64,000 nucleotides of DNA, from positions 124,001 to 188,000 of the forward strand of contig NZ_JACKZA010000005.1 of NCBI RefSeq assembly GCF_015100155.1, read 5' to 3'. Below the pieces are notes generated by a model. The model was not told where the DNA came from and searched no databases. It saw only the letters and a list, made by a program, of their open reading frames with translations. A program made the position numbers and the translations under genes. The stretch is from Acidithiobacillus sp. HP-2 (GTDB lineage: Bacteria; Pseudomonadota; Gammaproteobacteria; Acidithiobacillales; Acidithiobacillaceae). This document shows positions 1-64,000 of this stretch, one piece after another; within the stretch, counting starts at the first letter, position 1; each line of letters starts with the position of its first letter.

Positions 1-1
1 C

Positions 2-520
2 ACCGGCCGGGGCATTGCCGAGCATTTCAGTGTCAATACCCACGATGTCGATATCTGGATGGGCACCCTCAGCAAAACCCTCGCCGCCTGTGGTGGGTAT
101 ATTGCCGGAGAGCAGGCCCTGATCGACAACTTACGCTATCTGGCACCAGGGTTCCTGTATAGTGTCGGACTGGCCCCGCCCCTGGCCGCCGCCGCCCTGA
201 CGGCGCTGACTATCCTCCAGAAAGAGCCAGACAGGGTCAAAACCCTGCACGAACGTGGTCAATATTTTCTGGAAGAAGCGAAAAGGCAGCAGATGGATAC
301 GGGGTTCAGCGCCGGTTATGCCATCACCCCCCTGATTATTGGCAGTTCCCTGCAGGCCGTGCGGCTCTCTTCCCAATTGCTGGAGCAGGGCGTGCATGTG
401 CAACCCATCCTCTATCCAGCGGTGCCGGAAAAACAGGCGCGCCTGCGTTTTTTCCTGAACGTCGAACATAGCCCTGAAGAACTCCGGGATAGCCTGATCA
501 GGCTGAAAGGCTTGTGTTAA
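2..520 (+). CDS. Alpha-oxoamine synthase family aminotransferase, C-terminal part (RkpG/AONS/SPT-like), cut by the window edge
   Basis: The reading frame is open from base 2, so the N-terminal half lies outside the window. The visible part begins with a glycine/arginine-rich stretch (TGRGIAEHF) and reaches the PLP-binding lysine in GTLSKTLAACGG about 20 residues in; both are hallmarks of alpha-oxoamine synthases (8-amino-7-oxononanoate synthase, serine palmitoyltransferase). These enzymes condense an acyl thioester with an amino acid. The gene stops one base before the ATG of the KpsC-like gene and is followed by a KpsS-like and a short-chain dehydrogenase gene. That set resembles the rhizobial rkpG-rkpH-rkpJ capsule genes, so I infer a role in making a lipid that primes or anchors a capsule rather than in biotin synthesis. 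The exact acyl and amino substrates cannot be read from the sequence. Confidence 0.85.
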   Translation, partial: TGRGIAEHFSVNTHDVDIWMGTLSKTLAACGGYIAGEQALIDNLRYLAPGFLYSVGLAPPLAAAALTALTILQKEPDRVKTLHERGQYFLEEAKRQQMDTGFSAGYAITPLIIGSSLQAVRLSSQLLEQGVHVQPILYPAVPEKQARLRFFLNVEHSPEELRDSLIRLKGLC

Positions 521-1642
521 ATGGTGGTAATTCCCGCAGACTTATACGCCGTCGGATTTTCGGCCTGGAAACAGGGGCCGCTGCGGGCCTTTCTGCCCGA
601 GACGCGACTGCACTTTATCCGCAACACCCGTCAGGCACCGGCAGGATCCACTCTGTTGCTCTGGGGAGCGCAAACTGCGCCGGAGAGTCATCCCATTATT
701 CGTGTGGAGGATGGCTTTTTACGCTCCATTGGCTTGGGTGCTGACCTGATTGCACCCTTGTCTTATTGTTTTGATGGCAGCGGCCTTTATTACGACGCCA
801 GCAAAGCATCGGACCTTGAACAAATACTCGCCACCCATGATTTTGATGCGACGCTTCTGGAGCGCGCCCATGCCCTGCGTGAGCAGATTGTGGCTTTGGG
901 ACTCACCAAGTATAACGTCGGGCAGGGGGGCTGGCAGCGGCCAGAAACCCGTCTGCCCAGCATTCGGTCGCCTGAAAGTCATCCCGCCGCCCGGCGGTTC
1001 AGCAAACAGCAACAATCCGACCCGCAGGCATTAGCCCAAAATCAGGCCGTTACCCAGGTCATCCTGGTCGTCGGACAGGTGGAAAGTGACGCCAGCATTG
1101 CCCTGGGCAGCGCCAGCACCCAGAGTAATCTGGCGCTGCTGCGCAAAGTGCGAGAAATGCACCCCGACGCCTATGTGGTTTACAAACCCCACCCTGACGT
1201 CAGTGCCGGGCTGCGCCGGGTGGGTGCGGGGGAAGAGCAGGCGACTGCCTACTGCGACGAAGTGGTTCACAATGTCAGCATGCATCAACTGCTGACCCAG
1301 GTAGATCAGGTGCATGTCATGACCTCCGCAGCGGGTTTTGAAGCACTGTTGCGCGACAAACCGGTGACCTGTCATGGCAGTCCATTTTACGCCGGATGGG
1401 GATTGACCAACGACCAGGAAACGATCCCCCGGCGGCAACGTCTACTCAGTCTGGATGCCCTGGTTGCTGCTGCGCTGATCCTCTACCCCCGTTATATTCA
1501 CCCTCAGGAACAATGTCTCTGCAGCCCCGAGGCCGCAGTCAATGCCTTGCATGCCCAACGCGGTGGTGCAAACGACTATCACCTGCCGTTCTGGCGCAAA
1601 GCCTTTCGGTTGGTGCTGCGTCAGGTGGTGGGGGTGCGATGA
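521..1642 (+). CDS. KpsC-like capsule polysaccharide Kdo-transferase (single module)
   Basis: A 373-residue protein whose ATG directly follows the stop of the oxoamine synthase. Family signatures are VEDGFLRSIGLGADL near residue 66, VYKPHPDV near 221 and a C-terminal segment with SAAGFEALL and a PFYAGWGLT motif, as in KpsC/LipA capsule proteins. Characterised KpsC proteins have two beta-Kdo transferase modules and are about 670 residues long; this protein has only one module's length. KpsC and KpsS build the short poly-Kdo linker between phospholipid and capsule polysaccharide at the cytoplasmic face. The stop overlaps the next start (ATGA), so translation is probably coupled to the KpsS-like gene. 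Family assignment is firm; one-module specificity is uncertain. Confidence 0.85.
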   Translation: MVVIPADLYAVGFSAWKQGPLRAFLPETRLHFIRNTRQAPAGSTLLLWGAQTAPESHPIIRVEDGFLRSIGLGADLIAPLSYCFDGSGLYYDASKASDLEQILATHDFDATLLERAHALREQIVALGLTKYNVGQGGWQRPETRLPSIRSPESHPAARRFSKQQQSDPQALAQNQAVTQVILVVGQVESDASIALGSASTQSNLALLRKVREMHPDAYVVYKPHPDVSAGLRRVGAGEEQATAYCDEVVHNVSMHQLLTQVDQVHVMTSAAGFEALLRDKPVTCHGSPFYAGWGLTNDQETIPRRQRLLSLDALVAAALILYPRYIHPQEQCLCSPEAAVNALHAQRGGANDYHLPFWRKAFRLVLRQVVGVR

Positions 1643-2949
1643 AGAAATTCCTGTTTCTGCAAGGGGTCGCCAGCCCGTTTTTTGCCCTGCTCGCCGACCG
1701 GTTGGTCCAGCGCGGCCATCAGGTGCTGAAAGTCCAGTTTTGTGGCGGAGACATGGTCTACTGGTTTCCGCGCAAGGCCCTGCATTTCCGCAACAGCCTG
1801 GATGTGCTGCCGGAATTTCTCCAGCAGACTTTCCAGCGCGAACAGATCACCGATGTCGTGCTTTTTGGCGACCAGCGTCCGGTGCATCAGTCTGTGCATA
1901 CCCACGCCAAAGCGCAGAATGTTGCGGTCCACGTTTTTGAAGAAGGTTATTTGCGGCCATTCTGGTTGACCCTGGAAAGGGGAGGTGTCAATGCCCATTC
2001 CCAACTCCCCAAGGACCCGGACTGGTATCGTCACATTATTGACCGGGTGCCCATACCCGATAATAGTCAGGCGTTTCTCGGCAAGTTCAAAATACGTGCC
2101 CTGCATGACGTGGTTTACCATAGTGGCGATATTCTGAACCCTGTTGCCTACCGGCATTATCGGCATCACGCCCCCATGCATCCCCTTCGCGAATACTTCT
2201 GGTATGTGCGCCGCTACCCCAAAATCCGGCACCGACTGAAAAGCGATCTGGCCCGCAATTATCAATTCGTTGAAAGGGGGCAGCCCTTTTTTTTGCTCCC
2301 TCTGCAGCTCTACAGTGACAGCCAGATCACCTGTCATTCGGAATTTTGTGATACCTATGATTTTATTCGCCAGAGTCTGGAATCTTTTGCCCAATATGCC
2401 GACAAAGACCTGCATCTGATCATCAAAAATCATCCCCTGGACCCCGGTATTCTTCCCTATGAAGCCTTTGCTCAGAAAACCGCCCGGCAACTCGGGATCC
2501 TTGACCGGATTCATTATTATGATTACGGAAATCTGGAACTTTTCCTGCAGCATTGCGAGGGCGTGGTGACCATCAACAGTACGGTGGGCACCTGGGCACT
2601 CAACTCCGGAAAACCGGTGATTACTCTGGCCGATCCGGTTTACAATGTGGCTGGTCTCACCAGCCAGCAGCGTCTTGCCGAGTTCTGGAACCAGCCCCAT
2701 GCTCCCGATCCGGAGCTCTGGTCCGCATTCCGCCGGGTGCTGATATATGGCACCCAAATCAACGGCGGCTTTTATTGCAACACCGGTATGCAACTGGCGC
2801 TGGAAACCGCCGCTGCCAGACTTGAACTACAACAGTCCCCCATAGAGGAACTTTTATGCCGCAACGATCTCCGCAAACCATCCTTCTTACCGGCGCGACC
2901 AGCGCCATTGGCGCCGCCCTGGTCGCCGCCTACGCCCGACCCGGCGTAA
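1639..2949 (+). CDS. KpsS/RkpJ-like capsule polysaccharide Kdo-transferase
   Basis: A 436-residue protein starting at the ATG that overlaps the previous stop by four bases. The N-terminal MKKFLFLQGVASPFF, an EEGYLRPFWLTLE segment, IIKNHPLDPG and the TINSTVGTWAL region are typical of KpsS, the enzyme thought to add the first Kdo to lyso-phosphatidylglycerol. The last about 31 codons overlap the following dehydrogenase gene, whose own start has a good ribosome site (GAGGA). The extra tail is proline-rich (PARPAPLAPPWSPPTP) and looks like read-through of another gene's frame, so the native stop may have been lost by a small indel. Works with the KpsC-like protein on the capsule lipid linker (family knowledge). 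Confidence 0.85.
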   Translation: MKKFLFLQGVASPFFALLADRLVQRGHQVLKVQFCGGDMVYWFPRKALHFRNSLDVLPEFLQQTFQREQITDVVLFGDQRPVHQSVHTHAKAQNVAVHVFEEGYLRPFWLTLERGGVNAHSQLPKDPDWYRHIIDRVPIPDNSQAFLGKFKIRALHDVVYHSGDILNPVAYRHYRHHAPMHPLREYFWYVRRYPKIRHRLKSDLARNYQFVERGQPFFLLPLQLYSDSQITCHSEFCDTYDFIRQSLESFAQYADKDLHLIIKNHPLDPGILPYEAFAQKTARQLGILDRIHYYDYGNLELFLQHCEGVVTINSTVGTWALNSGKPVITLADPVYNVAGLTSQQRLAEFWNQPHAPDPELWSAFRRVLIYGTQINGGFYCNTGMQLALETAAARLELQQSPIEELLCRNDLRKPSFLPARPAPLAPPWSPPTPDPA

Positions 2950-3638
2950 CCCTGCACCTGCATGGGCGTAACCGCGCAAAACTGGACGCCATTGTGCAGT
3001 CTGCCCAGACCCGGGGCGCAACCGTCACCCAGCGCAGTTTTGACGTGCGCGACAGTGCCACCCTGCGTGCCTGGGTGGCGGATTGCGAAAAAAACGGCCC
3101 GCTGGATCTGGTCATTTCCAACGCTGGCATGAACATCAATACCGGCCCCGACGAATCCGGCGAAGTCTGGGAAGAAGCCGAAGCGCTCATGGACGTGAAT
3201 CTGCACGCCAGTCGGGTACTGGTAGATGCCGTGCTCCCCGCCATGCGCGCCCGCCATGCCGGACAAATCGCCCTGATGAGCTCCCTGGCCGGTTACTTCG
3301 GCCTGCCTGTCACCCCCAGCTATTGTGCCTCCAAAGCGGCCATCAAAGCCTACGGCGAAGCCTTGCGTGGCTGGCTGGGAAAAGAGGGCATTGGCATCAG
3401 TGTCATCATGCCCGGCTATGTGGACTCGGTCATGTGTCGGGAAATGCCCGGTCCCAAGCCTTTCCTCATGCAGCCCTCCCGCGCGGCGGTACTCATCCGC
3501 CAAGGGCTCGCCCGCAACAAGGCGCGCATCAGCTTTCCCTTTCCCCTCAATTTCGGCACCTGGTGGCTGGCGGTGCTTCCTGCCGCTATTTCCGTCTGGA
3601 TTGTCGGCCTGATGGGCTACAATGGCCACCATGACTGA
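2856..3638 (+). CDS. Short-chain dehydrogenase/reductase (RkpH-like)
   Basis: A 260-residue classical SDR with the NAD(P)-binding TGATSAIG motif near residue 13, NAG near residue 90, the catalytic serine in LMSSLAGY and the YCASK (YxxxK) active site near residue 160. The start is supported by GAGGAACTTTT before the ATG. The C-terminal 25 residues are hydrophobic and could anchor the enzyme to the membrane. In rhizobial capsule clusters an SDR (RkpH) accompanies an oxoamine synthase (RkpG); in sphingolipid synthesis the same pair makes and then reduces a 3-keto-amino lipid. I infer reduction of the ketone made by the upstream synthase. The gene overlaps the tail of the KpsS-like ORF and the start of the sulfatase-fold gene. 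Confidence 0.85.
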   Translation: MPQRSPQTILLTGATSAIGAALVAAYARPGVTLHLHGRNRAKLDAIVQSAQTRGATVTQRSFDVRDSATLRAWVADCEKNGPLDLVISNAGMNINTGPDESGEVWEEAEALMDVNLHASRVLVDAVLPAMRARHAGQIALMSSLAGYFGLPVTPSYCASKAAIKAYGEALRGWLGKEGIGISVIMPGYVDSVMCREMPGPKPFLMQPSRAAVLIRQGLARNKARISFPFPLNFGTWWLAVLPAAISVWIVGLMGYNGHHD

Positions 3639-5223
3639 ACTGCTCTGGCCCTGGTGTTTGGGCATCGGCTGGCTGCTGTCGTTTGCGGCCGAAGCGTTGC
3701 TGCACCCCCGCCCCAAACTGCCGGGCCGCCCCTTATGGACCTACCTGCTCCATAGCGGCCTGTGGCTGCTGATATTCACAATCTTTCTGCTCATCGTCCA
3801 GCGGCCGATATTTGCCATGCTGGCGGGTCTCGGTATCTGGCTGGCGGTGGTGCTGGTGGGTAATGCCAAAGAAGCCAGCCTGCGTGAACCTTTTGTATTC
3901 ATGGACTTTGAATACTTCACCGATGCCATCAAACATCCCCGCCTGTATTTACCCTTTCTCGGTTTGTGGCGGGCCATCGCCCTGGGGATTATTGCCATAG
4001 CCGTCATTGGTACGGCGCTTTGGGCGGAAACACCACTGACTGCACAAATGCCCTGGCTGGTTTTTCTCAAATATAATGCCTTGTCGCTGTTCGCTGCAGC
4101 CTGCCTGCTCTGGATAGGCGACCGCTGGTCTGACGTACCCAGCCTGCAGCCGGACAAAGATATTCGCGACATGGGTTTCGCCCCCAGTCTCTGGTTATAT
4201 GGCTGGGCAGAACGGGCCCCTGTTCAGGTGCCCGCTGCCAGACCCTTTGGTCCCTGGTCAGAACCGCAGCCGATTATTCCGAATCCGAATATCTCAGAAA
4301 CCCCAAGTCATACAGAATCAACGGGTCATCTGGTCATCGTCCAGAGCGAATCGTTTTTTGATGCGCGCCGCCTCTGGCCACACATTGCCCCGGAAGTGTT
4401 CAGGGATTTTGACGCGGCCCGACGTCAATGTGTGCAAAGCGGGCAAATTCGTGTACCGCCCTGGGGAGCCAATACCATCCGCACTGAATTCAGTCTGCTC
4501 ACCGGCTGGTCGCCTGCTGCGCTCGGTATTCATCAGTTTCAGCCTTACCGCTTTCTGGCGCGTCGGCCCCTGCCCAGCATCGCCTGGCGACTCAAGGCTC
4601 AAGGCTATCGGACCATCTGCATCCACCCCTATCCCTCCAGCTTTTACGCCCGCAATACGATTTACCCACTGCTCGGCTTTGATGATTTTCTGGATGTCGC
4701 GGAGTTTACGCCGGAAGATCGCAGTGGCCCCTATACCGGCGACCGGGCGGTTGCCGACAAGACCTTGCAAATACTGCAGGGGGCCACCCAGCCGACCTTC
4801 ATCTTCATTATTACCATGGAAAACCACGGCCCTCTGCATCTGGAATCGGTCAGCGCCGCAGAAAAGAAAACCCTGCTCTTGCAGAAGCCTTCTGTCAGCG
4901 CCGATGACCTTGCCATTTACCTGCGCCACGTCCGCAACGCTGGCGCCATGCTGCAGCAGTTCATGACCGAACTGCCCAGGCTGTCCCTACCCAGTGTGCT
5001 GGGGTTTTATGGTGACCATGTCCCCATCATGGAAAAACTCTATGAGGCCCGTCATTTTGAAGATGGTCGCACCGACTACTGGCTCTGGTCCTCCCGCCAC
5101 CCAGCCCCCAGCAGCCTCCAGCAGCCGGAAATTGCCGTCGAAGAGCTGGGGGTTCACGCTCTGGCCCTAATCAGCTGCGAAATAGAAATACAGAGGTACA
5201 ACGGTTATCGAGAGTTGGAGTAA
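3622..5223 (+). CDS. Membrane sulfatase/LTA-synthase-like phosphotransferase, capsule-associated
   Basis: A 533-residue protein with about five hydrophobic segments in the first 170 residues followed by a sulfatase-fold domain. Recognisable pieces are LVIVQSESFFD near residue 236 (metal-binding Glu), WGANTIRTEFSLLTG (probable catalytic Thr), TMENHGPLH and GFYGDHVP (Asp/His metal ligands). The layout matches lipoteichoic-acid-synthase-type phosphoglycerol or phosphoethanolamine transferases acting at the outer face of the inner membrane. Two starts are possible, at 3622 or at the second ATG at 3631, which overlaps the dehydrogenase stop. As the last gene of the capsule operon it may modify the capsule or its lipid anchor; the substrate is not known. 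Confidence 0.8.
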   Translation: MATMTELLWPWCLGIGWLLSFAAEALLHPRPKLPGRPLWTYLLHSGLWLLIFTIFLLIVQRPIFAMLAGLGIWLAVVLVGNAKEASLREPFVFMDFEYFTDAIKHPRLYLPFLGLWRAIALGIIAIAVIGTALWAETPLTAQMPWLVFLKYNALSLFAAACLLWIGDRWSDVPSLQPDKDIRDMGFAPSLWLYGWAERAPVQVPAARPFGPWSEPQPIIPNPNISETPSHTESTGHLVIVQSESFFDARRLWPHIAPEVFRDFDAARRQCVQSGQIRVPPWGANTIRTEFSLLTGWSPAALGIHQFQPYRFLARRPLPSIAWRLKAQGYRTICIHPYPSSFYARNTIYPLLGFDDFLDVAEFTPEDRSGPYTGDRAVADKTLQILQGATQPTFIFIITMENHGPLHLESVSAAEKKTLLLQKPSVSADDLAIYLRHVRNAGAMLQQFMTELPRLSLPSVLGFYGDHVPIMEKLYEARHFEDGRTDYWLWSSRHPAPSSLQQPEIAVEELGVHALALISCEIEIQRYNGYRELE

Positions 5224-5273
5224 AACCCAGACGCTGATAAAACGTGCTGCGGTCTCACATTTGCGTCCACACA

Positions 5274-5290
5274 ACGGTGTTAAACACCGT
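5274..5290. other. 17-bp perfect inverted repeat after the capsule operon
   Basis: ACGGTGTT and its reverse complement flank a single A. It follows the sulfatase-fold gene by 50 bases and could be a weak terminator or a scar; no T-run follows it on either strand. Confidence 0.3.
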
Positions 5291-5322
5291 ACACAAAGCG
5301 CAGCAGCCTGCCGGACAAGGCT

Positions 5323-5558
5323 AACTGGTGACCTTTAGTGTCACGCCGACGGGTCCCGAAACCGGTTATGGCTACATTCAGAAGGGCAGCGCCCTGGACA
5401 GCGGCTATCAGGTTGCCCGTTTCGTCGAAAAGCCCAATCAGAGCAATGCCCAGGATTACCTCGACAGCGGCGACTATCTCTGGAACTCCGGCATGTTCTG
5501 CATGCGGCCGACAGTCTGCCCAATGCTCTGCAAACAGCTTGTTGAGATCGACTGGTGA
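5323..5558 (+). pseudogene. Fragment of mannose-1-phosphate guanylyltransferase (manC/cpsB-like)
   Basis: About 60 codons match the middle of ManC-type enzymes: VTFSVTPTGPETGYGYI, then ARFVEKPNQ and YLWNSGMF in the correct order and spacing. An in-frame stop lies immediately upstream (around 5322) and similarity ends after the NSGMF motif, so neither the nucleotidyl-binding N-terminus nor the cupin C-terminus is present. It is a decayed leftover of GDP-mannose synthesis next to the capsule genes. An ATG occurs inside the fragment, but no functional product is expected. Confidence 0.8.
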
Positions 5559-5580
5559 TATGTTGTTGGCGCGATGATTT

Positions 5581-6354
5581 TCAATCGGGCACTGCGGACT
5601 GCTCAGATTTTTGCTGGGCGGTTGCTCTGGTTTTTTTGGCTGCCGCAGCGCTGTGAACCTGCAGACTATGGTCAATGGCGGTAGCTTCCCGAGGATTCAG
5701 GGAACTTATCAGCGGCAAAAGACTATAGGCTTCTGCAAAACGCTGCATCCGAATCATGGTTCGGGCCGCACTTCCATAGGCAATGGCGGCTTCTGGATAT
5801 TTGCCGGTCATGTAATACACATTGCCCAATTCACCATAAATACCCGGATGATCAGGCGCTTCGTGGAGCAGTTTTTGGTAGTCGGCAATGGCTTTCGGCG
5901 CATTGCGATGCCAGTAGGCCGCCCGTGCCTGCAAGAGCAGTTTGACTTCGGCTTTGCTCAGGCTTTTTGTCGAAGCCGGCATGGGCATGGATAATGTGGG
6001 CGGAGCCTTGATATTTTTGTGGGCAGAATGCGCTTTGGCTGGGCCACTCCGTCCAGTTTTTTTTGGCGCGACGGGATGTTTGGCTGCGGGGGCAGCGCCG
6101 TGTGGTGGCTTTACCGGTGTCGCCACTTTTTTGGGAGCTGCGGCAGTCAGATGCGCCGATTGAGCGGGTGCAGTTTCTGCAGGCAAGGCAGATTCTGCGG
6201 CTGCTGCGCTGGCAATAATGCTGAAAGGAGCCGTTTCGAAATGCATATTCCCGGAGACTAATTGCAGGCTGGCGCTCGCAAAAAGAGCTGAAAAAACTAT
6301 CCCTTTTTTGAAGAGAAAATGTTTGTGGAAGGGTTTTTGGGAGAAAGTACGCAT
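5581..6354 (-). CDS. Exported or anchored protein with a TPR-like domain (family copy 1)
   Basis: A 257-residue protein, last gene of the leftward MPWSG/ParA/TPR operon. Residues 1-50 hold a basic start and a hydrophobic stretch (signal peptide or anchor), followed by an Ala/Pro/Lys-rich linker to about residue 125. A helical TPR-like region follows (LLLQARAAYW, AIADYQKLL, APDHPGIYGELGNVYY, LISSLNP). The same block, with the diagnostic YGExGNxxY and L(I/L)PxxxxL(D/N)P, occurs in three adjacent proteins at 18.3-20.3 kb, so this is a paralogous family. TPRs usually mediate protein-protein contacts; partner and function are unknown. The linkage to an MPWSG protein is repeated at both loci. Confidence 0.85.
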   Translation of the reverse strand: MRTFSQKPFHKHFLFKKGIVFSALFASASLQLVSGNMHFETAPFSIIASAAAAESALPAETAPAQSAHLTAAAPKKVATPVKPPHGAAPAAKHPVAPKKTGRSGPAKAHSAHKNIKAPPTLSMPMPASTKSLSKAEVKLLLQARAAYWHRNAPKAIADYQKLLHEAPDHPGIYGELGNVYYMTGKYPEAAIAYGSAARTMIRMQRFAEAYSLLPLISSLNPREATAIDHSLQVHSAAAAKKTRATAQQKSEQSAVPD

Positions 6355-6387
6355 AAGTTGTCCGCCTCAATGTTAAATGGGTTTGGT

Positions 6388-7002
6388 CTAGGCTATACAC
6401 CATTCTGGATACAGAGTAACAGCCAGTTTTTCCAGTTCCTTGCTGGCTTTGCTGCTGACATCCAATTCAAAAACGGCACGGGCTTCACTCAGTGAGCGGC
6501 GAAAGGCAGTGCGTTGTCCGAGTCGTAATCCCAATGATTTGACCTGTGGAAGTTCGGCCAGCATGGCCTCGGCTTCATCGCTTTCACGAACCGCGTGGTG
6601 GGTATCTGCGCGATTGATAAATGCCCAGACCGGAGGGGCTGCCCAATGGCTGCAATCCTCCAGAAAACGTTGTGCAGACCAGATATCGGCCTGACTGGGG
6701 CCGACGGGCATGAGGATGGTATCGGCGATGCTCAGGGCCCTCCGAAAAGCGTTCAATTCGGAATAACTACAGTCAATCAGCACGTATTCAGTCAGGGGCA
6801 GGGCTTCATCCATCTCTGTAGCTACAGAGATGGCGGGCAGAATGTGCTGTTCTGTGCGATCGCGGCAGACATCGCGTAAGGTACCTTGGGGATCGAGGTC
6901 GTAAAGTTGCACGGGAGCCCGATACGCCAACCACACGGCGAGATTGAAACTCACCGTGCTTTTTCCCGATCCACCTTTCATGGATGCCACTACCAAACGC
7001 AT
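6388..7002 (-). CDS. ParA/MinD-type P-loop ATPase (orphan, no ParB)
   Basis: A 204-residue ATPase with the deviant Walker A motif KGGSGKST near residue 9, YDLDPQGT (Walker A') near 38 and a VLIDCSY Walker B-like strand near 73. Size and motifs match small ParA/MinD proteins that position DNA or cargo by ATP-driven surface gradients. There is no parB gene or centromere-like repeat nearby, so plasmid partition is unlikely. It lies between an MPWSG secreted-protein gene (12 bases upstream) and a TPR gene (33 bases downstream), under the sigma-54 promoter at 7670. I infer a positioning or assembly role for whatever the TPR/MPWSG proteins build, by analogy with orphan ParAs such as McdA; this is speculative. 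Confidence 0.88.
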   Translation of the reverse strand: MRLVVASMKGGSGKSTVSFNLAVWLAYRAPVQLYDLDPQGTLRDVCRDRTEQHILPAISVATEMDEALPLTEYVLIDCSYSELNAFRRALSIADTILMPVGPSQADIWSAQRFLEDCSHWAAPPVWAFINRADTHHAVRESDEAEAMLAELPQVKSLGLRLGQRTAFRRSLSEARAVFELDVSSKASKELEKLAVTLYPEWCIA

Positions 7003-7014
7003 GATGACCTCGTG

Positions 7015-7578
7015 CTAGCGTCCGTATCCGTAAGGCGGATATCCATAAGGAGACGGATAAGGTCCCATGGGCGGGGGCGGCATGCTGGGACGCATCTGCT
7101 GCGGATAGGGTTGGCGATATTGCGGCGGGTATGGTTGTGAATATTGCTGCTGATTGGGATAAGCGTAGTTTTGTTGTCCATAGGACTGCGGATAACCATT
7201 ACTACCACCGCCCTGATATTCGCCCTGATAAGGCTGCCCATAACCGCCGTAGTTGCCACTATTCATGTTCATGGGGCCACCATGCGGCCCATTGAAATTC
7301 ATGCCACCCATATCCCAGGGGCCTTCTGATCCCTGCATGGGGCCACCATAGCCGCTAAAGGGGCCGCTGTTGCCATTCATTGGGCCGCTATAACCGGACC
7401 AAGGCATGCCACCACCGCTCCAGGGCATCCCTCCACCACCACTCCAGGGCATGTCGCCACCCCAAGGACCCCAGGCATACGCCGGGGCTGCGATCATGAA
7501 GCCCGCCATACCGACACCCGCCATCAAAGCCAAAGACCGCAGTTTCCGGCTCATTGGTGTTTTTTTCAATGATTTCAT
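7015..7578 (-). CDS. Secreted Gly/Pro/Trp-rich repeat protein ('MPWSG' family copy 1)
   Basis: A 187-residue protein. The start at 7578 is chosen because GGAGG lies 8 bases upstream; the longer frame would begin upstream of the sigma-54 promoter's expected transcription start. A typical signal peptide ends with APAYA followed by WGPWGGDMPWSG. The mature part consists of short repeats (MPWSG, SGPMNG, SGYGGPM, FNGPHGGPM), then a Gln/Tyr/Pro-rich tail. Two close paralogues lie at 20.4 and 21.0 kb. Composition recalls sulfur globule proteins of sulfur-oxidising bacteria (periplasmic, Gly/Pro/aromatic-rich), and the regulon includes sulfide oxidation genes, so a role in coating or handling extracytoplasmic sulfur is a reasonable inference. 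I cannot show true homology by eye. Confidence 0.88.
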   Translation of the reverse strand: MKSLKKTPMSRKLRSLALMAGVGMAGFMIAAPAYAWGPWGGDMPWSGGGGMPWSGGGMPWSGYSGPMNGNSGPFSGYGGPMQGSEGPWDMGGMNFNGPHGGPMNMNSGNYGGYGQPYQGEYQGGGSNGYPQSYGQQNYAYPNQQQYSQPYPPQYRQPYPQQMRPSMPPPPMGPYPSPYGYPPYGYGR

Positions 7579-7669
7579 CACATTTGCCTCCATGTTCGTT
7601 ATAAAAAACCCTTGATTCTGTTGGTTTCCAGAACCCGCCACGCCATCGGCAATTTCAGCAAGCTTTATC

Positions 7670-7685
7670 AGCAAACAACGTGCCA
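7670..7685 (-). promoter_or_regulatory. Sigma-54 (-24/-12) promoter of the MPWSG-ParA-TPR operon
   Basis: On the minus strand TGGCACGTTGTTTGCT fits the sigma-54 consensus TGGCACGN4TTGCW essentially perfectly. Expected transcription start is near 7658, about 80 bases before the gene start at 7578. This fixes the gene start, because the longer upstream frame would not be transcribed. Confidence 0.85.
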
Positions 7686-7787
7686 GAAGTTAATCTCTTG
7701 TTTTATTTAGTATTATGGGTTTAAGAAATTTATCTTTTCGCAACAGAAAATTGAACCAATATACTGATATATAATAAATATTATAAA

Positions 7788-7836
7788 TGTTGCAGCCTGA
7801 AAGAATGCAACGGTTCATACAACAGTTCCTGCAACG
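7788..7836. promoter_or_regulatory. Cluster of TGTTGCA/TGCAACG half-sites (activator-binding region)
   Basis: TGTTGCA at 7788, TGCAACG at 7806 and TGCAACG at 7830, that is about 130-175 bases upstream of the sigma-54 start, a normal distance for an enhancer-binding activator. The same words occur at the cydA and RND operon promoters. The activator encoded at 16461-17840 is the obvious candidate. Confidence 0.6.
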
Positions 7837-7849
7837 TGGTGATTCAGAG

Positions 7850-7875
7850 AAAAAAGGGAGATCAAGTGATCTCCC
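7850..7875 (-). terminator. Rho-independent terminator (second of a tandem pair) after the cyd-sqr operon
   Basis: Perfect stem of GGGAGATCA and TGATCTCCC around a two-base loop (7856-7875). On the minus strand it is followed by six T (7850-7855). It would stop transcription from the cydA-hdeD operon before the next sigma-54 promoter. Confidence 0.8.
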
Positions 7876-7952
7876 GAATCCAGAGGTGACAAACAACGCT
7901 AAAATGGCATGGGTGATTTATGCAGGTATTGGCTTGAGAGCCGTATGGCGTC

Positions 7953-7978
7953 AAAAAAGGGAGACAGGGACATCTCCC
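7953..7978 (-). terminator. Rho-independent terminator (first of a tandem pair) after hdeD-like gene
   Basis: Minus-strand hairpin with GGGAGA and TCTCCC arms around an 8-base loop, followed by six T. It lies about 50 bases after the last gene of the cyd-sqr operon; the 7850 hairpin lies a further 100 bases on. Confidence 0.75.
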
Positions 7979-8029
7979 AAATAGCGGAGTACACAGTGAC
8001 CACTCATAATCAAGGTAAAGCGATGCCTC

Positions 8030-8617
8030 TTATCCGAACTGGTTTTTGCGCATGGCCCAACTCATGATCAGCATGCCTAATCCAAAGGCGGCCGAGAACC
8101 CGATGATGATCCAACTGTATATGGACGAACCGGCTTGTGGAGCCAGCGCGAACAGAAACTGGAGGGCTACCGCCAGGGCCAGATAAGCGCCAGAGCCAAT
8201 AATCAGCACGAGTTCCTTGTTTTTAATGTTGCGGATCACCCAGACCCCTTCGAGGACTCCCGACAAGGCCACCCAGACGAATACGGTCAGAAGAATGTAA
8301 AGCGTAGGCCCCGCACTCAGATCCCAATAGATGACGATGATGCCTGCGGCAATGCCTAACAGACCTTTAAAAATCACGGCCAGACGGGTCCACACACCAT
8401 CAATCTGGTGACCTAAGGCTACGCTCAGCGCATAAAAACCATCGAATAGTACATAAATGGCAAAAAACCAGACCAGTAATGGAATGGTTGCCTTGAAATC
8501 GGCCAGGGCCACCAGGGCATACACCAATGCAGCCATTCCGCGAATGGCCAGCAGTGGCCAGGAATAAAAACCGCCACTTTTTTTGATAATCTGTACTGAA
8601 GAAGTTGCTGTAGTCAT
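8030..8617 (-). CDS. HdeD-like (DUF308) acid-stress membrane protein
   Basis: A 195-residue protein with six predicted membrane helices. Segments such as GIAAGIIVIYWDLSAGPTLYILL and the internal duplication of three-helix units fit the HdeD/DUF308 family, known in E. coli for acid resistance at high cell density. The start has an excellent ribosome site (GGAGGTGAAAT before ATG). It is the last gene of the cydA-cydB-sqr-DUF1641-psiE-hdeD operon and is followed by two terminators. A role in membrane or proton homeostasis during sulfide respiration in acid is inferred from family and context. Confidence 0.82.
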   Translation of the reverse strand: MTTATSSVQIIKKSGGFYSWPLLAIRGMAALVYALVALADFKATIPLLVWFFAIYVLFDGFYALSVALGHQIDGVWTRLAVIFKGLLGIAAGIIVIYWDLSAGPTLYILLTVFVWVALSGVLEGVWVIRNIKNKELVLIIGSGAYLALAVALQFLFALAPQAGSSIYSWIIIGFSAAFGLGMLIMSWAMRKNQFG

Positions 8618-8694
8618 ATTTCACCTCCTGGATGTAACTTGTTAGATCAAAATCAAAGCCGACCGCCGTCGGTCATCTATAAAACATAGCAGAC

Positions 8695-9102
8695 CTAATC
8701 CTCGCTGGAATGAATATGGTCACCCACCCAAAGGGCCGCCATCAGCACAATGACGGCGATACTCATGGTCAATACGGACATCGCTTTGAGATGATCGACA
8801 TCCACCACCAGATAGCGGGCGATGGCCGTAACGGCGACATAAATCAGAAAGCGCACGGGCAGTTTTCCGGTTTTGAAATAAATGCCGGTCATGGCCCCGA
8901 TTTCCAGATACACAAAAAGCAGCAGCAAATCCTGCAAGGTCGCATAGCCACGATGAATCAGGTGCACATAAAAATGCGTAGCCGACCAGATGATGCTGGC
9001 ACCAATGATGAACAAGGACAGTGATTTGAAAATCTCGACCATGGTGCCACCCGTGCGATGTGCCCGTTTGAACATTTCCAGTATGCCGACATTGCGAGTC
9101 AT
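8695..9102 (-). CDS. PsiE-like small membrane protein
   Basis: A 135-residue protein with four hydrophobic segments. It resembles the PsiE (phosphate-starvation-inducible E) family, with signatures such as LLLLFVYLEIGAM, YFKTGKLPVRFLIYVAVTAIARYL and a histidine/aspartate-rich DVDHLK loop. Its ATG shares one base with the stop of the DUF1641 gene (TGATG), so the two are translationally coupled. Function of the family is unknown; placement in the respiratory operon suggests an accessory role for the SQR/bd chain. Confidence 0.78.
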   Translation of the reverse strand: MTRNVGILEMFKRAHRTGGTMVEIFKSLSLFIIGASIIWSATHFYVHLIHRGYATLQDLLLLFVYLEIGAMTGIYFKTGKLPVRFLIYVAVTAIARYLVVDVDHLKAMSVLTMSIAVIVLMAALWVGDHIHSSED

Positions 9103-9968
9103 CAGCCGGCCATCTTTTTTTTACCGGATGCATTCATGGTTTTGAGGACCCGGTAAGCGATGGAGATGACATTGCGGAGTACATAGATCGTTTTTCCGGA
9201 CAGCACGAGGCGTATTAGGGCAAAAATCCCGCCACTGCCTGACCCGCCTTTCTGCTCCGCATCGTCCAGACCATCACGGATGGAGCAGACCAGTGCCCGC
9301 GCACCTGATGCCATGTTGCCTCCCCCACAGCGGGCAACCATCGTCCGGGCTTCAATGGCGACCGAGGCCCAGACACCAATCGCTTTTTGCAAATCATTCA
9401 GGTTCTTGTGAAGTATCTCATCCTGCATGACTTCCGGCAGGGTGGCAGCCAGGGTTTCCCAGGCGACTACCAGTTCTCCCGACCAGCGGCTGGCATCGTC
9501 TACCAGTCCTGAAACGCGTGCCGTCAGGGAAGGTGAGGCACCCTGGATGAGGCAGGTTATCCGTTTCAGGATATCGGTCCATTCTACGGTGGCCATGCCC
9601 AGTTGCTGCATGGTGCCGGATTTGGCCAGATCGCCGAGCACTTCCGGAAGGGTTTCCATCAGCGTACTCATGGCGACCAGCAGGGGTTCCAGCATGCGGA
9701 CACCGGATTCGACCCGCGCCTCCAGGTCGGCGGCAGAATGCACGCCGGTGACCTGAGCCAGTTTTTGGGTGGCCGACCAGAGGTGCCCTGCTTCACAGGC
9801 GATATGCAGGGCAGCACTGCGGACATCGGTATCGGCAGTTACCTCGTCCAGCATGGCGTACAGTAAACGTAACTGATCCTCGATGGCATGACTGAGGTCC
9901 AGCACCTGCGACCAATCCGGCGTTTCCGTCGGGTTATTGACGGCTTGACTCATTTCGGCAGCACTCAT
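9102..9968 (-). CDS. DUF1641-like helical protein linked to SQR
   Basis: A 288-residue, largely alpha-helical protein. The start at 9968 follows GGAGGACAAATGTG; an 18-residue longer frame lacks such a site. Segments such as MLEPLLVAMSTLMETLPEVLGDL are typical of DUF1641 proteins, small helical partners repeatedly found next to sulfide:quinone oxidoreductases and formate dehydrogenase-like genes. A glycine-rich stretch (QKGGSGSGG) near the C-terminus precedes a hydrophobic segment. It directly follows sqr (74 bases) and is coupled to the PsiE-like gene. I infer a membrane-associated helper of SQR; no catalytic motif is visible. Confidence 0.72.
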   Translation of the reverse strand: MSAAEMSQAVNNPTETPDWSQVLDLSHAIEDQLRLLYAMLDEVTADTDVRSAALHIACEAGHLWSATQKLAQVTGVHSAADLEARVESGVRMLEPLLVAMSTLMETLPEVLGDLAKSGTMQQLGMATVEWTDILKRITCLIQGASPSLTARVSGLVDDASRWSGELVVAWETLAATLPEVMQDEILHKNLNDLQKAIGVWASVAIEARTMVARCGGGNMASGARALVCSIRDGLDDAEQKGGSGSGGIFALIRLVLSGKTIYVLRNVISIAYRVLKTMNASGKKKMAG

Positions 9969-10042
9969 CACATTTGTCCTCCTTTGAAAAGATAACGGCC
10001 CCTGGCGCAGATCTGCAGACAATCTGCGCCAGGGGAATGGCC

Positions 10043-11380
<1,338 letters not shown>

Positions 11381-11442
11381 TTATTCAAAGCGAAAACGAA
11401 CAGCTGACGAACGACGGATCAACATCCGCTAAAGATGGATTT

Positions 11443-12531
11443 TCAATGCCCACCGTATGCGGCTTTTTTGCTTAACCTCCCCCGAAAGACCCAAATCTGA
11501 TACCAGTTGTACATGATCATGACCGGCACAAATCCCGTCATGAAAAGGGTGAAGACCGCCAGGGAGTTGGCTGGATTGCCGGATAGGGCGATAGGCCAGG
11601 TTTCTGGCACGACATAGGGATACATGGTGGCGAACATGGCCATCCAGAGAAATGCCACCACACCCTCGCCCCAGAGCAGGGCGGCAATATCCCGCTGCAG
11701 GGAATGATTGATCATCGATTTGTAGGCAAAGAACAGCACAATGACCAGCCAGATCGCCCAGATCCACCAATGGGCACCGCTCCATTTGGCCGCTGCCCAG
11801 GGGAAAATGGCGTAGGACCAGATCAAGGTAACGAGAATGGCGATCAGCGCCAGAAAAGAAAATACGGTAGTCCACTTGCGGGCGCGTTCATGAATGGGGT
11901 CTCCCGGTATGAAGCGGGCACATAAATACAGTCCACCGGCAAGGCCTGCCGCAATGACGGCCCCGCAACCGACCCATATACTGAAAGGACTTAAGAAGGT
12001 GAAGGCCTGTCCGGAATAATGGAGTACCGGATCCGTGGAAGCAGGGAGACCGTGTCCCTGTATTTCCAGGGCGCGCCCGGCTTTCAGGGGGAAACCCTGC
12101 AAGGTGGCACCCAGGGATACGCCAGCAAAAAAGGGGGCGATCAGACTGCCGAGAGCAAAGGCCCAGCCCCAGAATCGTTTGCTGCTGCGCGCATGAATAT
12201 GAAATTCAAAAGCGACAGCGCGGGAAATAATCCCCCACAAGGCCAGCATCAACGGGATCATGAGATAGTTCAAAGCAGAGCCGTAGACCACCGGGAAAGC
12301 CCCGAAGAGGACCCCGCCGGCAACCACCAGCCAGGTTTCGTTTCCGTCCCAGAATCCGGCCATGGAAGCCATGACCGCCCCGCGTTCTTCCTCGTCGTGC
12401 GAAAACAGGGTGTAAATGCCAGCGCCCAGATCGGCTCCATCCAGCATCACGTAAAGCATAAAAAACAAGGCGAGAATCAACCACCACCAGGTGGACAGGG
12501 ACACGGCAATTCTACCCATGAGATCGGTCAT
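11443..12531 (-). CDS. cydB: Cytochrome bd quinol oxidase subunit II (CIO type)
   Basis: A 362-residue subunit with about nine membrane helices and the diagnostic MLDGADLGAGI and FWDGNETWLVV motifs of CydB/CioB near residues 29 and 60. It forms the oxidase with CydA. The start has GAGGAG 8-10 bases upstream and lies 12 bases after the cydA stop. Next downstream is sqr (74 bases). Membrane subunit lacking haem ligands of its own (family knowledge). Confidence 0.95.
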   Translation of the reverse strand: MTDLMGRIAVSLSTWWWLILALFFMLYVMLDGADLGAGIYTLFSHDEEERGAVMASMAGFWDGNETWLVVAGGVLFGAFPVVYGSALNYLMIPLMLALWGIISRAVAFEFHIHARSSKRFWGWAFALGSLIAPFFAGVSLGATLQGFPLKAGRALEIQGHGLPASTDPVLHYSGQAFTFLSPFSIWVGCGAVIAAGLAGGLYLCARFIPGDPIHERARKWTTVFSFLALIAILVTLIWSYAIFPWAAAKWSGAHWWIWAIWLVIVLFFAYKSMINHSLQRDIAALLWGEGVVAFLWMAMFATMYPYVVPETWPIALSGNPANSLAVFTLFMTGFVPVMIMYNWYQIWVFRGRLSKKAAYGGH

Positions 12532-12543
12532 GATGGGTTCTCC

Positions 12544-13992
12544 TCAATCTCGGTGTGGCAATGCTTTGGTAAAATGGGGGGACACATGGCCACCTCCACT
12601 GTCGATGGTTTCCGGTTTGTCCCAGAGATGGGTGGAATCCGGAATGTCATTCACGCCTTTTTGGATGACGCGGCTGAAGAAGTACCAGGCGCCCGACCAG
12701 ACGGCCAACTCAAAAATAATGTAGCCCACGAACCAGACCACTTCCTGGCCCAGCGACATGTGGCTGACTCCTTCGTAGGTGCGCATCATGCCAAAGACTA
12801 CCCAGGGTTGCCGACCGATTTCGCGCACCCACCAGCCCGTCCAGATCGCCAGATAGGGTAAAAATGCCGAGAAAACGACGGCCCGGAGAAACCACGGATG
12901 TTGGCGTAGAGCCGTCGCATTCAGCTGGCCCCGCAGGCGCAGCCAGTTACCCCAAAGAGCGACGAGGAACAGGAAAAAGCCAATGGCGACCATGATCCGG
13001 AACGCATAGAAAGGCACCCAGACATCCGGACGATCACGGGCAGGGAAGCTGTCCATACCTGTCACCTTGCCGGTCAAGGTATGGGTTTCCAGCAGGCTCA
13101 GGACGTAAGGAATGGTAATCGCAAATCGGGTACCGTCATTCTGGCTGTTGGGTATGGCAATCAGGTGCCAGCCGGTATTGACCTGCCCATTGGGGAGATA
13201 CGTATGGTAATGCCCTTCCATGGCGGCCAGAGAGGTAGGCTGCGTCTGGGCGACGTCCCGCCCCAGCGTATCCCCCAGATAAATCTGCAAAGGGGTCACA
13301 ATCAGCAGTGCCAGGAGCGCTGGTTTGAGCAGCTTTACAAAAAGTTCGGCGTTGCGGTTCTTGAGGATGAACCAGGCACTGACGCCGGCAAAAACAAAAA
13401 GAGCCAGCTCTACGCAGGCGATCCACATATGTGGAAATCCCCAATGAAAATTGTCGTTATAAATGGCGCTCCACCAGTTGGTGACCTGAAACAGCCCATT
13501 TTTAAAGACGACTCCGTCGGGCGTTTGCATCCAGGAATTCGCCACCAGAATCCAGCCGGCCGATAAAGTGGAAGAAATGCCAACATTGAAGGTGGCAAAA
13601 AGATGCATGGTTTTACTGATTTTTCCCCAGCCGAAAACCATCAGACCAATAAATCCCGCTTCATACATGAATGCGGTGATGGTTTCAAAGCCGAGAATGT
13701 TGCCGAAAAAGGGGCCGACTGCCTGAGAAAATGGCCCATACAGAATCCCGAAGGCCATTTCCATGGTGACACCCGTCGCCACCCCGGCACCGAAATTGAT
13801 TATGAATATTTTTTCGAAAAAACGATTGAGTTTGTACCAGCGCTCATCCCCGGTGCGGAGCCAGAGGACTTCTATTCCGAAAAGCAGCCATGACATGCCA
13901 ATCGTCATGGGCGTCCAGAGAGTATGCAGCGAGGTAATCCAGGCAAAATCGAGACGGCTGAGTAAAACGGGTAACGTATTTTCGATCAACAT
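12544..13992 (-). CDS. cydA: Cytochrome bd quinol oxidase subunit I, cyanide-insensitive (CioA) type
   Basis: A 482-residue subunit carrying the haem ligands H23 (b595), H188 and M334 (b558, in the FRIMV motif), which match the conserved residues of CydA. The Q-loop GRQPWVVFGMMRT at about 393 has the short form seen in CioA proteins and lacks the glutamate found in E. coli GRQPWAIGE, so it belongs to the cyanide-insensitive subgroup. It oxidises quinol and reduces oxygen in the membrane; this type tolerates sulfide and cyanide. First gene of the operon, with AGGAGT before the ATG and a sigma-54 promoter about 80 bases upstream (14072-14087). Confidence 0.95.
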   Translation of the reverse strand: MLIENTLPVLLSRLDFAWITSLHTLWTPMTIGMSWLLFGIEVLWLRTGDERWYKLNRFFEKIFIINFGAGVATGVTMEMAFGILYGPFSQAVGPFFGNILGFETITAFMYEAGFIGLMVFGWGKISKTMHLFATFNVGISSTLSAGWILVANSWMQTPDGVVFKNGLFQVTNWWSAIYNDNFHWGFPHMWIACVELALFVFAGVSAWFILKNRNAELFVKLLKPALLALLIVTPLQIYLGDTLGRDVAQTQPTSLAAMEGHYHTYLPNGQVNTGWHLIAIPNSQNDGTRFAITIPYVLSLLETHTLTGKVTGMDSFPARDRPDVWVPFYAFRIMVAIGFFLFLVALWGNWLRLRGQLNATALRQHPWFLRAVVFSAFLPYLAIWTGWWVREIGRQPWVVFGMMRTYEGVSHMSLGQEVVWFVGYIIFELAVWSGAWYFFSRVIQKGVNDIPDSTHLWDKPETIDSGGGHVSPHFTKALPHRD

Positions 13993-14071
13993 AAGGTTGA
14001 CTCCTGATTTTTGTTATTCCGTAAAAGTGAAGAAGTATGAAAACCTGCTCATAAAAATTTGAGAGTACATA

Positions 14072-14087
14072 AGCATTTTATGTGCCA
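14072..14087 (-). promoter_or_regulatory. Sigma-54 promoter of the cydAB-sqr operon
   Basis: Minus-strand TGGCACATAAAATGCT matches the -24/-12 consensus with exact GG-GC spacing. Expected start is near 14060, leaving a leader of about 70 bases before cydA. Confidence 0.82.
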
Positions 14088-14195
14088 AAATCGAGTTCTC
14101 TGATTTTTAAATGATTTTTAATTTATGGAAATGCACTGTGAAACGGTTGATGATGGTGAAAGATTTTATACGTATGTTATTTAATGATTTTTTAA

Positions 14196-14317
14196 TGCAA
14201 CAATACCCGGCGAGAGCGTGCAACATAGAAAGAATAATTAAGAGATTCATTTAATAATAATAATCTGACGTTGTTAGGGTGAAGGTGGCTATTGCCCCCG
14301 AGGCTGGTGTTGCAACA
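14196..14317. promoter_or_regulatory. TGTTGCAACA activator sites between divergent sigma-54 promoters
   Basis: Two direct TGCAACA copies (14196 and 14219, 23 bases apart) lie about 135-165 bases upstream of the cydA transcription start. A perfect palindrome TGTTGCAACA (14308-14317) lies about 140 bases upstream of the rightward start near 14454, and a GTTGCA occurs at 14369. The surrounding 14000-14490 stretch is AT-rich and otherwise non-coding; AT-rich blocks could bind IHF. Confidence 0.65.
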
Positions 14318-14426
14318 TCTGATGCATGATTTATCTTATTGTTTTTATTTTATATAAAATAAAAAAGCGTTGCATGGATAGAGATTGCTATCAGATTGAT
14401 TCTATTGTAATCAAATGATTATAAGT

Positions 14427-14442
14427 TGGCATAATTTATGCT
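14427..14442 (+). promoter_or_regulatory. Sigma-54-like promoter of the divergent 14491-16402 unit
   Basis: TGGCATAATTTATGCT has the -24 GG and -12 GC in exact spacing, with one change in the -24 box (T for C). It places the start near 14454, just before the ribosome site of the small gene at 14491. Confidence 0.7.
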
Positions 14443-14490
14443 CAATTCAGGCTGAGTGTCTGATTCATTATTTTGAAGGAGAAATTCATT

Positions 14491-14787
14491 ATGGATAGTC
14501 ATTTTCTCGATGAGGCACGGGACTTACCTTCAAAGGTCCATGCCTCCCAGGCTGGAAAATCTGGTATGACCCCTATGGAGCGGGTTGTTGCCTGGTCAGT
14601 TTTTCGGACGCGTGCGGAAGCGGAAAATCTGGTTGCTCATGTGCATTTGGCACCGGGTCAGCATCTGGTCGGTGGACATGGTCAGGATAGTGTGGCGCCT
14701 TTCTGGTGGGTCGGAGTACAAGTGAGTGATCTGGGTGAATGGGGACATAGTGCGGCCATCAATAAGCGGGGCCGGAATGGAGACTGA
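14491..14787 (+). CDS. Small hypothetical protein of the divergent sigma-54 unit
   Basis: A 98-residue protein. The ATG at 14491 follows GAAGGAGAAATTCATT, a strong ribosome site. No signal peptide, membrane segment or family motif is recognised; the sequence has a helical N-terminus and a middle rich in His, Gly and Trp (VAHVHLAPGQHLVGGHGQ, then APFWWVG). It overlaps the next gene by 11 bases, so it is coupled to the membrane protein that follows. Expressed divergently from cydAB-sqr under the same type of promoter. Function unknown. Confidence 0.7.
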   Translation: MDSHFLDEARDLPSKVHASQAGKSGMTPMERVVAWSVFRTRAEAENLVAHVHLAPGQHLVGGHGQDSVAPFWWVGVQVSDLGEWGHSAAINKRGRNGD

Positions 14788-15940
14788 TCTGCGGGGGCCT
14801 TTGGTGGATGTTCTCGAAAAATATCGCCACTGGAATGACGTGCTCCACGACATGTACGTTTTAAATCCGGAGGAGGATCTGAGACATTCCGTTCCTGCCC
14901 GGCCAATCGTGCTTGTTTTGGGATCGGCCAGGCAATTGCAAAACTTACTGCATTCATGGCTGAATGCGGTAAGTTTTCCAGAAAATTCAACGGAAATCAT
15001 CCATATTTATCCAAAAGATCCCGAAGAATTGCCAGACCAGGTTTTTGATCCGGAAGTAAGCAGTCTGTCTCTCCAGGTGTTCTCTGGCGTGCAGGCGCTG
15101 CCATGTCCCGATTGGGTTGGCATACCTGCAGATTTTTATCTGGTTTCAGATTTGTCTTCGTTGCCGTCAGAGGCTATACAGTGTCTGAAAAAAATAGCCG
15201 CGAAAGCGCAGATTCTGATCAATCTTGATGTACAAAGCGCACAGTTGAAACATTCTCTCGGTTTACAGGAAGCCGATACCGGTCCGTTGCTGTATCTGGA
15301 GGAATCGTCACTGGCAGTATCACCGCAGCCTGAAAGAACCCAGCCTGTTTTCGGGAGCCAAATCATCCGCTTTGATTCGGTCGATAACGCCGTTACTTAT
15401 TTGCATAAACTTTCCCAATTATGGCCCTGTTTTTTGGCACAGTTGCTTGAGCGTCAGTTGCAGTCCCTGATGCGTGAAACGATTCCACACCTGATGCGCT
15501 GGCGACGGCGCTGGATGTTTTCCGTGGCTTTTCTGGATGTTGTCGTGATTGCGGCGGTGGTGTGGGGGATGACGCAATGGGGTTGGTGGCAGGCACTACT
15601 GCAGATCACTTGGTCTACACTGCCGATCCTGATAGCCACAGCGACCTTTTTTGTTGCCGTTTTTTTGCTGCTGATGAGTATTTTGCTGCTCTGGAGAATT
15701 CATAAGGGGAGTTGTGCACTCTGTTCCATGACGGCTTTATCGTGTCTTGGAAGTGCCGGTGCCGCCCGGCGGAATCCCTTTCGGCGCGCCTTTCTGGAAA
15801 ACACCCGGAGTTTCTGGCAAACGGTGTCTTGCCGTGATCTGTGTGGTTGGAGCAGTGCCCAGCGTGATGATGCCGTTACATTTTGCCAATATTGCCAGGA
15901 TCTGAAGTCACAGTTTTTGACGAGAGACCCGACATCCTGA
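14777..15940 (+). CDS. Two-helix membrane protein with cysteine-pair tail, possible degenerate GTPase-like domain
   Basis: A 387-residue protein starting at the ATG inside the previous gene's last codons. Residues 1-240 are soluble: PIVLVLGSARQLQN near 40 looks like a P-loop position without the GK(S/T), and QILINLDV near 150 sits where a GTPase would have NKxD. I treat this only as a possible degenerate dynamin/GTPase fold. Two long membrane helices follow (about 250-310). The C-terminal tail carries cysteines in pairs (CALC, CRDLC, CQYC), which may bind a metal or sense redox state. Its operon partner is an SCP2-like protein. Not recognised as a known family. Confidence 0.7.
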   Translation: METDLRGPLVDVLEKYRHWNDVLHDMYVLNPEEDLRHSVPARPIVLVLGSARQLQNLLHSWLNAVSFPENSTEIIHIYPKDPEELPDQVFDPEVSSLSLQVFSGVQALPCPDWVGIPADFYLVSDLSSLPSEAIQCLKKIAAKAQILINLDVQSAQLKHSLGLQEADTGPLLYLEESSLAVSPQPERTQPVFGSQIIRFDSVDNAVTYLHKLSQLWPCFLAQLLERQLQSLMRETIPHLMRWRRRWMFSVAFLDVVVIAAVVWGMTQWGWWQALLQITWSTLPILIATATFFVAVFLLLMSILLLWRIHKGSCALCSMTALSCLGSAGAARRNPFRRAFLENTRSFWQTVSCRDLCGWSSAQRDDAVTFCQYCQDLKSQFLTRDPTS

Positions 15941-16006
15941 GAACCGCTTTTTGGTGCGGGCGTGCGTCCGCAAATTTTTGTTCACCTGTATGAGGAGGTA
16001 TTACCC

Positions 16007-16402
16007 GTGGCAGATTTATTTTCACCCGCCTGGATGGCTCGTTTTGTTGAGGAATGGAACAAGGATCCCGAGCTTTCTGACGCTCTTGCCCAGATTGGCT
16101 TTAATTCGGTCATTGCTTATGGTTACCCGGAAGAAGACAGGCCCCGTGCTTTTCTGGTGGTACAAAACGGCAAGGCAACGGCATCGGGCGTGTATACTGA
16201 TCAGCCTTTAAACTGGGATATTCGTGCCCAGCATCCGCAATGGTTGAAGTGGATAGAGAAGTCTCCGGGTATGACGGGCCTGGGCATGGCGTTTACCACC
16301 GGAAAAATCAAATTCAAGGTAGGAGACTACGCGAGCATGCTTAAGGATCCACGTATGGCAGGACCCTTTGTCAAAAGCTTTTCAGCGATGTCCAAAATCT
16401 AG
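16007..16402 (+). CDS. SCP2 sterol-carrier-domain-like protein
   Basis: A 131-residue protein. The GTG at 16007 is chosen over an upstream ATG because GAGGAGGT lies 7 bases before it. It begins MADLFSPAWMARFVEEWN and ends with FKVGDYASMLKDPRMAGPFVKSFSAM, consistent with the SCP2 hydrophobic-ligand-binding fold (about 110-130 residues). Such proteins bind lipids or other hydrophobic molecules in the cytoplasm. In this sulfur regulon the ligand could be a lipid or a hydrophobic sulfur species, but that is speculation. It is the last gene of the divergent unit and faces a terminator hairpin. Confidence 0.72.
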   Translation: MADLFSPAWMARFVEEWNKDPELSDALAQIGFNSVIAYGYPEEDRPRAFLVVQNGKATASGVYTDQPLNWDIRAQHPQWLKWIEKSPGMTGLGMAFTTGKIKFKVGDYASMLKDPRMAGPFVKSFSAMSKI

Positions 16403-16426
16403 TCCGCAAGGGGAGCGAAACAGGGG

Positions 16427-16459
16427 TTCAGGGCTTCTGGGATATGCAGGAGCCCTGAA
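16427..16459. terminator. Hairpin between convergent SCP2-like and regulator genes
   Basis: Stem of TTCAGGGCT (16427-16435) and AGCCCTGAA (16451-16459) around a 15-base loop. It lies in the 58-base gap between two converging genes and probably terminates both; the T-runs are short. Confidence 0.6.
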
Positions 16460-16460
16460 T

Positions 16461-17840
16461 TTACTGATTTCCAAAATGGTTGTTACTGTCTTTTCCGGAA
16501 ATGCCCAGGCGGGACAAATGCCGCCACAGGGTCACGCGATCAATACCCAGCTCGCGAGCGGCGGCGGCACGATTGCCTCCATGTTTATCCAGTAGCTGCA
16601 AAAGGTTTTCCCGATCATAAATGGCTTCCGGATCGTTTTCTGATCGGCTGGAAGTAACCGATGACCCCAAGTGCATTCTGTCCAGGAAGTCTTTGGGGAA
16701 ATCACTGTCACTGATTTCCGGTCCGGCACTGCAGATGGCCACATATTCCATCACGTTGCGGAGTTCACGCACATTTCCCGGCCAGGGATAATCCAGGAGC
16801 AGATGTTTGGCCGCTGAGCCAAGCCTTTTCTTGTGTCCTCCCGTAGTAATTTTCAAAAAGTGTTCGGCGAGGAGCATGATGTCCGAAGGCCGTTCACGCA
16901 GCGCCGGAATGCGGATAGGGATCACATTTAACCGATAAAACAGATCACTCCGAAAATCCCCACTTTCTACCAGTTCCTTGAGATTGCGATTGCTGGCAGC
17001 AACCACGCGTACATCGACCTGGTGGGTTTTGGTACTGCCAACCGGTTCATAGCGCATGTCTTCCAGCACCTTCAGCAGTTTGGCCTGATGATGTTTGGGC
17101 AGTTCGCTGACTTCATCGAGGAAGAGCGTGCCACCATCGGCTGCCGCAAAACGGCCGATGCGATCTGTCACTGCTCCCGTAAAAGCGCCTTTCACGGATC
17201 CGAAAAACTCGGCTTCAAATAAATTATCGGGGATGGCGGCACAATTCACTTCCACCAGGGATTTTTTGGAGCGGTTACTCTGTTGATGCAGTAAGCGGAC
17301 CATCAAGCCTTTACCAGACCCCGATTCGCCCTGAAAGATGACGCTGGCATCGGTGGCCGCGACTTGCGCAATCAATTCGAGGGCATCGCGCATGTGCGGA
17401 TCATCCGTAATAAAACCCACACTGCGGGTGCCGCCCAGAATCCGCTCGGCATGACGCAATTCGGAGACATCTTCGATGAAAAAAATGCGGCGTTTATGTT
17501 GTTTGCGCTCTACCAGTCGGGTTCTGATCTGCAGGACCTTGTGATCGCCTTCGGCAACGGGAAGCAGGTGATCCCAGCGGACGCAGCCAGTTTGCGGTCG
17601 ACTCACGGCATCTTCCTGACCAGCAGCAATGGCCGCTCGCACCAGTTCTTTCTGGACGCTACCTCCAGGTATGCTGCGCAGGTGCTCCAGTTGATGCGTG
17701 TTCAACAAGATTTTGGCGGCAGCGTTGCAGAATTCAATTTTTCCCTGAATGTCGGTCAGCAGAATGCCGGCGTCCATGGAATCCAGTAATTCTGGCAAAA
17801 CCTCACAGAGGGTTTCCAGTTCAGTGCTCAGCGACGCCAT
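16461..17840 (-). CDS. Sigma-54-dependent transcriptional activator (PAS - AAA+ - Fis HTH)
   Basis: A 459-residue enhancer-binding protein. The start at 17840 has a strong AAGGAG site; an in-frame ATG at 17888 would add 16 residues and overlap the previous gene. A PAS-like sensor (about 10-130, LLDSMDAGILLTDIQGKIEFCN) precedes the AAA+ domain with GESGSGKG (Walker A), GAFTGA (sigma-54 contact loop), TLFLDEVSEL (Walker B) and an arginine-finger region. A Fis-type HTH ends the protein (GGNRAAAARELGIDRVTLWRHL). There is no receiver domain, so the PAS domain or a ligand controls it. It closes the long RND-MPWSG-TPR operon. I infer that it binds TGTTGCAACA and activates the four sigma-54 promoters here, including its own. 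Confidence 0.93.
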   Translation of the reverse strand: MASLSTELETLCEVLPELLDSMDAGILLTDIQGKIEFCNAAAKILLNTHQLEHLRSIPGGSVQKELVRAAIAAGQEDAVSRPQTGCVRWDHLLPVAEGDHKVLQIRTRLVERKQHKRRIFFIEDVSELRHAERILGGTRSVGFITDDPHMRDALELIAQVAATDASVIFQGESGSGKGLMVRLLHQQSNRSKKSLVEVNCAAIPDNLFEAEFFGSVKGAFTGAVTDRIGRFAAADGGTLFLDEVSELPKHHQAKLLKVLEDMRYEPVGSTKTHQVDVRVVAASNRNLKELVESGDFRSDLFYRLNVIPIRIPALRERPSDIMLLAEHFLKITTGGHKKRLGSAAKHLLLDYPWPGNVRELRNVMEYVAICSAGPEISDSDFPKDFLDRMHLGSSVTSSRSENDPEAIYDRENLLQLLDKHGGNRAAAARELGIDRVTLWRHLSRLGISGKDSNNHFGNQ

Positions 17841-17874
17841 TTTTTTCTCCTTGGCCAGCACCTCGCCATCAGTC

Positions 17875-18375
17875 TCAGTGGTTGCCATAAGCATTCCCCT
17901 GATATGGATAGCCACTTTGATATTGCGGATTATATCCCGGTGGAACTCCATCATAGGCTTCCTGGCGTGGAGGGGGTAGAGGCGTTCTGGGTCCATAGCG
18001 CGGATCATTGTGATTGAAGGGCAACATGCCACTCAGAAAAGAAAAGGGTGGGGTGATGTTACGATTCAGGCTCCAGAATTCAGCCTGCATCTGTCCGGTG
18101 GCTCTGGCCATGTAATTGGTCGAATGGGTCATCTCAGCCATGTTTTGTGACATGCTGTTCATGTTACGTTGAATGTTGGGACTCATTTTCTGGAACTGTG
18201 CGGTCATTTCATGAAGGTCATGGGACATTTCCACGGCCAGATAAAACTCATAAGCGGCGAGGACCAGAAAGGCGACGAGTGCCGCGTAGACGATCAGTCT
18301 GAGCTGGCGGTCAGAAAGGCCAGCGATATGATGCTGAGACTGCGAGTGTGTTTCCGTAGTCGGTTGTTCCGCCAT
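17875..18375 (-). CDS. Single-pass membrane protein with coiled-coil and Pro/Tyr-rich tail
   Basis: A 166-residue protein. After a polar N-terminus there is one membrane helix (about 28-48, LIVYAALVAFLVLAAYEFYL), then a Met/Asn-rich amphipathic stretch likely to form a coiled coil (MSPNIQRNMNSMSQNMAEM), then a Pro/Gly/Tyr-rich tail (PRYGPRTPLPPPRQ, PPGYNPQYQSGY) resembling the tails of the neighbouring MPWSG proteins. AGGAGA lies 9 bases before the ATG. The start overlaps the preceding TPR gene by 65 bases. No known family recognised; it may link an envelope structure to the inner membrane. Confidence 0.78.
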   Translation of the reverse strand: MAEQPTTETHSQSQHHIAGLSDRQLRLIVYAALVAFLVLAAYEFYLAVEMSHDLHEMTAQFQKMSPNIQRNMNSMSQNMAEMTHSTNYMARATGQMQAEFWSLNRNITPPFSFLSGMLPFNHNDPRYGPRTPLPPPRQEAYDGVPPGYNPQYQSGYPYQGNAYGNH

Positions 18376-18823
18376 GATGGTTTGTCTCCTGATGATTTAA
18401 TTGGATCGTCAGCTGATAGGCTGCATTTGGATTGATTTGTGCGACGATGGGAATAAGTGTGCGGGCTCCACGCAGGTTTTTCTCCCGGATCAGATTCCGA
18501 AAGCTATGAATGTAATCATTTTCCGCCGCGTAAAATGCGCCTATCCGGTAATAAACATTGCCCTGTTCTCCATAGAGATCTGCCAGATACCGCTGGGGGG
18601 CAAGATGAATCAATTGTGCATATTCCTGAATGGCGCGCAATGGGTTGCCTTGCCAGTAGGCTTGGCGTGCCTGCATCAGCTGCTGAAGGTAGTGATGGTT
18701 CCATCCGGATTTTGGACGTAACAAATCGGATGTAACCCCGGCTTGTGCAGTGGCCATGCACACTATAAACCCGACAGACAGCAGCATAGCTGTCCATCGA
18801 GTTGATTTTGTGAAATTCACCAT
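18311..18823 (-). CDS. Exported TPR-like protein (family copy 2)
   Basis: A 170-residue protein with an N-terminal signal peptide (AMLLSVGFIVCMATAQAG) and the family block QLMQARQAYW, AIQEYAQLI, YGEQGNVYYRIG, TLIPIVAQINP. The end (LAVSASYRWPF) has the aromatic-terminal pattern of outer-membrane beta-strands, which is suggestive only. Its ATG overlaps the stop of copy 3 by one base. Shares ancestry with the copies at 5.6, 18.8 and 19.7 kb by motif order. Confidence 0.8.
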   Translation of the reverse strand: MVNFTKSTRWTAMLLSVGFIVCMATAQAGVTSDLLRPKSGWNHHYLQQLMQARQAYWQGNPLRAIQEYAQLIHLAPQRYLADLYGEQGNVYYRIGAFYAAENDYIHSFRNLIREKNLRGARTLIPIVAQINPNAAYQLTIQLNHQETNHHGGTTDYGNTLAVSASYRWPF

Positions 18824-19650
18824 CAGGCAGGCGGCATCCCGGTTTCGGCTTCGGGGGCATGGGACAGCGCCTCCTGCACTTTTTGTGCTTCCGCAGGATC
18901 CAGACGTCCGAGAATAGGAATCAGCGCGGCACCATCGGCATAACGTCCGGCATGAATCAGCTGCATGGCAGCCTGACCATAAGCGTTGCCCGCCTGGTGA
19001 TAGTGACCGGTCATGTACAACACATTACCCATTTCGCCATAGGCAGCGGGGGAGTCAGGCGCTTCCTGAATCAAATGATGATAATCCGCAATAGCACCGG
19101 CATAGTCGTGATGCCAGAAAGCCCCGCGCGCCTGCATGAGCAACTTGGTCTGATCGGCGGTCAACGGTTTGGTATTTTGGGTGATGGCCGCAATGCTGGG
19201 GGCACTGGTGACATGCAGGACTTTTTGCGCGGGTTTAGCTGCAGCTACCTGGGTATGATCGGGCTTATTGGCGGTGATGGCCCAAATAAACAGAATCACA
19301 ATGATGACCAGCAAGATCAAAATGATCAGTGGGTATCCCCAAAAGCGACTCAAAAATCCCTCTTTTTGCGCAGGAGGGGGAGGGGGCGGAGAGTAACTGC
19401 TATAACTGGAACTTGACGCCGCAGCGGCAGCGGCTGCTGCAGCCGCTGCTGATGCATCTGTATCGGTACCCGAATGGGTCTCTGAATGAGTATAGTGCTG
19501 CTGTTCTGGTTCATGCTGGCTTTGCGTAACCTGGTGGTATTCGGTATCCGTGTCACTATGCAAGTTGGCTTCTGATTCCGGCATGGATTCTTTGCCGCTG
19601 GTCGGGGCATCTTCTGAATGTAACTGCGGTTCTTCTCGGATGTCACTCAT
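18823..19650 (-). CDS. Membrane-anchored TPR-like protein with poly-Ala/Ser/Pro linker (family copy 3)
   Basis: A 275-residue protein. Residues 1-65 are acidic, His/Ser/Thr-rich and probably disordered; then come an 11-alanine run, serine/tyrosine-rich residues and six prolines. One membrane helix (about 108-128, LIILILLVIIVILFIWAI) leads to the TPR-like domain (LLMQARGAFW, AIADYHHLI, YGEMGNVLYMTG, LIPILGRLDP). The topology suggests a cytoplasmic disordered tail and a periplasmic TPR domain. Coupled to copy 2 by a one-base overlap and 19 bases downstream of copy 4. Function unknown; the cytoplasmic tail could be a docking region. Confidence 0.85.
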   Translation of the reverse strand: MSDIREEPQLHSEDAPTSGKESMPESEANLHSDTDTEYHQVTQSQHEPEQQHYTHSETHSGTDTDASAAAAAAAAAAASSSSYSSYSPPPPPPAQKEGFLSRFWGYPLIILILLVIIVILFIWAITANKPDHTQVAAAKPAQKVLHVTSAPSIAAITQNTKPLTADQTKLLMQARGAFWHHDYAGAIADYHHLIQEAPDSPAAYGEMGNVLYMTGHYHQAGNAYGQAAMQLIHAGRYADGAALIPILGRLDPAEAQKVQEALSHAPEAETGMPPA

Positions 19651-19669
19651 AATTCATTACTCCTTATGG

Positions 19670-20281
19670 TTAACGTGCCAGTGCCTGGCGGATGATGGTG
19701 GCCTGATTCGGGTCCAGAGAACTGATCAGGGGTAATAATGCTGCGGCAGAAGGATATTGATGCGTTGCAATTAGCGTTCGGGCAGCACCGGAATAGGCCT
19801 TGCCAGCAGATAAAGGATGACCAGTCTGGTAATAAATGTTGCCTAATTCGCCATACAGTTGCGGTACTTCAGGCAGTTGATCGATTAATGCCTGATAATC
19901 GGCAATGGCGGCTTTAACATCATGTTCCCAAAACGCCCGTCGTGCAGCCATCAGCAGAGCATACTGAGACTCGGTAAGGTTTTTCGGAAAAAGGATTTTA
20001 ACGTGCGGGGTAACCGGGGTTGCTTGCTGTACAGCCACGCCCGGCTGTAGTTTTGGTGTGGTGGCCGTGATCGGCACTGTTGCAGGATGGGCTACCGGAG
20101 TGGGTTTGCTTTCCTGTTTTTCCCACCAATGGTGCATTGCCTGCCATTTTTGCACCGTGTATTGCCGGGTCGTCTGCCAGTCATGACGCCAGAGTTGCGG
20201 ATCCTGTATGGCAGCAATCACTACCAGCACAATGATCACCAGAATGATAAACCCAATGATTCTACCCAAAATTCGTTTCAT
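19670..20281 (-). CDS. Membrane-anchored TPR-like protein (family copy 4)
   Basis: A 203-residue protein with an N-terminal membrane anchor (residues 6-26, IIGFIILVIIVLVVIAAIQ), a His/Trp-rich segment, a Pro/Thr/Val-rich linker and the family domain (LLMAARRAFW, AIADYQALI, YGELGNIYYQTG, LLPLISSLDP). The domain is close to copy 1, suggesting repeated duplication. It lies 97 bases downstream of an MPWSG gene. Confidence 0.83.
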   Translation of the reverse strand: MKRILGRIIGFIILVIIVLVVIAAIQDPQLWRHDWQTTRQYTVQKWQAMHHWWEKQESKPTPVAHPATVPITATTPKLQPGVAVQQATPVTPHVKILFPKNLTESQYALLMAARRAFWEHDVKAAIADYQALIDQLPEVPQLYGELGNIYYQTGHPLSAGKAYSGAARTLIATHQYPSAAALLPLISSLDPNQATIIRQALAR

Positions 20282-20378
20282 GGCTGGCCTCTATTTGGCA
20301 CATGTGCTTTTGATTTCAAAAAATATTTGAACCCTGCTGGCATCGCGGTGCATCTGCAGCCCGCAGGATTTTTGTCCA

Positions 20379-20906
20379 TCACGGATACCCGTAACCGGGA
20401 CGGTAGGGTCCGGGTGGCGGGGCATATTGCTGGCTGTTGTTGGCGTATTGCGGTGGTGCTGAAGGAGCGATGTAAGCATTATTATCGGCATTGTTATAAT
20501 TGCCGTATGCAGGATATCCCGATTCCGCAGGTGGGTAGGCATTTTCAGGGGCGTAATCCCGGTATCCGTAACCATTGTAGGCTCCGCCACCATAACCACC
20601 TCCGTAGTACCCGTTGTATGGCTGGCTGTAACCACCCCAGCGACCACTACTGAATTGCATGGGGCCGCCGTGCGGTCCATTAAAACTCATGCTGCCCATG
20701 TTCCAGGGTCCACTGCTGCCCGTAAAGGGACCTCCATAACCACTGAAAGGGCCGCTGTCGCTGTAAAATGGGCTACTGTAACCACTCCAGGGCATGTCAT
20801 TCCAGGGTGCCCATCCCCAGGCAAAAGCAGGCGAAGCTGTCAGTAAACCCGCACATCCGAGTGTCGCTGCCAAAGCGGCTATTTTTCCAAAATATTTCAC
20901 ATTCAT
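20379..20906 (-). CDS. Secreted Gly/Pro/Trp-rich repeat protein ('MPWSG' family copy 2)
   Basis: A 175-residue protein; the start at 20906 has GGAGCAGATGTA before it. The signal peptide ends near ASPAFA, followed by WGWAPWNDMPWSGYSSPF. It then follows copy 1 almost motif by motif: SGPFSGYGGPF, SGPWNMGSMSFNGPHGGPM, GGYSQPYNGYYGGG, then a Tyr/Pro/Asn-rich tail ending PGYGYP. The identical ordering with copy 1 (7.0 kb) shows duplication. Probably periplasmic or surface-exposed. Confidence 0.87.
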   Translation of the reverse strand: MNVKYFGKIAALAATLGCAGLLTASPAFAWGWAPWNDMPWSGYSSPFYSDSGPFSGYGGPFTGSSGPWNMGSMSFNGPHGGPMQFSSGRWGGYSQPYNGYYGGGYGGGAYNGYGYRDYAPENAYPPAESGYPAYGNYNNADNNAYIAPSAPPQYANNSQQYAPPPGPYRPGYGYP

Positions 20907-20992
20907 TACATCTGCTCCTTGATCATTTTGCGCCACAAGCCTTGCAGTTGGCGCCACTGCAATGTCACTCCCCAAACTTGGGAATTATGGTG

Positions 20993-21514
20993 TTACCAGG
21001 TACTCCAGGGGCTCATGGGACCCATTGGCGACATGGGGTTCATGGAGGACATCGGACTCCAGGGCATGCCACCACCCCAAGGCATACCGCCACCACCGCC
21101 CCAAGGCATGCCACCACCCCAAGGCATACCGCCTCCACCGCCCCAAGGCATACCGCCACCACCGCCCCAAGGCATACCACCACCCCAGGGCATCGCATCT
21201 CCGGACCAGGGGCGTCCGTAGCCGCCAAAGGGGCTGCCATTGAAATTCATGGGACCCCAATGGGGAAAAGTCATACGGAAACTCCCCATACTCCAGGGAC
21301 CACTATTACCGTGCCAAGGACCTCCATAACCAGACCACGGCCCCGAATCCCCTTGCATGGGACCGGAATAACCGCTCCAGGGCATACTGTTTTGCCAGCC
21401 GGACCAAGGCATTTCGCCTCCCCAGGGCCCCCAGGCATAAGCAGCAACAGGTACGGAAAGTGTTCCCATTGCGGCAGAGAGAATGGCTACCTTTACCCAT
21501 TTTGCTTTTTGCAT
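20993..21514 (-). CDS. Secreted MPWGGG-repeat protein ('MPWSG' family copy 3)
   Basis: A 173-residue protein with AAGGAG before the ATG and a signal peptide ending AAYA. The mature part begins WGPWGGEMPWSG, shares the SGPMQGDSGPWSGYGGPW block with copies 1 and 2, and then carries about seven tandem MPWGGG/MPWGGGGG units (DNA repeat about 21075-21195) and a Met/Ser/Pro tail. Such low-complexity tandem repeats can change in number by slippage, so size variants between strains are expected. Regular Trp-Gly-Pro spacing suggests an extended or self-associating structure. Confidence 0.87.
   Translation of the reverse strand: MQKAKWVKVAILSAAMGTLSVPVAAYAWGPWGGEMPWSGWQNSMPWSGYSGPMQGDSGPWSGYGGPWHGNSGPWSMGSFRMTFPHWGPMNFNGSPFGGYGRPWSGDAMPWGGGMPWGGGGGMPWGGGGGMPWGGGMPWGGGGGMPWGGGMPWSPMSSMNPMSPMGPMSPWSTW
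21075..21195. repeat. Tandem coding repeat CCACCACC(G)CCCCAAGGCAT
   Basis: Roughly seven imperfect units of 15-21 bases, each built around CCCCAAGGCAT, encode MPWGGG units of the gene above on the opposite strand. The units alternate between two lengths, so the protein alternates MPWGGG and MPWGGGGG. Confidence 0.85.
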
Positions 21515-21559
21515 TGCGTTCTCCTTTTTTCAGGCGGACCTATATCCCGATATTTCCGT

Positions 21560-22663
21560 TTATGGATAACCATAACCAGGCTGCGGGCCATAAGACTGAG
21601 GTGGCCGGGCTTCGGGAGGGGGTCCATAGGGTGATGGCCCGTAGGCTGGTGCTCCATAATCTGGCCCAGCATATTGTTGGCCGTATTGAGGCGGGCGGGC
21701 GTAAGGATTAGGCCCGTAAGGTGATGGTCCGAAAGCTGGTGCACCATAACCGGGTCTGGGCGCATTTTGCCAAGGCATGCTGGGGCCTTGCCAGGGCATG
21801 GGGTCCATGGGGCCAAAGTTTGGGCGGCCATAAGGGGATTCACCATTGGGCCCTTGCGGGTAAGCCCCGTTCGGAAAAGCACGACCATTCATGGGGTTAC
21901 CAGGTGCGCCATATTGTGGGCCGTACTGTGGTGGCTGGGCATAAGGGTTGGGCCCATAGGGAGTTGGTCTTCCGTAGGCCGGTGCGCCATAGCCGGGCCT
22001 GGGTGTGTTTTGCCAGGGCATGTTGGGGCCCCGGTAGGGCATGGACTCCATGGGGCCAGCATTCGGCCCGCCATAAGCTGGTCCTGGGGTATATTGGGGT
22101 GCGTATCCTTGCTGGGGGGCATATCCCTGTGGTGGCATCGCCATCGGGAAAGAAGCAGGAGGCGCAGTATCCAGGGCACTTTCGTGCGGCCCATTGGGGT
22201 AGGGGCCCGGAGGTGGGGGAACCCAGTCTGCTACTTCGTTGAATGTGGCTGTGGGCATGGCAGCTTCATGGTTGCTCCAGCCTGGAGCGGGTGGCGTGCT
22301 CTGGGGGGCTTGTTGTTCTGCGCTGTTCCATGCGCTGTCTGCATTTTCGGTTGGTGCAGGCCAGCCGTTGGTCTCGTAGGGATAGCTGGATGTATGGTGC
22401 GGTGCATATCCATGCCACTCGGCATAGGTGGAGTCTGCTGGCATTGGCGCTGGCAGTGCTTGATCTGGACGGATCTCCGGCCAGCCGGAAGATGTTGCGC
22501 TATTGGCCATGCCAGGACCTGGCATTCCCGAATATGGGCTGGAGTAGGGCGTGTCCACGGACGCCAGGGCCTGGGCTTGCGTGCCCAGTGCCGTACAGAC
22601 CGCCACCCCCAGCCAGAACAGGCGCTTGTGGCTACGGGGTGAAAGGGTTGTGTGGCTTGTCAT
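21560..22663 (-). CDS. Large secreted Pro/Gly/Tyr-rich repeat protein of the MPWSG locus
   Basis: A 367-residue protein starting at 22663 (GGAGG 9 bases upstream). The signal peptide ends near AQALAS. The N-terminal third is Ser/Pro/Trp-rich. From about residue 165 two long imperfect repeats follow, each with the order PMxSMPYRGPNMPWQ / PMDPMPWQGPSMPWQ, NTPRPGYGAPAYG, PYGPNPYAQPPQYG. It ends PGYGYP like copy 2. No catalytic features. Likely an extracytoplasmic structural or coating protein. It begins 4 bases after the RND pump stop, so it is tightly linked to it. Confidence 0.85.
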   Translation of the reverse strand: MTSHTTLSPRSHKRLFWLGVAVCTALGTQAQALASVDTPYSSPYSGMPGPGMANSATSSGWPEIRPDQALPAPMPADSTYAEWHGYAPHHTSSYPYETNGWPAPTENADSAWNSAEQQAPQSTPPAPGWSNHEAAMPTATFNEVADWVPPPPGPYPNGPHESALDTAPPASFPMAMPPQGYAPQQGYAPQYTPGPAYGGPNAGPMESMPYRGPNMPWQNTPRPGYGAPAYGRPTPYGPNPYAQPPQYGPQYGAPGNPMNGRAFPNGAYPQGPNGESPYGRPNFGPMDPMPWQGPSMPWQNAPRPGYGAPAFGPSPYGPNPYARPPQYGQQYAGPDYGAPAYGPSPYGPPPEARPPQSYGPQPGYGYP

Positions 22664-22667
22664 GGGA

Positions 22668-25600
22668 TTAATCCTCCTTTTTCGGTTTGGAACCGGATGA
22701 CCGTAAATGAATGCCACGCGCTTTGGCGCGGGGTGAAAGTTGCACAGGTGTTTCAGCGGTTGTGGTTGCTACGGGGTTGCTCTGCCTGCTGACCGGACTG
22801 TTGGCCGATCCACTGGCACTTTCCGAAGTTGAAACGTGAGGATTCGCTGGTCCTTGCGATGATCCATCCGGTCCCTGAGGGGGACTCACGGGCCCTGAAG
22901 GCGACTGCGGACCCGGCGCTTCAGGCTTGTTGTGGGCGGCCGGGCGCTTCATCAGCCAGGCCCAGAGTTGACCGAGCAAAGCCAGCAGGATTTTGGTAAT
23001 GGCCCGGAAAAAGGCGCGAATATCCTGTCCGATCATTTCCAGGGTCATGGTCAGGGGACCAGCATCTTTGGGTGGCGTATCCTGAACCAGTGCTGCAGAT
23101 TGAATATCGCTTCGCGCCAGACTATCCCGGGGAGACAGGGAGACCTGCATGCTGGCGGGCGCAAACGGGAAGGGGGGTGGATTGTTCGACTGCTTGTCAC
23201 CCAGATCCATCCCCGCCGGACAGAAGGCAGCACGACCGCTGACGCAGCCCAAAGGAATGACCAGCAGGGTAAGGATGGTCGAAATCATGACCCCGAAGAG
23301 CAGGGAAATGCCCATCCCCCGGAAAATCGGGGAGGTGATGATTTCTGCGGAACCGAGCATGAGCGCCAGTGCCGTAATCACAATGGGCCGGGTACGGGTC
23401 GCGCAGGCTTCAATCAGGGCATCCATGACCGGCATGCCTTCGGCCACTCTTTGCTGGGAGTAATCCACCAGCAGAATGGAATTGCGCACGATGATGCCGG
23501 CCAGAGCAATGAAACCGATCATGGAGGTGGCCGTAAAGCTCGCCCCAAACAGCCAGTGACCGGGTAAAATTCCGATCAGGGTCAGAGGAATGGGCACCAT
23601 GATAATGGCGGGGATGACAAAATTCCCGAATTCCCAGACTACCAGCATGTAGATGAGGACAATGGCCACGGCAAAGGCAATGCCCATATCCCGGAAGGTC
23701 TTGTAGGTCACGGTCCAGGCCCCGCCCCACTTGATCGTGGCATGATTACCGCTGGGAACGCTGATCCAGTCGATGCCCAGCGGGTGTCCATCGGGGGTCA
23801 GATAACCGGACAGGGCATCTTCGACTTCCAGCATGCCGTACAGCGGGGCATCCAGACGTCCCCTGCTGCCTGCCGTCACATATTCAACGGGTTTGAGATC
23901 CTGCTGGTAGATGGGTTGTTCGGCTCTCTCGCGATCAAAATGGCCCAGCGTATAAAGAGGTACGGCGCCATAACTGACGGAGGGTACGGGAAGTGCCGCC
24001 AGACTATAGACATTACTGCGCAGGGCCAGAGGCGCCTGCAGCACGGCCGGTACCGCAAGATTCTGACCATAGGGGGTAAAGTTACCCAGCTTGTAGCCAC
24101 CGAGGGTCATCGCCAGGGTTTCGTTGAGGGCGCTGGGCCGTATACCGGCCATACCGGCCTTGATGGCATTCAGATGAAAGTGCCAGTAGTCATGGGGGGC
24201 TTCCAGGGTGTTATCCACCTCGGTGAGGTTTTTGGCCCGGGCAAATTCGGCCGTCACCTGCCGGGTGACCGCGTCGCGGATGGCGGCAGAAGGGCCATAA
24301 ACTTCGGCCACCACCGGCGCCAAAACCGGTGGCCCCGGTGGACTTTGCACGACGACAATATGGGCCTGGTGTTGTGCCGCTATGGGCGTAATCAGCCGCC
24401 GCGCGACGACGGCAAGTTCGGAACTGGAGGCGCTGCGTTCGGCTTTATCCAGCAACTGCACATGAATCATGGCCTGCCAGGGCTGGTTGCGCAGGTAGTA
24501 ATGCCGCACCATGCCATTGAAATCATACGGTTCCGGCGTGCCCACATAACTTTGCAGCGCCCGGACATCCTTCATCCCCTGTAAGCTCTGTACCACCTCG
24601 GCCGTCACATTGGCGGTTACCGGCATGGCGGTACCTGCCGGCATATTGATGACGACGTTAAAGGCACTGGAATTACCATGGGGCAGCATGGTGAAAGGCA
24701 CCCACTCCACCAGAAACAGCGCCAGACTGGCAAAAAACGCGACCACAATGCCACCCAGAAACAGGCGACCATAAAATTTGCGGCGAATCAGCGGAATCAG
24801 GGTGTTCCGGAAAAATTTGCGCAACCAGGTGGCCTGCCGGTGTTCGCCCTTATGCATACGTTCCAGGGTTTTCAGGCTGGGTTTGAAACGCAGCATCAAC
24901 CAGGGGGCCAGAGCGAAGGCCGTGAACAGGGAGAAGAGCATGGCCACAGAACCCAGTACCGGAATGGGGGCCATGTAAGGGCCCATCATCCCGCCCACAA
25001 AACCCATGGGCAGCAAGGCGGCAATGACCGTAAAAGTCGCCAGAATGGTGGGATTACCCACTTCGCGCACGGCATCAATGAGGGTTTCAGTGGACGTCGT
25101 CCCTTCCTGCAGCCAGCGGCGATACACGTTCTCGACAATCACGATGGAGTCGTCGACGAGAATACCGATGGAGAAAATCAACCCGAACAGGCTGACCCGA
25201 TTGATGGTAATTCCCAATAACCAGGCCGAGAATACGGTAATCAGCAAAATCAGCGGGATGGTGATGACGACGACAGCGGCCGCCCGCCATCCCAGGGCCA
25301 GCAGAATCAGCAGGGTGACGGCTGCCGTGGCGACAAAAAGCTTGAAGAGCAGGGAATCGACCTTGGCATTCGCTTTTTTGCCGTTATCGCGGGTGATGCT
25401 GACATGCACATTACCGGGAATGACCGTTCCTTCCAGACTGTGCATTTTCTGGATGAGTGCCCGGGCGACCGTCACCCCGTTGCTGCCGGCAATTTTGGCC
25501 AGGGCAATGGTGACCGCCGGAGCGCCATCCACTTCGGGCTGATTTTTGCCAGCCTTCTGGTAATAAGTCACCAGACTGTGGGGATCGCTGGGGCCGAGCC

Positions 25601-26450
25601 GGACCTGCGCCACCTGAAACAGATACACCGGTTCTCCTTCATACACCCCGACCACCAGATTGCGGACTTCTGCCGGCGTGCGCAGAAACTGTCCGGTGAC
25701 AATGCGCATCTGCATGTTTTGCACATCGGTCCGCCCGGTTTCCGTCTGGGCATTGGAAGCCTTGATCGTTTGTGCGACCTGCTGCGGGGTGATGCCATAA
25801 GCGGCCAGGCGGCCCGGATGAATGTCGACGGTCAGTGTTTCCTGAGGACCGTGGACAATAAAACTCTCCCCGGTCTGGGGAACCTGCTTGAGATGCTGCA
25901 ACGCGGTGCGGGCAATTTCGTTGAGGGTGGCGGGACCGACCTCCCGGGACCAGAGCGTAAACGTCATGAAGGGGACGCTGTTGATGCCCTTGGCACGGAC
26001 CAGAGGATGGGTGGCTCCCGGCGGAATCCGGTTCATGTTGGCGGCGAGTTTGTTGTAGACCTCCACCAGGGAGGGACCCATCCGTCTGCCCACCTGAAAG
26101 CGCACGGTGACCATGGATTCGCCGCGATTCGACACCGAATACACGTGGCGCACGCCGGGCAGCTCGCTCATCATGCGTTCCAGAGGATCACTGACCATGC
26201 GCGAGACTTCGGCAGGGGAGTGCCCCGGATAACCCACAAAAATATCAATCATGGGCACGGAGATTTGCGGGTTGGAAGCTCTGGGCGTGGAAATCAGGCC
26301 GAGAATGCCCGCCGCGAGCAGCACAATCAGGAGCAGGGGCGCCAGCGGCGAACTGACAAAAATCTTCGCGATAGAACCGGCCAATCCCAGACTGCGCGAG
26401 GGTCTGGTTTCCGGGGTTTCCGGCTCAGGGGTTTGGCAACCGTTATGCAT
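22668..26450 (-). CDS. RND-family efflux transporter with a Pro-rich C-terminal extension
   Basis: A 1260-residue inner-membrane pump. Twelve-helix RND layout is visible: first helix near 35-55, the helix cluster with FSIGILVDDSIVIVENV (TM4 acidic pair that carries protons) near 430, a second periplasmic domain, then TM8-12 with ALAGIIVRNSILLVDYSQ and ALALMLGSAEI. Usual RND length is about 1020-1060; here about 200 extra residues follow TM12, with a basic amphipathic segment (FFRAITKILLALLGQLWAWL) and a Pro/Ser/Gly-rich tail. The adaptor gene precedes it by 5 bases; no outer-membrane channel gene is present. Substrate unknown; export of a reduced-sulfur or hydrophobic product for the envelope structure is a hypothesis from context. 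Confidence 0.92.
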   Translation of the reverse strand: MHNGCQTPEPETPETRPSRSLGLAGSIAKIFVSSPLAPLLLIVLLAAGILGLISTPRASNPQISVPMIDIFVGYPGHSPAEVSRMVSDPLERMMSELPGVRHVYSVSNRGESMVTVRFQVGRRMGPSLVEVYNKLAANMNRIPPGATHPLVRAKGINSVPFMTFTLWSREVGPATLNEIARTALQHLKQVPQTGESFIVHGPQETLTVDIHPGRLAAYGITPQQVAQTIKASNAQTETGRTDVQNMQMRIVTGQFLRTPAEVRNLVVGVYEGEPVYLFQVAQVRLGPSDPHSLVTYYQKAGKNQPEVDGAPAVTIALAKIAGSNGVTVARALIQKMHSLEGTVIPGNVHVSITRDNGKKANAKVDSLLFKLFVATAAVTLLILLALGWRAAAVVVITIPLILLITVFSAWLLGITINRVSLFGLIFSIGILVDDSIVIVENVYRRWLQEGTTSTETLIDAVREVGNPTILATFTVIAALLPMGFVGGMMGPYMAPIPVLGSVAMLFSLFTAFALAPWLMLRFKPSLKTLERMHKGEHRQATWLRKFFRNTLIPLIRRKFYGRLFLGGIVVAFFASLALFLVEWVPFTMLPHGNSSAFNVVINMPAGTAMPVTANVTAEVVQSLQGMKDVRALQSYVGTPEPYDFNGMVRHYYLRNQPWQAMIHVQLLDKAERSASSSELAVVARRLITPIAAQHQAHIVVVQSPPGPPVLAPVVAEVYGPSAAIRDAVTRQVTAEFARAKNLTEVDNTLEAPHDYWHFHLNAIKAGMAGIRPSALNETLAMTLGGYKLGNFTPYGQNLAVPAVLQAPLALRSNVYSLAALPVPSVSYGAVPLYTLGHFDRERAEQPIYQQDLKPVEYVTAGSRGRLDAPLYGMLEVEDALSGYLTPDGHPLGIDWISVPSGNHATIKWGGAWTVTYKTFRDMGIAFAVAIVLIYMLVVWEFGNFVIPAIIMVPIPLTLIGILPGHWLFGASFTATSMIGFIALAGIIVRNSILLVDYSQQRVAEGMPVMDALIEACATRTRPIVITALALMLGSAEIITSPIFRGMGISLLFGVMISTILTLLVIPLGCVSGRAAFCPAGMDLGDKQSNNPPPFPFAPASMQVSLSPRDSLARSDIQSAALVQDTPPKDAGPLTMTLEMIGQDIRAFFRAITKILLALLGQLWAWLMKRPAAHNKPEAPGPQSPSGPVSPPQGPDGSSQGPANPHVSTSESASGSANSPVSRQSNPVATTTAETPVQLSPRAKARGIHLRSSGSKPKKED

Positions 26451-26455
26451 GGCGC

Positions 26456-27592
26456 TTACTCCCCGGAAGACGCGCTGGTCTGGAGCTGATAACCGGACCC
26501 GATTCCGGCGGGGGGATCATTGACGATGATCTGACCCACGCGCAGTCCGGCCAGCACCTGAATCTGCCCATCCGGCAAGGGTCCACCCAGGCGCAGCACA
26601 TGCATTTCGGTCACCCCCTGATGATCCACCAGCACCGAGGGCAAAGAAGTCCCGGGAATGAGGGCGCTCCGGGGAATGGCCGGTTCATTCTGGGCAGAGC
26701 TGCCGTAACTGGGCAGACTGATGGTCGCGTACGCCCCGACACGAATGGCGGCATTGCGGGGCAGACTGACCTTGACGGCCACCGTATGGGTTTGGGGATT
26801 GGCCTGGGGGGCGACATGAACGACCCTGCCACTCACCATGCCCGCGTTGTCTCCCAGATGGACGGGCAGGGATTGCCCGGGGTTCAGATTGCCCGCCAGA
26901 CTTTCCGGCACCTTGACCAGCAGTTGCTTGGGTCCACCACTGCCCAGCACCATGAGCGGCTGACCGGGCTGCACAATATCCCCCGGATTAACCTCTTTTG
27001 CGAGGACTACGCCCTGAAAGGGGGCGATGGAAACCGAGTTGTTCATCTCCGCCTCAATCTGACGGATTCTCCAGGCTGAAGCCTCCAGCTGGGTTTGCGC
27101 CTTGAGGGCGGTAGCTTTCCGGTTTTCCAGATTGGATTGATAGGTGGCCCAGGGATTCTGGCTGTTGCCCATCATGGCCTTGAAGCCCTGGCCCATCCAG
27201 GTAAAGGGGTTCATGAAAGAGGGGGGATCATAACTGTACAGCTGATATCCGTACTGGGAATAACCGTTGTGCAGGGCGACTTCATCGGCCTGATAGGCCG
27301 CAATGGCCTGGGCTTTCTGGGCAAGCAGCTGATCGTCATCCAAAGCCACCAAAGGCTGGCCCGGTGCAATGGGCATTCCGGCTTCACCCGCCACAAATTT
27401 GACCCGGCCTGGCAACTGGGCACGCAGGGTGACCGTAAACGCCGGGATGACCCGGCCCCCCAGTACGGGGCCAATGCCGGGCGCCGTTTGCACCGTTACG
27501 AGGCTCGGCGCGGCCGCCAGGGCCGTGCCAAAGCCCATGCCCAAAAGGATCGGGCCGCAAACTAATGCATAACGCCAGGTGTTTGTTTTCAT
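26456..27592 (-). CDS. RND membrane-fusion (periplasmic adaptor) protein
   Basis: A 378-residue adaptor starting at 27592 (AAGGAA seven bases upstream; the longer frame begins at the promoter). Signal peptide ends TALAA. The barrel-sandwich halves flank an unusually tyrosine/proline-rich helical hairpin region (SYDPPSFMNPFTWMGQGF), with the second lipoyl half SIAPFQGVVLAKEVNPGDIVQPGQPL and a beta-barrel domain after it. It pairs with the downstream RND pump and is the first gene of the ten-gene operon under the sigma-54 promoter at 27654. Confidence 0.88.
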   Translation of the reverse strand: MKTNTWRYALVCGPILLGMGFGTALAAAPSLVTVQTAPGIGPVLGGRVIPAFTVTLRAQLPGRVKFVAGEAGMPIAPGQPLVALDDDQLLAQKAQAIAAYQADEVALHNGYSQYGYQLYSYDPPSFMNPFTWMGQGFKAMMGNSQNPWATYQSNLENRKATALKAQTQLEASAWRIRQIEAEMNNSVSIAPFQGVVLAKEVNPGDIVQPGQPLMVLGSGGPKQLLVKVPESLAGNLNPGQSLPVHLGDNAGMVSGRVVHVAPQANPQTHTVAVKVSLPRNAAIRVGAYATISLPSYGSSAQNEPAIPRSALIPGTSLPSVLVDHQGVTEMHVLRLGGPLPDGQIQVLAGLRVGQIIVNDPPAGIGSGYQLQTSASSGE

Positions 27593-27653
27593 AGACAGGT
27601 TCCTTGCAAGTTTTGTGAGCTTTAGCAATGCCCAAAGTGATTGCCTGTCTATT

Positions 27654-27669
27654 AGCAGAAACTGTGCCA
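27654..27669 (-). promoter_or_regulatory. Sigma-54 promoter of the RND-MPWSG-TPR-regulator operon
   Basis: Minus-strand TGGCACAGTTTCTGCT matches the -24/-12 consensus with exact spacing. Expected start near 27643, about 50 bases before the adaptor gene. Confidence 0.8.
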
Positions 27670-27719
27670 AATAATAAGAGTATGTAAAATATGGTTTTTA
27701 TAAAATCCCTAAAAATCAC

Positions 27720-27794
27720 TGCAACAATTTAATTTTTTATCTAATTGTTAAATATGTATTTTGTTATGTTGAATCGTTGCAACGGAGTGTTGCA
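27720..27794. promoter_or_regulatory. TGTTGCAACA-type activator sites upstream of the RND operon
   Basis: TGCAACA (27720), the perfect palindrome CGTTGCAACG (27775-27784) and TGTTGCA (27788) lie about 75-150 bases upstream of the sigma-54 start. Same words as at 7788-7836 and 14196-14317. The rest of 27593-27923 is AT-rich non-coding sequence. Confidence 0.65.
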
Positions 27795-27923
27795 GTGCTA
27801 TGCGGCGGTCAGGTCGTGCTTTTGCTGATCAGAGGATGCACTGGCTTTGATAGCGATGGGCAGGACAAGGCTAGGACTGGTCGGGTGACCCCACCGGCTG
27901 ATATGGTTGACGATTAACAGGCA

Positions 27924-28538
27924 ATGATTACGGGGATCCAAAACATGACGAAGAACCTATCCTCCAGCACCTTGAGAATCGGGCGAACCGTACAACATGC
28001 GCCAGCCGTGGATTTGGCAACTATTCAGGCAGATTTTTCACCGTGCCGTACCTGGCGGTATGGATTGCGCTTGCCATTTCGTGAGCGTAAAGGCGCTATG
28101 ATGGCGGTTTTTCTCAAAAATCCTTCCAGTGCCAGTGAGCTCTCCGCAGACAAAACCGTACGCACGGCCTCGGAATATGTATGGCGCAATTTCCCGGAAA
28201 GTGGGGGGGTCCACATTTTGAATCTTTTTGCGCTCAGGGGTACAGACAGTAAAGAAGTGGGGAAAGCGTTGCTTGCGAAGGGCGCGGCGCATGTAGTCGG
28301 CCCGCAGAATGACAAGGTCATCAAAACAACGCTTGCGGCAAGTTCGGGAGTGATTATCGCCTGGGGAGGGCATGCCGGTATTCCGGCCTCTGCCTATGAT
28401 CAGCGGGTGTGCAGTTGTCTGGAATTACTGGTAGAAAGCGGATTGCCGGTATGGCGTAATGCCCGTAAAGGATCCGAAAAATACCCCTTTCATGCCTGTT
28501 ATTGGGCTTATCAGGATGCATTGATTCCGCTTTTCTGA
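27924..28538 (+). CDS. DUF1643 family protein
   Basis: A 204-residue protein (or 197 if the ATG at 27945 is used; neither start has a strong ribosome site). The order CRTWRYGLRLPF, then AVFLKNPSSAS, DKTVRTASEYVW and VHILNLFALRGTD matches DUF1643 (family pattern: arginine-rich start, LNPS motif, then a nucleotide-binding-like IIAWG strand). Biochemical function of the family is not established. It is divergent from the RND operon and convergent with the DUF202 gene, so it is probably an independent gene. Confidence 0.78.
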   Translation: MITGIQNMTKNLSSSTLRIGRTVQHAPAVDLATIQADFSPCRTWRYGLRLPFRERKGAMMAVFLKNPSSASELSADKTVRTASEYVWRNFPESGGVHILNLFALRGTDSKEVGKALLAKGAAHVVGPQNDKVIKTTLAASSGVIIAWGGHAGIPASAYDQRVCSCLELLVESGLPVWRNARKGSEKYPFHACYWAYQDALIPLF

Positions 28539-28540
28539 TT

Positions 28541-29194
28541 TTACAGGGAAACCCGAATAATCATGACCGCCAGTGCGACGGTAATACCAAATAAAATAAC
28601 GCCATAAAGACCATACAGGAATTTATGGACATGGTAGCAGCCTTCATCTACCTTCTTGACGGTGCGAATGAAATTGATACCACCGATCATCAGGTTGGTG
28701 ATTCCCAGGACAATAAATATAATGCCCATCCCTGAGAACCCTTCTCCCATAACCAGCTTGGTGTGGAGCATGATGGAAAGCTGTTCCAGAAAAAAATCGA
28801 ACTTTTCGATGACAAAGCCAAAAGCAATCAGACCGATACCCGTTCGTACCCATGCCAGAAAAGTACGTTCGGCGGCCATGTAAATACGCGGATCAATAAT
28901 CTCTTTTGCTGCCACGGGGGGTCCTTTTTCAATATGTTGCAGATCAAACATAAAATTCAAGCCTACCACAAAAACCAGAGCAATGGCTGGCCAGGTCAGT
29001 ACATTGAAAAGCCCGGTAAAAAAATGGCCCAGTTTTGCGTAATGTAATGCCAAAAACAGTACGGCAAGACGGGCTGAAACCAATCCTGTTCCGATCGATA
29101 CAAACAGTAGCTTAAAGTAACCTAGATACGTGCGTTCCAGCGCCATGTACAATCGTGGTTCTTGTACGGTTGGCAGGCGTTTCAGGAACATCAT
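28541..29194 (-). CDS. DUF202-like membrane protein (two-domain)
   Basis: A 217-residue protein with five or six membrane helices. The second half carries the DUF202 signature DPRIYMAAERTFLAWVRTGIGLIAFG; the first half has a weaker version of the same pattern (EPRLYMALERTYLGYFK), so the protein looks like an internal duplication of a DUF202-type unit. In DUF202 proteins such as yeast Vtc1 the family is tied to polyphosphate or ion handling, but here no function can be assigned. It ends two bases from the convergent DUF1643 gene. Confidence 0.78.
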   Translation of the reverse strand: MMFLKRLPTVQEPRLYMALERTYLGYFKLLFVSIGTGLVSARLAVLFLALHYAKLGHFFTGLFNVLTWPAIALVFVVGLNFMFDLQHIEKGPPVAAKEIIDPRIYMAAERTFLAWVRTGIGLIAFGFVIEKFDFFLEQLSIMLHTKLVMGEGFSGMGIIFIVLGITNLMIGGINFIRTVKKVDEGCYHVHKFLYGLYGVILFGITVALAVMIIRVSL

Positions 29195-29323
29195 GGCTGG
29201 GGTTCACCGAATGGTTGGATGGGCAGGTTCAGGGTATTAAATTATGGCGTGGGGCAGTCTATCGCGAAATACTCCGACCGTGAAGCGGTGTTGAAACATC
29301 ATCCTGAAAATGCCCCACGGTTC

Positions 29324-29352
29324 TTGACGCGAAGCAACGGGAAGGCTAGGAT
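29324..29352 (+). promoter_or_regulatory. Sigma-70 promoter of tRNA-Asn
   Basis: TTGACG and TAGGAT separated by 17 bases, ending 11 bases before the tRNA. Confidence 0.75.
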
Positions 29353-29363
29353 ACGCCCACTTT

Positions 29364-29439
29364 TCCCCGGTAGCTCAGTCGGTAGAGCGGGTGACTGTTA
29401 ATCACTAGGTCGGCAGTTCGAGCCTGTCCCGGGGAGCCA
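29364..29439 (+). tRNA. tRNA-Asn (anticodon GTT)
   Basis: Seventy-six bases fold into a full cloverleaf: acceptor stem TCCCCGG/CCGGGGA, D-loop AGCTCAGTCGGTAGAGC, anticodon loop CTGTTAA giving GTT, T-loop GTTCGAGCC, and an encoded CCA end. It marks the left edge of the accessory region. Confidence 0.95.
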
Positions 29440-29447
29440 AAAGAATC

Positions 29448-29486
29448 AGGCACTTAGCGTACTTTGCTAGGTGCCTTTATTTTTTC
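29448..29486 (+). terminator. Terminator of tRNA-Asn
   Basis: Stem AGGCACTTAGC with GCTAGGTGCCT (one wobble) followed by a T-rich run. Confidence 0.75.
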
Positions 29487-30101
29487 AATCCAACCTATAT
29501 CCAACCTCAGAATGAAAAGCGAAACTGTTCCATAAATAAAAAAACGGAGTCATCCAGCCGCAAGTTGGTCGTTGCACTAACAAAGCCAGCAGTCACTGCA
29601 ATATCTGCTGTTATTTCCAGAATCAAGCGCAACAACACCGGTCCAAGGATGACGGAGGTGGATGAATGGGGGTCGAGATACTAGCAGTTGGAGTCTGAGC
29701 AAGGGAAACCAGATTCAGCGAGGAATTAACGAGAGGTTGAGAGTATACGGGCCGTGGCCAGGTAGATTATTAGGATTAGCCTCAGCACGGTCAGCCGAGA
29801 TATGCGGAGGGTGGAGCGAGATCTATCGATATCCCCCTGAATGGTTGTACGATAAAATGCCTCTCTTTTCCTCAGATAGCGAGACACGCAACAGAGGGGG
29901 GGGCAAGATTGGCTACGCCCATGCCGCCAGAGTACGGCAGAGAGAAAGGAAAGGACTATCCTTGAGTGTTTATAAAGCTTCAGCCTCCTGCTCATAGATA
30001 ATTTGCTCGATTCGGTTCCCCATTTCCACTAGCAGCCGGATTATTCGAGTAACCCACTGATTCTATTGCACCTGCCATTTCCTGGAAATTTATTAAAACG
30101 T
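29487..30101. other. Non-coding or decayed stretch after tRNA-Asn
   Basis: No convincing gene is seen on either strand; open frames here lack ribosome sites and family features. The sequence just after the tRNA (two copies of a TATCCAACCT-like word) is the type often left by integrase-mediated insertion, but no integrase frame remains. Confidence 0.4.
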
Positions 30102-30284
30102 TTAGTAATCGATGTGTTGTGTTTCTTCAAAACCGAAAGTCCGACAGGCTGCTAGTAATAATATTTTCCCATGGGGGTCGTCGGTGGCCACAAGCACTTG
30201 ACGGAGTTGTTCAACGCGCGGGTCGGTTTTGGATAGATTAAAAACATGCTCAAGGAAAACGTCGCTGTATATCCGTGCATTCAT
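30102..30284 (-). CDS. Small hypothetical protein, coupled to the TubC_N-domain gene
   Basis: A 60-residue protein whose ATG overlaps the stop of the preceding gene (ATGA), which is the main reason to accept it. It reads as helical (VFLEHVFNLSKTDPRVEQLRQVL) with an AACRTFGFEE segment. No family recognised. Last gene of the element's minus-strand operon. Confidence 0.5.
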   Translation of the reverse strand: MNARIYSDVFLEHVFNLSKTDPRVEQLRQVLVATDDPHGKILLLAACRTFGFEETQHIDY

Positions 30285-30697
30285 TTCTTTATATTCACAA
30301 CTTCGTAGCTGGGGCACTGCCTGGGTGCCATTGGATAGCAGGCTTTATAACCAGAGCCTCCAGACGGTGGCCCTGATCTAGTGAGTGAACAGGTGCCCAG
30401 TGATTGTCCGGGTAGCGGCTGGCCGGGCAGAAAGCGCAGGCACTCTCCGCAAGTCACGCGCTGGGGCTGTTTCCTTGGCTCAGGGCGCACGCTGGCGGCT
30501 GGGGTGTTGCTTGGGTAGTTCTCAGGGGTTGCCGCCAATATTCGGATCATCTCGTCGCGGTGTTCTCTGATAGCTTGGCGCAGTTCGTCGGTGAGCAAGA
30601 CAGCAGGCCCGACTTTCAGATTGCCACCAATGGTGGATAGGGTGAGTCCTGCCGTTCTGAGTTTTTCCACCAAAAGGGAAGGGTTAGAAAGTTTCAT
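30281..30697 (-). CDS. TubC_N-domain protein with C-terminal cysteine cluster
   Basis: A 138-residue protein starting at 30697. Residues 5-50 (LLVEKLRTAGLTLSTIGGNL, then LTDELRQAIREHRDEMIRIL) match the TubC N-terminal docking domain, a small fold also common in proteins of integrative elements. The second half has CGECLRF, GTCSLTR and CYPMAPRQCPSYE, a likely zinc-binding set. Overlaps the RepA-like ATPase by 14 bases. Probably an accessory replication or regulation protein of the element; no enzymatic activity is visible. Confidence 0.7.
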   Translation of the reverse strand: MKLSNPSLLVEKLRTAGLTLSTIGGNLKVGPAVLLTDELRQAIREHRDEMIRILAATPENYPSNTPAASVRPEPRKQPQRVTCGECLRFLPGQPLPGQSLGTCSLTRSGPPSGGSGYKACYPMAPRQCPSYEVVNIKK

Positions 30698-31976
30698 AAT
30701 CATCCCCTTCATCGTCCTCGCTCGTCGTCCCCTCCTCACCTTCCTCACGCCTAAAGGCATGTGAGGAAGGTGAGGAAGGTTTGGGGGTTGCCTCGTTTTC
30801 CTCAAATGAGGAAGGTGAGGAATGTGAGGAATCGCCCAGACTGACAAAAGGCCCGTCTATGGTGATTAACTGCTTGTCCTCAAGGGCAGTAGTCCAGCGC
30901 GAGAAGTTCCGCACGTCCACCCCCTCATCTTTGGCGGTTTTGCGCCATGTGGACAGCTCCACTCTGGCGGCCTTGGCATCCCGTCCAGCCTGTAGCAAAT
31001 TGCGTTCATGCTCTGCCACAAGGCGCTTGAGAATTGACAGCGCCAGCCTTTGCTTATCGACTAGTCCTTTCTCTGGCTTGGCGGGCGCGTTTGGCATGTC
31101 GGAAGGCGCGAGTATGGCGCTTTCGGTTGGGTTCCCGTCCTCATCGTTCCATGCTGGCGGGAGTTCTACGGTACGGAAAGCGAAGGCCAACGGGCGGGCA
31201 GTATCGCCCCCGCGCTGCTTGGCATTTATCAGCACGATAACGCCACCCTCCCGCGCTTCCAGCGTCGCCATTGTGTCAATCGCGCCCTTTAACGCTGAGT
31301 GCCCGCGCGGTTCTCCCGGCGTCGCCTTGCTGGGGTGGTGGATTACCAAGCAAGTGCAATGGTAACGCTGGCGCAGGGTGTCCAGTGCCGCTACAAAGCC
31401 ATTCATAGCCTCGGCGCTGTTTTCGTCGCCAGATAGCCCGCGCTGCAAAGTATCCACTATCAGCAAGCCCGGCGGTTCTGGCATGGCGTCAATTTCGGCC
31501 TGCATAATTGCCAGAGCGTCCGGCTCATTCAGTGCCACGGCTCCGCTACTCAGGTGCAAGGGTGCGGCGTTCAAATCGTCATAAACGATGCTCCAAGCGC
31601 AGGCCCGGCGAACCATTGCGGCGCGGCCTTCTCCCGCCAGGAACAGGACAGGCGCTTGCTTGGTAGGGATACCGTGCCAGTCCTTGCCAAGTGCCACGCA
31701 ACAGGCCATATCTAACGCAACAAATGATTTGCCCCGCCCCGGCTCTGCTATCAGCGCGGCAGTGGTGTCTCGTTCCAGCCAACCCTTAACCAGCCAATCC
31801 ACAGGCTGGGGATGCGCCAGCAGTTCACCTATGCGCGTAAACAGCGGATTGCTTGCGGGTTCCGGTTCCGGCAGTTCATCAGCAGTACCAGTAGCAGGCA
31901 CGACGGACAGGCGTGGCGCTGGCTGCTCTAAGTCGGCATATGCGGCCAGTGGTGGCAACTCATCAGCCCAGCTCAT
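30684..31976 (-). CDS. RepA-like AAA/RecA-fold helicase ATPase of an integrative element
   Basis: A 430-residue protein with Walker A AEPGRGKS near residue 78, LFLAGEGR near 111 and LLIVDTLQRGL (Walker B) near 173, followed by CLVIHHPSKA, typical of hexameric RepA/DnaB-like ATPases (AAA_25). The C-terminal 60 residues are a Ser/Glu-rich repeat tail encoded by GAGGAAGGT repeats. Start overlaps the primase stop (ATGA). It probably unwinds the element's origin for replication after excision or as a plasmid-like form. Confidence 0.85.
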   Translation of the reverse strand: MSWADELPPLAAYADLEQPAPRLSVVPATGTADELPEPEPASNPLFTRIGELLAHPQPVDWLVKGWLERDTTAALIAEPGRGKSFVALDMACCVALGKDWHGIPTKQAPVLFLAGEGRAAMVRRACAWSIVYDDLNAAPLHLSSGAVALNEPDALAIMQAEIDAMPEPPGLLIVDTLQRGLSGDENSAEAMNGFVAALDTLRQRYHCTCLVIHHPSKATPGEPRGHSALKGAIDTMATLEAREGGVIVLINAKQRGGDTARPLAFAFRTVELPPAWNDEDGNPTESAILAPSDMPNAPAKPEKGLVDKQRLALSILKRLVAEHERNLLQAGRDAKAARVELSTWRKTAKDEGVDVRNFSRWTTALEDKQLITIDGPFVSLGDSSHSSPSSFEENEATPKPSSPSSHAFRREEGEEGTTSEDDEGDDYETF

Positions 31977-32857
31977 GGCCCAACTCCTTGCCTTCTAGCG
32001 GCTACGATGTCGTTCCAGTCCGTCGCGCCTTCTGGAATACGGGCAGGCATTGGCAGAATCATTGCCCGAGCTGCGCTGGCGGCGGCTCGGCCCTTCTCTT
32101 GGCCAATGGCGTCGAAGTCGGGAGCGAGTACGATTTCAAGCCCCGGCCATTTTGCGCGTGCTGCTTGGGCAACATTGGCAAGGTTTCCGCAGTCCAGCGC
32201 GGAGATATGGCAGGCGTCCTGTTTCATGGCCGCCAGTGAGGACGCAGTGGCCCAGCCTTCGGCAATCCAGAGCGGGCGGGTTCCGTCTGGGATTTCACTA
32301 GTAGGGATAAAATGTCCAGCCTTGCTCATGCCCGGCAAAAAACGCTTGTGGCCGTCTGGGTGGATAAACTGCAGGCCGTGTAAGGCTCCATTGAAGCCCA
32401 CAACGGGCAGAACCAGAGAAGGCCCAGACTGGCGGGCAATGCCGGGGGTAATACCCTTGCGGTCAAGGTAGGGGTGTTGTGGGGCGGCTGGCGCTGAAGC
32501 TGCCCATATCTTGAGGGCGCGTTCAGCAGCGTTATGGTAACGTGCTTGCTGTTCGGCCTGCGCGCGTGCCCTCTCCTCCTCAGCACGAAGCCGAAGGGTT
32601 TTCTTTTCAGTTGCTGTGAGGGCTGATTGACGCTTGGAACTCCATTTTACACGTGCGCCCGTGCGCCAGTTGCCAGCGACGCCGGAAGCTGGAGTATCAA
32701 GATGCAGGTTGTACCAAATTGAAAGCTGTCCCGGTTTGTCATTCACAGCACTGGCACGGCGTAACCGGCCGTCTGGAATAATTTTGGTATTTACCGCCAG
32801 GAAGATTCCTCCATCAATCAGGGCGTTTTTAAACTCGGCTTCAAGATCTTTGATCAT
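31973..32857 (-). CDS. Toprim-domain primase of an integrative element
   Basis: A 294-residue protein; the start at 32857 follows GGAG. The N-terminal 90 residues (IPDGRLRRASAVNDKPGQLSIWY) match the small domain seen in phage/element primases, followed by a helical, Ala/Arg-rich linker and the Toprim core (PLWIAEGWATASSLAAM with catalytic Glu, then LAPDFDAIGQEKGRAA with the DxD-like acidic pair). It makes primers for the RepA-like helicase. Four-base overlap with that gene. Confidence 0.85.
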   Translation of the reverse strand: MIKDLEAEFKNALIDGGIFLAVNTKIIPDGRLRRASAVNDKPGQLSIWYNLHLDTPASGVAGNWRTGARVKWSSKRQSALTATEKKTLRLRAEEERARAQAEQQARYHNAAERALKIWAASAPAAPQHPYLDRKGITPGIARQSGPSLVLPVVGFNGALHGLQFIHPDGHKRFLPGMSKAGHFIPTSEIPDGTRPLWIAEGWATASSLAAMKQDACHISALDCGNLANVAQAARAKWPGLEIVLAPDFDAIGQEKGRAAASAARAMILPMPARIPEGATDWNDIVAARRQGVGP

Positions 32858-32925
32858 CTTGAACTCCACACCATAATGGTAAGATAAGACACCATAATTA
32901 CTTGACATTTTTGCGCGATCATGGC

Positions 32926-33189
32926 TTAGCCTTCGTTACCAGAGCGATGCTTAATTATCCACTCTGCTAAATCAATGATACGATATCGCACCAGCCTGCC
33001 GATTTTTACAAACGGCAAATCGTACCGGCCTGTGCATCGCCAGCTTTGAAGTGTGCTGCGCTCAACCTGTAATACAACGGCAGCTGTTGTTTCGTTCAAA
33101 AGCTGTTGTTTAAATGCAGCGTTTTCAGAACCCAACTGCATGTATATCTCAAGAATAACTTGTTGTACTAGATCATTATGGTTGCTCAT
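32926..33189 (-). CDS. AlpA/excisionase-like HTH DNA-binding protein
   Basis: An 87-residue protein with a MerR-like winged HTH in the second half (AAVVLQVERSTLQSWRCTGRYDLPFVKIGRLVRYR), the pattern of AlpA and excisionase-type regulators. First gene of the primase/RepA operon, so it may activate the element's genes or bend DNA for excision. The matching integrase is not visible in the window. Confidence 0.8.
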   Translation of the reverse strand: MSNHNDLVQQVILEIYMQLGSENAAFKQQLLNETTAAVVLQVERSTLQSWRCTGRYDLPFVKIGRLVRYRIIDLAEWIIKHRSGNEG

Positions 33190-33669
33190 GTATCACCTTA
33201 TCTGTCTCAATCGGTGTAGATAAGGGTAGCTAGCACTCCATCAAATGTGGTAAACATTAACAGGGGAAAATCGCGTTTATTTATACCAAATCGTGAGTCC
33301 CCGGATCTTGCTATTCTGAATGTAGGATTCAAATGACATTCTGCTTGACGAAAAATGCTTGAGCTTTTCACAGAGCGCAATCATGTTCTCGTAGAGGTGG
33401 TGCTTGGAGTTAACATGGGATTCCAGGAAAAACAGGGGTTGTAGAAGTTGGGACAGTTTTTGATTTTGTGCTGGTTCAGATGTCGATCAGTACCACCCGG
33501 CGTTGAAAATATAGTGGTAACCGAACAGCTACCACACCACGCGCTGTTTTTGATGTCGTATACCATACCAAGCGGGGCTCTATTTGAGCCCCAAGTGCAG
33601 AACTGCCGCAACTGAACGGCTGCCGAGATTTCATCTTAAAAAGCATGGTATATGATGTATGACCCTCGT

Positions 33670-33760
33670 TAACGTAGAATGTAACATGGGATGTAATGCT
33701 GGGCGTATTACAGTAATGATTTTTGTAACGTAGTAATGCGCCCATGCATTACACGGTGCA
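33670..33760. repeat. Cluster of short GTAACrTrGNAATGC-type repeats
   Basis: Several related words (TAACGTAGAATG, TAACATGGGATGTAATGC, TAACGTAGTAATGCG, ATGCATTAC) within 90 bases upstream of the HTH/primase operon. They could be iterons or HTH-binding sites of the element. The flanking 33190-33830 sequence has no convincing gene. Confidence 0.4.
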
Positions 33761-33826
33761 TTGGCCGGTCAAGATGTATGCCTTCCATCGGCATTTTGAG
33801 TACTGTGCGCATCGATCTATATCGTC

Positions 33827-34212
33827 TTAAACCGGTTTATGTAAGGGCATGAATGGGCTTGAGTTGAGCACACCTAAGGTGATTCCAATAGTCTGTGGAT
33901 GGCAGCCACAATGACCTGCATAAGACATTAACCCCGTGACTGTAACCGATCGTAAAAGGGGACGATCATTGGATCGTAGCACTTGGTCACTGCGGCTGGC
34001 AGGTACAGTGTTTTGCGTAGAAGAGCATTGATTGCCTTGGCAATATTGCTTTTCCCGGTCCACTGACTCGACTCGCAAGACGCGGGTTGAGTGCCGCATC
34101 GGCGACGATCCGTTTAGCGGAATTAAAGCGCGTGAGCGAGTTGAGGGAAGCCAGTAGCATGGCTGAGGTGGTCTAGCCGAAGCCGGGAATACTCAGCAGG
34201 AGCACCTTTTAG
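33827..34212 (-). pseudogene. IS110-family transposase remnant (C-terminal part)
   Basis: Minus-strand translation in several frames recovers the IS110 C-terminal domain: VLLLSIPGFG, an in-frame stop, then ASLNSLTRFNSAKRIVADAALNPRL, a frameshift into GKSNIAKAINALLRKTLYLPA, then PFYDRLQ and MQVIVAAIHRLLESP. The right end is cut at about 34212 by the intact IS1111-like element. Confidence 0.75.
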
Positions 34213-34342
34213 AGATGTAATGGATGCCTCCCCCTACAGGACCGGCAGCGGGGCGCTTCAGAAGGGAGTCCCCGCTTGATCCGGACGGCATCAAGGTGCC
34301 AAGGTGGAAATTTATCCACGGTAAGGACAAGGAGGACTCGTC

Positions 34343-35371
34343 ATGCAGGTTACAACTTATGGACTGGATTTGGCAAAAAGGGTCATGCAGCTGCACTGGG
34401 TAGACATGGAGACCGGTGAGATTCATCGCAAACAGATGAAGCGTCGGGCACTTCTGGAGTTTTTCGCCAATCGGCAACCGGGCATCGTGGCCATGGAAGC
34501 CTGTGGGAGTGCGCATTATTGGGGCCGGGAATTACGCAATCTCGGTCATGAGGTCCATCTGGTAGCAGCACAATTTGTGCGCCCTTTCGTGAAGACCAAC
34601 AAAAACGATGCAGCGGATGCGGCAGCCATCTGGGAAACCGTACAGCGTCCCGATATGCGCTTTGTGGCGGTCAAGAGTGAAGAGCAGCAATTCGTCCTGT
34701 CGCTCCACCGTATCCGGGAGCAACTCATCAAGGTCCGGACGATGCAGGTGAATCAGATCCGGGGCTTGCTCTATGAATTTGGTGCCGATCTGCCGCAAGG
34801 TCGGCAGAAGGGCCTGAAAGAAGTGCCGGATGCATTGGCCGATCTGGAAGAATTCCTATCGCCCATGTTCCTGGACACTGTTCGCCAGCAATTAAAACGG
34901 CTTGAACAGATGGACAAGGATATTGCGGATATCGAAAAGTGTTTGGCGCTGTGGAAGAAAGATCAGGAAGCGGTGAAGCGATTGATGGCGATTCCCAGCG
35001 TGGGACTGCTCACGGCAACCGGCAACATCGCCACCGTGGGCGATATGGAATCCTTTCGGTCGGGGCGGGAGTTTGCGGCTTTTCTGGGATTGGTTCCCCG
35101 CCAGAGTGGGACCGGTGGCAAGGTTCGGTTGCTGGGCATCAGTAAACGTGGAGACAGCTATCTGCGAAAGCTGCTCACCCACGGAGCGCGGGCAGTGGTG
35201 AATTTCCAGATCAAGAACCGAAATCCCTGGATGGACAAGCTGCTCTGCCGACGGCCCCACAACGTGGTTGTCGTGGCACAGGCCAACAAGATGGCCAGAA
35301 CGATTTGGTCGCTATTGGTGCGAGACACTATCTACGACGCGAATCACGCGACGATAAAAACCGCCGCATAG
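34343..35371 (+). CDS. IS110/IS1111-family recombinase
   Basis: A 342-residue DEDD-type recombinase. The N-terminal RuvC-like domain has YGLDLAKRVMQ (Asp), AMEACGSAHYW (Glu) and TNKNDAADAAAIW (Asp pair); the C-terminal domain has LMAIPSVGLLTATG and GLVPRQSGTGGKVRLLGISKRGDSYLR with the conserved serine. AAGGAGG lies before the ATG. It appears intact and possibly active. It acts with a bridge RNA (family knowledge). Confidence 0.92.
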   Translation: MQVTTYGLDLAKRVMQLHWVDMETGEIHRKQMKRRALLEFFANRQPGIVAMEACGSAHYWGRELRNLGHEVHLVAAQFVRPFVKTNKNDAADAAAIWETVQRPDMRFVAVKSEEQQFVLSLHRIREQLIKVRTMQVNQIRGLLYEFGADLPQGRQKGLKEVPDALADLEEFLSPMFLDTVRQQLKRLEQMDKDIADIEKCLALWKKDQEAVKRLMAIPSVGLLTATGNIATVGDMESFRSGREFAAFLGLVPRQSGTGGKVRLLGISKRGDSYLRKLLTHGARAVVNFQIKNRNPWMDKLLCRRPHNVVVVAQANKMARTIWSLLVRDTIYDANHATIKTAA

Positions 35372-35620
35372 TACGGTATTACAGAATTGTTGAACTTCAA
35401 CATAAGGAGTTGCGCAGGCGGATAACCGATTGATGGCAAAACAGGTCAGACCACGGGAAAGAGAACCTGAGGGGACTATGTCCTAATAAGGACGCTTTAG
35501 AGATGAGGACTTTCCCGGCGGATTTCATCAGGGTCAGCAGGATTAACCTGCATTAAAGACCGGATATAAGGCAGCAACCGACCTCAATATGCCAGACATC
35601 GAAAATCACCTTGCGAACAT
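35372..35620 (+). ncRNA. Candidate bridge RNA region of the IS1111-like element
   Basis: Roughly 250 non-coding bases between the recombinase stop and the right inverted repeat. IS1111-subgroup elements carry their bridge RNA here. I see short self-complementary pieces but cannot fold or define the two guide loops by eye, so only the location is supported. Confidence 0.35.
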
Positions 35621-35639
35621 GGAGGCATCCATATAAGTC

Positions 35640-36215
35640 CCCGATAGGGGATCCGTAAACCACCCGCCTTTAGGCGGCGGATAAGTCCGGTGGTATAACC
35701 CAGCTATGGAATCTTATAAAAGTGGTAGTCACACGGTTTGGGATTGTAAGTATCACCTAGTCTGGACGACGAAGTACCGATATCAGGTATTGGCCGGGGA
35801 TGTAGGGCTACGATGTCGGGAATTGCTGCGAGAGATAGCGCGTAGTAAGGAAATGGTGATTTATGTGGGGTCGATTAATATTGACCATGTACATCTATTG
35901 ATAGGGATACCGCCGAATCTATCGGTATCCAAGGCGGTACAATATTTGAAAGGGAAGAGCTCGCATCGGTTGCTGACGGAGTATGCGAAGTTACGCAAGA
36001 GATACTGGGGCCAACATTTGTGGGGGCGAGGCTATTGGGTCGCGAGTAGTGGGAATGTAACAGATGAGGTTTGGCAGGAGTACATCAAGAATCAAACCCA
36101 CCAGATCCAGACGATGACTTTCATGTCGTGTAGCGACAGCCGTCGGCCTCAGTGCCGACAGATCCGGCTTCCAGCCGTAACCTGAAGCCACCGGCTTTTA
36201 GCCGGTGGAGTATTC
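35640..36215 (+). mobile_element. IS200/IS605-type insertion sequence
   Basis: Contains a Y1 transposase flanked by subterminal hairpins: CCGCC-TTTA-GGCGG at 35664-35677 on the left and CCACCGGC-TTTTA-GCCGGTGG at 36188-36208 on the right. There are no inverted terminal repeats, as expected for this family. It lies directly right of the IS1111-like element. Confidence 0.75.
35706..36185 (+). CDS. tnpA: IS200-family Y1 transposase
   Basis: A 159-residue HUH transposase: HTVWDCKYHLVWTTKYR at the start, the metal-binding HVHLLI near residue 61 and the catalytic tyrosine in WQEYIKNQ near 121. Slightly longer than usual (about 130-140) because the frame runs into the right-end sequence. It cuts and joins single-stranded DNA at the flanking hairpins. 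Confidence 0.9.
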   Translation: MESYKSGSHTVWDCKYHLVWTTKYRYQVLAGDVGLRCRELLREIARSKEMVIYVGSINIDHVHLLIGIPPNLSVSKAVQYLKGKSSHRLLTEYAKLRKRYWGQHLWGRGYWVASSGNVTDEVWQEYIKNQTHQIQTMTFMSCSDSRRPQCRQIRLPAVT

Positions 36216-36561
36216 ACGATTTCAGATCCGGGGGGGGGTGATCCATATGACCTTGGATTTGTCTGCAGACGGCATTAATTTGCTGATGGATGGATAGCAA
36301 AAGGGGCGTCAATGGAAGCGCGATGATCCGGGCGTCCGCTTCATCCGTTTTGGCCCGGGACAGTTTAGTTGTACCAACGGCATGAATTTCTGTTTTACGG
36401 GGTCATGTCCCAACCCTCTAAAAACTGATCTATCTCCTCCGGAAATCAGTCAAAGGGTACCAGTCCAGACGGGCTGTTTCCAAGATATAAGGTCGGTTTG
36501 TTGAATACGGCTCGACTTATCTTTATTATTATATTTCCGATTGAAATCGACAAGGATTACA
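36216..36561. other. Stretch between IS200-type element and NERD gene
   Basis: One broken frame (about 36248-36470) reads MTLDLSADGINLLMDG, a stop, then RQWKRDDPGVRFIRFGPGQF; it looks like a decayed gene but I do not recognise it. An AT-rich promoter-like segment precedes the NERD gene. Confidence 0.35.
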
Positions 36562-38040
36562 ATGAAGATCAAGAATAATGGGTCAATGAGATTAATAAAT
36601 GTAAGTATGGTGACTGCTTGCGTAGCATTTCTCTTGGTTTCTCAAGCTCTTATAGTTTTCATGACGGGCCAAAAAAGAATTGATTTTGGATCGTTGCTAG
36701 CTATAGCTGTAATGGTGATAATTATTTTGAATGGTGCTTGGTATTTCTGGCGATATCAGCGCATAAGTGTCCAAAAAAAAATAGATTGGCGCGGATCAAT
36801 TTTAAAGGTTTTATTGCTATGGATATTTTTAATTTTAACTGAAATACCATTATTTATATTTTTGCTATATTTATTTATACTTGGAGTGTATGCAGCTGTC
36901 CGTCAAGTTGGAAAAACATTCTTTGGTAAGGAAATTAATTTATGGATGCCTGGAAACAAATCAATGTTACATAACGTTGAGCGGCAGCCGGCTAGATTTG
37001 TGTGGCCAGAACAGAACAACATACCTGTTTTGTCTACGATTTCATTGCACGACCGATTTAGTCATTGGAAGATTCTCTCCAGTGTGCGTCCATTGGATGA
37101 GGATGCCGTTAAGTCTGCCGGCGATGCAGGGGAAAAAGCGGTGTTGGACACACTCAACAAACATAGATCACTACGCGGTTCTCACTTGTACGCGAATAAA
37201 CGCATTCCCAACGTCCGGCAATGCGAGCTTCTCCCAGGTAAACGTGTAGAGATTGATTTGATCCTACTGACCCAACGTCATGTTCATGTGATTGAAGTCA
37301 AAAACTGGTCTGGAAGTTTAATGACTTGCCAAGGGAATAAAAATGCCTGGGTGCGTCATCGCCGCAGTGACGTTGAACCAATGCAGGTACCGAATGTTGT
37401 TGTTGTAAACGCTATTAAGGCAGAAAATTTAAAAGAGTATCTATTCAAGAATGGTATTCAAATCGCCGCCGAACAAATTCGTAATCATGTGTTTTTCACC
37501 AATAATCGGTTAGAGGTTGATGACAATATTGCGAACATGCCAGAGATAGTGACAGTCGAATCGTTGGGTCATTTTTCCATGGGCGCGGGGATGAAAACGC
37601 TCGATAAAATCATTCTACAATTAGCACGGCTCATCTTAGAGCAAGAAGAGGCGGACGTGGTAGGGCAAGGGCTATGCGAAGCCTTTCCTGAAGCCCTGTT
37701 GAATTCTCTCGTAAGCACTTTTGACACGTTAGCCTCTTGGGATCGTATTAAGCTGCATGGTGGACGTGAGCTCACAGGTGATTTCCTTTGGGCGGATGCC
37801 TGGGGCAGTAGATGTCGCAAAGAGGACTTGCAGCGTGGTGAGTATTATCAGATTCGGTGGCGTAGGAATAGATATTTTTCATTGATGACTACCCTGATGG
37901 CATTGCCTTTGGGTACGATAGATATGCACAAGCAGTCAGTGATGGCAGATCCAGATGGACAAATTTACTTTCATGCAGCGGGGCAACAAAAGCCAACTTT
38001 ATTTCCTTTAGTTCAGTTAGATATGTTAGAAAAAGGCTGA
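36562..38040 (+). CDS. Membrane-anchored NERD-domain (nuclease-related) protein
   Basis: A 492-residue protein; the ATG at 36562 follows AAGGATTACA. Three hydrophobic segments lie in the first 115 residues. A NERD domain follows (about 185-300): GEKAVLDTLN, VEIDLILLTQRHVHVIEVKNWSG, which contains the E-x-D and E-x-K residues of the restriction-endonuclease-like fold. The rest (300-492) is unassigned, with an EEADVVGQGLCEAFPEALL helix and a beta-rich C-terminus. AT-rich DNA and codon use unlike the core genes suggest recent transfer. NERD proteins are thought to process nucleic acids; here possibly in element biology or defence. Confidence 0.82.
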   Translation: MKIKNNGSMRLINVSMVTACVAFLLVSQALIVFMTGQKRIDFGSLLAIAVMVIIILNGAWYFWRYQRISVQKKIDWRGSILKVLLLWIFLILTEIPLFIFLLYLFILGVYAAVRQVGKTFFGKEINLWMPGNKSMLHNVERQPARFVWPEQNNIPVLSTISLHDRFSHWKILSSVRPLDEDAVKSAGDAGEKAVLDTLNKHRSLRGSHLYANKRIPNVRQCELLPGKRVEIDLILLTQRHVHVIEVKNWSGSLMTCQGNKNAWVRHRRSDVEPMQVPNVVVVNAIKAENLKEYLFKNGIQIAAEQIRNHVFFTNNRLEVDDNIANMPEIVTVESLGHFSMGAGMKTLDKIILQLARLILEQEEADVVGQGLCEAFPEALLNSLVSTFDTLASWDRIKLHGGRELTGDFLWADAWGSRCRKEDLQRGEYYQIRWRRNRYFSLMTTLMALPLGTIDMHKQSVMADPDGQIYFHAAGQQKPTLFPLVQLDMLEKG

Positions 38041-38089
38041 TGGTCAGCTACGCATAATTAACGAATGGAAATTGGGGTCCACTATAAGT

Positions 38090-38742
38090 ACGTCATCCCA
38101 ATGGTTCATGATGGTATAGACGACCTTGACGATAGGCACCAAGCCGCTGGCCTTGGCGCTTTCCAACCAAGCTTTTAGAGTGTGGCTCCCTGGTGGCGGT
38201 TCATGATCGTAAAGATGTCCTGTAAGGTCAGGCGATACTGGTAAGCCTGCGTCGTCTTGAGGTTCTGGTTCTGGAGTAATTCCTGCAGTTTTACTTTCTG
38301 TTTTGCCTTCAAGTTGCGGTCATTCATGAGCCATACCCAGCGCGTTTTTTTGAGATCGGGCTGGGTGAGCGATTCCGTGCGGCGGACCTGGTCCACGGCC
38401 TCATTGACGAGTTTCATCAGGTGAAATCGATCGAAGGTCACTTGGGCTTTGGGGAGATACGCATCGGCGCCTTTCTGGAAGGCCGGAGACAGGTCCATGC
38501 TGACGTCCGTGATTGCTTGCGCATACCCCCTGGGTTTCTAGGTCGGTGGCGAATTGAGCAAAGGTGGCGACGTCTTTGCCGAGGGTGGCAATCAATAGCT
38601 GCCGCGCTTCCAGATCAAGGAATATTGTTATGTAGTCGTGGCCGCGTCGGTTGCTGGTCTCATCCACAGCGACCGTATAAACGGCAGGCATATCTACGCG
38701 GGTATCATGTACGGAATAAAGCGGAGGCTGCGCATGTTCCAT
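38090..38742 (-). pseudogene. ISL3-family transposase remnant
   Basis: Two minus-strand frames that together read through the ISL3 catalytic region: AVDETSNRRGHDYITIFLDLE, then a frameshift near 38500 into MDLSPAFQKGADAYLPKAQVTFDRFHLMKLVNEAVDQVRR, then KAWLESAKASGLVPIVKV with another shift. Catalytic residues are split between frames and the N-terminal zinc finger is missing, so it is inactive. Left boundary is marked by TATAGTGGACCCC-like bases near 38085. Confidence 0.8.
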
Positions 38743-38815
38743 CGTTTACGCACAAAGTACCTGATAAAATAGCCATGGCTTGTTCTAAAGATATTCATAA
38801 AAAGGAGAAGTAAAA

Positions 38816-39547
38816 ATGTTGTCTCGTGATATAAATATGCGCATCTGGTACGTGCCTTTTGCTCTGATAGGGCGTTGCAGCTTATGTTTTTTACTGATGA
38901 CCATGGCTTTGCTGGCCGTCACTTTTTTGCCCTCTATTCTGTTCTTTGCCGTTTTGTTCATTTGGATCCCAACTTTATGGATTCTCTACGCAAGGGTATA
39001 TTATCACTGGTCGTTTGCTGAAACCTGGATAAGGGTCCGGCGACATGTACGGTCTATACTCATCATCTTCGCTTTTTATTCAGTTCCAGTTGTGTTGACT
39101 GCTGGACTATTTAGGATGGTCAGTCTGCGGGACTATAGAGCTTGGATGTATCCCGGTGCGGGCAGTAGTGCCCATAGTGTGTGGTTACGCTTTTGTGACA
39201 ATTTCCCTCTGGTGTTATCACTGATTGTTGTGGGATTTTTTTTATTATGGCCCGCCATATCGGCGATTATATTTTGGGATAAACAAATAACCCCGATGGA
39301 CATGATGACGTGGACATCACAGATGTTGGAACGTCTTTCGTTTCGAAAATGGATGATAATTACGATTGTAGTGCTGGGCTTCTATTGGTTCTGGTCGGAA
39401 TATCTGGTCAAAGTGTTTATGTCGTGGGAATCGGTCTCGTTGATGTTGGTACTGACGATTCTCACTGTGATATTTTCTGGTTGGGCATTTGTTTATGGCT
39501 TGACTTTGGATTACGATTTGAATTCCTTGAATGATGATGATGAATGA
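38816..39547 (+). CDS. Hypothetical polytopic membrane protein
   Basis: A 243-residue protein with six predicted membrane helices and a polar, acidic C-terminal tail (NSLNDDDE). The ribosome site AAGGAGAAGTAAAA before the ATG is strong. Tryptophan- and phenylalanine-rich helices and loops such as LRDYRAWMYPG. No family recognised. It lies in AT-rich accessory DNA between an ISL3 remnant and small exported proteins. Confidence 0.7.
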   Translation: MLSRDINMRIWYVPFALIGRCSLCFLLMTMALLAVTFLPSILFFAVLFIWIPTLWILYARVYYHWSFAETWIRVRRHVRSILIIFAFYSVPVVLTAGLFRMVSLRDYRAWMYPGAGSSAHSVWLRFCDNFPLVLSLIVVGFFLLWPAISAIIFWDKQITPMDMMTWTSQMLERLSFRKWMIITIVVLGFYWFWSEYLVKVFMSWESVSLMLVLTILTVIFSGWAFVYGLTLDYDLNSLNDDDE

Positions 39548-39800
39548 ATTTAATATTTGTCCTGAGTGCGTTACAGAACGGTATAGAAGAGGGGCCGCTT
39601 TATTATCATTCGCCGATTTGATGCGCTCATGCGAGTTTCTGCGGTCTACATGGGATGTAAAGGGCAAGCCAATCAAACCCCCCTGCCAGCGTATAGGTAT
39701 TTCTCTAACTCCCAGGCCGCAGTGGGGGGAGGCGGCAAACCGGGACCTGTACCGCTGGTTCGACTAGAGAAGCCGTCCACAGATTGTTATGTTTGTGGGT
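39531..39800 (+). repeat. Diverged repeat unit A (pairs with unit B at 41560-41910), holding a short frame
   Basis: The segment from GGTCTACATGG (39643) to AAGCCGTCCACAGATTGT (39770) recurs in diverged form at 41723-41895. A 78-codon open frame (39531-39767) ends in RDLYRWFD and contains a CPEC start region; the equivalent frame in unit B is broken by stops. It may be the remains of a small gene that has been copied and is decaying. No family recognised. Confidence 0.45.
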
Positions 39801-39903
39801 AGAGCGGGATTTCGACCCTCCCACCCACAATGCTACTGTTGACATGGGCAGTAGTAAACTGGCAGCCTTAAAATACTATTGAAAGTGTGAACAGAGGAAA
39901 AAT

Positions 39904-40125
39904 ATGTCAAAAAATATCGTTCTTACAATTCTTTCGCTGGCTTTTTGTGCTGTGAGTGTACCAGCTGTGGCGCATACGTGCGTGCCGTTGAAGGCGCATA
40001 AGCGTGTACCAGTGATGGCGCATACGCCACCCAAGTTATCAAAGCCAACACCGGTTGAAACCATGAATCAATACGCGCCTTCTTGTGTGAACAATGAGTA
40101 TTCATCAACATGCAAAGCTGTATGA
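39904..40125 (+). CDS. Small secreted peptide with AHT/AHK repeats
   Basis: A 73-residue product with a clear signal peptide (NIVLTILSLAFCAVSVPAVA). The mature peptide begins HTCVPLKAHKRVPVMAHTPPK, showing three short imperfect repeats of an AH-x-x-VP unit, and has three further cysteine or aromatic positions near the end. AGAGGAAAAAT precedes the ATG. Function unknown; could be a small periplasmic or extracellular peptide. Confidence 0.6.
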   Translation: MSKNIVLTILSLAFCAVSVPAVAHTCVPLKAHKRVPVMAHTPPKLSKPTPVETMNQYAPSCVNNEYSSTCKAV

Positions 40126-40428
40126 ACTGCTCTGCATACTAAGCCCAAAAAAATAATTCCTAAAGCAGTTAACGAAGTGGTGGCAAGCGTGTGTATGGAA
40201 AGCACTTGTCTTATCCTAGACTTTTATGTGCTTGGGGTAAGACCCCTTAATTGACGGAGTCCGTCTATGATAGCCCCTAAACATATCTGCAGTTTCGGTA
40301 AAGATGCTTAGCTCTATTTTTGACATATTTTGTTCTTTTTCTTTGCATCTTAATGAAATTAAACATCAATTTAATCCGGCCATAAGCGGAGATGGCTGGT
40401 GAGGCAATATACTTCAAAGGAGTGAGTC
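40126..40428. other. AT-rich intergenic stretch
   Basis: No gene seen. It precedes the lipoprotein gene and probably contains its promoter; I cannot single out a convincing -10/-35 pair. Confidence 0.4.
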
Positions 40429-41082
40429 GTGATTTCTAAAAACCGTGCACCAATTCATTTAAATAGATTTATGGCGAAGTCATTACTTATCCTGTCGGCG
40501 ATTGTCCTCGCTGGATGTTCGACCAACGCGAAAGGCATTCATAAAGCCTTGGAGAAGCATCTGAGCAATATCGCATGTACCAAGGTTGAAGTCCCATTAT
40601 CCATAGCTTTTAAAAATCCGCATAATAGTTTTCCCGAAGAAAATAGCAAACAACTGAAAAGAATGCAGTATTTGGTAAAATCAGGGTTGTTTTCGGTATT
40701 CACAAAATCCGTAAAACATAAGGTTTGGAATCCATTTACTTTTAGCTTTAAGGCATCCGCTACAGCACGACCGGAAAAAATATTTTTGCTCGGGCTAACA
40801 GCTTATGGCAAAAAATTCTTGGCTGCTCAATCAAGTATGGCACACATTGTCATTAATCATCGTGAGCTGGTGAAAGTGAACCATTACACCACCCCTAGAG
40901 TGAATAGCTTTGTTGGACTCAAGATGACCAACGTCAGTTATGACTGGAAGTGCTCGGCCCCTCCAAAATGGGCGACTACCAAAGAATTCCAACATCTGTT
41001 CAATGTCAAAATGACAAATTATGCCAAGCAGTATCGATCTCAGACCACACTCGTTAAGAAGGCCGATGGTTGGACGGACTGA
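40429..41082 (+). CDS. Hypothetical lipoprotein
   Basis: A 217-residue protein starting at a GTG with AAGGAGTGAGTC upstream. A lipoprotein signal (LLILSAIVLAGC) places the acylated cysteine near residue 29. The mature part is basic with conserved-looking patches (CTKVEVPLSIAF, TAYGKKFLAAQ, YDWKCSAPPKWATT) and one further cysteine pair. No family recognised. Probably anchored in the outer or inner membrane facing the periplasm. Confidence 0.75.
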   Translation: MISKNRAPIHLNRFMAKSLLILSAIVLAGCSTNAKGIHKALEKHLSNIACTKVEVPLSIAFKNPHNSFPEENSKQLKRMQYLVKSGLFSVFTKSVKHKVWNPFTFSFKASATARPEKIFLLGLTAYGKKFLAAQSSMAHIVINHRELVKVNHYTTPRVNSFVGLKMTNVSYDWKCSAPPKWATTKEFQHLFNVKMTNYAKQYRSQTTLVKKADGWTD

Positions 41083-41559
41083 GAGTAAACTTATTATTTT
41101 TTCGCAATGCTCACAATGTGTTACAAATGGTCGGTTGGTTTTCTGTTCCGTGGCCAGCATGCGTATTCAGACGATCGGCCAAGCACGCGCGAGCTTATTG
41201 ATGATCATCATGGCGCACTGTGATCTACAATATCAAGCGACTGACTTTTCTCGTAAGGGGGCTGATCAGGGCCGTAATATGCCCATAATGCAGAAAATTT
41301 TGGATATATGGCCTTGAAAAATACCTTTTACTACAAAATCCGTAGAAAAATGTCCTAAATCCTGATTTTAGAAGCTGACATTCGTCAGGAAAGCGGGTTT
41401 TTCGATCCACCCTATATATGTTTGGTAGATTAAATATAAGTATTTTCTATGACTGTTATGTAAAAATAAAGTAGTTCCGTGACTGTAACGGCATCAACGG
41501 CCTTCGTGTATGCGCCCCCCAGGTATGCCAGCCGCCTTTGTGGGAAGTTTAGACGTTGG

Positions 41560-41910
41560 CAAGGATGCGGCTGCAAGAGGTGTAGAAGAGATGAACAGGG
41601 GCACACCCTCCATGAGATGTTTAGCCTGGTGAAAGCTATGCAGGGCAAAGGGGTGAAGAAACGTTCTAAAAAAGGTATACTTTTTGTTGATGACCGTTTT
41701 TATTGTTTTATGGGGCTGCAAGTGGTCTACATGGGGTGTAGAGGGGCACTAGCCTTATCCAAGCCGCAGCAGGAAAATCCACAACTTTTGCCCGCGCAAC
41801 GGGGTCCATCCAGACCACAGGGCCGCGCGGGTGTGGTCGGCAAGTCGGAACGTGTACAGCTGGTCGTTATAGTGTAACAAGCCGTCCATAGGTTGTGAGT
41901 GTAGCGGGAG
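41560..41910 (+). repeat. Diverged repeat unit B (decayed copy of unit A)
   Basis: Shares with 39570-39800 the ordered words GTAGAAGAG, GGTCTACATGGGRTGTARAGGG, CGTGTACAGCTGGT, AAGCCGTCCATAGGTTGT and the trailing GTAGCGGG. In the frame matching unit A (STWGVEGH...NVYSWSL) it is interrupted by a stop. The larger region 41083-42204 has no other gene I can support; an open frame at 42061-42249 is possible but lacks a ribosome site. Confidence 0.45.
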
Positions 41911-42204
41911 TATGTGGGTAAGGCTGTTATTATCTAGTAACAAATGGTAATTGACCAGTGACCGTCATCAGCGGCATGGCCTCAGCCGCGATGTTAATTC
42001 GTTTTGCGACTGTTGACATCAGGAATCACATTTTGATTTCCGGTTAAAACAAGCTAGAAAATGCACATTTTTTTGCCTATAGAAAGACTCAAAAAAAAAC
42101 GTCAAGCGTGTAAGTCTATGGTCCATAGACTAATGACGTTGCGGCAGACGCATGATCATGTTGTTACCGTTATAAAGAAAATGGATCAAATTAATCCCAA
42201 TGCC

Positions 42205-42930
42205 TCAGATTATGAGCAGGTTACCCAGCACCACATGCGCCTCCTCTAGTTTTTGTAGGGAAGCATGCAGTTCCCTTGTATCCACATTACGTGGTAGACC
42301 AGCATGTGGATCAACCAATTGCACAAAGTCCGCTTGACGATCTGCGTCTGTTTGCGTCGGCCAAATTTTGTGGCGAAGCAATAACATTAGATTTCCGATT
42401 TGCTCATGTAGAGCGTATGCTGATTCTTGCCCTATTATGAACGGATCATCTTTAATAGAAAATCCTAATTCTTTTGCAGTTTTCAGCAGTTGCCGCCGCG
42501 CATCTTGTACCGATCGCGAAAATTTTCGCAACTTCTCAAACTGATCCTCAAGTCTCATCACGGTTTCATACTCTTCTGTTGTGGCATGTTTTGCTAGGGA
42601 CTTTTTGTAATTCTGACTGTTCCTAGCCTTGCTGATATGTCTTGCATTGAAATTTTTGCGGCTATTGTTGGATGATTTATACCATATTCTACTGCGCCAA
42701 TGCACTGTCACACTGCCGTTTATCGTTTTTCTTACCGCGATGCTCAAGTCGCTCCATTCTTTGGTCTGATTATCTTTATGGATTTGCTGGGATAGCTTTT
42801 TTTGGCTTGCATAAAACTCTTGTGCTTTCTTCTGAGCATCTTCAAAGATTAGGTCCTGTACCTGCTGATAAAAGAGCATTTGCCTTTGAAACATGACTTC
42901 AAGATTTCTTTTCTCGGTTTGATAGTCCAT
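42205..42930 (-). CDS. Hypothetical helical protein of the accessory region
   Basis: A 241-residue, Gln/Lys-rich, mostly helical protein; the ATG at 42930 follows AAGGATCACATTG. Segments such as MFQRQMLFYQQVQDLIFEDAQKKAQEFY and LEDQFEKLRKFSRSVQDARRQLL predict coiled coils. No enzyme motif or family recognised. AT-rich and flanked by non-coding DNA, so likely acquired. Confidence 0.6.
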   Translation of the reverse strand: MDYQTEKRNLEVMFQRQMLFYQQVQDLIFEDAQKKAQEFYASQKKLSQQIHKDNQTKEWSDLSIAVRKTINGSVTVHWRSRIWYKSSNNSRKNFNARHISKARNSQNYKKSLAKHATTEEYETVMRLEDQFEKLRKFSRSVQDARRQLLKTAKELGFSIKDDPFIIGQESAYALHEQIGNLMLLLRHKIWPTQTDADRQADFVQLVDPHAGLPRNVDTRELHASLQKLEEAHVVLGNLLII

Positions 42931-43262
42931 CAATGTGATCCTTTTTAAAGTGAGTTGCTGGATATATGCTATTAGGCCCGCAGACCCATTTGACCAACTT
43001 GTCTATGATTAGAATATGTCGTTCTGTTTATTGTTTTGTTGCTATTAAGCAGTTAAAATCGCTCTTTTTCTGTTTTTTTAAAAAATCGGTAGCCTTGCGT
43101 TGTGTCTTTTATTGCCTTTCGGACCGGAATGGTTGTTGGTTGGACATTTCTGTTGGGGGTTGCTGCGTGAGATAGCCCGAGGACTTTGAGAAAGTTTTTC
43201 ATCGGCTCAGTGTTATCGATGGCTCGAGCTATATGGTTAGCACCTAACCGGCAGTCAAATTC
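42931..43262. other. Intergenic stretch before the HNH gene
   Basis: No supportable gene; short open frames lack ribosome sites. It contains T-rich tracts typical of decayed accessory DNA. Confidence 0.35.
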
Positions 43263-44045
43263 CTATTGGATTGGTTGGGAGTGCTCTCGCATGCGCGCAC
43301 GGTGAAATTGCAAATAGGATTGATGTTCGGGTGCGAGCCAGCGTAGTCGGAGTTCCGGTGAAATGCCCAGCAAGCGCAGATCGGCTGTTGCCAGTACTGG
43401 GGAAAGTAGCAGGCGGCCCTGCGCATCAAAGCTGATCAGAAAGCGGTCGAAAAGGGCATCAAGGTTGGCGGTGAGCAAAAAACCGTTGAAGACATCCAGC
43501 CGTTCCGCATCTGACTCGCATTCTGCCCAAGGTTTGGCATGGCTGGCGCGGAGTACGTCGGGCAGTGCCAGGCCGGTGATGGCGCAGGCGCCGCCCCAGT
43601 AGGTCAGCATGGCTTCGCGGAATTTCTGTTGGCCAATGCGCTGGCGGACAATGCGTTCGACTTCCGTGTGCAGTGTCTCAGGCGGCAATGCAATCAGTTC
43701 CTCTTTCACAGCATCTTCGTAGCTAAGGGCTGCCTCATTGGGCAAGGCCCGCGACAGATCGGCTGCTCGCTGCAAGAGAGTGGCGAGTTCCGCATTCCCG
43801 GAGACTAGAAAATAGTTGTTAGCCAATGTCCACTGGGGAAAACCACGCGCCAACTCTCCCGTTAGACTGGCTGATGTTGTCTCGAAATAGACTTGGTACC
43901 CGTCATCCGCAGTGCCCGTAACCGTGACGCGGGTGGGGTGCCTGGCAGAGGCGAGGCAGACGGCTTGCGGGTTGGCAGACAGGACATGCTCAAAGCCGTG
44001 GTCATGTCCGGTTTTTTCAAGCAGGGCTATTTTCAGCGAGTCCAT
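43263..44045 (-). CDS. HNH endonuclease (HNH_2 type)
   Basis: A 260-residue protein; the ATG at 44045 follows GGAG. The N-terminal 120 residues are an unassigned beta-rich domain. The HNH core is at about 155-215: QQKFREAMLTYWGGACAITG, ASHAKPWA (catalytic His), DVFNGFLLTANLDALFD (Asn and metal-binding Asp/His positions). Such HNH proteins are frequent solitary nucleases in defence islands and may cut modified DNA. Next to HigBA. Confidence 0.88.
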   Translation of the reverse strand: MDSLKIALLEKTGHDHGFEHVLSANPQAVCLASARHPTRVTVTGTADDGYQVYFETTSASLTGELARGFPQWTLANNYFLVSGNAELATLLQRAADLSRALPNEAALSYEDAVKEELIALPPETLHTEVERIVRQRIGQQKFREAMLTYWGGACAITGLALPDVLRASHAKPWAECESDAERLDVFNGFLLTANLDALFDRFLISFDAQGRLLLSPVLATADLRLLGISPELRLRWLAPEHQSYLQFHRARMREHSQPIQ

Positions 44046-44079
44046 CTTCAAGACTCCGGATGTGCGCTCGGGTTGTCAG

Positions 44080-44397
44080 TCAGGCGGCCTGCTCGGGCTT
44101 GCGAATGGCCGCAAGTTCTTCGGCCAACCGACGTTCCGCAACGATCAAATCGTAAGCCTGTTGCATGCGTAGCCATATCCCCGGCCCGTTACCCAGATAC
44201 TTGCCGATACGCAAGGCCATCTCCGGGGTGATGCCCTTGCGCTCAGACAGGATGCCGTGAACGGTCTGGCGCGAGACCCGCAGGCCACGGGCAAACTCTG
44301 CTACAGAGATATCCAGTGCAGGCAGTACCTCCTCCCGTAATATCTCGCCCGGATGCGTCGGTATCCGGTCCACCTGCTCAACGGTCATTTCGTCCAT
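44080..44397 (-). CDS. higA: HigA-type antitoxin
   Basis: A 105-residue Xre-like antitoxin starting at 44397. The IPTHPGEILREEVLPAL segment is diagnostic of HigA; the HTH (VAEFARGLRVSRQTVHGILSERKGI) binds the operator upstream of higB. It follows higB by 13 bases, the toxin-first order typical of higBA. Confidence 0.93.
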   Translation of the reverse strand: MDEMTVEQVDRIPTHPGEILREEVLPALDISVAEFARGLRVSRQTVHGILSERKGITPEMALRIGKYLGNGPGIWLRMQQAYDLIVAERRLAEELAAIRKPEQAA

Positions 44398-44410
44398 TGG
44401 ATACCCCCCT

Positions 44411-44686
44411 TCAATGGTAATTCTCCAGATCAACGCGCCAGGCATCTCCTTCACGCCACTCGAAGGTGATGCAATAGGGTCCATTCACATGAACCGTGTA
44501 CCGCTTCGGTTTTCCCTCCAAAGCATGGAAGTCGAAACCTGGCACGTTCAACTCCTCCGGGGATACTGCAGCGTTTATGGCATCAAGCCTGCGCCTGCAG
44601 CGGGTGACCAAATCCGCACCGACTTTTGCCGATTGACCCGTCTCGAAAACCTGCTTGAGGCCCTTATGCACAAAACTTCGTATCAA
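44411..44686 (-). CDS. higB: HigB-type (RelE superfamily) toxin
   Basis: A 91-residue toxin: MIRSFVHKGLKQVFETG at the start, RCRRRLDAINAA, LEGKPKRYTVHVNGPYCITFEW with the conserved Arg and aromatic residues, and RVDLENYH at the end. HigB cleaves mRNA on the ribosome (family knowledge). First gene of the pair, under the promoter at 44723-44751. Confidence 0.93.
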   Translation of the reverse strand: MIRSFVHKGLKQVFETGQSAKVGADLVTRCRRRLDAINAAVSPEELNVPGFDFHALEGKPKRYTVHVNGPYCITFEWREGDAWRVDLENYH

Positions 44687-44722
44687 GTGGAACCCTCGGA
44701 GAGGTTGTTGCCGCCCTGTTAA

Positions 44723-44751
44723 AAATTACACCTCAGTGCCATAGGTGTCAA
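44723..44751 (-). promoter_or_regulatory. higBA promoter with internal operator
   Basis: On the minus strand TTGACA (44746-44751) and TAATTT (44723-44728) are 17 bases apart. Between them lies the palindrome ACACCT-N9-AGGTGT (44728-44748), the likely HigA site, so binding would block RNA polymerase directly. Confidence 0.75.
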
Positions 44752-44944
44752 CCAACTGTTGACAGTCACTGGCGCGCGCCTTGCCCAAAAACTTCATCGC
44801 CTTGGCTCAGCCTGGGGAGATGCGGGGTGTGAGGGAAGCGGAAGACCTCGCTCATGATGGAATGGTAACGGTAAATTTTCTTGACGGTATCACCGGAAAT
44901 TGCCTACACTTAAGATACTCATTAGCCAAAGGCTAAAGGAGTTG

Positions 44945-44972
44945 GGCCAACGCCATGTGCGTTGGCCTTTTC
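44945..44972 (+). terminator. Strong hairpin at the end of the defence operon
   Basis: Perfect 9-base stem GGCCAACGC / GCGTTGGCC with a 5-base loop, followed on the plus strand by TTTTCGTTT. Its position, just beyond the last minus-strand defence gene, suggests it blocks transcription between the two gene groups. Confidence 0.6.
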
Positions 44973-44984
44973 GTTTCCGGGTAA

Positions 44985-45473
44985 TTACAATAGACGCTGC
45001 GCATATTTTTGCGCCAGCTTGCGCCGCTTGTTCTCATATTCCAGCCAGAATGCCGTGATCAGCCGTCGTCTGCCGTCACGGTACTTTTTCATCACGATCA
45101 GGTAGTCCAAGGTTTGCAGCCACACATAGGTGTGAATGTCGCCATCGCCTTCCGCGTAGTCCCAATGCAGCACGGCTGGGTCGTCAATGTGATCGAGCAT
45201 GGCGCGCGCCCAGGGCAGACGCTCGGCGCGGCGAAAATCCGGCAGGCGGTTTCCGGAGCGCGGCGGGTCTTCGCGCTCGACGAGGTGCCAGAAGATCAAC
45301 TCCTTGCCGCGTTCCCGCTCAGGAAAAAACCATACCTCACAGTTTTGGTAGCACGCAGGGTTGTCGACGAAATCGCGGCGAAACACGGAGTAGAGTGCCT
45401 CTGTCACCGCCGGTGACCACGGCGACATGCTGAACAACGCTGGCAGCCATGCTGGTTCTGCCGGCGCGGTCAT
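44985..45473 (-). CDS. DUF3800-partner hypothetical protein
   Basis: A 162-residue protein with conserved-looking FRRAERLPWARAMLDH, VLHWDYAEGDGDIHTYVWLQTLDYLIVMKK and a basic C-terminus (LEYENKRRKLAQKYAQ). I have seen this type of small protein next to DUF3800 genes and toxin-like RelE/barnase-related folds, but cannot assign it. Four-base overlap (ATGA) with the DUF3800 gene, so the two probably act together. Last gene of the defence operon. Confidence 0.68.
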   Translation of the reverse strand: MTAPAEPAWLPALFSMSPWSPAVTEALYSVFRRDFVDNPACYQNCEVWFFPERERGKELIFWHLVEREDPPRSGNRLPDFRRAERLPWARAMLDHIDDPAVLHWDYAEGDGDIHTYVWLQTLDYLIVMKKYRDGRRRLITAFWLEYENKRRKLAQKYAQRLL

Positions 45474-46192
45474 GGCCCGACCCGCCGGGGATGAAACAAA
45501 AACACGTTAAGCTTGGTTTCGCGCAGTGGAGTGGCTTGCAGTAGGGATCGCCCCAGACGCTGCTCGATATGGTCGATCACGGCGAGCTTGGCCGGGTTGC
45601 TCTGCAATTCCCGGTGACGATAGGTCAAGGCACCGGAGAAAAAATCGGCCAGTTGCATCAATTCCGCTTCGTGCGAGTGAATGTTCTGGATGTGGCCGAT
45701 CATCGCGCTGGTGAAGTCGTACATGTTGTTGCACAGCACTTCGCGCAGCTTGCACAGTTTGAGGCGGCTACGCGTGTCCTTGATGTCGAGGTAAATGGCG
45801 TAGTGGCTGTCGGGCGAGAGAATGCGGTTGAGCAGCGAGAACTGCATCTTGTAATAGAACAGGTCGTGGTCGCCTTGATTGAAGGCGGCGTGGTTGAGCT
45901 GCTGCTTGTCCAGCACCACCAGGCCGCGAAAATGCAAGGGTTCCTCGGCCATGAACCAGTCAACCAGGTCGCAGTAGAAGGCGAGCCGCGAAGCCGATAC
46001 CTTGGACCACTTCAATTCACCGCGCGCACGGTGCCTGGCCTTGAGGTCGCGCAAGGCAGCGCTCAGACGGCGCACTTCCGTTTGCGGGCACCATAGCGCG
46101 CCCAGTGCCATCACCGTTTGCCGGTCTGCGGGCAGGTGGCAGGATTCATCGACGTAGATATTGATGAGCGGGGTACTTGCTGCTGTAGTCAT
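45470..46192 (-). CDS. DUF3800 protein (RNase H-like fold)
   Basis: A 240-residue protein with the N-terminal IYVDESCH motif (Asp-Glu), ELKWSKVSASRLAFY, a YLDIKD strand and ELMQLADFFSGALTYR, the ordered signatures of DUF3800, whose fold is RNase H-like with acidic residues that could hold metals. Its start overlaps the stop of a decayed copy of the methyltransferase 3' end (TGA/ATG), showing that it originally followed the methyltransferase gene directly. Found in phage-defence operons; activity unproven. Confidence 0.85.
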   Translation of the reverse strand: MTTAASTPLINIYVDESCHLPADRQTVMALGALWCPQTEVRRLSAALRDLKARHRARGELKWSKVSASRLAFYCDLVDWFMAEEPLHFRGLVVLDKQQLNHAAFNQGDHDLFYYKMQFSLLNRILSPDSHYAIYLDIKDTRSRLKLCKLREVLCNNMYDFTSAMIGHIQNIHSHEAELMQLADFFSGALTYRHRELQSNPAKLAVIDHIEQRLGRSLLQATPLRETKLNVFLFHPRRVGP

Positions 46193-46310
46193 CGCGGCAC
46201 TCCCATTTGCAGCGCATCCCTTGTCGATAGCATCAGGCGTTGGGTCGTGGTATTCGCCGAAGGCGCGCTGATCGTTAGTCTTAATACGCGGAAGGCTTTA
46301 CCGAGAAAAT
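46189..46310 (-). pseudogene. Decayed duplicate of the methyltransferase 3' end
   Basis: Reading the minus strand gives AFRVLR, a frameshift to DQRAFGEY, a frameshift to TQRLMLSTRDALQMG. The intact methyltransferase at 49780 ends FRVLKKNEEREFGEY, TQRLVLAAWDMLQNG. The order and spacing match base by base over about 100 bases. So the original junction was methyltransferase-DUF3800, and the 46409-49783 module was inserted between them with a second copy of the gene end. Confidence 0.82.
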
Positions 46311-46408
46311 ATTCAATTATATTGCTGTGACGTCCATAGTGGGTGCACAATATATTAGCTGGCATTCTTTCAAAGACTAGTTTTGCATCTAACGTACATA
46401 TCAAGAAA

Positions 46409-46907
46409 TCAGGGGACGGCACTCAATTGTACGTCTAAGCAATCCAGTAAGAATTTGATAGTTTCAGGCATCTCTTCACTTTTAAGCTTGACAATTTCCG
46501 CTAAGTGATCGTCAATGAGCTGTAGGTGTTGCGTCCATAACGCCATTAAAAATTCTAAAGCACCTTCCCCTTGTGCATTTTTCCAATTTCTTAAAACTGA
46601 CAAAATCACATCAGTCATTTGGCGGCTAAATATAGCGTCGACGCGATAGTCAAGCTCCACGGGAAGCGCAGCCCTGAGCAGAGATGCCTGAATCACTCCG
46701 TCGTTGTAGCGATCAAAATTAGCTGGACTGATGAGTGTTGTGTGGTATGTAGTTGCTAATCCCTTTTCATCGGATGCATTACGCAAATCGTGCAGAACAC
46801 ACTGGATCGTCCAGTAAACGTCTGCCTGCGAGGTTTTCTGGAGTCGCACATTAGTAAAATCAAGATCAGCCCAAAAAGCAAAAGTACGCCGAAGTTTCAA
46901 TGTGTAG
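46409..46907 (-). pseudogene. Out-of-frame C-terminal part of the tandem PRTase-like protein
   Basis: About 165 codons continuing the upstream protein after a +1 shift near 46907: YTLKLRRTFAFWADLDF, then QADVYWTIQCVLHDLRN, NFDRYNDGVIQASLLRAALPVELDY and GEGALEFLMALW. Removing one base in GGTCTACAC joins it seamlessly to the LFLPNPAG end of the gene at 48599. Either the gene is broken or there is a single-base sequence error. Confidence 0.7.
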
Positions 46908-48599
46908 ACCAGCCGGATTGGGCAAAAAAAGCTGATTAGAATCACTCGATGAACTGTCAAGTAAATGAAATCTATCCAACAGCAACGATGGCAAAACTGT
47001 CTCGATATCGCCAAATGGATCACTTCCGCTAAGCCGTTTCAAAGCTTCATATTCCCAGTCGAAAGCCGTTTTTGTGTATTCTTTAATACGAGGCAATGGG
47101 CAGTGATTCAGGATAATCAGTTGATGGCCACCCTGGCATAAGTCTTTCTCAAGTTGCTTGAATGACTCATCGTTCTGGAGTTTTGAAAATGCAACAAAAT
47201 AGATAATCGTTGCTCGGGGAGGAATGCAACGCAGTTTTCGGGAAATGGCTAGCAAGCTACGGCCGGATGTAATGGCACCTGCAATCACGATTACAGATGC
47301 TGACTCAACTAGCTCGTTATCGTCAAGGTCGCTAGGCACGAACCAACGCATAGTGTCAGCATCTTCCCCAATGTAACTACGGAATCTTTCAGAAAATAAC
47401 TGTGATCCAGAATCTTCAAGAACTATTACAGTGGAAAGGTCTCGGGAAACATACCGCCTAATATTTTTATCCATATCAAATGAAAATGGCTCTGCATTTA
47501 GAGAAAGAGCTGCGTTTACATCAATGAAGAAGTGCTCTCTTGACTCCTCTTTTGAGCTAACAGGTTTATTCCATAATAATACCGATTCTGCTGCAAATTG
47601 TCGGAAAAACATCTGACGTTTTCTTCCAAAATCTATCTTTTTAATTATCAGTAAATCATGTTTTGGATTCTCTGGTAAAAACTGTTCTCCGGCAATGCGA
47701 ATCACCTTTGATTTGCGATTGCAAAATGGACAATCATTAGCTCTATGAGATAAAATACCACCTGGTATAGCTGAAGATAAATTGAAAATAGCCTGCTGCT
47801 CTTTTGGGATTTTTGTATAAAATAAAGTAACAATCTGGTTTTTAGAAAATGAAGTTGTTTCTAATAAACGCTTGGCCAAAGACCCGCTGGTTGTTGCAGA
47901 AATAATTACCAGGCTGCTTTGATCTTCAACAAAGTCATATTTTTGTTTAAGTACCGTATAAGATTCAAAACTTTCAATGTGCGGTATTATGTTGTCATCA
48001 AAGGCTCCGTAGAGACCTAGCGAAACACTTACAAGATAAGCGATAGATGATGTATCAACGTAGATTCGCCGAAGATTATTTTTTAAATATGGAAGGAGCG
48101 AAATCGCCAGAAAAGATACTTCAATGCTTGACACTAACAAGTTAGAGGCACGAATAAACTTGTCGCAGTGATCACCGGAAGGTTTTGTGAAGTGATAGCC
48201 ATACGATGAGGTTATTAATCCGCGATGCTTTTTGAATAGTTCTACCATGCCCGACTGGAGAATTGACCTTTCCAAGGTTGGATCTATTGGAGTGTTTGAA
48301 TCGTTAAAAATATGACCTGAGCGATCTGCATGAAGAAAAATTAATTGTTTGTCTATATTGCCAACATAGGAAATAAATTCATTGCAAAAAACCGTATCAG
48401 CTTTGCACTCGTCAACTGTAACCGATGGATTACCGAAGCTTAAGATATACACATTCTTGGGAATAAGGTTATGGGCAACATCGTTCTTTAATGCTTTGGC
48501 AATTTCGTCGAGAAAAATTATGGACGGAAAGAACACCGCCACACTTTTCCTCTGGTTGTCAATTGTCTCACAAAAACGAAAGGAAAAACAATCTGTCAT
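46866..48599 (-). CDS. Tandem phosphoribosyltransferase-like protein (frameshifted near its end)
   Basis: A 577-residue frame; with the shifted tail the full protein would be about 740 residues. Two PRPP-loop-like motifs are visible: SSLVIISATTSGSLAK near 230 and ASVIVIAGAITSGRSLL near 436; both lack the acidic pair normal in active phosphoribosyltransferases, so they may bind rather than convert a nucleotide-sugar ligand. FTKPSGDHCDKFIRASNLL near 140 is like the PRTase hood region, and a CPFC zinc-like pair lies at about 290. ATG overlaps the GHKL gene stop (ATGA). AT-rich relative to its neighbours. Function unknown; I infer a sensor/effector pair with the GHKL ATPase in defence. Confidence 0.72.
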   Translation of the reverse strand: MTDCFSFRFCETIDNQRKSVAVFFPSIIFLDEIAKALKNDVAHNLIPKNVYILSFGNPSVTVDECKADTVFCNEFISYVGNIDKQLIFLHADRSGHIFNDSNTPIDPTLERSILQSGMVELFKKHRGLITSSYGYHFTKPSGDHCDKFIRASNLLVSSIEVSFLAISLLPYLKNNLRRIYVDTSSIAYLVSVSLGLYGAFDDNIIPHIESFESYTVLKQKYDFVEDQSSLVIISATTSGSLAKRLLETTSFSKNQIVTLFYTKIPKEQQAIFNLSSAIPGGILSHRANDCPFCNRKSKVIRIAGEQFLPENPKHDLLIIKKIDFGRKRQMFFRQFAAESVLLWNKPVSSKEESREHFFIDVNAALSLNAEPFSFDMDKNIRRYVSRDLSTVIVLEDSGSQLFSERFRSYIGEDADTMRWFVPSDLDDNELVESASVIVIAGAITSGRSLLAISRKLRCIPPRATIIYFVAFSKLQNDESFKQLEKDLCQGGHQLIILNHCPLPRIKEYTKTAFDWEYEALKRLSGSDPFGDIETVLPSLLLDRFHLLDSSSSDSNQLFLPNPAGLHIETSAYFCFLG

Positions 48600-49779
48600 T
48601 GCTTCGCCTCCATGGGAATGAGCAATGTGATAGAAACTCCGGCTACTGGTGACATCTGGCTAGGATTATTTTCTGCTGAATCTCGTGAATTCCAGTCTGA
48701 AAAAGCGCAGGTGTCGTTTTTTTGATATGGCGATGTAACAAAATCTCTGTATAGTGCAAGCCGGCCGCTACGAATGCGCATAAAGGCATTCAGTTTGGTT
48801 AGCCGTTCCATCACAGCCGGCAAACCGTTACCCTTGTTGTTTTGAGAGGTCGAAGTTTGTCTGAATGAAAAACATTTCTTGAAAGTCTTGTATTCGTCTG
48901 ATATTAGTATTGGCTGATTGGTATCGCAACAGTGATCTGCCAGCCATCTTCCGCAATACCCGAGGCCTGAATCAACGATGCTGATCTCCATAAATCGCCG
49001 TTGCCTACGAACACCAGTTATACCGTTAATTTTATTCAGATAGGTCGATAATACAGGCTGTTTTTTGATAAAGCCCTTGATACCCTCTTCGTTCATGTTG
49101 ATACCTTGGGTATAAATGACCCGCATGCCTGGTTTTAACCATTCACTGCGCGTAAGGCCGCGTGTCCCGTGCTCGTGGGTATTAATGAATAATTCATAAA
49201 AAATTCGTCCAAGATAGTTCAGTGTGTTTTGGCCGAGCCTTTTCGCTCCACCAGACATCATTAAAGATTCCTCTACCATCGCTTCAATAACAGCCGTAAT
49301 TTGAGCTGGCTGCCGCAGCTCTGACTTCATATTTGGTCCATCGATGTAGAAGTTGTCATCGAATCCTTTAGAGCTATGGTCGACAAATGCAAACCAGCAT
49401 AGTCGTCCATAATGCTGACCATATTTTTGTTTAGCTTGCGCTTCTATAGCGGTTTTTGCGGCTGCGTAAACCTTAGATCTTATGTCAACGTTCTGATCAT
49501 TTACAAAGGCGATCTGTTTGGCTAGCATTGCCGCAGAAAACTTGTGCGGTTTGCTAATGAGTTCATCAATTTCGTTATACTTTTCGCTTTGACGAAGTTG
49601 GAGCGTTCGGGTGCTTGATTTTCTAGCCCAAGTATTTGCTGCCTGAATAGCCGCTGCCAGACCGCCAAACGCATATGCCGAAGTGCCCACGGGCAACAAA
49701 AGAGTATCTCCCTTAGTTCTTTCAAGTTTTTCTAGAAACTCCTCGCAGGCGTTAATGGTCAAGCTTTTTGGAAAAGTTA

Positions 49780-49783
<4 letters not shown>
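48596..49783 (-). CDS. GHKL-type ATPase (histidine-kinase/Hsp90-like ATP fold)
   Basis: A 395-residue protein with the Bergerat fold set: N-box YELFINTHEHG (Asn about 201), G1 EISIVDSGLGY (271-275), and G2 QNNKGNGLPAVMERL (318-320). No receiver or dimerisation-His domain; the first 150 residues are an unassigned alpha/beta region. The ATG lies inside the stop of the methyltransferase (ATGA) and the stop overlaps the PRTase start, so the three are translationally coupled. Such stand-alone GHKL ATPases occur in several anti-phage systems (family context); here the partner is the tandem PRTase protein. Confidence 0.82.
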
Positions 49784-53759
<3,976 letters not shown>

Positions 53760-53763
<4 letters not shown>

Positions 53764-54173
53764 AGCGATACCACCTGCAGACTGAAGGCCTCGGCGGCAC
53801 GACATTGGCGGGCATCGGCCGAGATGAACACTTCGGCGGTGCAGGCGAGGGCGGCACCCAGGTGGATGGCGTCCATGCCGCGCAACGTGTGGTTTTCCAA
53901 GACCTTGACGGCGTGCTGGAGGACCTGGGGCGTGGTATCGCAGATCAGCGCATCGGCGATGTCGAGCATCAGGGCGCGCTTGATGATCTGGTATTGCGCG
54001 TCCGTTAGGCGGCCTTCGCGTTGCAGGCGACAGAAGGCCGAGATCACTTCAGGCACCGCGATGACCGACAGTGCCAGTTCGCTGGCCCGTTCGCACCATG
54101 CCAGGACGTCAACGGTGCCAGTTTCGTCGATGTAGCGCTTGGCAAAGGCCGATGAGTCGAAATAGACGCGCAT
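53760..54173 (-). CDS. vapC: VapC-type PIN-domain toxin
   Basis: A 137-residue PIN nuclease: MRVYFDSSAFAKRYIDE (first acidic residue), VPEVISAFCRL (Glu), GMDAIHLGAAL (Asp) and FISADARQCRAAE (Asp), the four conserved acids of VapC. Overlaps the antitoxin stop by one base and the methyltransferase start by four, so it is embedded in the defence operon and coupled to the methyltransferase. Confidence 0.92.
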
Positions 54174-54394
54174 CAGTCTCCGCGCTCGTCGAGGATGAGA
54201 CGGCTGATCTCCTTGCCGCTGATGGCCAGCGGGCGTGCCGGACGCTGTTTCCAGGAAGGCATCTGCGCCGGGATAGGGTGAATTTCGGCAATAGGCTTAC
54301 CATTGCGCAACACACGTACTGTCTGCCCGGCCTCGACCAGATCGAACCAGGTCTTGGCGTGGTTGCGTAAATCGGTGAAAGTGGTTTCCGGCAT
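54173..54394 (-). CDS. vapB: Phd/YefM-type (VapB) antitoxin
   Basis: A 73-residue antitoxin with the Phd/YefM DNA-binding fold (FTDLRNHAKTWFDLVEAGQTVRVLRNGKPIAEI) and a basic, proline-rich C-terminal toxin-binding tail. Partner of the PIN toxin that follows. A repeated TGTACA word just upstream (54415-54435) is a likely operator. Confidence 0.9.
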   Translation of the reverse strand: MPETTFTDLRNHAKTWFDLVEAGQTVRVLRNGKPIAEIHPIPAQMPSWKQRPARPLAISGKEISRLILDERGD

Positions 54395-54414
54395 GAACAG
54401 GCTCCCGTCAGATG

Positions 54415-54435
54415 ATGTACATCAAAGTGTACATT
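54415..54435. promoter_or_regulatory. Candidate VapBC operator
   Basis: Two TGTACA copies (54416 and 54428) form a near-palindrome in the 39-base gap between the SNF2 helicase stop and the antitoxin start. This suggests vapBC keeps its own autoregulated promoter inside the operon. Confidence 0.45.
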
Positions 54436-57211
54436 ACAGGGCGTCCGGCAACAACACGTAGACCCCGATCACATCCACCGGCAGACAGGCGCTGACACTG
54501 TACTGCCCGACATCGCGCGCCGCCGCGCGCACGCGGCGGTGGTCCTCGAGCAGGGTGATGGCGCGGTTCTGCGCCAACGCTTCCAGTTGCTGCGGGTGGG
54601 CGCGCAAAAAGTCCAGTGCGGTGCGGATTTCGCGCTGCACCCCTTCCGGCAGCAGGTTGCCCGTGGGAGTGCATTCGAGCAGCGCGTTGCAGGAATCGCC
54701 GCTCAACCATTCGGGCTGGCTGCGGCCCCTGACCGCGAGGGTGACGGTTTCTTCGGCCATCATCTGGAACGGTTCACGGCGGCGCACATAGCTGAGCTGA
54801 TGGCGCAAACGCAGCAGGTACAGCGTGGTGACCACGTCCACGGCATCGGTGAGGGTGGCGGCGCAGCGCGCGGCGCTGGCGCTGCCGTCTGCAAGGCTGG
54901 TTTCGAGGAGATAGTCGGCGAGGACCGTCACCAGCGGGTGGCTGCGGTGCAGTGCGTTGAAGTCGATGGTTAGGGCTTTGTTGATGCCTTCATCGGCCAG
55001 ACGCAGCCGCAGCGTTTCCGGCAGGTGTTGCGGTAGCAGGCGGAACTGGTTCTTGCGAGCTTTTTCCAGCGGAGCGTTGAGGCGGGCGCAGGCGCTGTTT
55101 AGGAAGCGCTGCACGTCGGCCTGGGTGCCCAGCGCTTGTTGTTCCTTCTGCCATTCGGGCAGCACTTCGTCGGGACGGATGCGGCGCTGTGCAAAGACGG
55201 TGCGGTTGGCCTTGGCTTTTTGCAAGGCGTCCTGCCAGCGAGCTTGCAGGGGGGCGAGGATCTGTTCGGATTCCCCAAAGTCGAAACCCAACTGCGCGCT
55301 ATGGGCGTTGCTGCGCTTCATCAGTGCGGCCTTGACCAGCGCCTGCTTGATGCGAGCTTCGTCTTCGGGCATGGGCACCAGCACGCCGAGTTCTTTCTCG
55401 ATGGCTTCGCCCTTGCGCAAGATGACGTTGAGCACAAAGCCATCGACCGGGTTGTCCTGCCCGTAGAGCATGGTGCAGCGCACTTCGGGGGCCGGCTGGC
55501 CGAAGCGATCGACGCGGCCTTCGCGCTGCTCATGACGGGTGGGGTTCCAGGCTAGGTCGTAGTGGACGACGGCGGTGAACAGGTGCTGCAGGTTGATACC
55601 TTCGGAGAGACAGTCGGTGGCGACGAGGATGCGGGATTCGCCTTCCCCTAGCGCCTCCACCCGCTCGCGGCGTTCCTCGGGGGTGTATTCGCCGGTAACG
55701 GCGTCAATGACGGCCTTGGGGAAGACTTTCTTCAGATGTTCGGCGACGTAGTGGGCGGTGGCGATGTAGCGGCAAAAAACGACGGGGTGAAAGCCCTCTT
55801 TCAGCAGCGTATGGAGATGTTGGATCAGCACCGCCAGCTTGGGGTCGCCCGCTTGTCCAGAGAGGCGTTCCGCTTCGCCAATCAGCGTTTGCAAATGCCC
55901 GGCATTTGCCATCTGTGCGGGCGGTTCAAGATCATTACTGTCCAGGTCGTCGGCTTCACCGTCGTATAACCGCTCGTCGGTGAGCCATTCGTTGTCGCTG
56001 AGGGTGTTGTCCAGCCGGGTCGTCAGGGCTTTGACGGCGGCAGCGGGAGAGGATGCCACGCAACGCAGCAACGCGAGGGTGGCGTACCAGACCAAGCGCG
56101 CATGGCCAGCCTCTCGCGCTTCGATGCTTTCGGCGAGTTCCCGGCAGTAATTTTGCACCGAGTCGAAGAAGCGGCCCCAGTCGCCGCTCAGCGGGTAAGT
56201 GATCTCGGCTTTCATGCGCCGCGGAAAGCCACGGCCATCGCCCGTTTCAGCCTGCCACTCGGCGATATCCTTGCGCCGGCGCTGCACGAAATGGCGAGCC
56301 AGTTCCAGCCGCAGAGGATCATTGGCTGCGGTGTGTCCTTGTAATTCACGAAAGCGCGTATCGAGGAGCGCAAGCAGGTTGTAAAAGGCGCCCTCGTCCC
56401 CCGAGTGCGGAGTGGCGGTGAGCAAAATCAGGTGGCGTTCCGGGTTTTGACTGAGTTGCTGCAAGAGCTGGAAGCGCAATTGTTTACCCTGCCCGCCACT
56501 GGCACAGGTGTGGGCTTCATCCACGATCACGCACTCGGGGGCCGTGCTGAGGAAGTGGGCGCGGTGGCGCTCGCTCTTGATGTAATCCAGGCTGACCACG
56601 ACCACCGGATGATAATCGAAGAGACCGATTCCATGGGGCAGATCCCGCTCGATGCGGGAGGCGGAGGCAGAGGTGAGGGCCACGGTTTGCAGATTGAAGC
56701 GGCTTTCCAGTTCGTTTTGCCATTGCTCGACCAGGTGCGGTGGGCACAGCACCGCCAGATGGCCGATTTCACCGCGATCCATCAACTCGCGGGCGATCAG
56801 CCCGGCTTCGATGGTTTTGCCCACGCCGACGTCATCGGCGATGAGCAGGCGCACCGTGGAGAGCCGTAGGGCCATGAGCAGCGGCACGAGTTGATAAGCG
56901 CGGGGTTCAACGGCGATGTTGCCGAAGGCCCGGAATGGACCGCTGCCAGCACGCAGTTTAAGGCGCAATGCATCGCGCAGAAGCAGGGCTGCGGCATGGT
57001 TCCCCGCATCTTCCGGCTCGGGCCAGGGAAAGGTGGCGGGCTCGACGGCTTGCAGTTCCAGCTCGGGGATCAGGGCGATGCTGTCGTCATCAGCGCCACC
57101 CAGCGGGCGCAGGCGCAACCAGTCGCGGCGGGAGCCGCTTTGCACCACCCATTCGCGACCCCGTGCGTGTACGAGGTTGCCGGGCATGAAGTCGTGTTCG
57201 ATGCGGGTCAT
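54434..57211 (-). CDS. SNF2-family helicase (DrmD-like)
   Basis: A 925-residue Swi2/Snf2 ATPase; the ATG at 57211 overlaps the stop of the DUF1998 helicase (ATGA). Motifs: DDVGVGKTIEAGLIA (Walker A, about 125), VIVDEAHTC (about 228), TATPHSG, and the second RecA domain with HEQREGRVDRFGQ (about 562). The C-terminal third is helical and unassigned. It corresponds in type and size to DrmD of class 1 DISARM. Probably remodels or translocates along foreign DNA together with the methyltransferase. Confidence 0.88.
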   Translation of the reverse strand: MTRIEHDFMPGNLVHARGREWVVQSGSRRDWLRLRPLGGADDDSIALIPELELQAVEPATFPWPEPEDAGNHAAALLLRDALRLKLRAGSGPFRAFGNIAVEPRAYQLVPLLMALRLSTVRLLIADDVGVGKTIEAGLIARELMDRGEIGHLAVLCPPHLVEQWQNELESRFNLQTVALTSASASRIERDLPHGIGLFDYHPVVVVSLDYIKSERHRAHFLSTAPECVIVDEAHTCASGGQGKQLRFQLLQQLSQNPERHLILLTATPHSGDEGAFYNLLALLDTRFRELQGHTAANDPLRLELARHFVQRRRKDIAEWQAETGDGRGFPRRMKAEITYPLSGDWGRFFDSVQNYCRELAESIEAREAGHARLVWYATLALLRCVASSPAAAVKALTTRLDNTLSDNEWLTDERLYDGEADDLDSNDLEPPAQMANAGHLQTLIGEAERLSGQAGDPKLAVLIQHLHTLLKEGFHPVVFCRYIATAHYVAEHLKKVFPKAVIDAVTGEYTPEERRERVEALGEGESRILVATDCLSEGINLQHLFTAVVHYDLAWNPTRHEQREGRVDRFGQPAPEVRCTMLYGQDNPVDGFVLNVILRKGEAIEKELGVLVPMPEDEARIKQALVKAALMKRSNAHSAQLGFDFGESEQILAPLQARWQDALQKAKANRTVFAQRRIRPDEVLPEWQKEQQALGTQADVQRFLNSACARLNAPLEKARKNQFRLLPQHLPETLRLRLADEGINKALTIDFNALHRSHPLVTVLADYLLETSLADGSASAARCAATLTDAVDVVTTLYLLRLRHQLSYVRRREPFQMMAEETVTLAVRGRSQPEWLSGDSCNALLECTPTGNLLPEGVQREIRTALDFLRAHPQQLEALAQNRAITLLEDHRRVRAAARDVGQYSVSACLPVDVIGVYVLLPDAL

Positions 57212-60200
57212 TGGATGTTCTCGGGCAGGCCGAATATCTCGGGATAAGTGGCGAATTGGATCGACCATTGGGCCGGATCCGCGAAGTCCAACACCTGCCA
57301 GCCCTTGTCGCCGAGTACCCTATGCAGATCGGGGCTGAGAGGCGTCAGAAAGACCAAGGCACGGGCGGCGACATACTGAGCGCTAGCGATGGCGGCGCCT
57401 TGCTGGACGGGAACGTCAGTGGCGTCGGGCATGCGGAAACCGGATTGGGTCACGGCCTGCAACCATTGCGCGGCTAAACTCTGGTCGGGGGCATGCGGTT
57501 GCAATGAAGCAACTGCCGGTGCCGCGCTGGAAGGCGTCAGATGCACCTCGGCATTGGCCAGCGCCACCAGCAGTTTCAGGGCATCGGTGTTGCGGCGATT
57601 GATGTTTTCGTGGTCCGGCTGGTTGAAATAGGACAATAAGCACTGGTAGCAGCCTGCCTCGCAGACGTGTTTGTCCGTCGCCTCCAGCGCTTCGAACTGC
57701 CAGGGACCGTCTTCCGGTTTGCCGTAGTGCATCATCTGCAAGGCAGCGCCGGCGACTTCCCGGAGGCTGGCGGGTTCGCTGACCAGACGCGTCAGCACCC
57801 CGGCACCGCCCTCGGCGGCTTCGTAAAACATCAAGGCGCGGCGTTCGTCGCTTTTGGGCAGGGGCTCGGCCACCAGTTCGGCTTCTTCGATCTGGAAGGT
57901 CATTTCGATGCCCCGCTTCAGGGCAGCCTGGAGGGTGGCCATGGCCTCCAAGGAAAGCGCCTGTGCCGGAGCCAGGATCAGCAGGTTCCGATGATCTTCG
58001 ACAAAGGGCACGATACGCTGATTGGGCACTTTGTCGAGCAGGCCGTCTTCCTTTTCCGGGCTTTCATCGGATGCATTGGGATCATCCTGCTTGCTCCAGG
58101 TGCCGGTAATGGGGTTGATATAGAAACCCAGTTGCGCTTTGTTCTTGCGCCGCCGCCAGCCGCGATTGATGCGCCACAGGCGGGCGGCGGGGGCGTAGGT
58201 GAGTTCAGCCAGCACTTCGTCGCTATTGCGCACGGCGGCCTTGCGTTTCTGGATGACGCCGTCGGGACCGGGCAGGAAGCGGTAGGTGCTTTGCAGCTCA
58301 AACCCCTGCCGCTGACGGTCTTCGTCATTGATGGAAATACGCTCCACCGCCACCGTTTCCACGGTTTCTATACGATAGAGCTCTCGCACCCAGTCGTGTT
58401 CCGTCAGTAGGGCATCACAGTTTTCACAGCGGTTGACCAGAGGGTCGCTGCCGCCAGGGGTCCCCAGGTGGCCATACCCGCACTGGCTGCAGACCAGGGA
58501 AGAGATGGTGGCCAACTGGCTGTTGCCGGAAATGTGATCCGCCGAGCCGACGTTGAGCTTGGCCCGCACCACGCGATACATGCGGCCCTGATGATAAATG
58601 AGGCTGCGCGGGCCGAACTCCGAGAGCCCTAGAAAACGCGGGCGGCTGACCATGCTGCCTTCGTCCTCCCTCCCACTCATCGTGTTGCCGCCAGTGGCAG
58701 GAATCCAGGCCATCAGGGGTAGACGCGGGAAGTTGTAGCCAGGCAGAAAGCCTTGGCTGGCCAGGTAACGATAGGTGTAGAAGTCAGCGTTCTGGGTGTT
58801 ACCCGTTTTGAGCAGGACCGCATATTGCCGGGCGGCGTCCCCATAGCGGCGCTGGGCATTCTGTCGCTCGCCGTGGGAAGCGGTGTGGCTCTTGACGATC
58901 TGATCGGCCAAGTTCATCTGCGTGCGAGTCGAATTAAAGAGATCCCGCCAGCGCTGTAACGCCCCGGAGAAACGCTGGGGCGCCGTGGCGATGACTTTTT
59001 GCACATAATCCGGGGAGAACCAGTCGCTGTCCTGTAACTCATCGTGGAGTTGGTCGATGACCCGCGCGGCGCTCTCCTGAGCGCGGTCTTGAACGGTGAT
59101 GTTGCCGAGGCAGTCCTGATAATGCGGTTTCAGTGGTTTGTCCTGCAGGTCGAGATCCAGCAGTTCGTTGATGCCGGAAGGGAGGTCTATTTCCGCGCAG
59201 GCCAGCCAGACCGCATGCAGATGGCTCTCCACCAGGTCGCGATTGGCCAGATCAAGGGTGGGCGACTTGACAACGCCATGAACCATCTCGTTGGCATGGT
59301 GGAAAAACCACTGATCGTGGGGGCTCTGGGCGGCGCAGTAGGTGATGACCAGCGCCTGCTGGCCAGAGCGGCCGGCACGACCGCTGCGCTGGGCATAATT
59401 GGCGGGGGTGGGCGGCACATTGCGCAGATACACCGTATTGAGGGCCGAAATATCGACGCCCAGTTCCATGGTGGGGGAGCAGAACATGACCGGTAAGCGC
59501 TCCAGCGGCGCCTCATGGGCGGGATTGCTGGCCCAGTCGTGGCGGTCTTTTTCGGTGTAGCGGAAGCGCTGTTCCAGCAACTGGCGGCGTGCGGAATCCA
59601 CTTGCGCGGTATGCTCCTGCGCCTCGAAGGCGAAGAGCGGGTGTTCCGGCTGACGCAGGAGATTGGCGATGTTGAGATAAAGCTGGCGGAAAAAGGCATT
59701 GGACTGGCGCTTGTCGGTGTCCGCCTCGTCGGCCGTCAGGCACCAGTCGAGAGCACCCGCGTTCAGTCGCCAGCCCACCAGATGGTTTTCCACGGGATGC
59801 TTCTGCACATAACCATAGAGGTTGGCGGCCTGGAGCATCGCTTCGATCAGCGCGGCCAATTCGGTGTCTTTCCACTGGGCTACCTGACCGGCCCAGGCGC
59901 TGTCTTTCCAGAAAGTGGCATTTTTGACCCGACGGAGCAGCCGGGAACGTGGTCCGCCGCTGATCAGGTGGTCGGTGCGGGCTTTCCCCTTATGCTCCGG
60001 TCGCTTGCCAAAAATCAAAGATTTCGCCGTTTCCAGTGATTCGTCGGCGGCGAACGCCCAGCGGTCATTGAGGGTGGTGAAGGCACTGTTTCGGGCCTTG
60101 TCCTGTTCGACAGCATCCAGATAACGGCTTTCCAGGCAGAGGCTACGACGCATCATGTCAAAGACCATCTGACAGAGCGCCGCGCGATGCGGTCCACTGA

Positions 60201-62511
60201 GAGCGGACAGCTTGGTGTTCTGAGCAAAGAGGCTATCTGCGGCGCTGAATTCGTCCAATCCGCGATAACGGATGTCGATCAGGCCGAGCTGATCGAGATT
60301 GGGATTGTTGAACCGCCAGCCCCGGCGCAGATCGCGGAGCAGCCGGTAACCGATGACGAAGCGCAGTGTTCTTTGCGCTTCCTGCCGTGCCAAGCCCATG
60401 AGTTTGGGGTTGCGCAGATATTCGACCAGCGTGGCCTCATTGATCTGGTCAAATCCCAGGGCTTTGAATACGGCATCGGCCAGTTGTTCCTCGTTGAGCA
60501 GGCCGCTGCCATTTTGCAGTGCGCCGATGAGACCGGACCGCAGCGTCAGCAAAAAAATGAAGTCGTTGAAGTGTCCCGCCTGTAAAGCGGCGTCCTGCCG
60601 GTTGTCCGTAAACCCCAGCAGCTTGCGCGGGTCGGCGCGACCGGCCAAAGGCTCAGGAGCACTGAAGAGCAAACGGAGGGCGCTGAGGGTGAGCATGGTG
60701 GTGGCCGAGGAGCGGCCCTCACCGGAAAGACTGGCGAGGCGGTTAATGTCCTTGCCGTGGGCCTCATGGACCTGACCGCATTTGAGGCAAAAGCGGAATT
60801 TGCCGGGGATGAGCCAGTAACGCTCCCCACGCCCTTCCTGTCCCTGGGCATTGACGCGCACCGGTTTCGGGATCGCCTTTTTGTAGTTTTGCCGGACCTT
60901 CACCTCGTCACGGGTGAAATCCAGCCAGCTTTCTGGCAGATCCTCCAGGTGACCTTGGTATTGCTGATCGTCGCGGATCGGGCAAAGAAAGCCATAGGCG
61001 GTATCTTCATTGTCGTCGGTGGTGATGTCGTCAATTTCGCGGGGCCGATAGCCTGCTGAATCATTTTTGGCATGCCAGATCGGGTGGTATTCCTGACCGC
61101 AGTCCCGGCAAAAATGCGCCGGATAGAGTTCCACCCCTTCCGTTTGCCGACCGGGGGCGAAGCGCTGGGCGTCGAGGGTGACGTAGCGGGTACCGGGGGC
61201 TTCCAACAATGTAGTGAGCACCTTGCCGGGGCCGCTGATGAACTGATGCAGTTTGAAGGCGAAAGGGGGGCGTCCCTGGGGCGTGTGGATCTCATGGGCG
61301 GCCAGCAGGAAGCGCTGCAATGCGCTACGGCTCTCTTCCACGGAACAGCCGCTGTCTGCCGCCAGTTTTTCACTGGCCGTTTTGACATTCATGGGTTGTG
61401 CGGGGCGCGGGGGTTCGTTTTCACGCAGTTCGATACCCAGATTCAGTTCCACCCAAATGGCCAGAGGATCTGCCTGAAAAGCGGGGAAATCGTTCCAGGC
61501 ATGGTGTTCCCGGCGGATGGCAGCAGGCAATGTGGCTTGAATGGCGACGACGTCCTTGAGGGGGTCCGTCACCCGTTCCAGTGTTTCACCAATCACGTCA
61601 TGCCCTGATATCCGTGTGCCAAAAAGCTTGCTGGCCACGGTGGCTACGGTGTTGTTGCGATCTGCCTGGGCGTCCATGCTGGACATGGTGGCGGAAGTGC
61701 CTATGCACACGAGGTGCTGGGCCTGCAGGCGTTCACGCAGACGGCGCACCAACAGCGCCACGTCAGCGCCCTGACGCCCTCGATAGGTGTGCAGCTCATC
61801 AAGAATCAGAAACTCCAGCCCATGGCAATGTTCGACGACGCGGCGGTCGTCCTCATCAAAACGGGTGAGGATGAGTTCCAGCATCATGAAGTTGGTGAGG
61901 AGAATATCAGGCGGGTTGTCCGCTATGTTTTGGCGTTCAGCAGAGGATTCTTGTCCAGTGTACCGGGCGACGGTAAAGGGCTGCTGGTCGGCGGCATAAC
62001 CGTACAGGAATTTGTGGAGTTCTTCCAATTGGCTGTTGGCAAGCGCGTTCATGGGATAGATGACGATGGCACGGGTGCGTGCAGGCGTGTTTTCCTCTTC
62101 CGCCTCCTTTTCCTTCAGTATCCGGTCGATGACCGGGACGAAGAAGGAGAGGGATTTACCGGAGCCTGTCCCCGTCGTGACCACATAGCTTTGTCGCTGT
62201 TGGCCTTTGGCCAGCGCTTGCTCTTGATGGATGTAAAGCTGAAGGGGCTGTGGCCGACCTTCCGCTTTGTCCACCTGGAAAATTTCGGCGCAGTCCCGGT
62301 GCAGAAGACCTTCTCTGACCAGTTCCTGGACGGTATGCCCGCGCTTATAGTTGGGGTTGATCTGGATGAGAGGGTCCGGCCAGTAGCGGCCCCGGTCATA
62401 TTCACGCTGCACCGTTTCGCGGATGTCTGCGGCGTCAATACGCGCGAAACTGCGGGAAAAGGTACTATATTCTTCTATGAGTTGTTCACGAAAATTGAAG
62501 ACGTTTTCCAT
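57208..62511 (-). CDS. DUF1998-containing DEAD/DEAH helicase (DISARM-like large subunit)
   Basis: A 1767-residue superfamily 2 helicase. TGTGSGKS lies at about 112, LILDELHTYRGRQGAD (Walker B, DELH) at about 236, GTSATM after it, and QRSGRAGRSGQ (motif VI) near 1045. A CSQCGYG...CENCD zinc-binding set is at about 1340, and the DUF1998 signature EAAEGGAGVL...CEAGCYQCLLSYFNQ near 1560-1635. The last about 90 residues (AARALVFLTPLSPDL, GWQVLDF) look like the nuclease-like tail of this family but with its catalytic acids replaced. It appears to combine the roles of separate DrmA and DrmB. First gene of the defence operon. Confidence 0.88.
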   Translation of the reverse strand: MENVFNFREQLIEEYSTFSRSFARIDAADIRETVQREYDRGRYWPDPLIQINPNYKRGHTVQELVREGLLHRDCAEIFQVDKAEGRPQPLQLYIHQEQALAKGQQRQSYVVTTGTGSGKSLSFFVPVIDRILKEKEAEEENTPARTRAIVIYPMNALANSQLEELHKFLYGYAADQQPFTVARYTGQESSAERQNIADNPPDILLTNFMMLELILTRFDEDDRRVVEHCHGLEFLILDELHTYRGRQGADVALLVRRLRERLQAQHLVCIGTSATMSSMDAQADRNNTVATVASKLFGTRISGHDVIGETLERVTDPLKDVVAIQATLPAAIRREHHAWNDFPAFQADPLAIWVELNLGIELRENEPPRPAQPMNVKTASEKLAADSGCSVEESRSALQRFLLAAHEIHTPQGRPPFAFKLHQFISGPGKVLTTLLEAPGTRYVTLDAQRFAPGRQTEGVELYPAHFCRDCGQEYHPIWHAKNDSAGYRPREIDDITTDDNEDTAYGFLCPIRDDQQYQGHLEDLPESWLDFTRDEVKVRQNYKKAIPKPVRVNAQGQEGRGERYWLIPGKFRFCLKCGQVHEAHGKDINRLASLSGEGRSSATTMLTLSALRLLFSAPEPLAGRADPRKLLGFTDNRQDAALQAGHFNDFIFLLTLRSGLIGALQNGSGLLNEEQLADAVFKALGFDQINEATLVEYLRNPKLMGLARQEAQRTLRFVIGYRLLRDLRRGWRFNNPNLDQLGLIDIRYRGLDEFSAADSLFAQNTKLSALSGPHRAALCQMVFDMMRRSLCLESRYLDAVEQDKARNSAFTTLNDRWAFAADESLETAKSLIFGKRPEHKGKARTDHLISGGPRSRLLRRVKNATFWKDSAWAGQVAQWKDTELAALIEAMLQAANLYGYVQKHPVENHLVGWRLNAGALDWCLTADEADTDKRQSNAFFRQLYLNIANLLRQPEHPLFAFEAQEHTAQVDSARRQLLEQRFRYTEKDRHDWASNPAHEAPLERLPVMFCSPTMELGVDISALNTVYLRNVPPTPANYAQRSGRAGRSGQQALVITYCAAQSPHDQWFFHHANEMVHGVVKSPTLDLANRDLVESHLHAVWLACAEIDLPSGINELLDLDLQDKPLKPHYQDCLGNITVQDRAQESAARVIDQLHDELQDSDWFSPDYVQKVIATAPQRFSGALQRWRDLFNSTRTQMNLADQIVKSHTASHGERQNAQRRYGDAARQYAVLLKTGNTQNADFYTYRYLASQGFLPGYNFPRLPLMAWIPATGGNTMSGREDEGSMVSRPRFLGLSEFGPRSLIYHQGRMYRVVRAKLNVGSADHISGNSQLATISSLVCSQCGYGHLGTPGGSDPLVNRCENCDALLTEHDWVRELYRIETVETVAVERISINDEDRQRQGFELQSTYRFLPGPDGVIQKRKAAVRNSDEVLAELTYAPAARLWRINRGWRRRKNKAQLGFYINPITGTWSKQDDPNASDESPEKEDGLLDKVPNQRIVPFVEDHRNLLILAPAQALSLEAMATLQAALKRGIEMTFQIEEAELVAEPLPKSDERRALMFYEAAEGGAGVLTRLVSEPASLREVAGAALQMMHYGKPEDGPWQFEALEATDKHVCEAGCYQCLLSYFNQPDHENINRRNTDALKLLVALANAEVHLTPSSAAPAVASLQPHAPDQSLAAQWLQAVTQSGFRMPDATDVPVQQGAAIASAQYVAARALVFLTPLSPDLHRVLGDKGWQVLDFADPAQWSIQFATYPEIFGLPENIQ

Positions 62512-63302
62512 AGATTACCGTTGTTTGTAGGGTATCCGGACAGCGGCATGAAGGATTATAATGCCAGAAGCCATTCACTGCGTCCTTTTTATCATATCAC
62601 GAGTAGAACATCCCTCTGCTGGACTGTGAGGGGGAGGACCACTGGATGTCAACACTATCAGCCCAAAGGTGCGATTCCATCCTCCCTTACTTTCTTATGC
62701 TGGCCTATCGTAACCTTTATAATTAGGGTGCGAACCGTAAGTTTTCATGTTACATGTGGTTCGCGGGCTATCACTTTAGTCCCTTGATTCAATCCAAGGG
62801 CTTTATCGCCAGTCTATTGCCGATGTTTTTCAGCGCGCCCTGTGATGACCATGGTTCCCTTGTTATCGTTCGAAACTTTGGTGTTCAAGGGTGACTGCAT
62901 GGACCCTTTTGCTTGGCCTATATTGCTTGTCTTTCCTTGTGTCCCCCGGTGTCGTTGATGCTCGCCTTAAGTCTATCCTTAGGTAGCCCCTGTTACTCCT
63001 CATTCATCTGGAAAGATTGTCCCTAATCCTGCGAACCTGCCTTCGGAATATCTCAGACTGTGATTTTGGCGGTGATTACAAAAATCGCAATTTTGTCTCT
63101 ACATATAGGATCTAGAGATCAACTATTTTTTGATCTCTAATAGATCATATTCACGTTTTTTGCTATAGTATTTAGAGATTAATAGGACTGATTTATACCA
63201 GATATTCTCAGGCTGTAGAAAAGCCTAATAATTTGAAATTGAAGGCATTAATAAAATAAAAATGGGTGCAGGTTTCGCGCAAAGAAGAGCTTATGGTTTC
63301 GT
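62512..63302. other. Intergenic region upstream of the defence operon
   Basis: No gene seen on either strand. It must contain the operon's promoter; the first 100 bases upstream of 62511 show no clear -10/-35. The 63060-63260 part is strongly AT-rich. A GC-mixed block (62620-63060) looks like an old insertion but matches no family I recognise. Confidence 0.4.
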
Positions 63303-63960
63303 GCTATAGTGGACCCCAGATTTGAGGCGGTAGTTTAAGCTTGTTGTCTGATCAGGAGGAGACGATGAGCGCACAAAGCGGAAAGCGTACGAAGCGGCCT
63401 TTAAGGGCAAGGTTGGATTAGAGGCGATCCGGGGCCTGAAAACCATCAACGAAATTGCCTAGGAGTTTGTGGGGTACACCCGACGCAAGTCGGGCAATGG
63501 AAGAAGGCTATTCTGGAGCAGGTGGGTACTTTATTTGATGGCAAGCGTGGCCCACAGCCCATTGATGCGCACAGCCACCCGGGGCATTTCTACAGTGAAA
63601 TCGGGCGATTGAAAGTCGAACTGGATTGGCTGAAAAAAAGTCCGGAATGTAACGGTAGAGACGCAGTGGACGTGGATCGTACCGAATCTGTCGATCTCTA
63701 TTCAAAGGCAGTGTCGCCTGGCTGGAGTGGCCCGAGCCACGGTTTACGCGCAGCGACCCGAAAAGCCATTGGACGCAGAGGATAAAGTGCTCATGGATTT
63801 ACTGGATGCCCAATACACAGCAACCCCGTTTCTTTGAAGTCGCTGGATGTAACTCCAACATCTGGGGTTTGGAGTCCATCGCAAGCGTGTGGCTATTCAT
63901 GGACGCACGTCTGCGGCATGCGGCATGCGGGAAGATGAGGTCTACAAGCGGTCTGCAAGA
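63303..63960 (+). pseudogene. Decayed IS3-family element (OrfA and start of OrfB)
   Basis: Starts at the TATAGTGGACCCC end typical of this group. Broken frames read KAYEAAFKGKVGLEAIRGLKTINEIA, a stop, then ILEQVGTLFDGKRGPQP and SEIGRLKVELDWLKK (OrfA leucine-zipper region), then VARATVYAQRP and MDLLDAQY (OrfB N-terminus) with further stops. The end of the element lies beyond or near the window edge. Confidence 0.78.
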
Positions 63961-64000
63961 GGTATTTAATATGATTATGGAGTTATTTTTACTTTTTATG

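Follow-up and report, generated by a model that had tools for sequence, protein, structure and literature searches.

A probable sulfur-globule assembly and positioning system of an acidophile type in Acidithiobacillus sp. HP-2

We propose that a set of genes in Acidithiobacillus sp. HP-2 is probably the form that a system for assembling and positioning sulfur globules takes in acidophiles. The genes lie in the window, the whole stretch of 64,000 nucleotides that was analysed. Secreted Gly/Pro/Trp-rich proteins, here called MPWSG, occupy the globule-coat slot beside a pump, scaffolds and a ParA-type ATPase, which points to a machine that makes and places sulfur particles. Globules of sulfur are long familiar, and proteins of their coat were first described some thirty years ago. 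With a candidate gene set conserved this widely, the way in which globules are built, supplied and passed on to daughter cells becomes testable in common laboratory strains, and MPWSG is a candidate sulfur-coat protein for bioleaching acidophiles. A preceding sequence-only reading had called the system undescribed, and a literature search of limited coverage indeed returned no description of it.

Two loci and their promoter-like sites

The main unit has the order MFP-RND-PGY-MPWSG-MPWSG-TPR-TPR-TPR-CC-sigma54 activator and the second locus the order MPWSG-ParA-TPR; as claimed in the sequence-only reading, the MPWSG and TPR families occur together at two separate loci. The unit exceeds that earlier description, to which the RND pump, ParA, the CC protein, the sigma54 activator and a dynamin-like relic are added.

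Main unit:
26456..27592 (-), membrane-fusion protein (MFP) of the RND pump, heads the unit; Pfam HlyD_D23 2.4e-16, HlyD_3 1.1e-14; ATG at 27592
22668..26450 (-), RND exporter of the AcrB/AcrD/AcrF family, 1260 aa; Pfam ACR_tran 1.2e-143
21560..22663 (-), PGY, secreted and rich in Pro/Gly/Tyr, slot directly following RND, internal VPPPPGPYPNG; ORF, motif; no Pfam or NCBIfam match at E<=1
20993..21514 (-), MPWSG_3, secreted, Gly/Pro/Trp-rich; ORF, alignment, profile search
20379..20906 (-), MPWSG_2, secreted, C-terminal PPPGPY motif; ORF, alignment, motif; start by eye
19670..20281 (-), TPR_4, YGELGN TPR domain behind an N-terminal hydrophobic helix; Pfam, motif, AlphaFold
18823..19650 (-), TPR_3, TPR domain preceded by a long Ser-rich N-terminus and a hydrophobic segment; ORF, Pfam, motif
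18311..18823 (-), TPR_2, divergent TPR domain after a hydrophobic, signal-like segment at the N-terminus; ORF; Pfam TPR only at E=0.11
17875..18375 (-), CC, coiled-coil protein with hydrophobic helix, long helical stretch and P/G/Y-rich tail; alignment, AlphaFold
16461..17888 (-), sigma54-dependent activator, PAS, AAA+ and Fis-type HTH; Pfam Sigma54_activat 6.9e-65, HTH_8 1.8e-09; start guessed by reading frame as ATG 17888, the listed ORF beginning at 18032

Second locus:
7015..7578 (-), MPWSG_1, secreted; ORF, alignment; start after GGAGG, read by eye
6388..7002 (-), ParA-type ATPase, KGGSGKST deviant Walker A; Pfam CbiA 2.4e-12
5581..6354 (-), TPR_1; Pfam TPR_16 2.7e-07, YGExGN

The exporter is of the AcrB type, with a long ACR_tran match (residues 28-1067 of 1260) and a partner MFP gene, and a phmmer search against the PDB returned MexB, CmeB and AcrB relatives. 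It shares the ACR_tran domain with these pumps but differs in an extra C-terminal tail and in its linkage to ParA, CC and genes of coat-like secreted proteins. The deviant Walker A KGGxxKS/T is a hallmark of ParA/MinD ATPases, and the ATPase at 6388-7002 carries it as KGGSGKST; its phmmer matches in the PDB were Soj, ParF, ParA and McdA chains (E 9e-5 to 8e-4). Like McdA, which positions carboxysomes, it is a ParA-type ATPase beside genes of a proposed protein-bounded inclusion; unlike McdA, it would need membrane-spanning adaptors because the cargo would be periplasmic.

Four TPR proteins (5581-6354, 18311-18823, 18823-19650 and 19670-20281) share the YGExGN motif, as had been noticed from the letters. 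A TPR profile searched against the whole genome returned these four and one short fragment (G000:C22). The fold is indicated by Pfam TPR matches, some below the curated cut-off, and the AlphaFold model of TPR_4 (mean pLDDT 80) had designed TPRs as its best PDB matches in Foldseek. Secreted and membrane-anchored forms were assigned by eye; for the copy at 19670, helices at the N-terminus of the AlphaFold model were used as well. For CC, AlphaFold gave one helix (22-103) at low confidence, pLDDT 56.

Motif scans placed four -24/-12-like sites in the window, and further genes lie under or beside them:

27654..27669 (-), TGGCACAGTTTCTGCT, upstream of MFP
7670..7685 (-), TGGCACGTTGTTTGCT, upstream of MPWSG_1, fits the -24/-12 consensus used without a mismatch
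14072..14087 (-), TGGCACATAAAATGCT, upstream of cydA
14427..14442 (+), TGGCATAATTTATGCT, precedes a small ORF (ATG 14491, by eye) and the dynamin-like relic
12544..13992 (-), cydA-like gene, unit head below a -24/-12-like site; ORF; next gene matches Cyt_bd_oxida_II
11443..12531 (-), cytochrome bd oxidase subunit II; Pfam Cyt_bd_oxida_II 2.6e-72
10043..11374 (-), SQR-like flavoprotein; Pfam Pyr_redox_2 1.3e-16
14777..15940 (+), degenerate dynamin-like protein lacking the P-loop, C-terminal membrane part kept; profile of related-locus GTPases; ATG 14777 chosen, ORF listed from 14726
15962..16402 (+), conserved neighbour gene, beside the cluster in most Acidithiobacillaceae loci compared and also in L142 and L165

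We take the gene at 12544..13992 to be cydA and the flavoprotein at 10043..11374 to be putatively SQR-like, the name it also bore in the earlier reading. The product of 15962..16402, which matched no Pfam family at E<=0.1, is presumably SCP2-like, and 9102-10022, with no Pfam match at the cut-offs used, is presumed to be a DUF1641 gene. Against a profile built on 14 GTPase ORFs of related loci, themselves selected by the P-loop, the dynamin-like relic scored E=1.8e-9; its C-terminal part aligned well (28.6 bits) and its N-terminal piece gave 4.0 bits. A P-loop GTPase domain was not found in the window's copy, while the one related-locus protein tested, from L126, matched Dynamin_N at 1e-13.

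Within the 64 kb, TGGCACGTTGTTTGCT is the sole site that matches the -24/-12 consensus with no mismatch. The form TGGCAYN6TGCT occurs four times where 0.54 were expected, a number reached in 0 of 100 shuffles, and each site heads a unit: the pump unit, MPWSG-ParA-TPR, cydAB-SQR-like and the dynamin-relic unit. A scan allowing two mismatches gave no enrichment (22 found, 30 expected). The same 15 bases of TGGCACAGTTTCTGCT precede MFP in five other Acidithiobacillus-type loci, and TGGCAYN6TGCT stands upstream of 17 of 21 corresponding genes at other loci. The sites at the unit heads are consistent with a sigma54 regulon in which they would be putative promoters.

The secreted proteins and the sulfur-globule slot

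An alignment bore out the identical motif order of the three MPWSG proteins, two of which align with the 20993 copy at 43 and 45% identity. Searched against the whole genome, a profile built from all three found those three places alone at E<=0.001 (2.6e-68 to 4.9e-80), and a single-protein search added one further place at E=0.06. The core GYGGP..GPWxMG is kept in Acidithiobacillaceae and in the more distant Acidihalobacter-like genomes G180 and G385. No Pfam family matched MPWSG in the window at E<=1 or a set of 10 MPWSG proteins at E<=10, and Pfam and NCBIfam gave no family for MPWSG and PGY apart from one NCBIfam match at E=0.3, judged to be chance. Plasmid records held no relative of MPWSG_3 at E<=0.01.

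PGY, which starts 4 bases past the RND stop, had been described as a longer MPWSG relative lying beside them. It is a real, adjoining protein, but the kinship found no support: PGY was absent among the matches of the MPWSG_3 whole-genome search up to E=10, and hhalign gave a probability of 19 between MPWSG and a profile of slot-1 proteins (those just after RND, the position held here by PGY) from other genomes, PGY itself being outside the profile. PGY and MPWSG have a PPPPGPY/F motif in common, in a comparison of 14 slot-1 and eight MPWSG_2-type proteins that were chosen after the motif was first seen and that left out loci L127 and L128 with their PPPAGPY variants. A looser form occurs in a slot-1 protein at 10 of 20 extended loci.

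MPWSG takes the slot of the sulfur globule proteins (SGP) in Acidithiobacillaceae and Acidihalobacter-like genomes. At related loci, members of the SGP family (PF17228), to which SgpA/B/C of Allochromatium vinosum belong, sit between RND and ParA; among three slot proteins compared with the 26.7-bit threshold of PF17228, those of L145 (28.7 bits) and L134 (26.7 bits) passed and that of L126 (22.5 bits) failed. MPWSG is like SgpA/B/C in being small, secreted and rich in Gly and aromatic residues, with an N-terminal AWWGPW-type similarity. It differs from them, as compared through the family profile, in its own core, its several copies, its TPR partners and its PF17228 scores, as no MPWSG protein reached the threshold.

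A profile-profile comparison of MPWSG with the SGP-slot profile gave a probability of 96 and a score of 61, whereas the other 14 profile pairs reached at most 29.2. In a second run 45 columns were aligned, mostly signal peptide, and with signal peptides removed the probability was 2.7 and the score 19.4, equalled by 1 of 200 column shuffles. For the likeness to sulfur globule proteins suggested earlier from composition, the full-length probability is 96-97, but homology is unproven because the match draws on the signal peptide and some 20 residues of the mature chain. By sequence, MPWSG appears to resemble SGP at the N-terminus only.

SgpD (Alvin_2515) is described, in the accessible part of PMC10386293, as a Pro-repetitive, secreted globule protein whose gene adjoins that of a hydrophobic/amphiphilic exporter. 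The identification of slot-1 proteins as SgpD, compared by description only, was dropped because sgpD, unlike PGY and the slot-1 genes, forms its own transcription unit in A. vinosum according to the same portion of that source, a point also weighed against the globule reading.

Distribution across genomes

Small losses aside, the cluster is kept in Acidithiobacillus, A. caldus-type and Igneacidithiobacillus loci and also in G180 and G385. The same 6 of 17 genomes of the genus carry both MPWSG and TPR, a seventh having a TPR fragment only, in line with the expected co-occurrence; a pattern of families outside sulfur oxidisers and never together was not what we found.

With CC as the marker gene for tracing the wider system, 75 of 369 sampled gammaproteobacteria were positive; viral contigs held no CC relative. 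Extended loci from 20 of the 75, mostly top-scoring, with G180 and G385 included and several ending at contig ends, carried ParA (18/20), TPR (17/20), a dynamin-like GTPase (16/20) and RND (12/20); the scan also took in 29 short loci, many of them at the same places. Outside Gammaproteobacteria, eight loci taken from 40 phylum-level matches besides the source genome had RND (5/8), ParA (6/8) and an SGP-like protein by a profile of our own (5/8), with no TPR or dynamin-like gene in any of the eight.

Pfam SGP (E<=0.01) was found in 62 of the 369 genomes, 55 over the cut-off, and in 56 of 75 CC-positive vs 6 of 294 CC-negative genomes; in at least 12 genomes the match lay no more than 5 kb from CC, and in 10 of them it was over the cut-off. 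SoxB (E<=1e-30, a level at which 5 of 14 controls matched, none over cut-off) was present in 67 of 75 CC-positive vs 89 of 294 CC-negative genomes, and the eight SoxB genomes below the cut-off were all CC-negative as read. The sampled genomes share ancestry, and the Fisher values for these associations, which ignore kinship, therefore overstate independence. The phototroph marker PF00124 was found in 0 of 22 and 0 of 56 CC- or SGP-positive genomes. The proposed sulfur link is strongly supported, since CC tracks both Pfam SGP and SoxB and SGP stands in the corresponding slot. Counted against the globule reading are the 19 CC-positive genomes without an SGP match (3 with MPWSG), the 6 with SGP and no CC, the absence of CC from 89 of 156 SoxB-positive genomes, the lack of TPR and dynamin-like genes at the eight loci outside the class, and the two-mismatch -24/-12 scan that gave no enrichment.

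Alternative explanations and a proposed mechanism

Genome G017, which we take to be A. caldus, carries the cluster. A. caldus is nevertheless reported, in the available part of PMC3440390, to be free of intracellular globules, which counts against the globule reading and would suit an extracellular role, in which exported MPWSG and PGY reach the outer surface and adhere to or cover extracellular solid sulfur, RND, TPR and CC aid export, and no internal globule forms. MPWSG is also missing from the eight rusticyanin-positive genomes of the order (8 of 31; 0 of the 11 with MPWSG), which is counted for this role and for the globule reading alike. We nonetheless regard this role as unlikely: Pfam SGP proteins hold the same slot elsewhere, A. 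vinosum globules are described as periplasmic in the accessible text of PMC10386293, and ParA with membrane-anchored CC and TPR better suits an inner-membrane site. Alternatively, the pump might expel metal sulfides or toxic polysulfide-derived compounds under sulfide while the secreted proteins shield the envelope. RND pumps of Azospira suillum are up-regulated during H2S oxidation, for which its authors propose detoxification (PMC5358917, as far as seen in excerpt), and cydAB and the SQR-like gene have the putative promoter motif in common; such a role, however, leaves ParA, the dynamin-like GTPase and Pfam SGP genes in one kept order unexplained, and we consider it improbable.

Finally, MPWSG could be a lineage-specific, low-complexity secreted protein caught in an RND operon, its role unrelated to SGP, as its want of a Pfam match and its mature parts, not clearly like SGP, would allow. 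We judge this highly improbable in view of the same slot, the CC, TPR and ParA partners and the core motif in both Acidithiobacillaceae and distant G180 and G385, and of a profile score unlike that of the 14 other pairs.

For a sulfur-globule system, the following sequence can be envisaged. SQR, and Sox without SoxCD, leave zero-valent sulfur. Oxidation of sulfide or thiosulfate in the periplasm and at the inner membrane would yield this sulfur, and the cluster-encoded sigma54 activator would turn on the four units that share the sites (pump unit, MPWSG-ParA-TPR, cydAB with the SQR-like gene, dynamin-relic unit) together. The RND/MFP pump may then take up hydrophobic sulfur, either out of the membrane or from the periplasm, to feed a growing particle. 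Secreted MPWSG and PGY would coat this particle as SGP proteins, whose genomic slot MPWSG holds here, do in other sulfur bacteria. Inner-membrane TPR and CC could hold this coat from the periplasmic side, perhaps through PPPPGPY/F, and cytoplasmic ParA, by family resemblance to McdA of carboxysomes, may place or share out the sites.

More tentatively, a cluster conserved across Pseudomonadota (RND, secreted coat proteins, ParA and CC, to which many Gammaproteobacteria add TPR and a dynamin-like GTPase) might build, feed and spatially inherit a periplasmic protein-coated sulfur organelle, with ParA acting across the membrane through CC/TPR adaptors and acidophiles having swapped the classical coat for MPWSG.

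In Azospira, deletion of an SQR-RND operon, likened to the present genes by its SQR-RND content only, left the H2S oxidation rate unchanged (PMC5358917, from an excerpt), a result weighed against the globule reading. A. ferrooxidans is said to accumulate globules in the available part of PMC3440390, yet rusticyanin-positive genomes of the order are without MPWSG. A. thiooxidans forms intracellular sulfur globules according to an extract of PMC7082400, which is counted in favour of the globule reading.

Gene units in the window and their shared upstream sites

Open reading frames and alignments confirmed the sequence-only reading that the window encodes three MPWSG proteins, a secreted Gly/Pro/Trp-rich family, and four TPR proteins with a YGExGN block. 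In the source genome (3.2 Mb), these genes are arranged in two units:

27592 down to 16461, minus strand: main unit, comprising membrane-fusion protein (MFP), RND exporter, secreted Pro/Gly/Tyr-rich protein (PGY), MPWSG_3, MPWSG_2, TPR_4, TPR_3, TPR_2, coiled-coil protein (CC) and sigma54 activator
Second locus: MPWSG_1, ParA and TPR_1

All main-unit genes share this strand and are spaced by small gaps or overlaps. That the two families occur together was borne out in the genus, where the MPWSG profile matched 6 of 17 genomes and the TPR profile the same six, plus one with a short fragment only. MPWSG is present in 11 of 31 genomes of the order; rusticyanin was found in none of these 11 versus 8 of the 20 others (Fisher P 0.028, kinship ignored). 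Apart from small losses, the gene order is conserved in A. montserratensis, A. marinus, A. sulfurivorans, A. sp. YTS05, Igneacidithiobacillus, a genome that we take to be A. caldus, and two SulCav-labelled MAG contigs. The A. sulfurivorans main unit has one MPWSG gene instead of two, and an extra divergent MPWSG-TPR pair adjoins the pump in the YTS05, Igneacidithiobacillus and putative A. caldus loci. In an Acidihalobacter MAG (L073:3649-5496), a single 615-aa protein contains the YGELGN TPR domain three times, copies that Acidithiobacillus encodes in separate genes. Elsewhere in the source genome (G000:C22:284672-284827; L047:1477-1680), a short and degenerate copy of the C-terminus of TPR_1 is flanked by what are presumably mutS and pyrC, and similar short matches occur in genomes G001 and G006.

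The pattern TGGCAYN6TGCT, of the -24/-12 type, occurs at four sites in 64 kb versus 0.54 expected, and none of 100 shuffles reached four, this strict form having been set after the sites had been seen; a two-mismatch -24/-12 scan of the window revealed no enrichment (22 found versus 30 expected). The four sites sit upstream of MFP, MPWSG_1, cydA and the unit of a degenerate dynamin-like gene (4 of 12 window upstream regions tested). Of 21 corresponding genes at other loci, several of them close relatives, 17 are also preceded by the pattern. A small plus-strand ORF (MDSHFLDEARDL...; 14491 to at least 14766) starts about 50 bases past one -24/-12-like site and precedes the dynamin relic. The cydA-headed unit carries, after an SQR-like gene, DUF308-like, PsiE and a protein of 306 aa that has no Pfam match (8030-10022).

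A wider CC-marked system and its association with sulfur genes

Across 369 gammaproteobacteria sampled evenly over the class, the CC profile matched 75 genomes, versus 3 for MPWSG. The 20 loci that were extended, several of them truncated by contig ends, follow one common order. ParA was found at 18 of them, TPR at 17 (or 18 under a less strict threshold), a dynamin-like GTPase at 16 and RND at 12. Secreted low-complexity genes lie between RND and ParA:

Pro-rich protein, often with PPPPGPY/F
NPW protein
Gly/Tyr/Trp protein
At some loci, a protein of 250 residues weakly matching DUF4412

The Gly/Tyr/Trp slot protein attained the cut-off of the Pfam Sulphur globule protein family (SGP, PF17228) in 2 of 3 tested. 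The window gene at 14777-15940 matches the locus GTPases over their C-terminal part (E = 1.8e-9; its relative at locus L084 reached E = 7.2e-13), and its P-loop is gone, so the Acidithiobacillus form retains a remnant of the dynamin-like part as well. In a phylum sample of 339 genomes, CC was found in 41, all but one from outside the class. Among eight loci inspected from those 40 genomes, RND was found at five, ParA at six, SGP-like proteins (called with a custom profile, not Pfam) at five, and TPR and dynamin-like genes at none. A small gene without a Pfam match, presumably SCP2-like, adjoins the cluster in Acidithiobacillaceae (window 15962-16402) and at two other loci (L142; L165:267-770).

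Pfam SGP (E<=0.01) matched 62 of the 369 genomes, 55 of them above the cut-off, and none of 14 control genomes. It was present in 56 of 75 CC-positive versus 6 of 294 CC-negative genomes. Among the matches listed, with positions paired by hand, SGP lies within 5 kb of CC in 12 genomes (10 of these matches above cut-off) and 13 to 21 kb away in 3 further genomes. SoxB (E<=1e-30) was detected in 67 of 75 CC-positive versus 89 of 294 CC-negative genomes, at a threshold that also matches 5 of 14 controls, none above cut-off. It was above cut-off in 148 of the 156 positive genomes; the remaining eight appear to be all CC-negative, which would give 67/75 versus 81/294. Since related genomes are not independent, the co-occurrence P values (1e-42 for SGP, 4e-21 for SoxB) are only a guide. 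Two genomes of one family in the class sample (G085 and G221) have nine Pfam SGP matches each and no CC match, so SGP also exists apart from this cluster.

MPWSG proteins in the SGP slot

MPWSG and SGP occupy a common genomic place: the SGP slot is held by MPWSG in Acidithiobacillaceae as well as in G180 and G385, two Acidihalobacter-like genomes, and Pfam SGP has no match in either of these two or in the source genome. The resemblance to sulfur globule proteins suggested from composition held only in part. Full-length profiles matched with a probability of 96 and a score of 61, versus at most 29.2 for the other 14 profile pairs among locus families, and a second comparison gave a probability of 97 over 45 columns; in both, most of the similarity comes from the signal peptide and the AWGPWGG start. 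For the mature parts by themselves, the probability was 2.7, with 1 of 200 column shuffles scoring equally high, and a Pfam search of 10 MPWSG proteins returned no match. A common origin is therefore possible but unproven.

The motif PPP(P)GPY/F was found in all 14 proteins examined from slot 1, the position right after RND, and in all 8 MPWSG_2-type proteins examined, where it lies 2 to 7 residues before the C-terminus; its per-protein frequency under residue shuffling is 0 to 4.6%. The selection of these proteins followed an earlier listing of a looser form and excluded L127 and L128 (PPPAGPY variant), and the counts serve as a description of conservation, not as a blind test. The looser form occurs in a slot-1 protein at 10 of 20 extended loci.

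Proposed mechanism and published evidence

Building on the observed gene order, families, sites and co-occurrence, we propose that particles of zero-valent sulfur would be made and coated at the periplasmic face by the RND/MFP pump together with the secreted proteins, with both substrate and coating presumed. TPR and CC could tether these particles, and ParA would place them. Intracellular globules are reported to be absent from A. caldus and present in A. ferrooxidans (PMC3440390), which runs opposite to what the cluster distribution suggests and counts against the mechanism. A. thiooxidans does form globules inside the cell (PMC7082400). Also on the negative side, an SQR-RND operon of Azospira suillum is not needed for the H2S oxidation rate (PMC5358917). 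In A. vinosum, the SgpD gene adjoins a hydrophobic/amphiphilic exporter gene but forms its own transcription unit, and SgpD loss leaves growth on sulfide and globule formation unaffected (PMC10386293).

In the literature covered, the one paper that names a sulfur globule protein alongside RND treats RND in the context of metal efflux, and the one that names sulfur globules alongside dynamin says that SUP05 genomes have no dynamin. The portions of the Acidithiobacillus literature covered, including that on A. thiooxidans globules, yielded no description of the cluster; broader searches sampled thinly, and subscription papers were mostly outside their scope. The window also contains a defence-like island at 43263-62511, with PADLOC matches to DpdE, DruE, DrmMI/type IIG methyltransferase, PDC-M65A/B, PDC-M04A and HNH.
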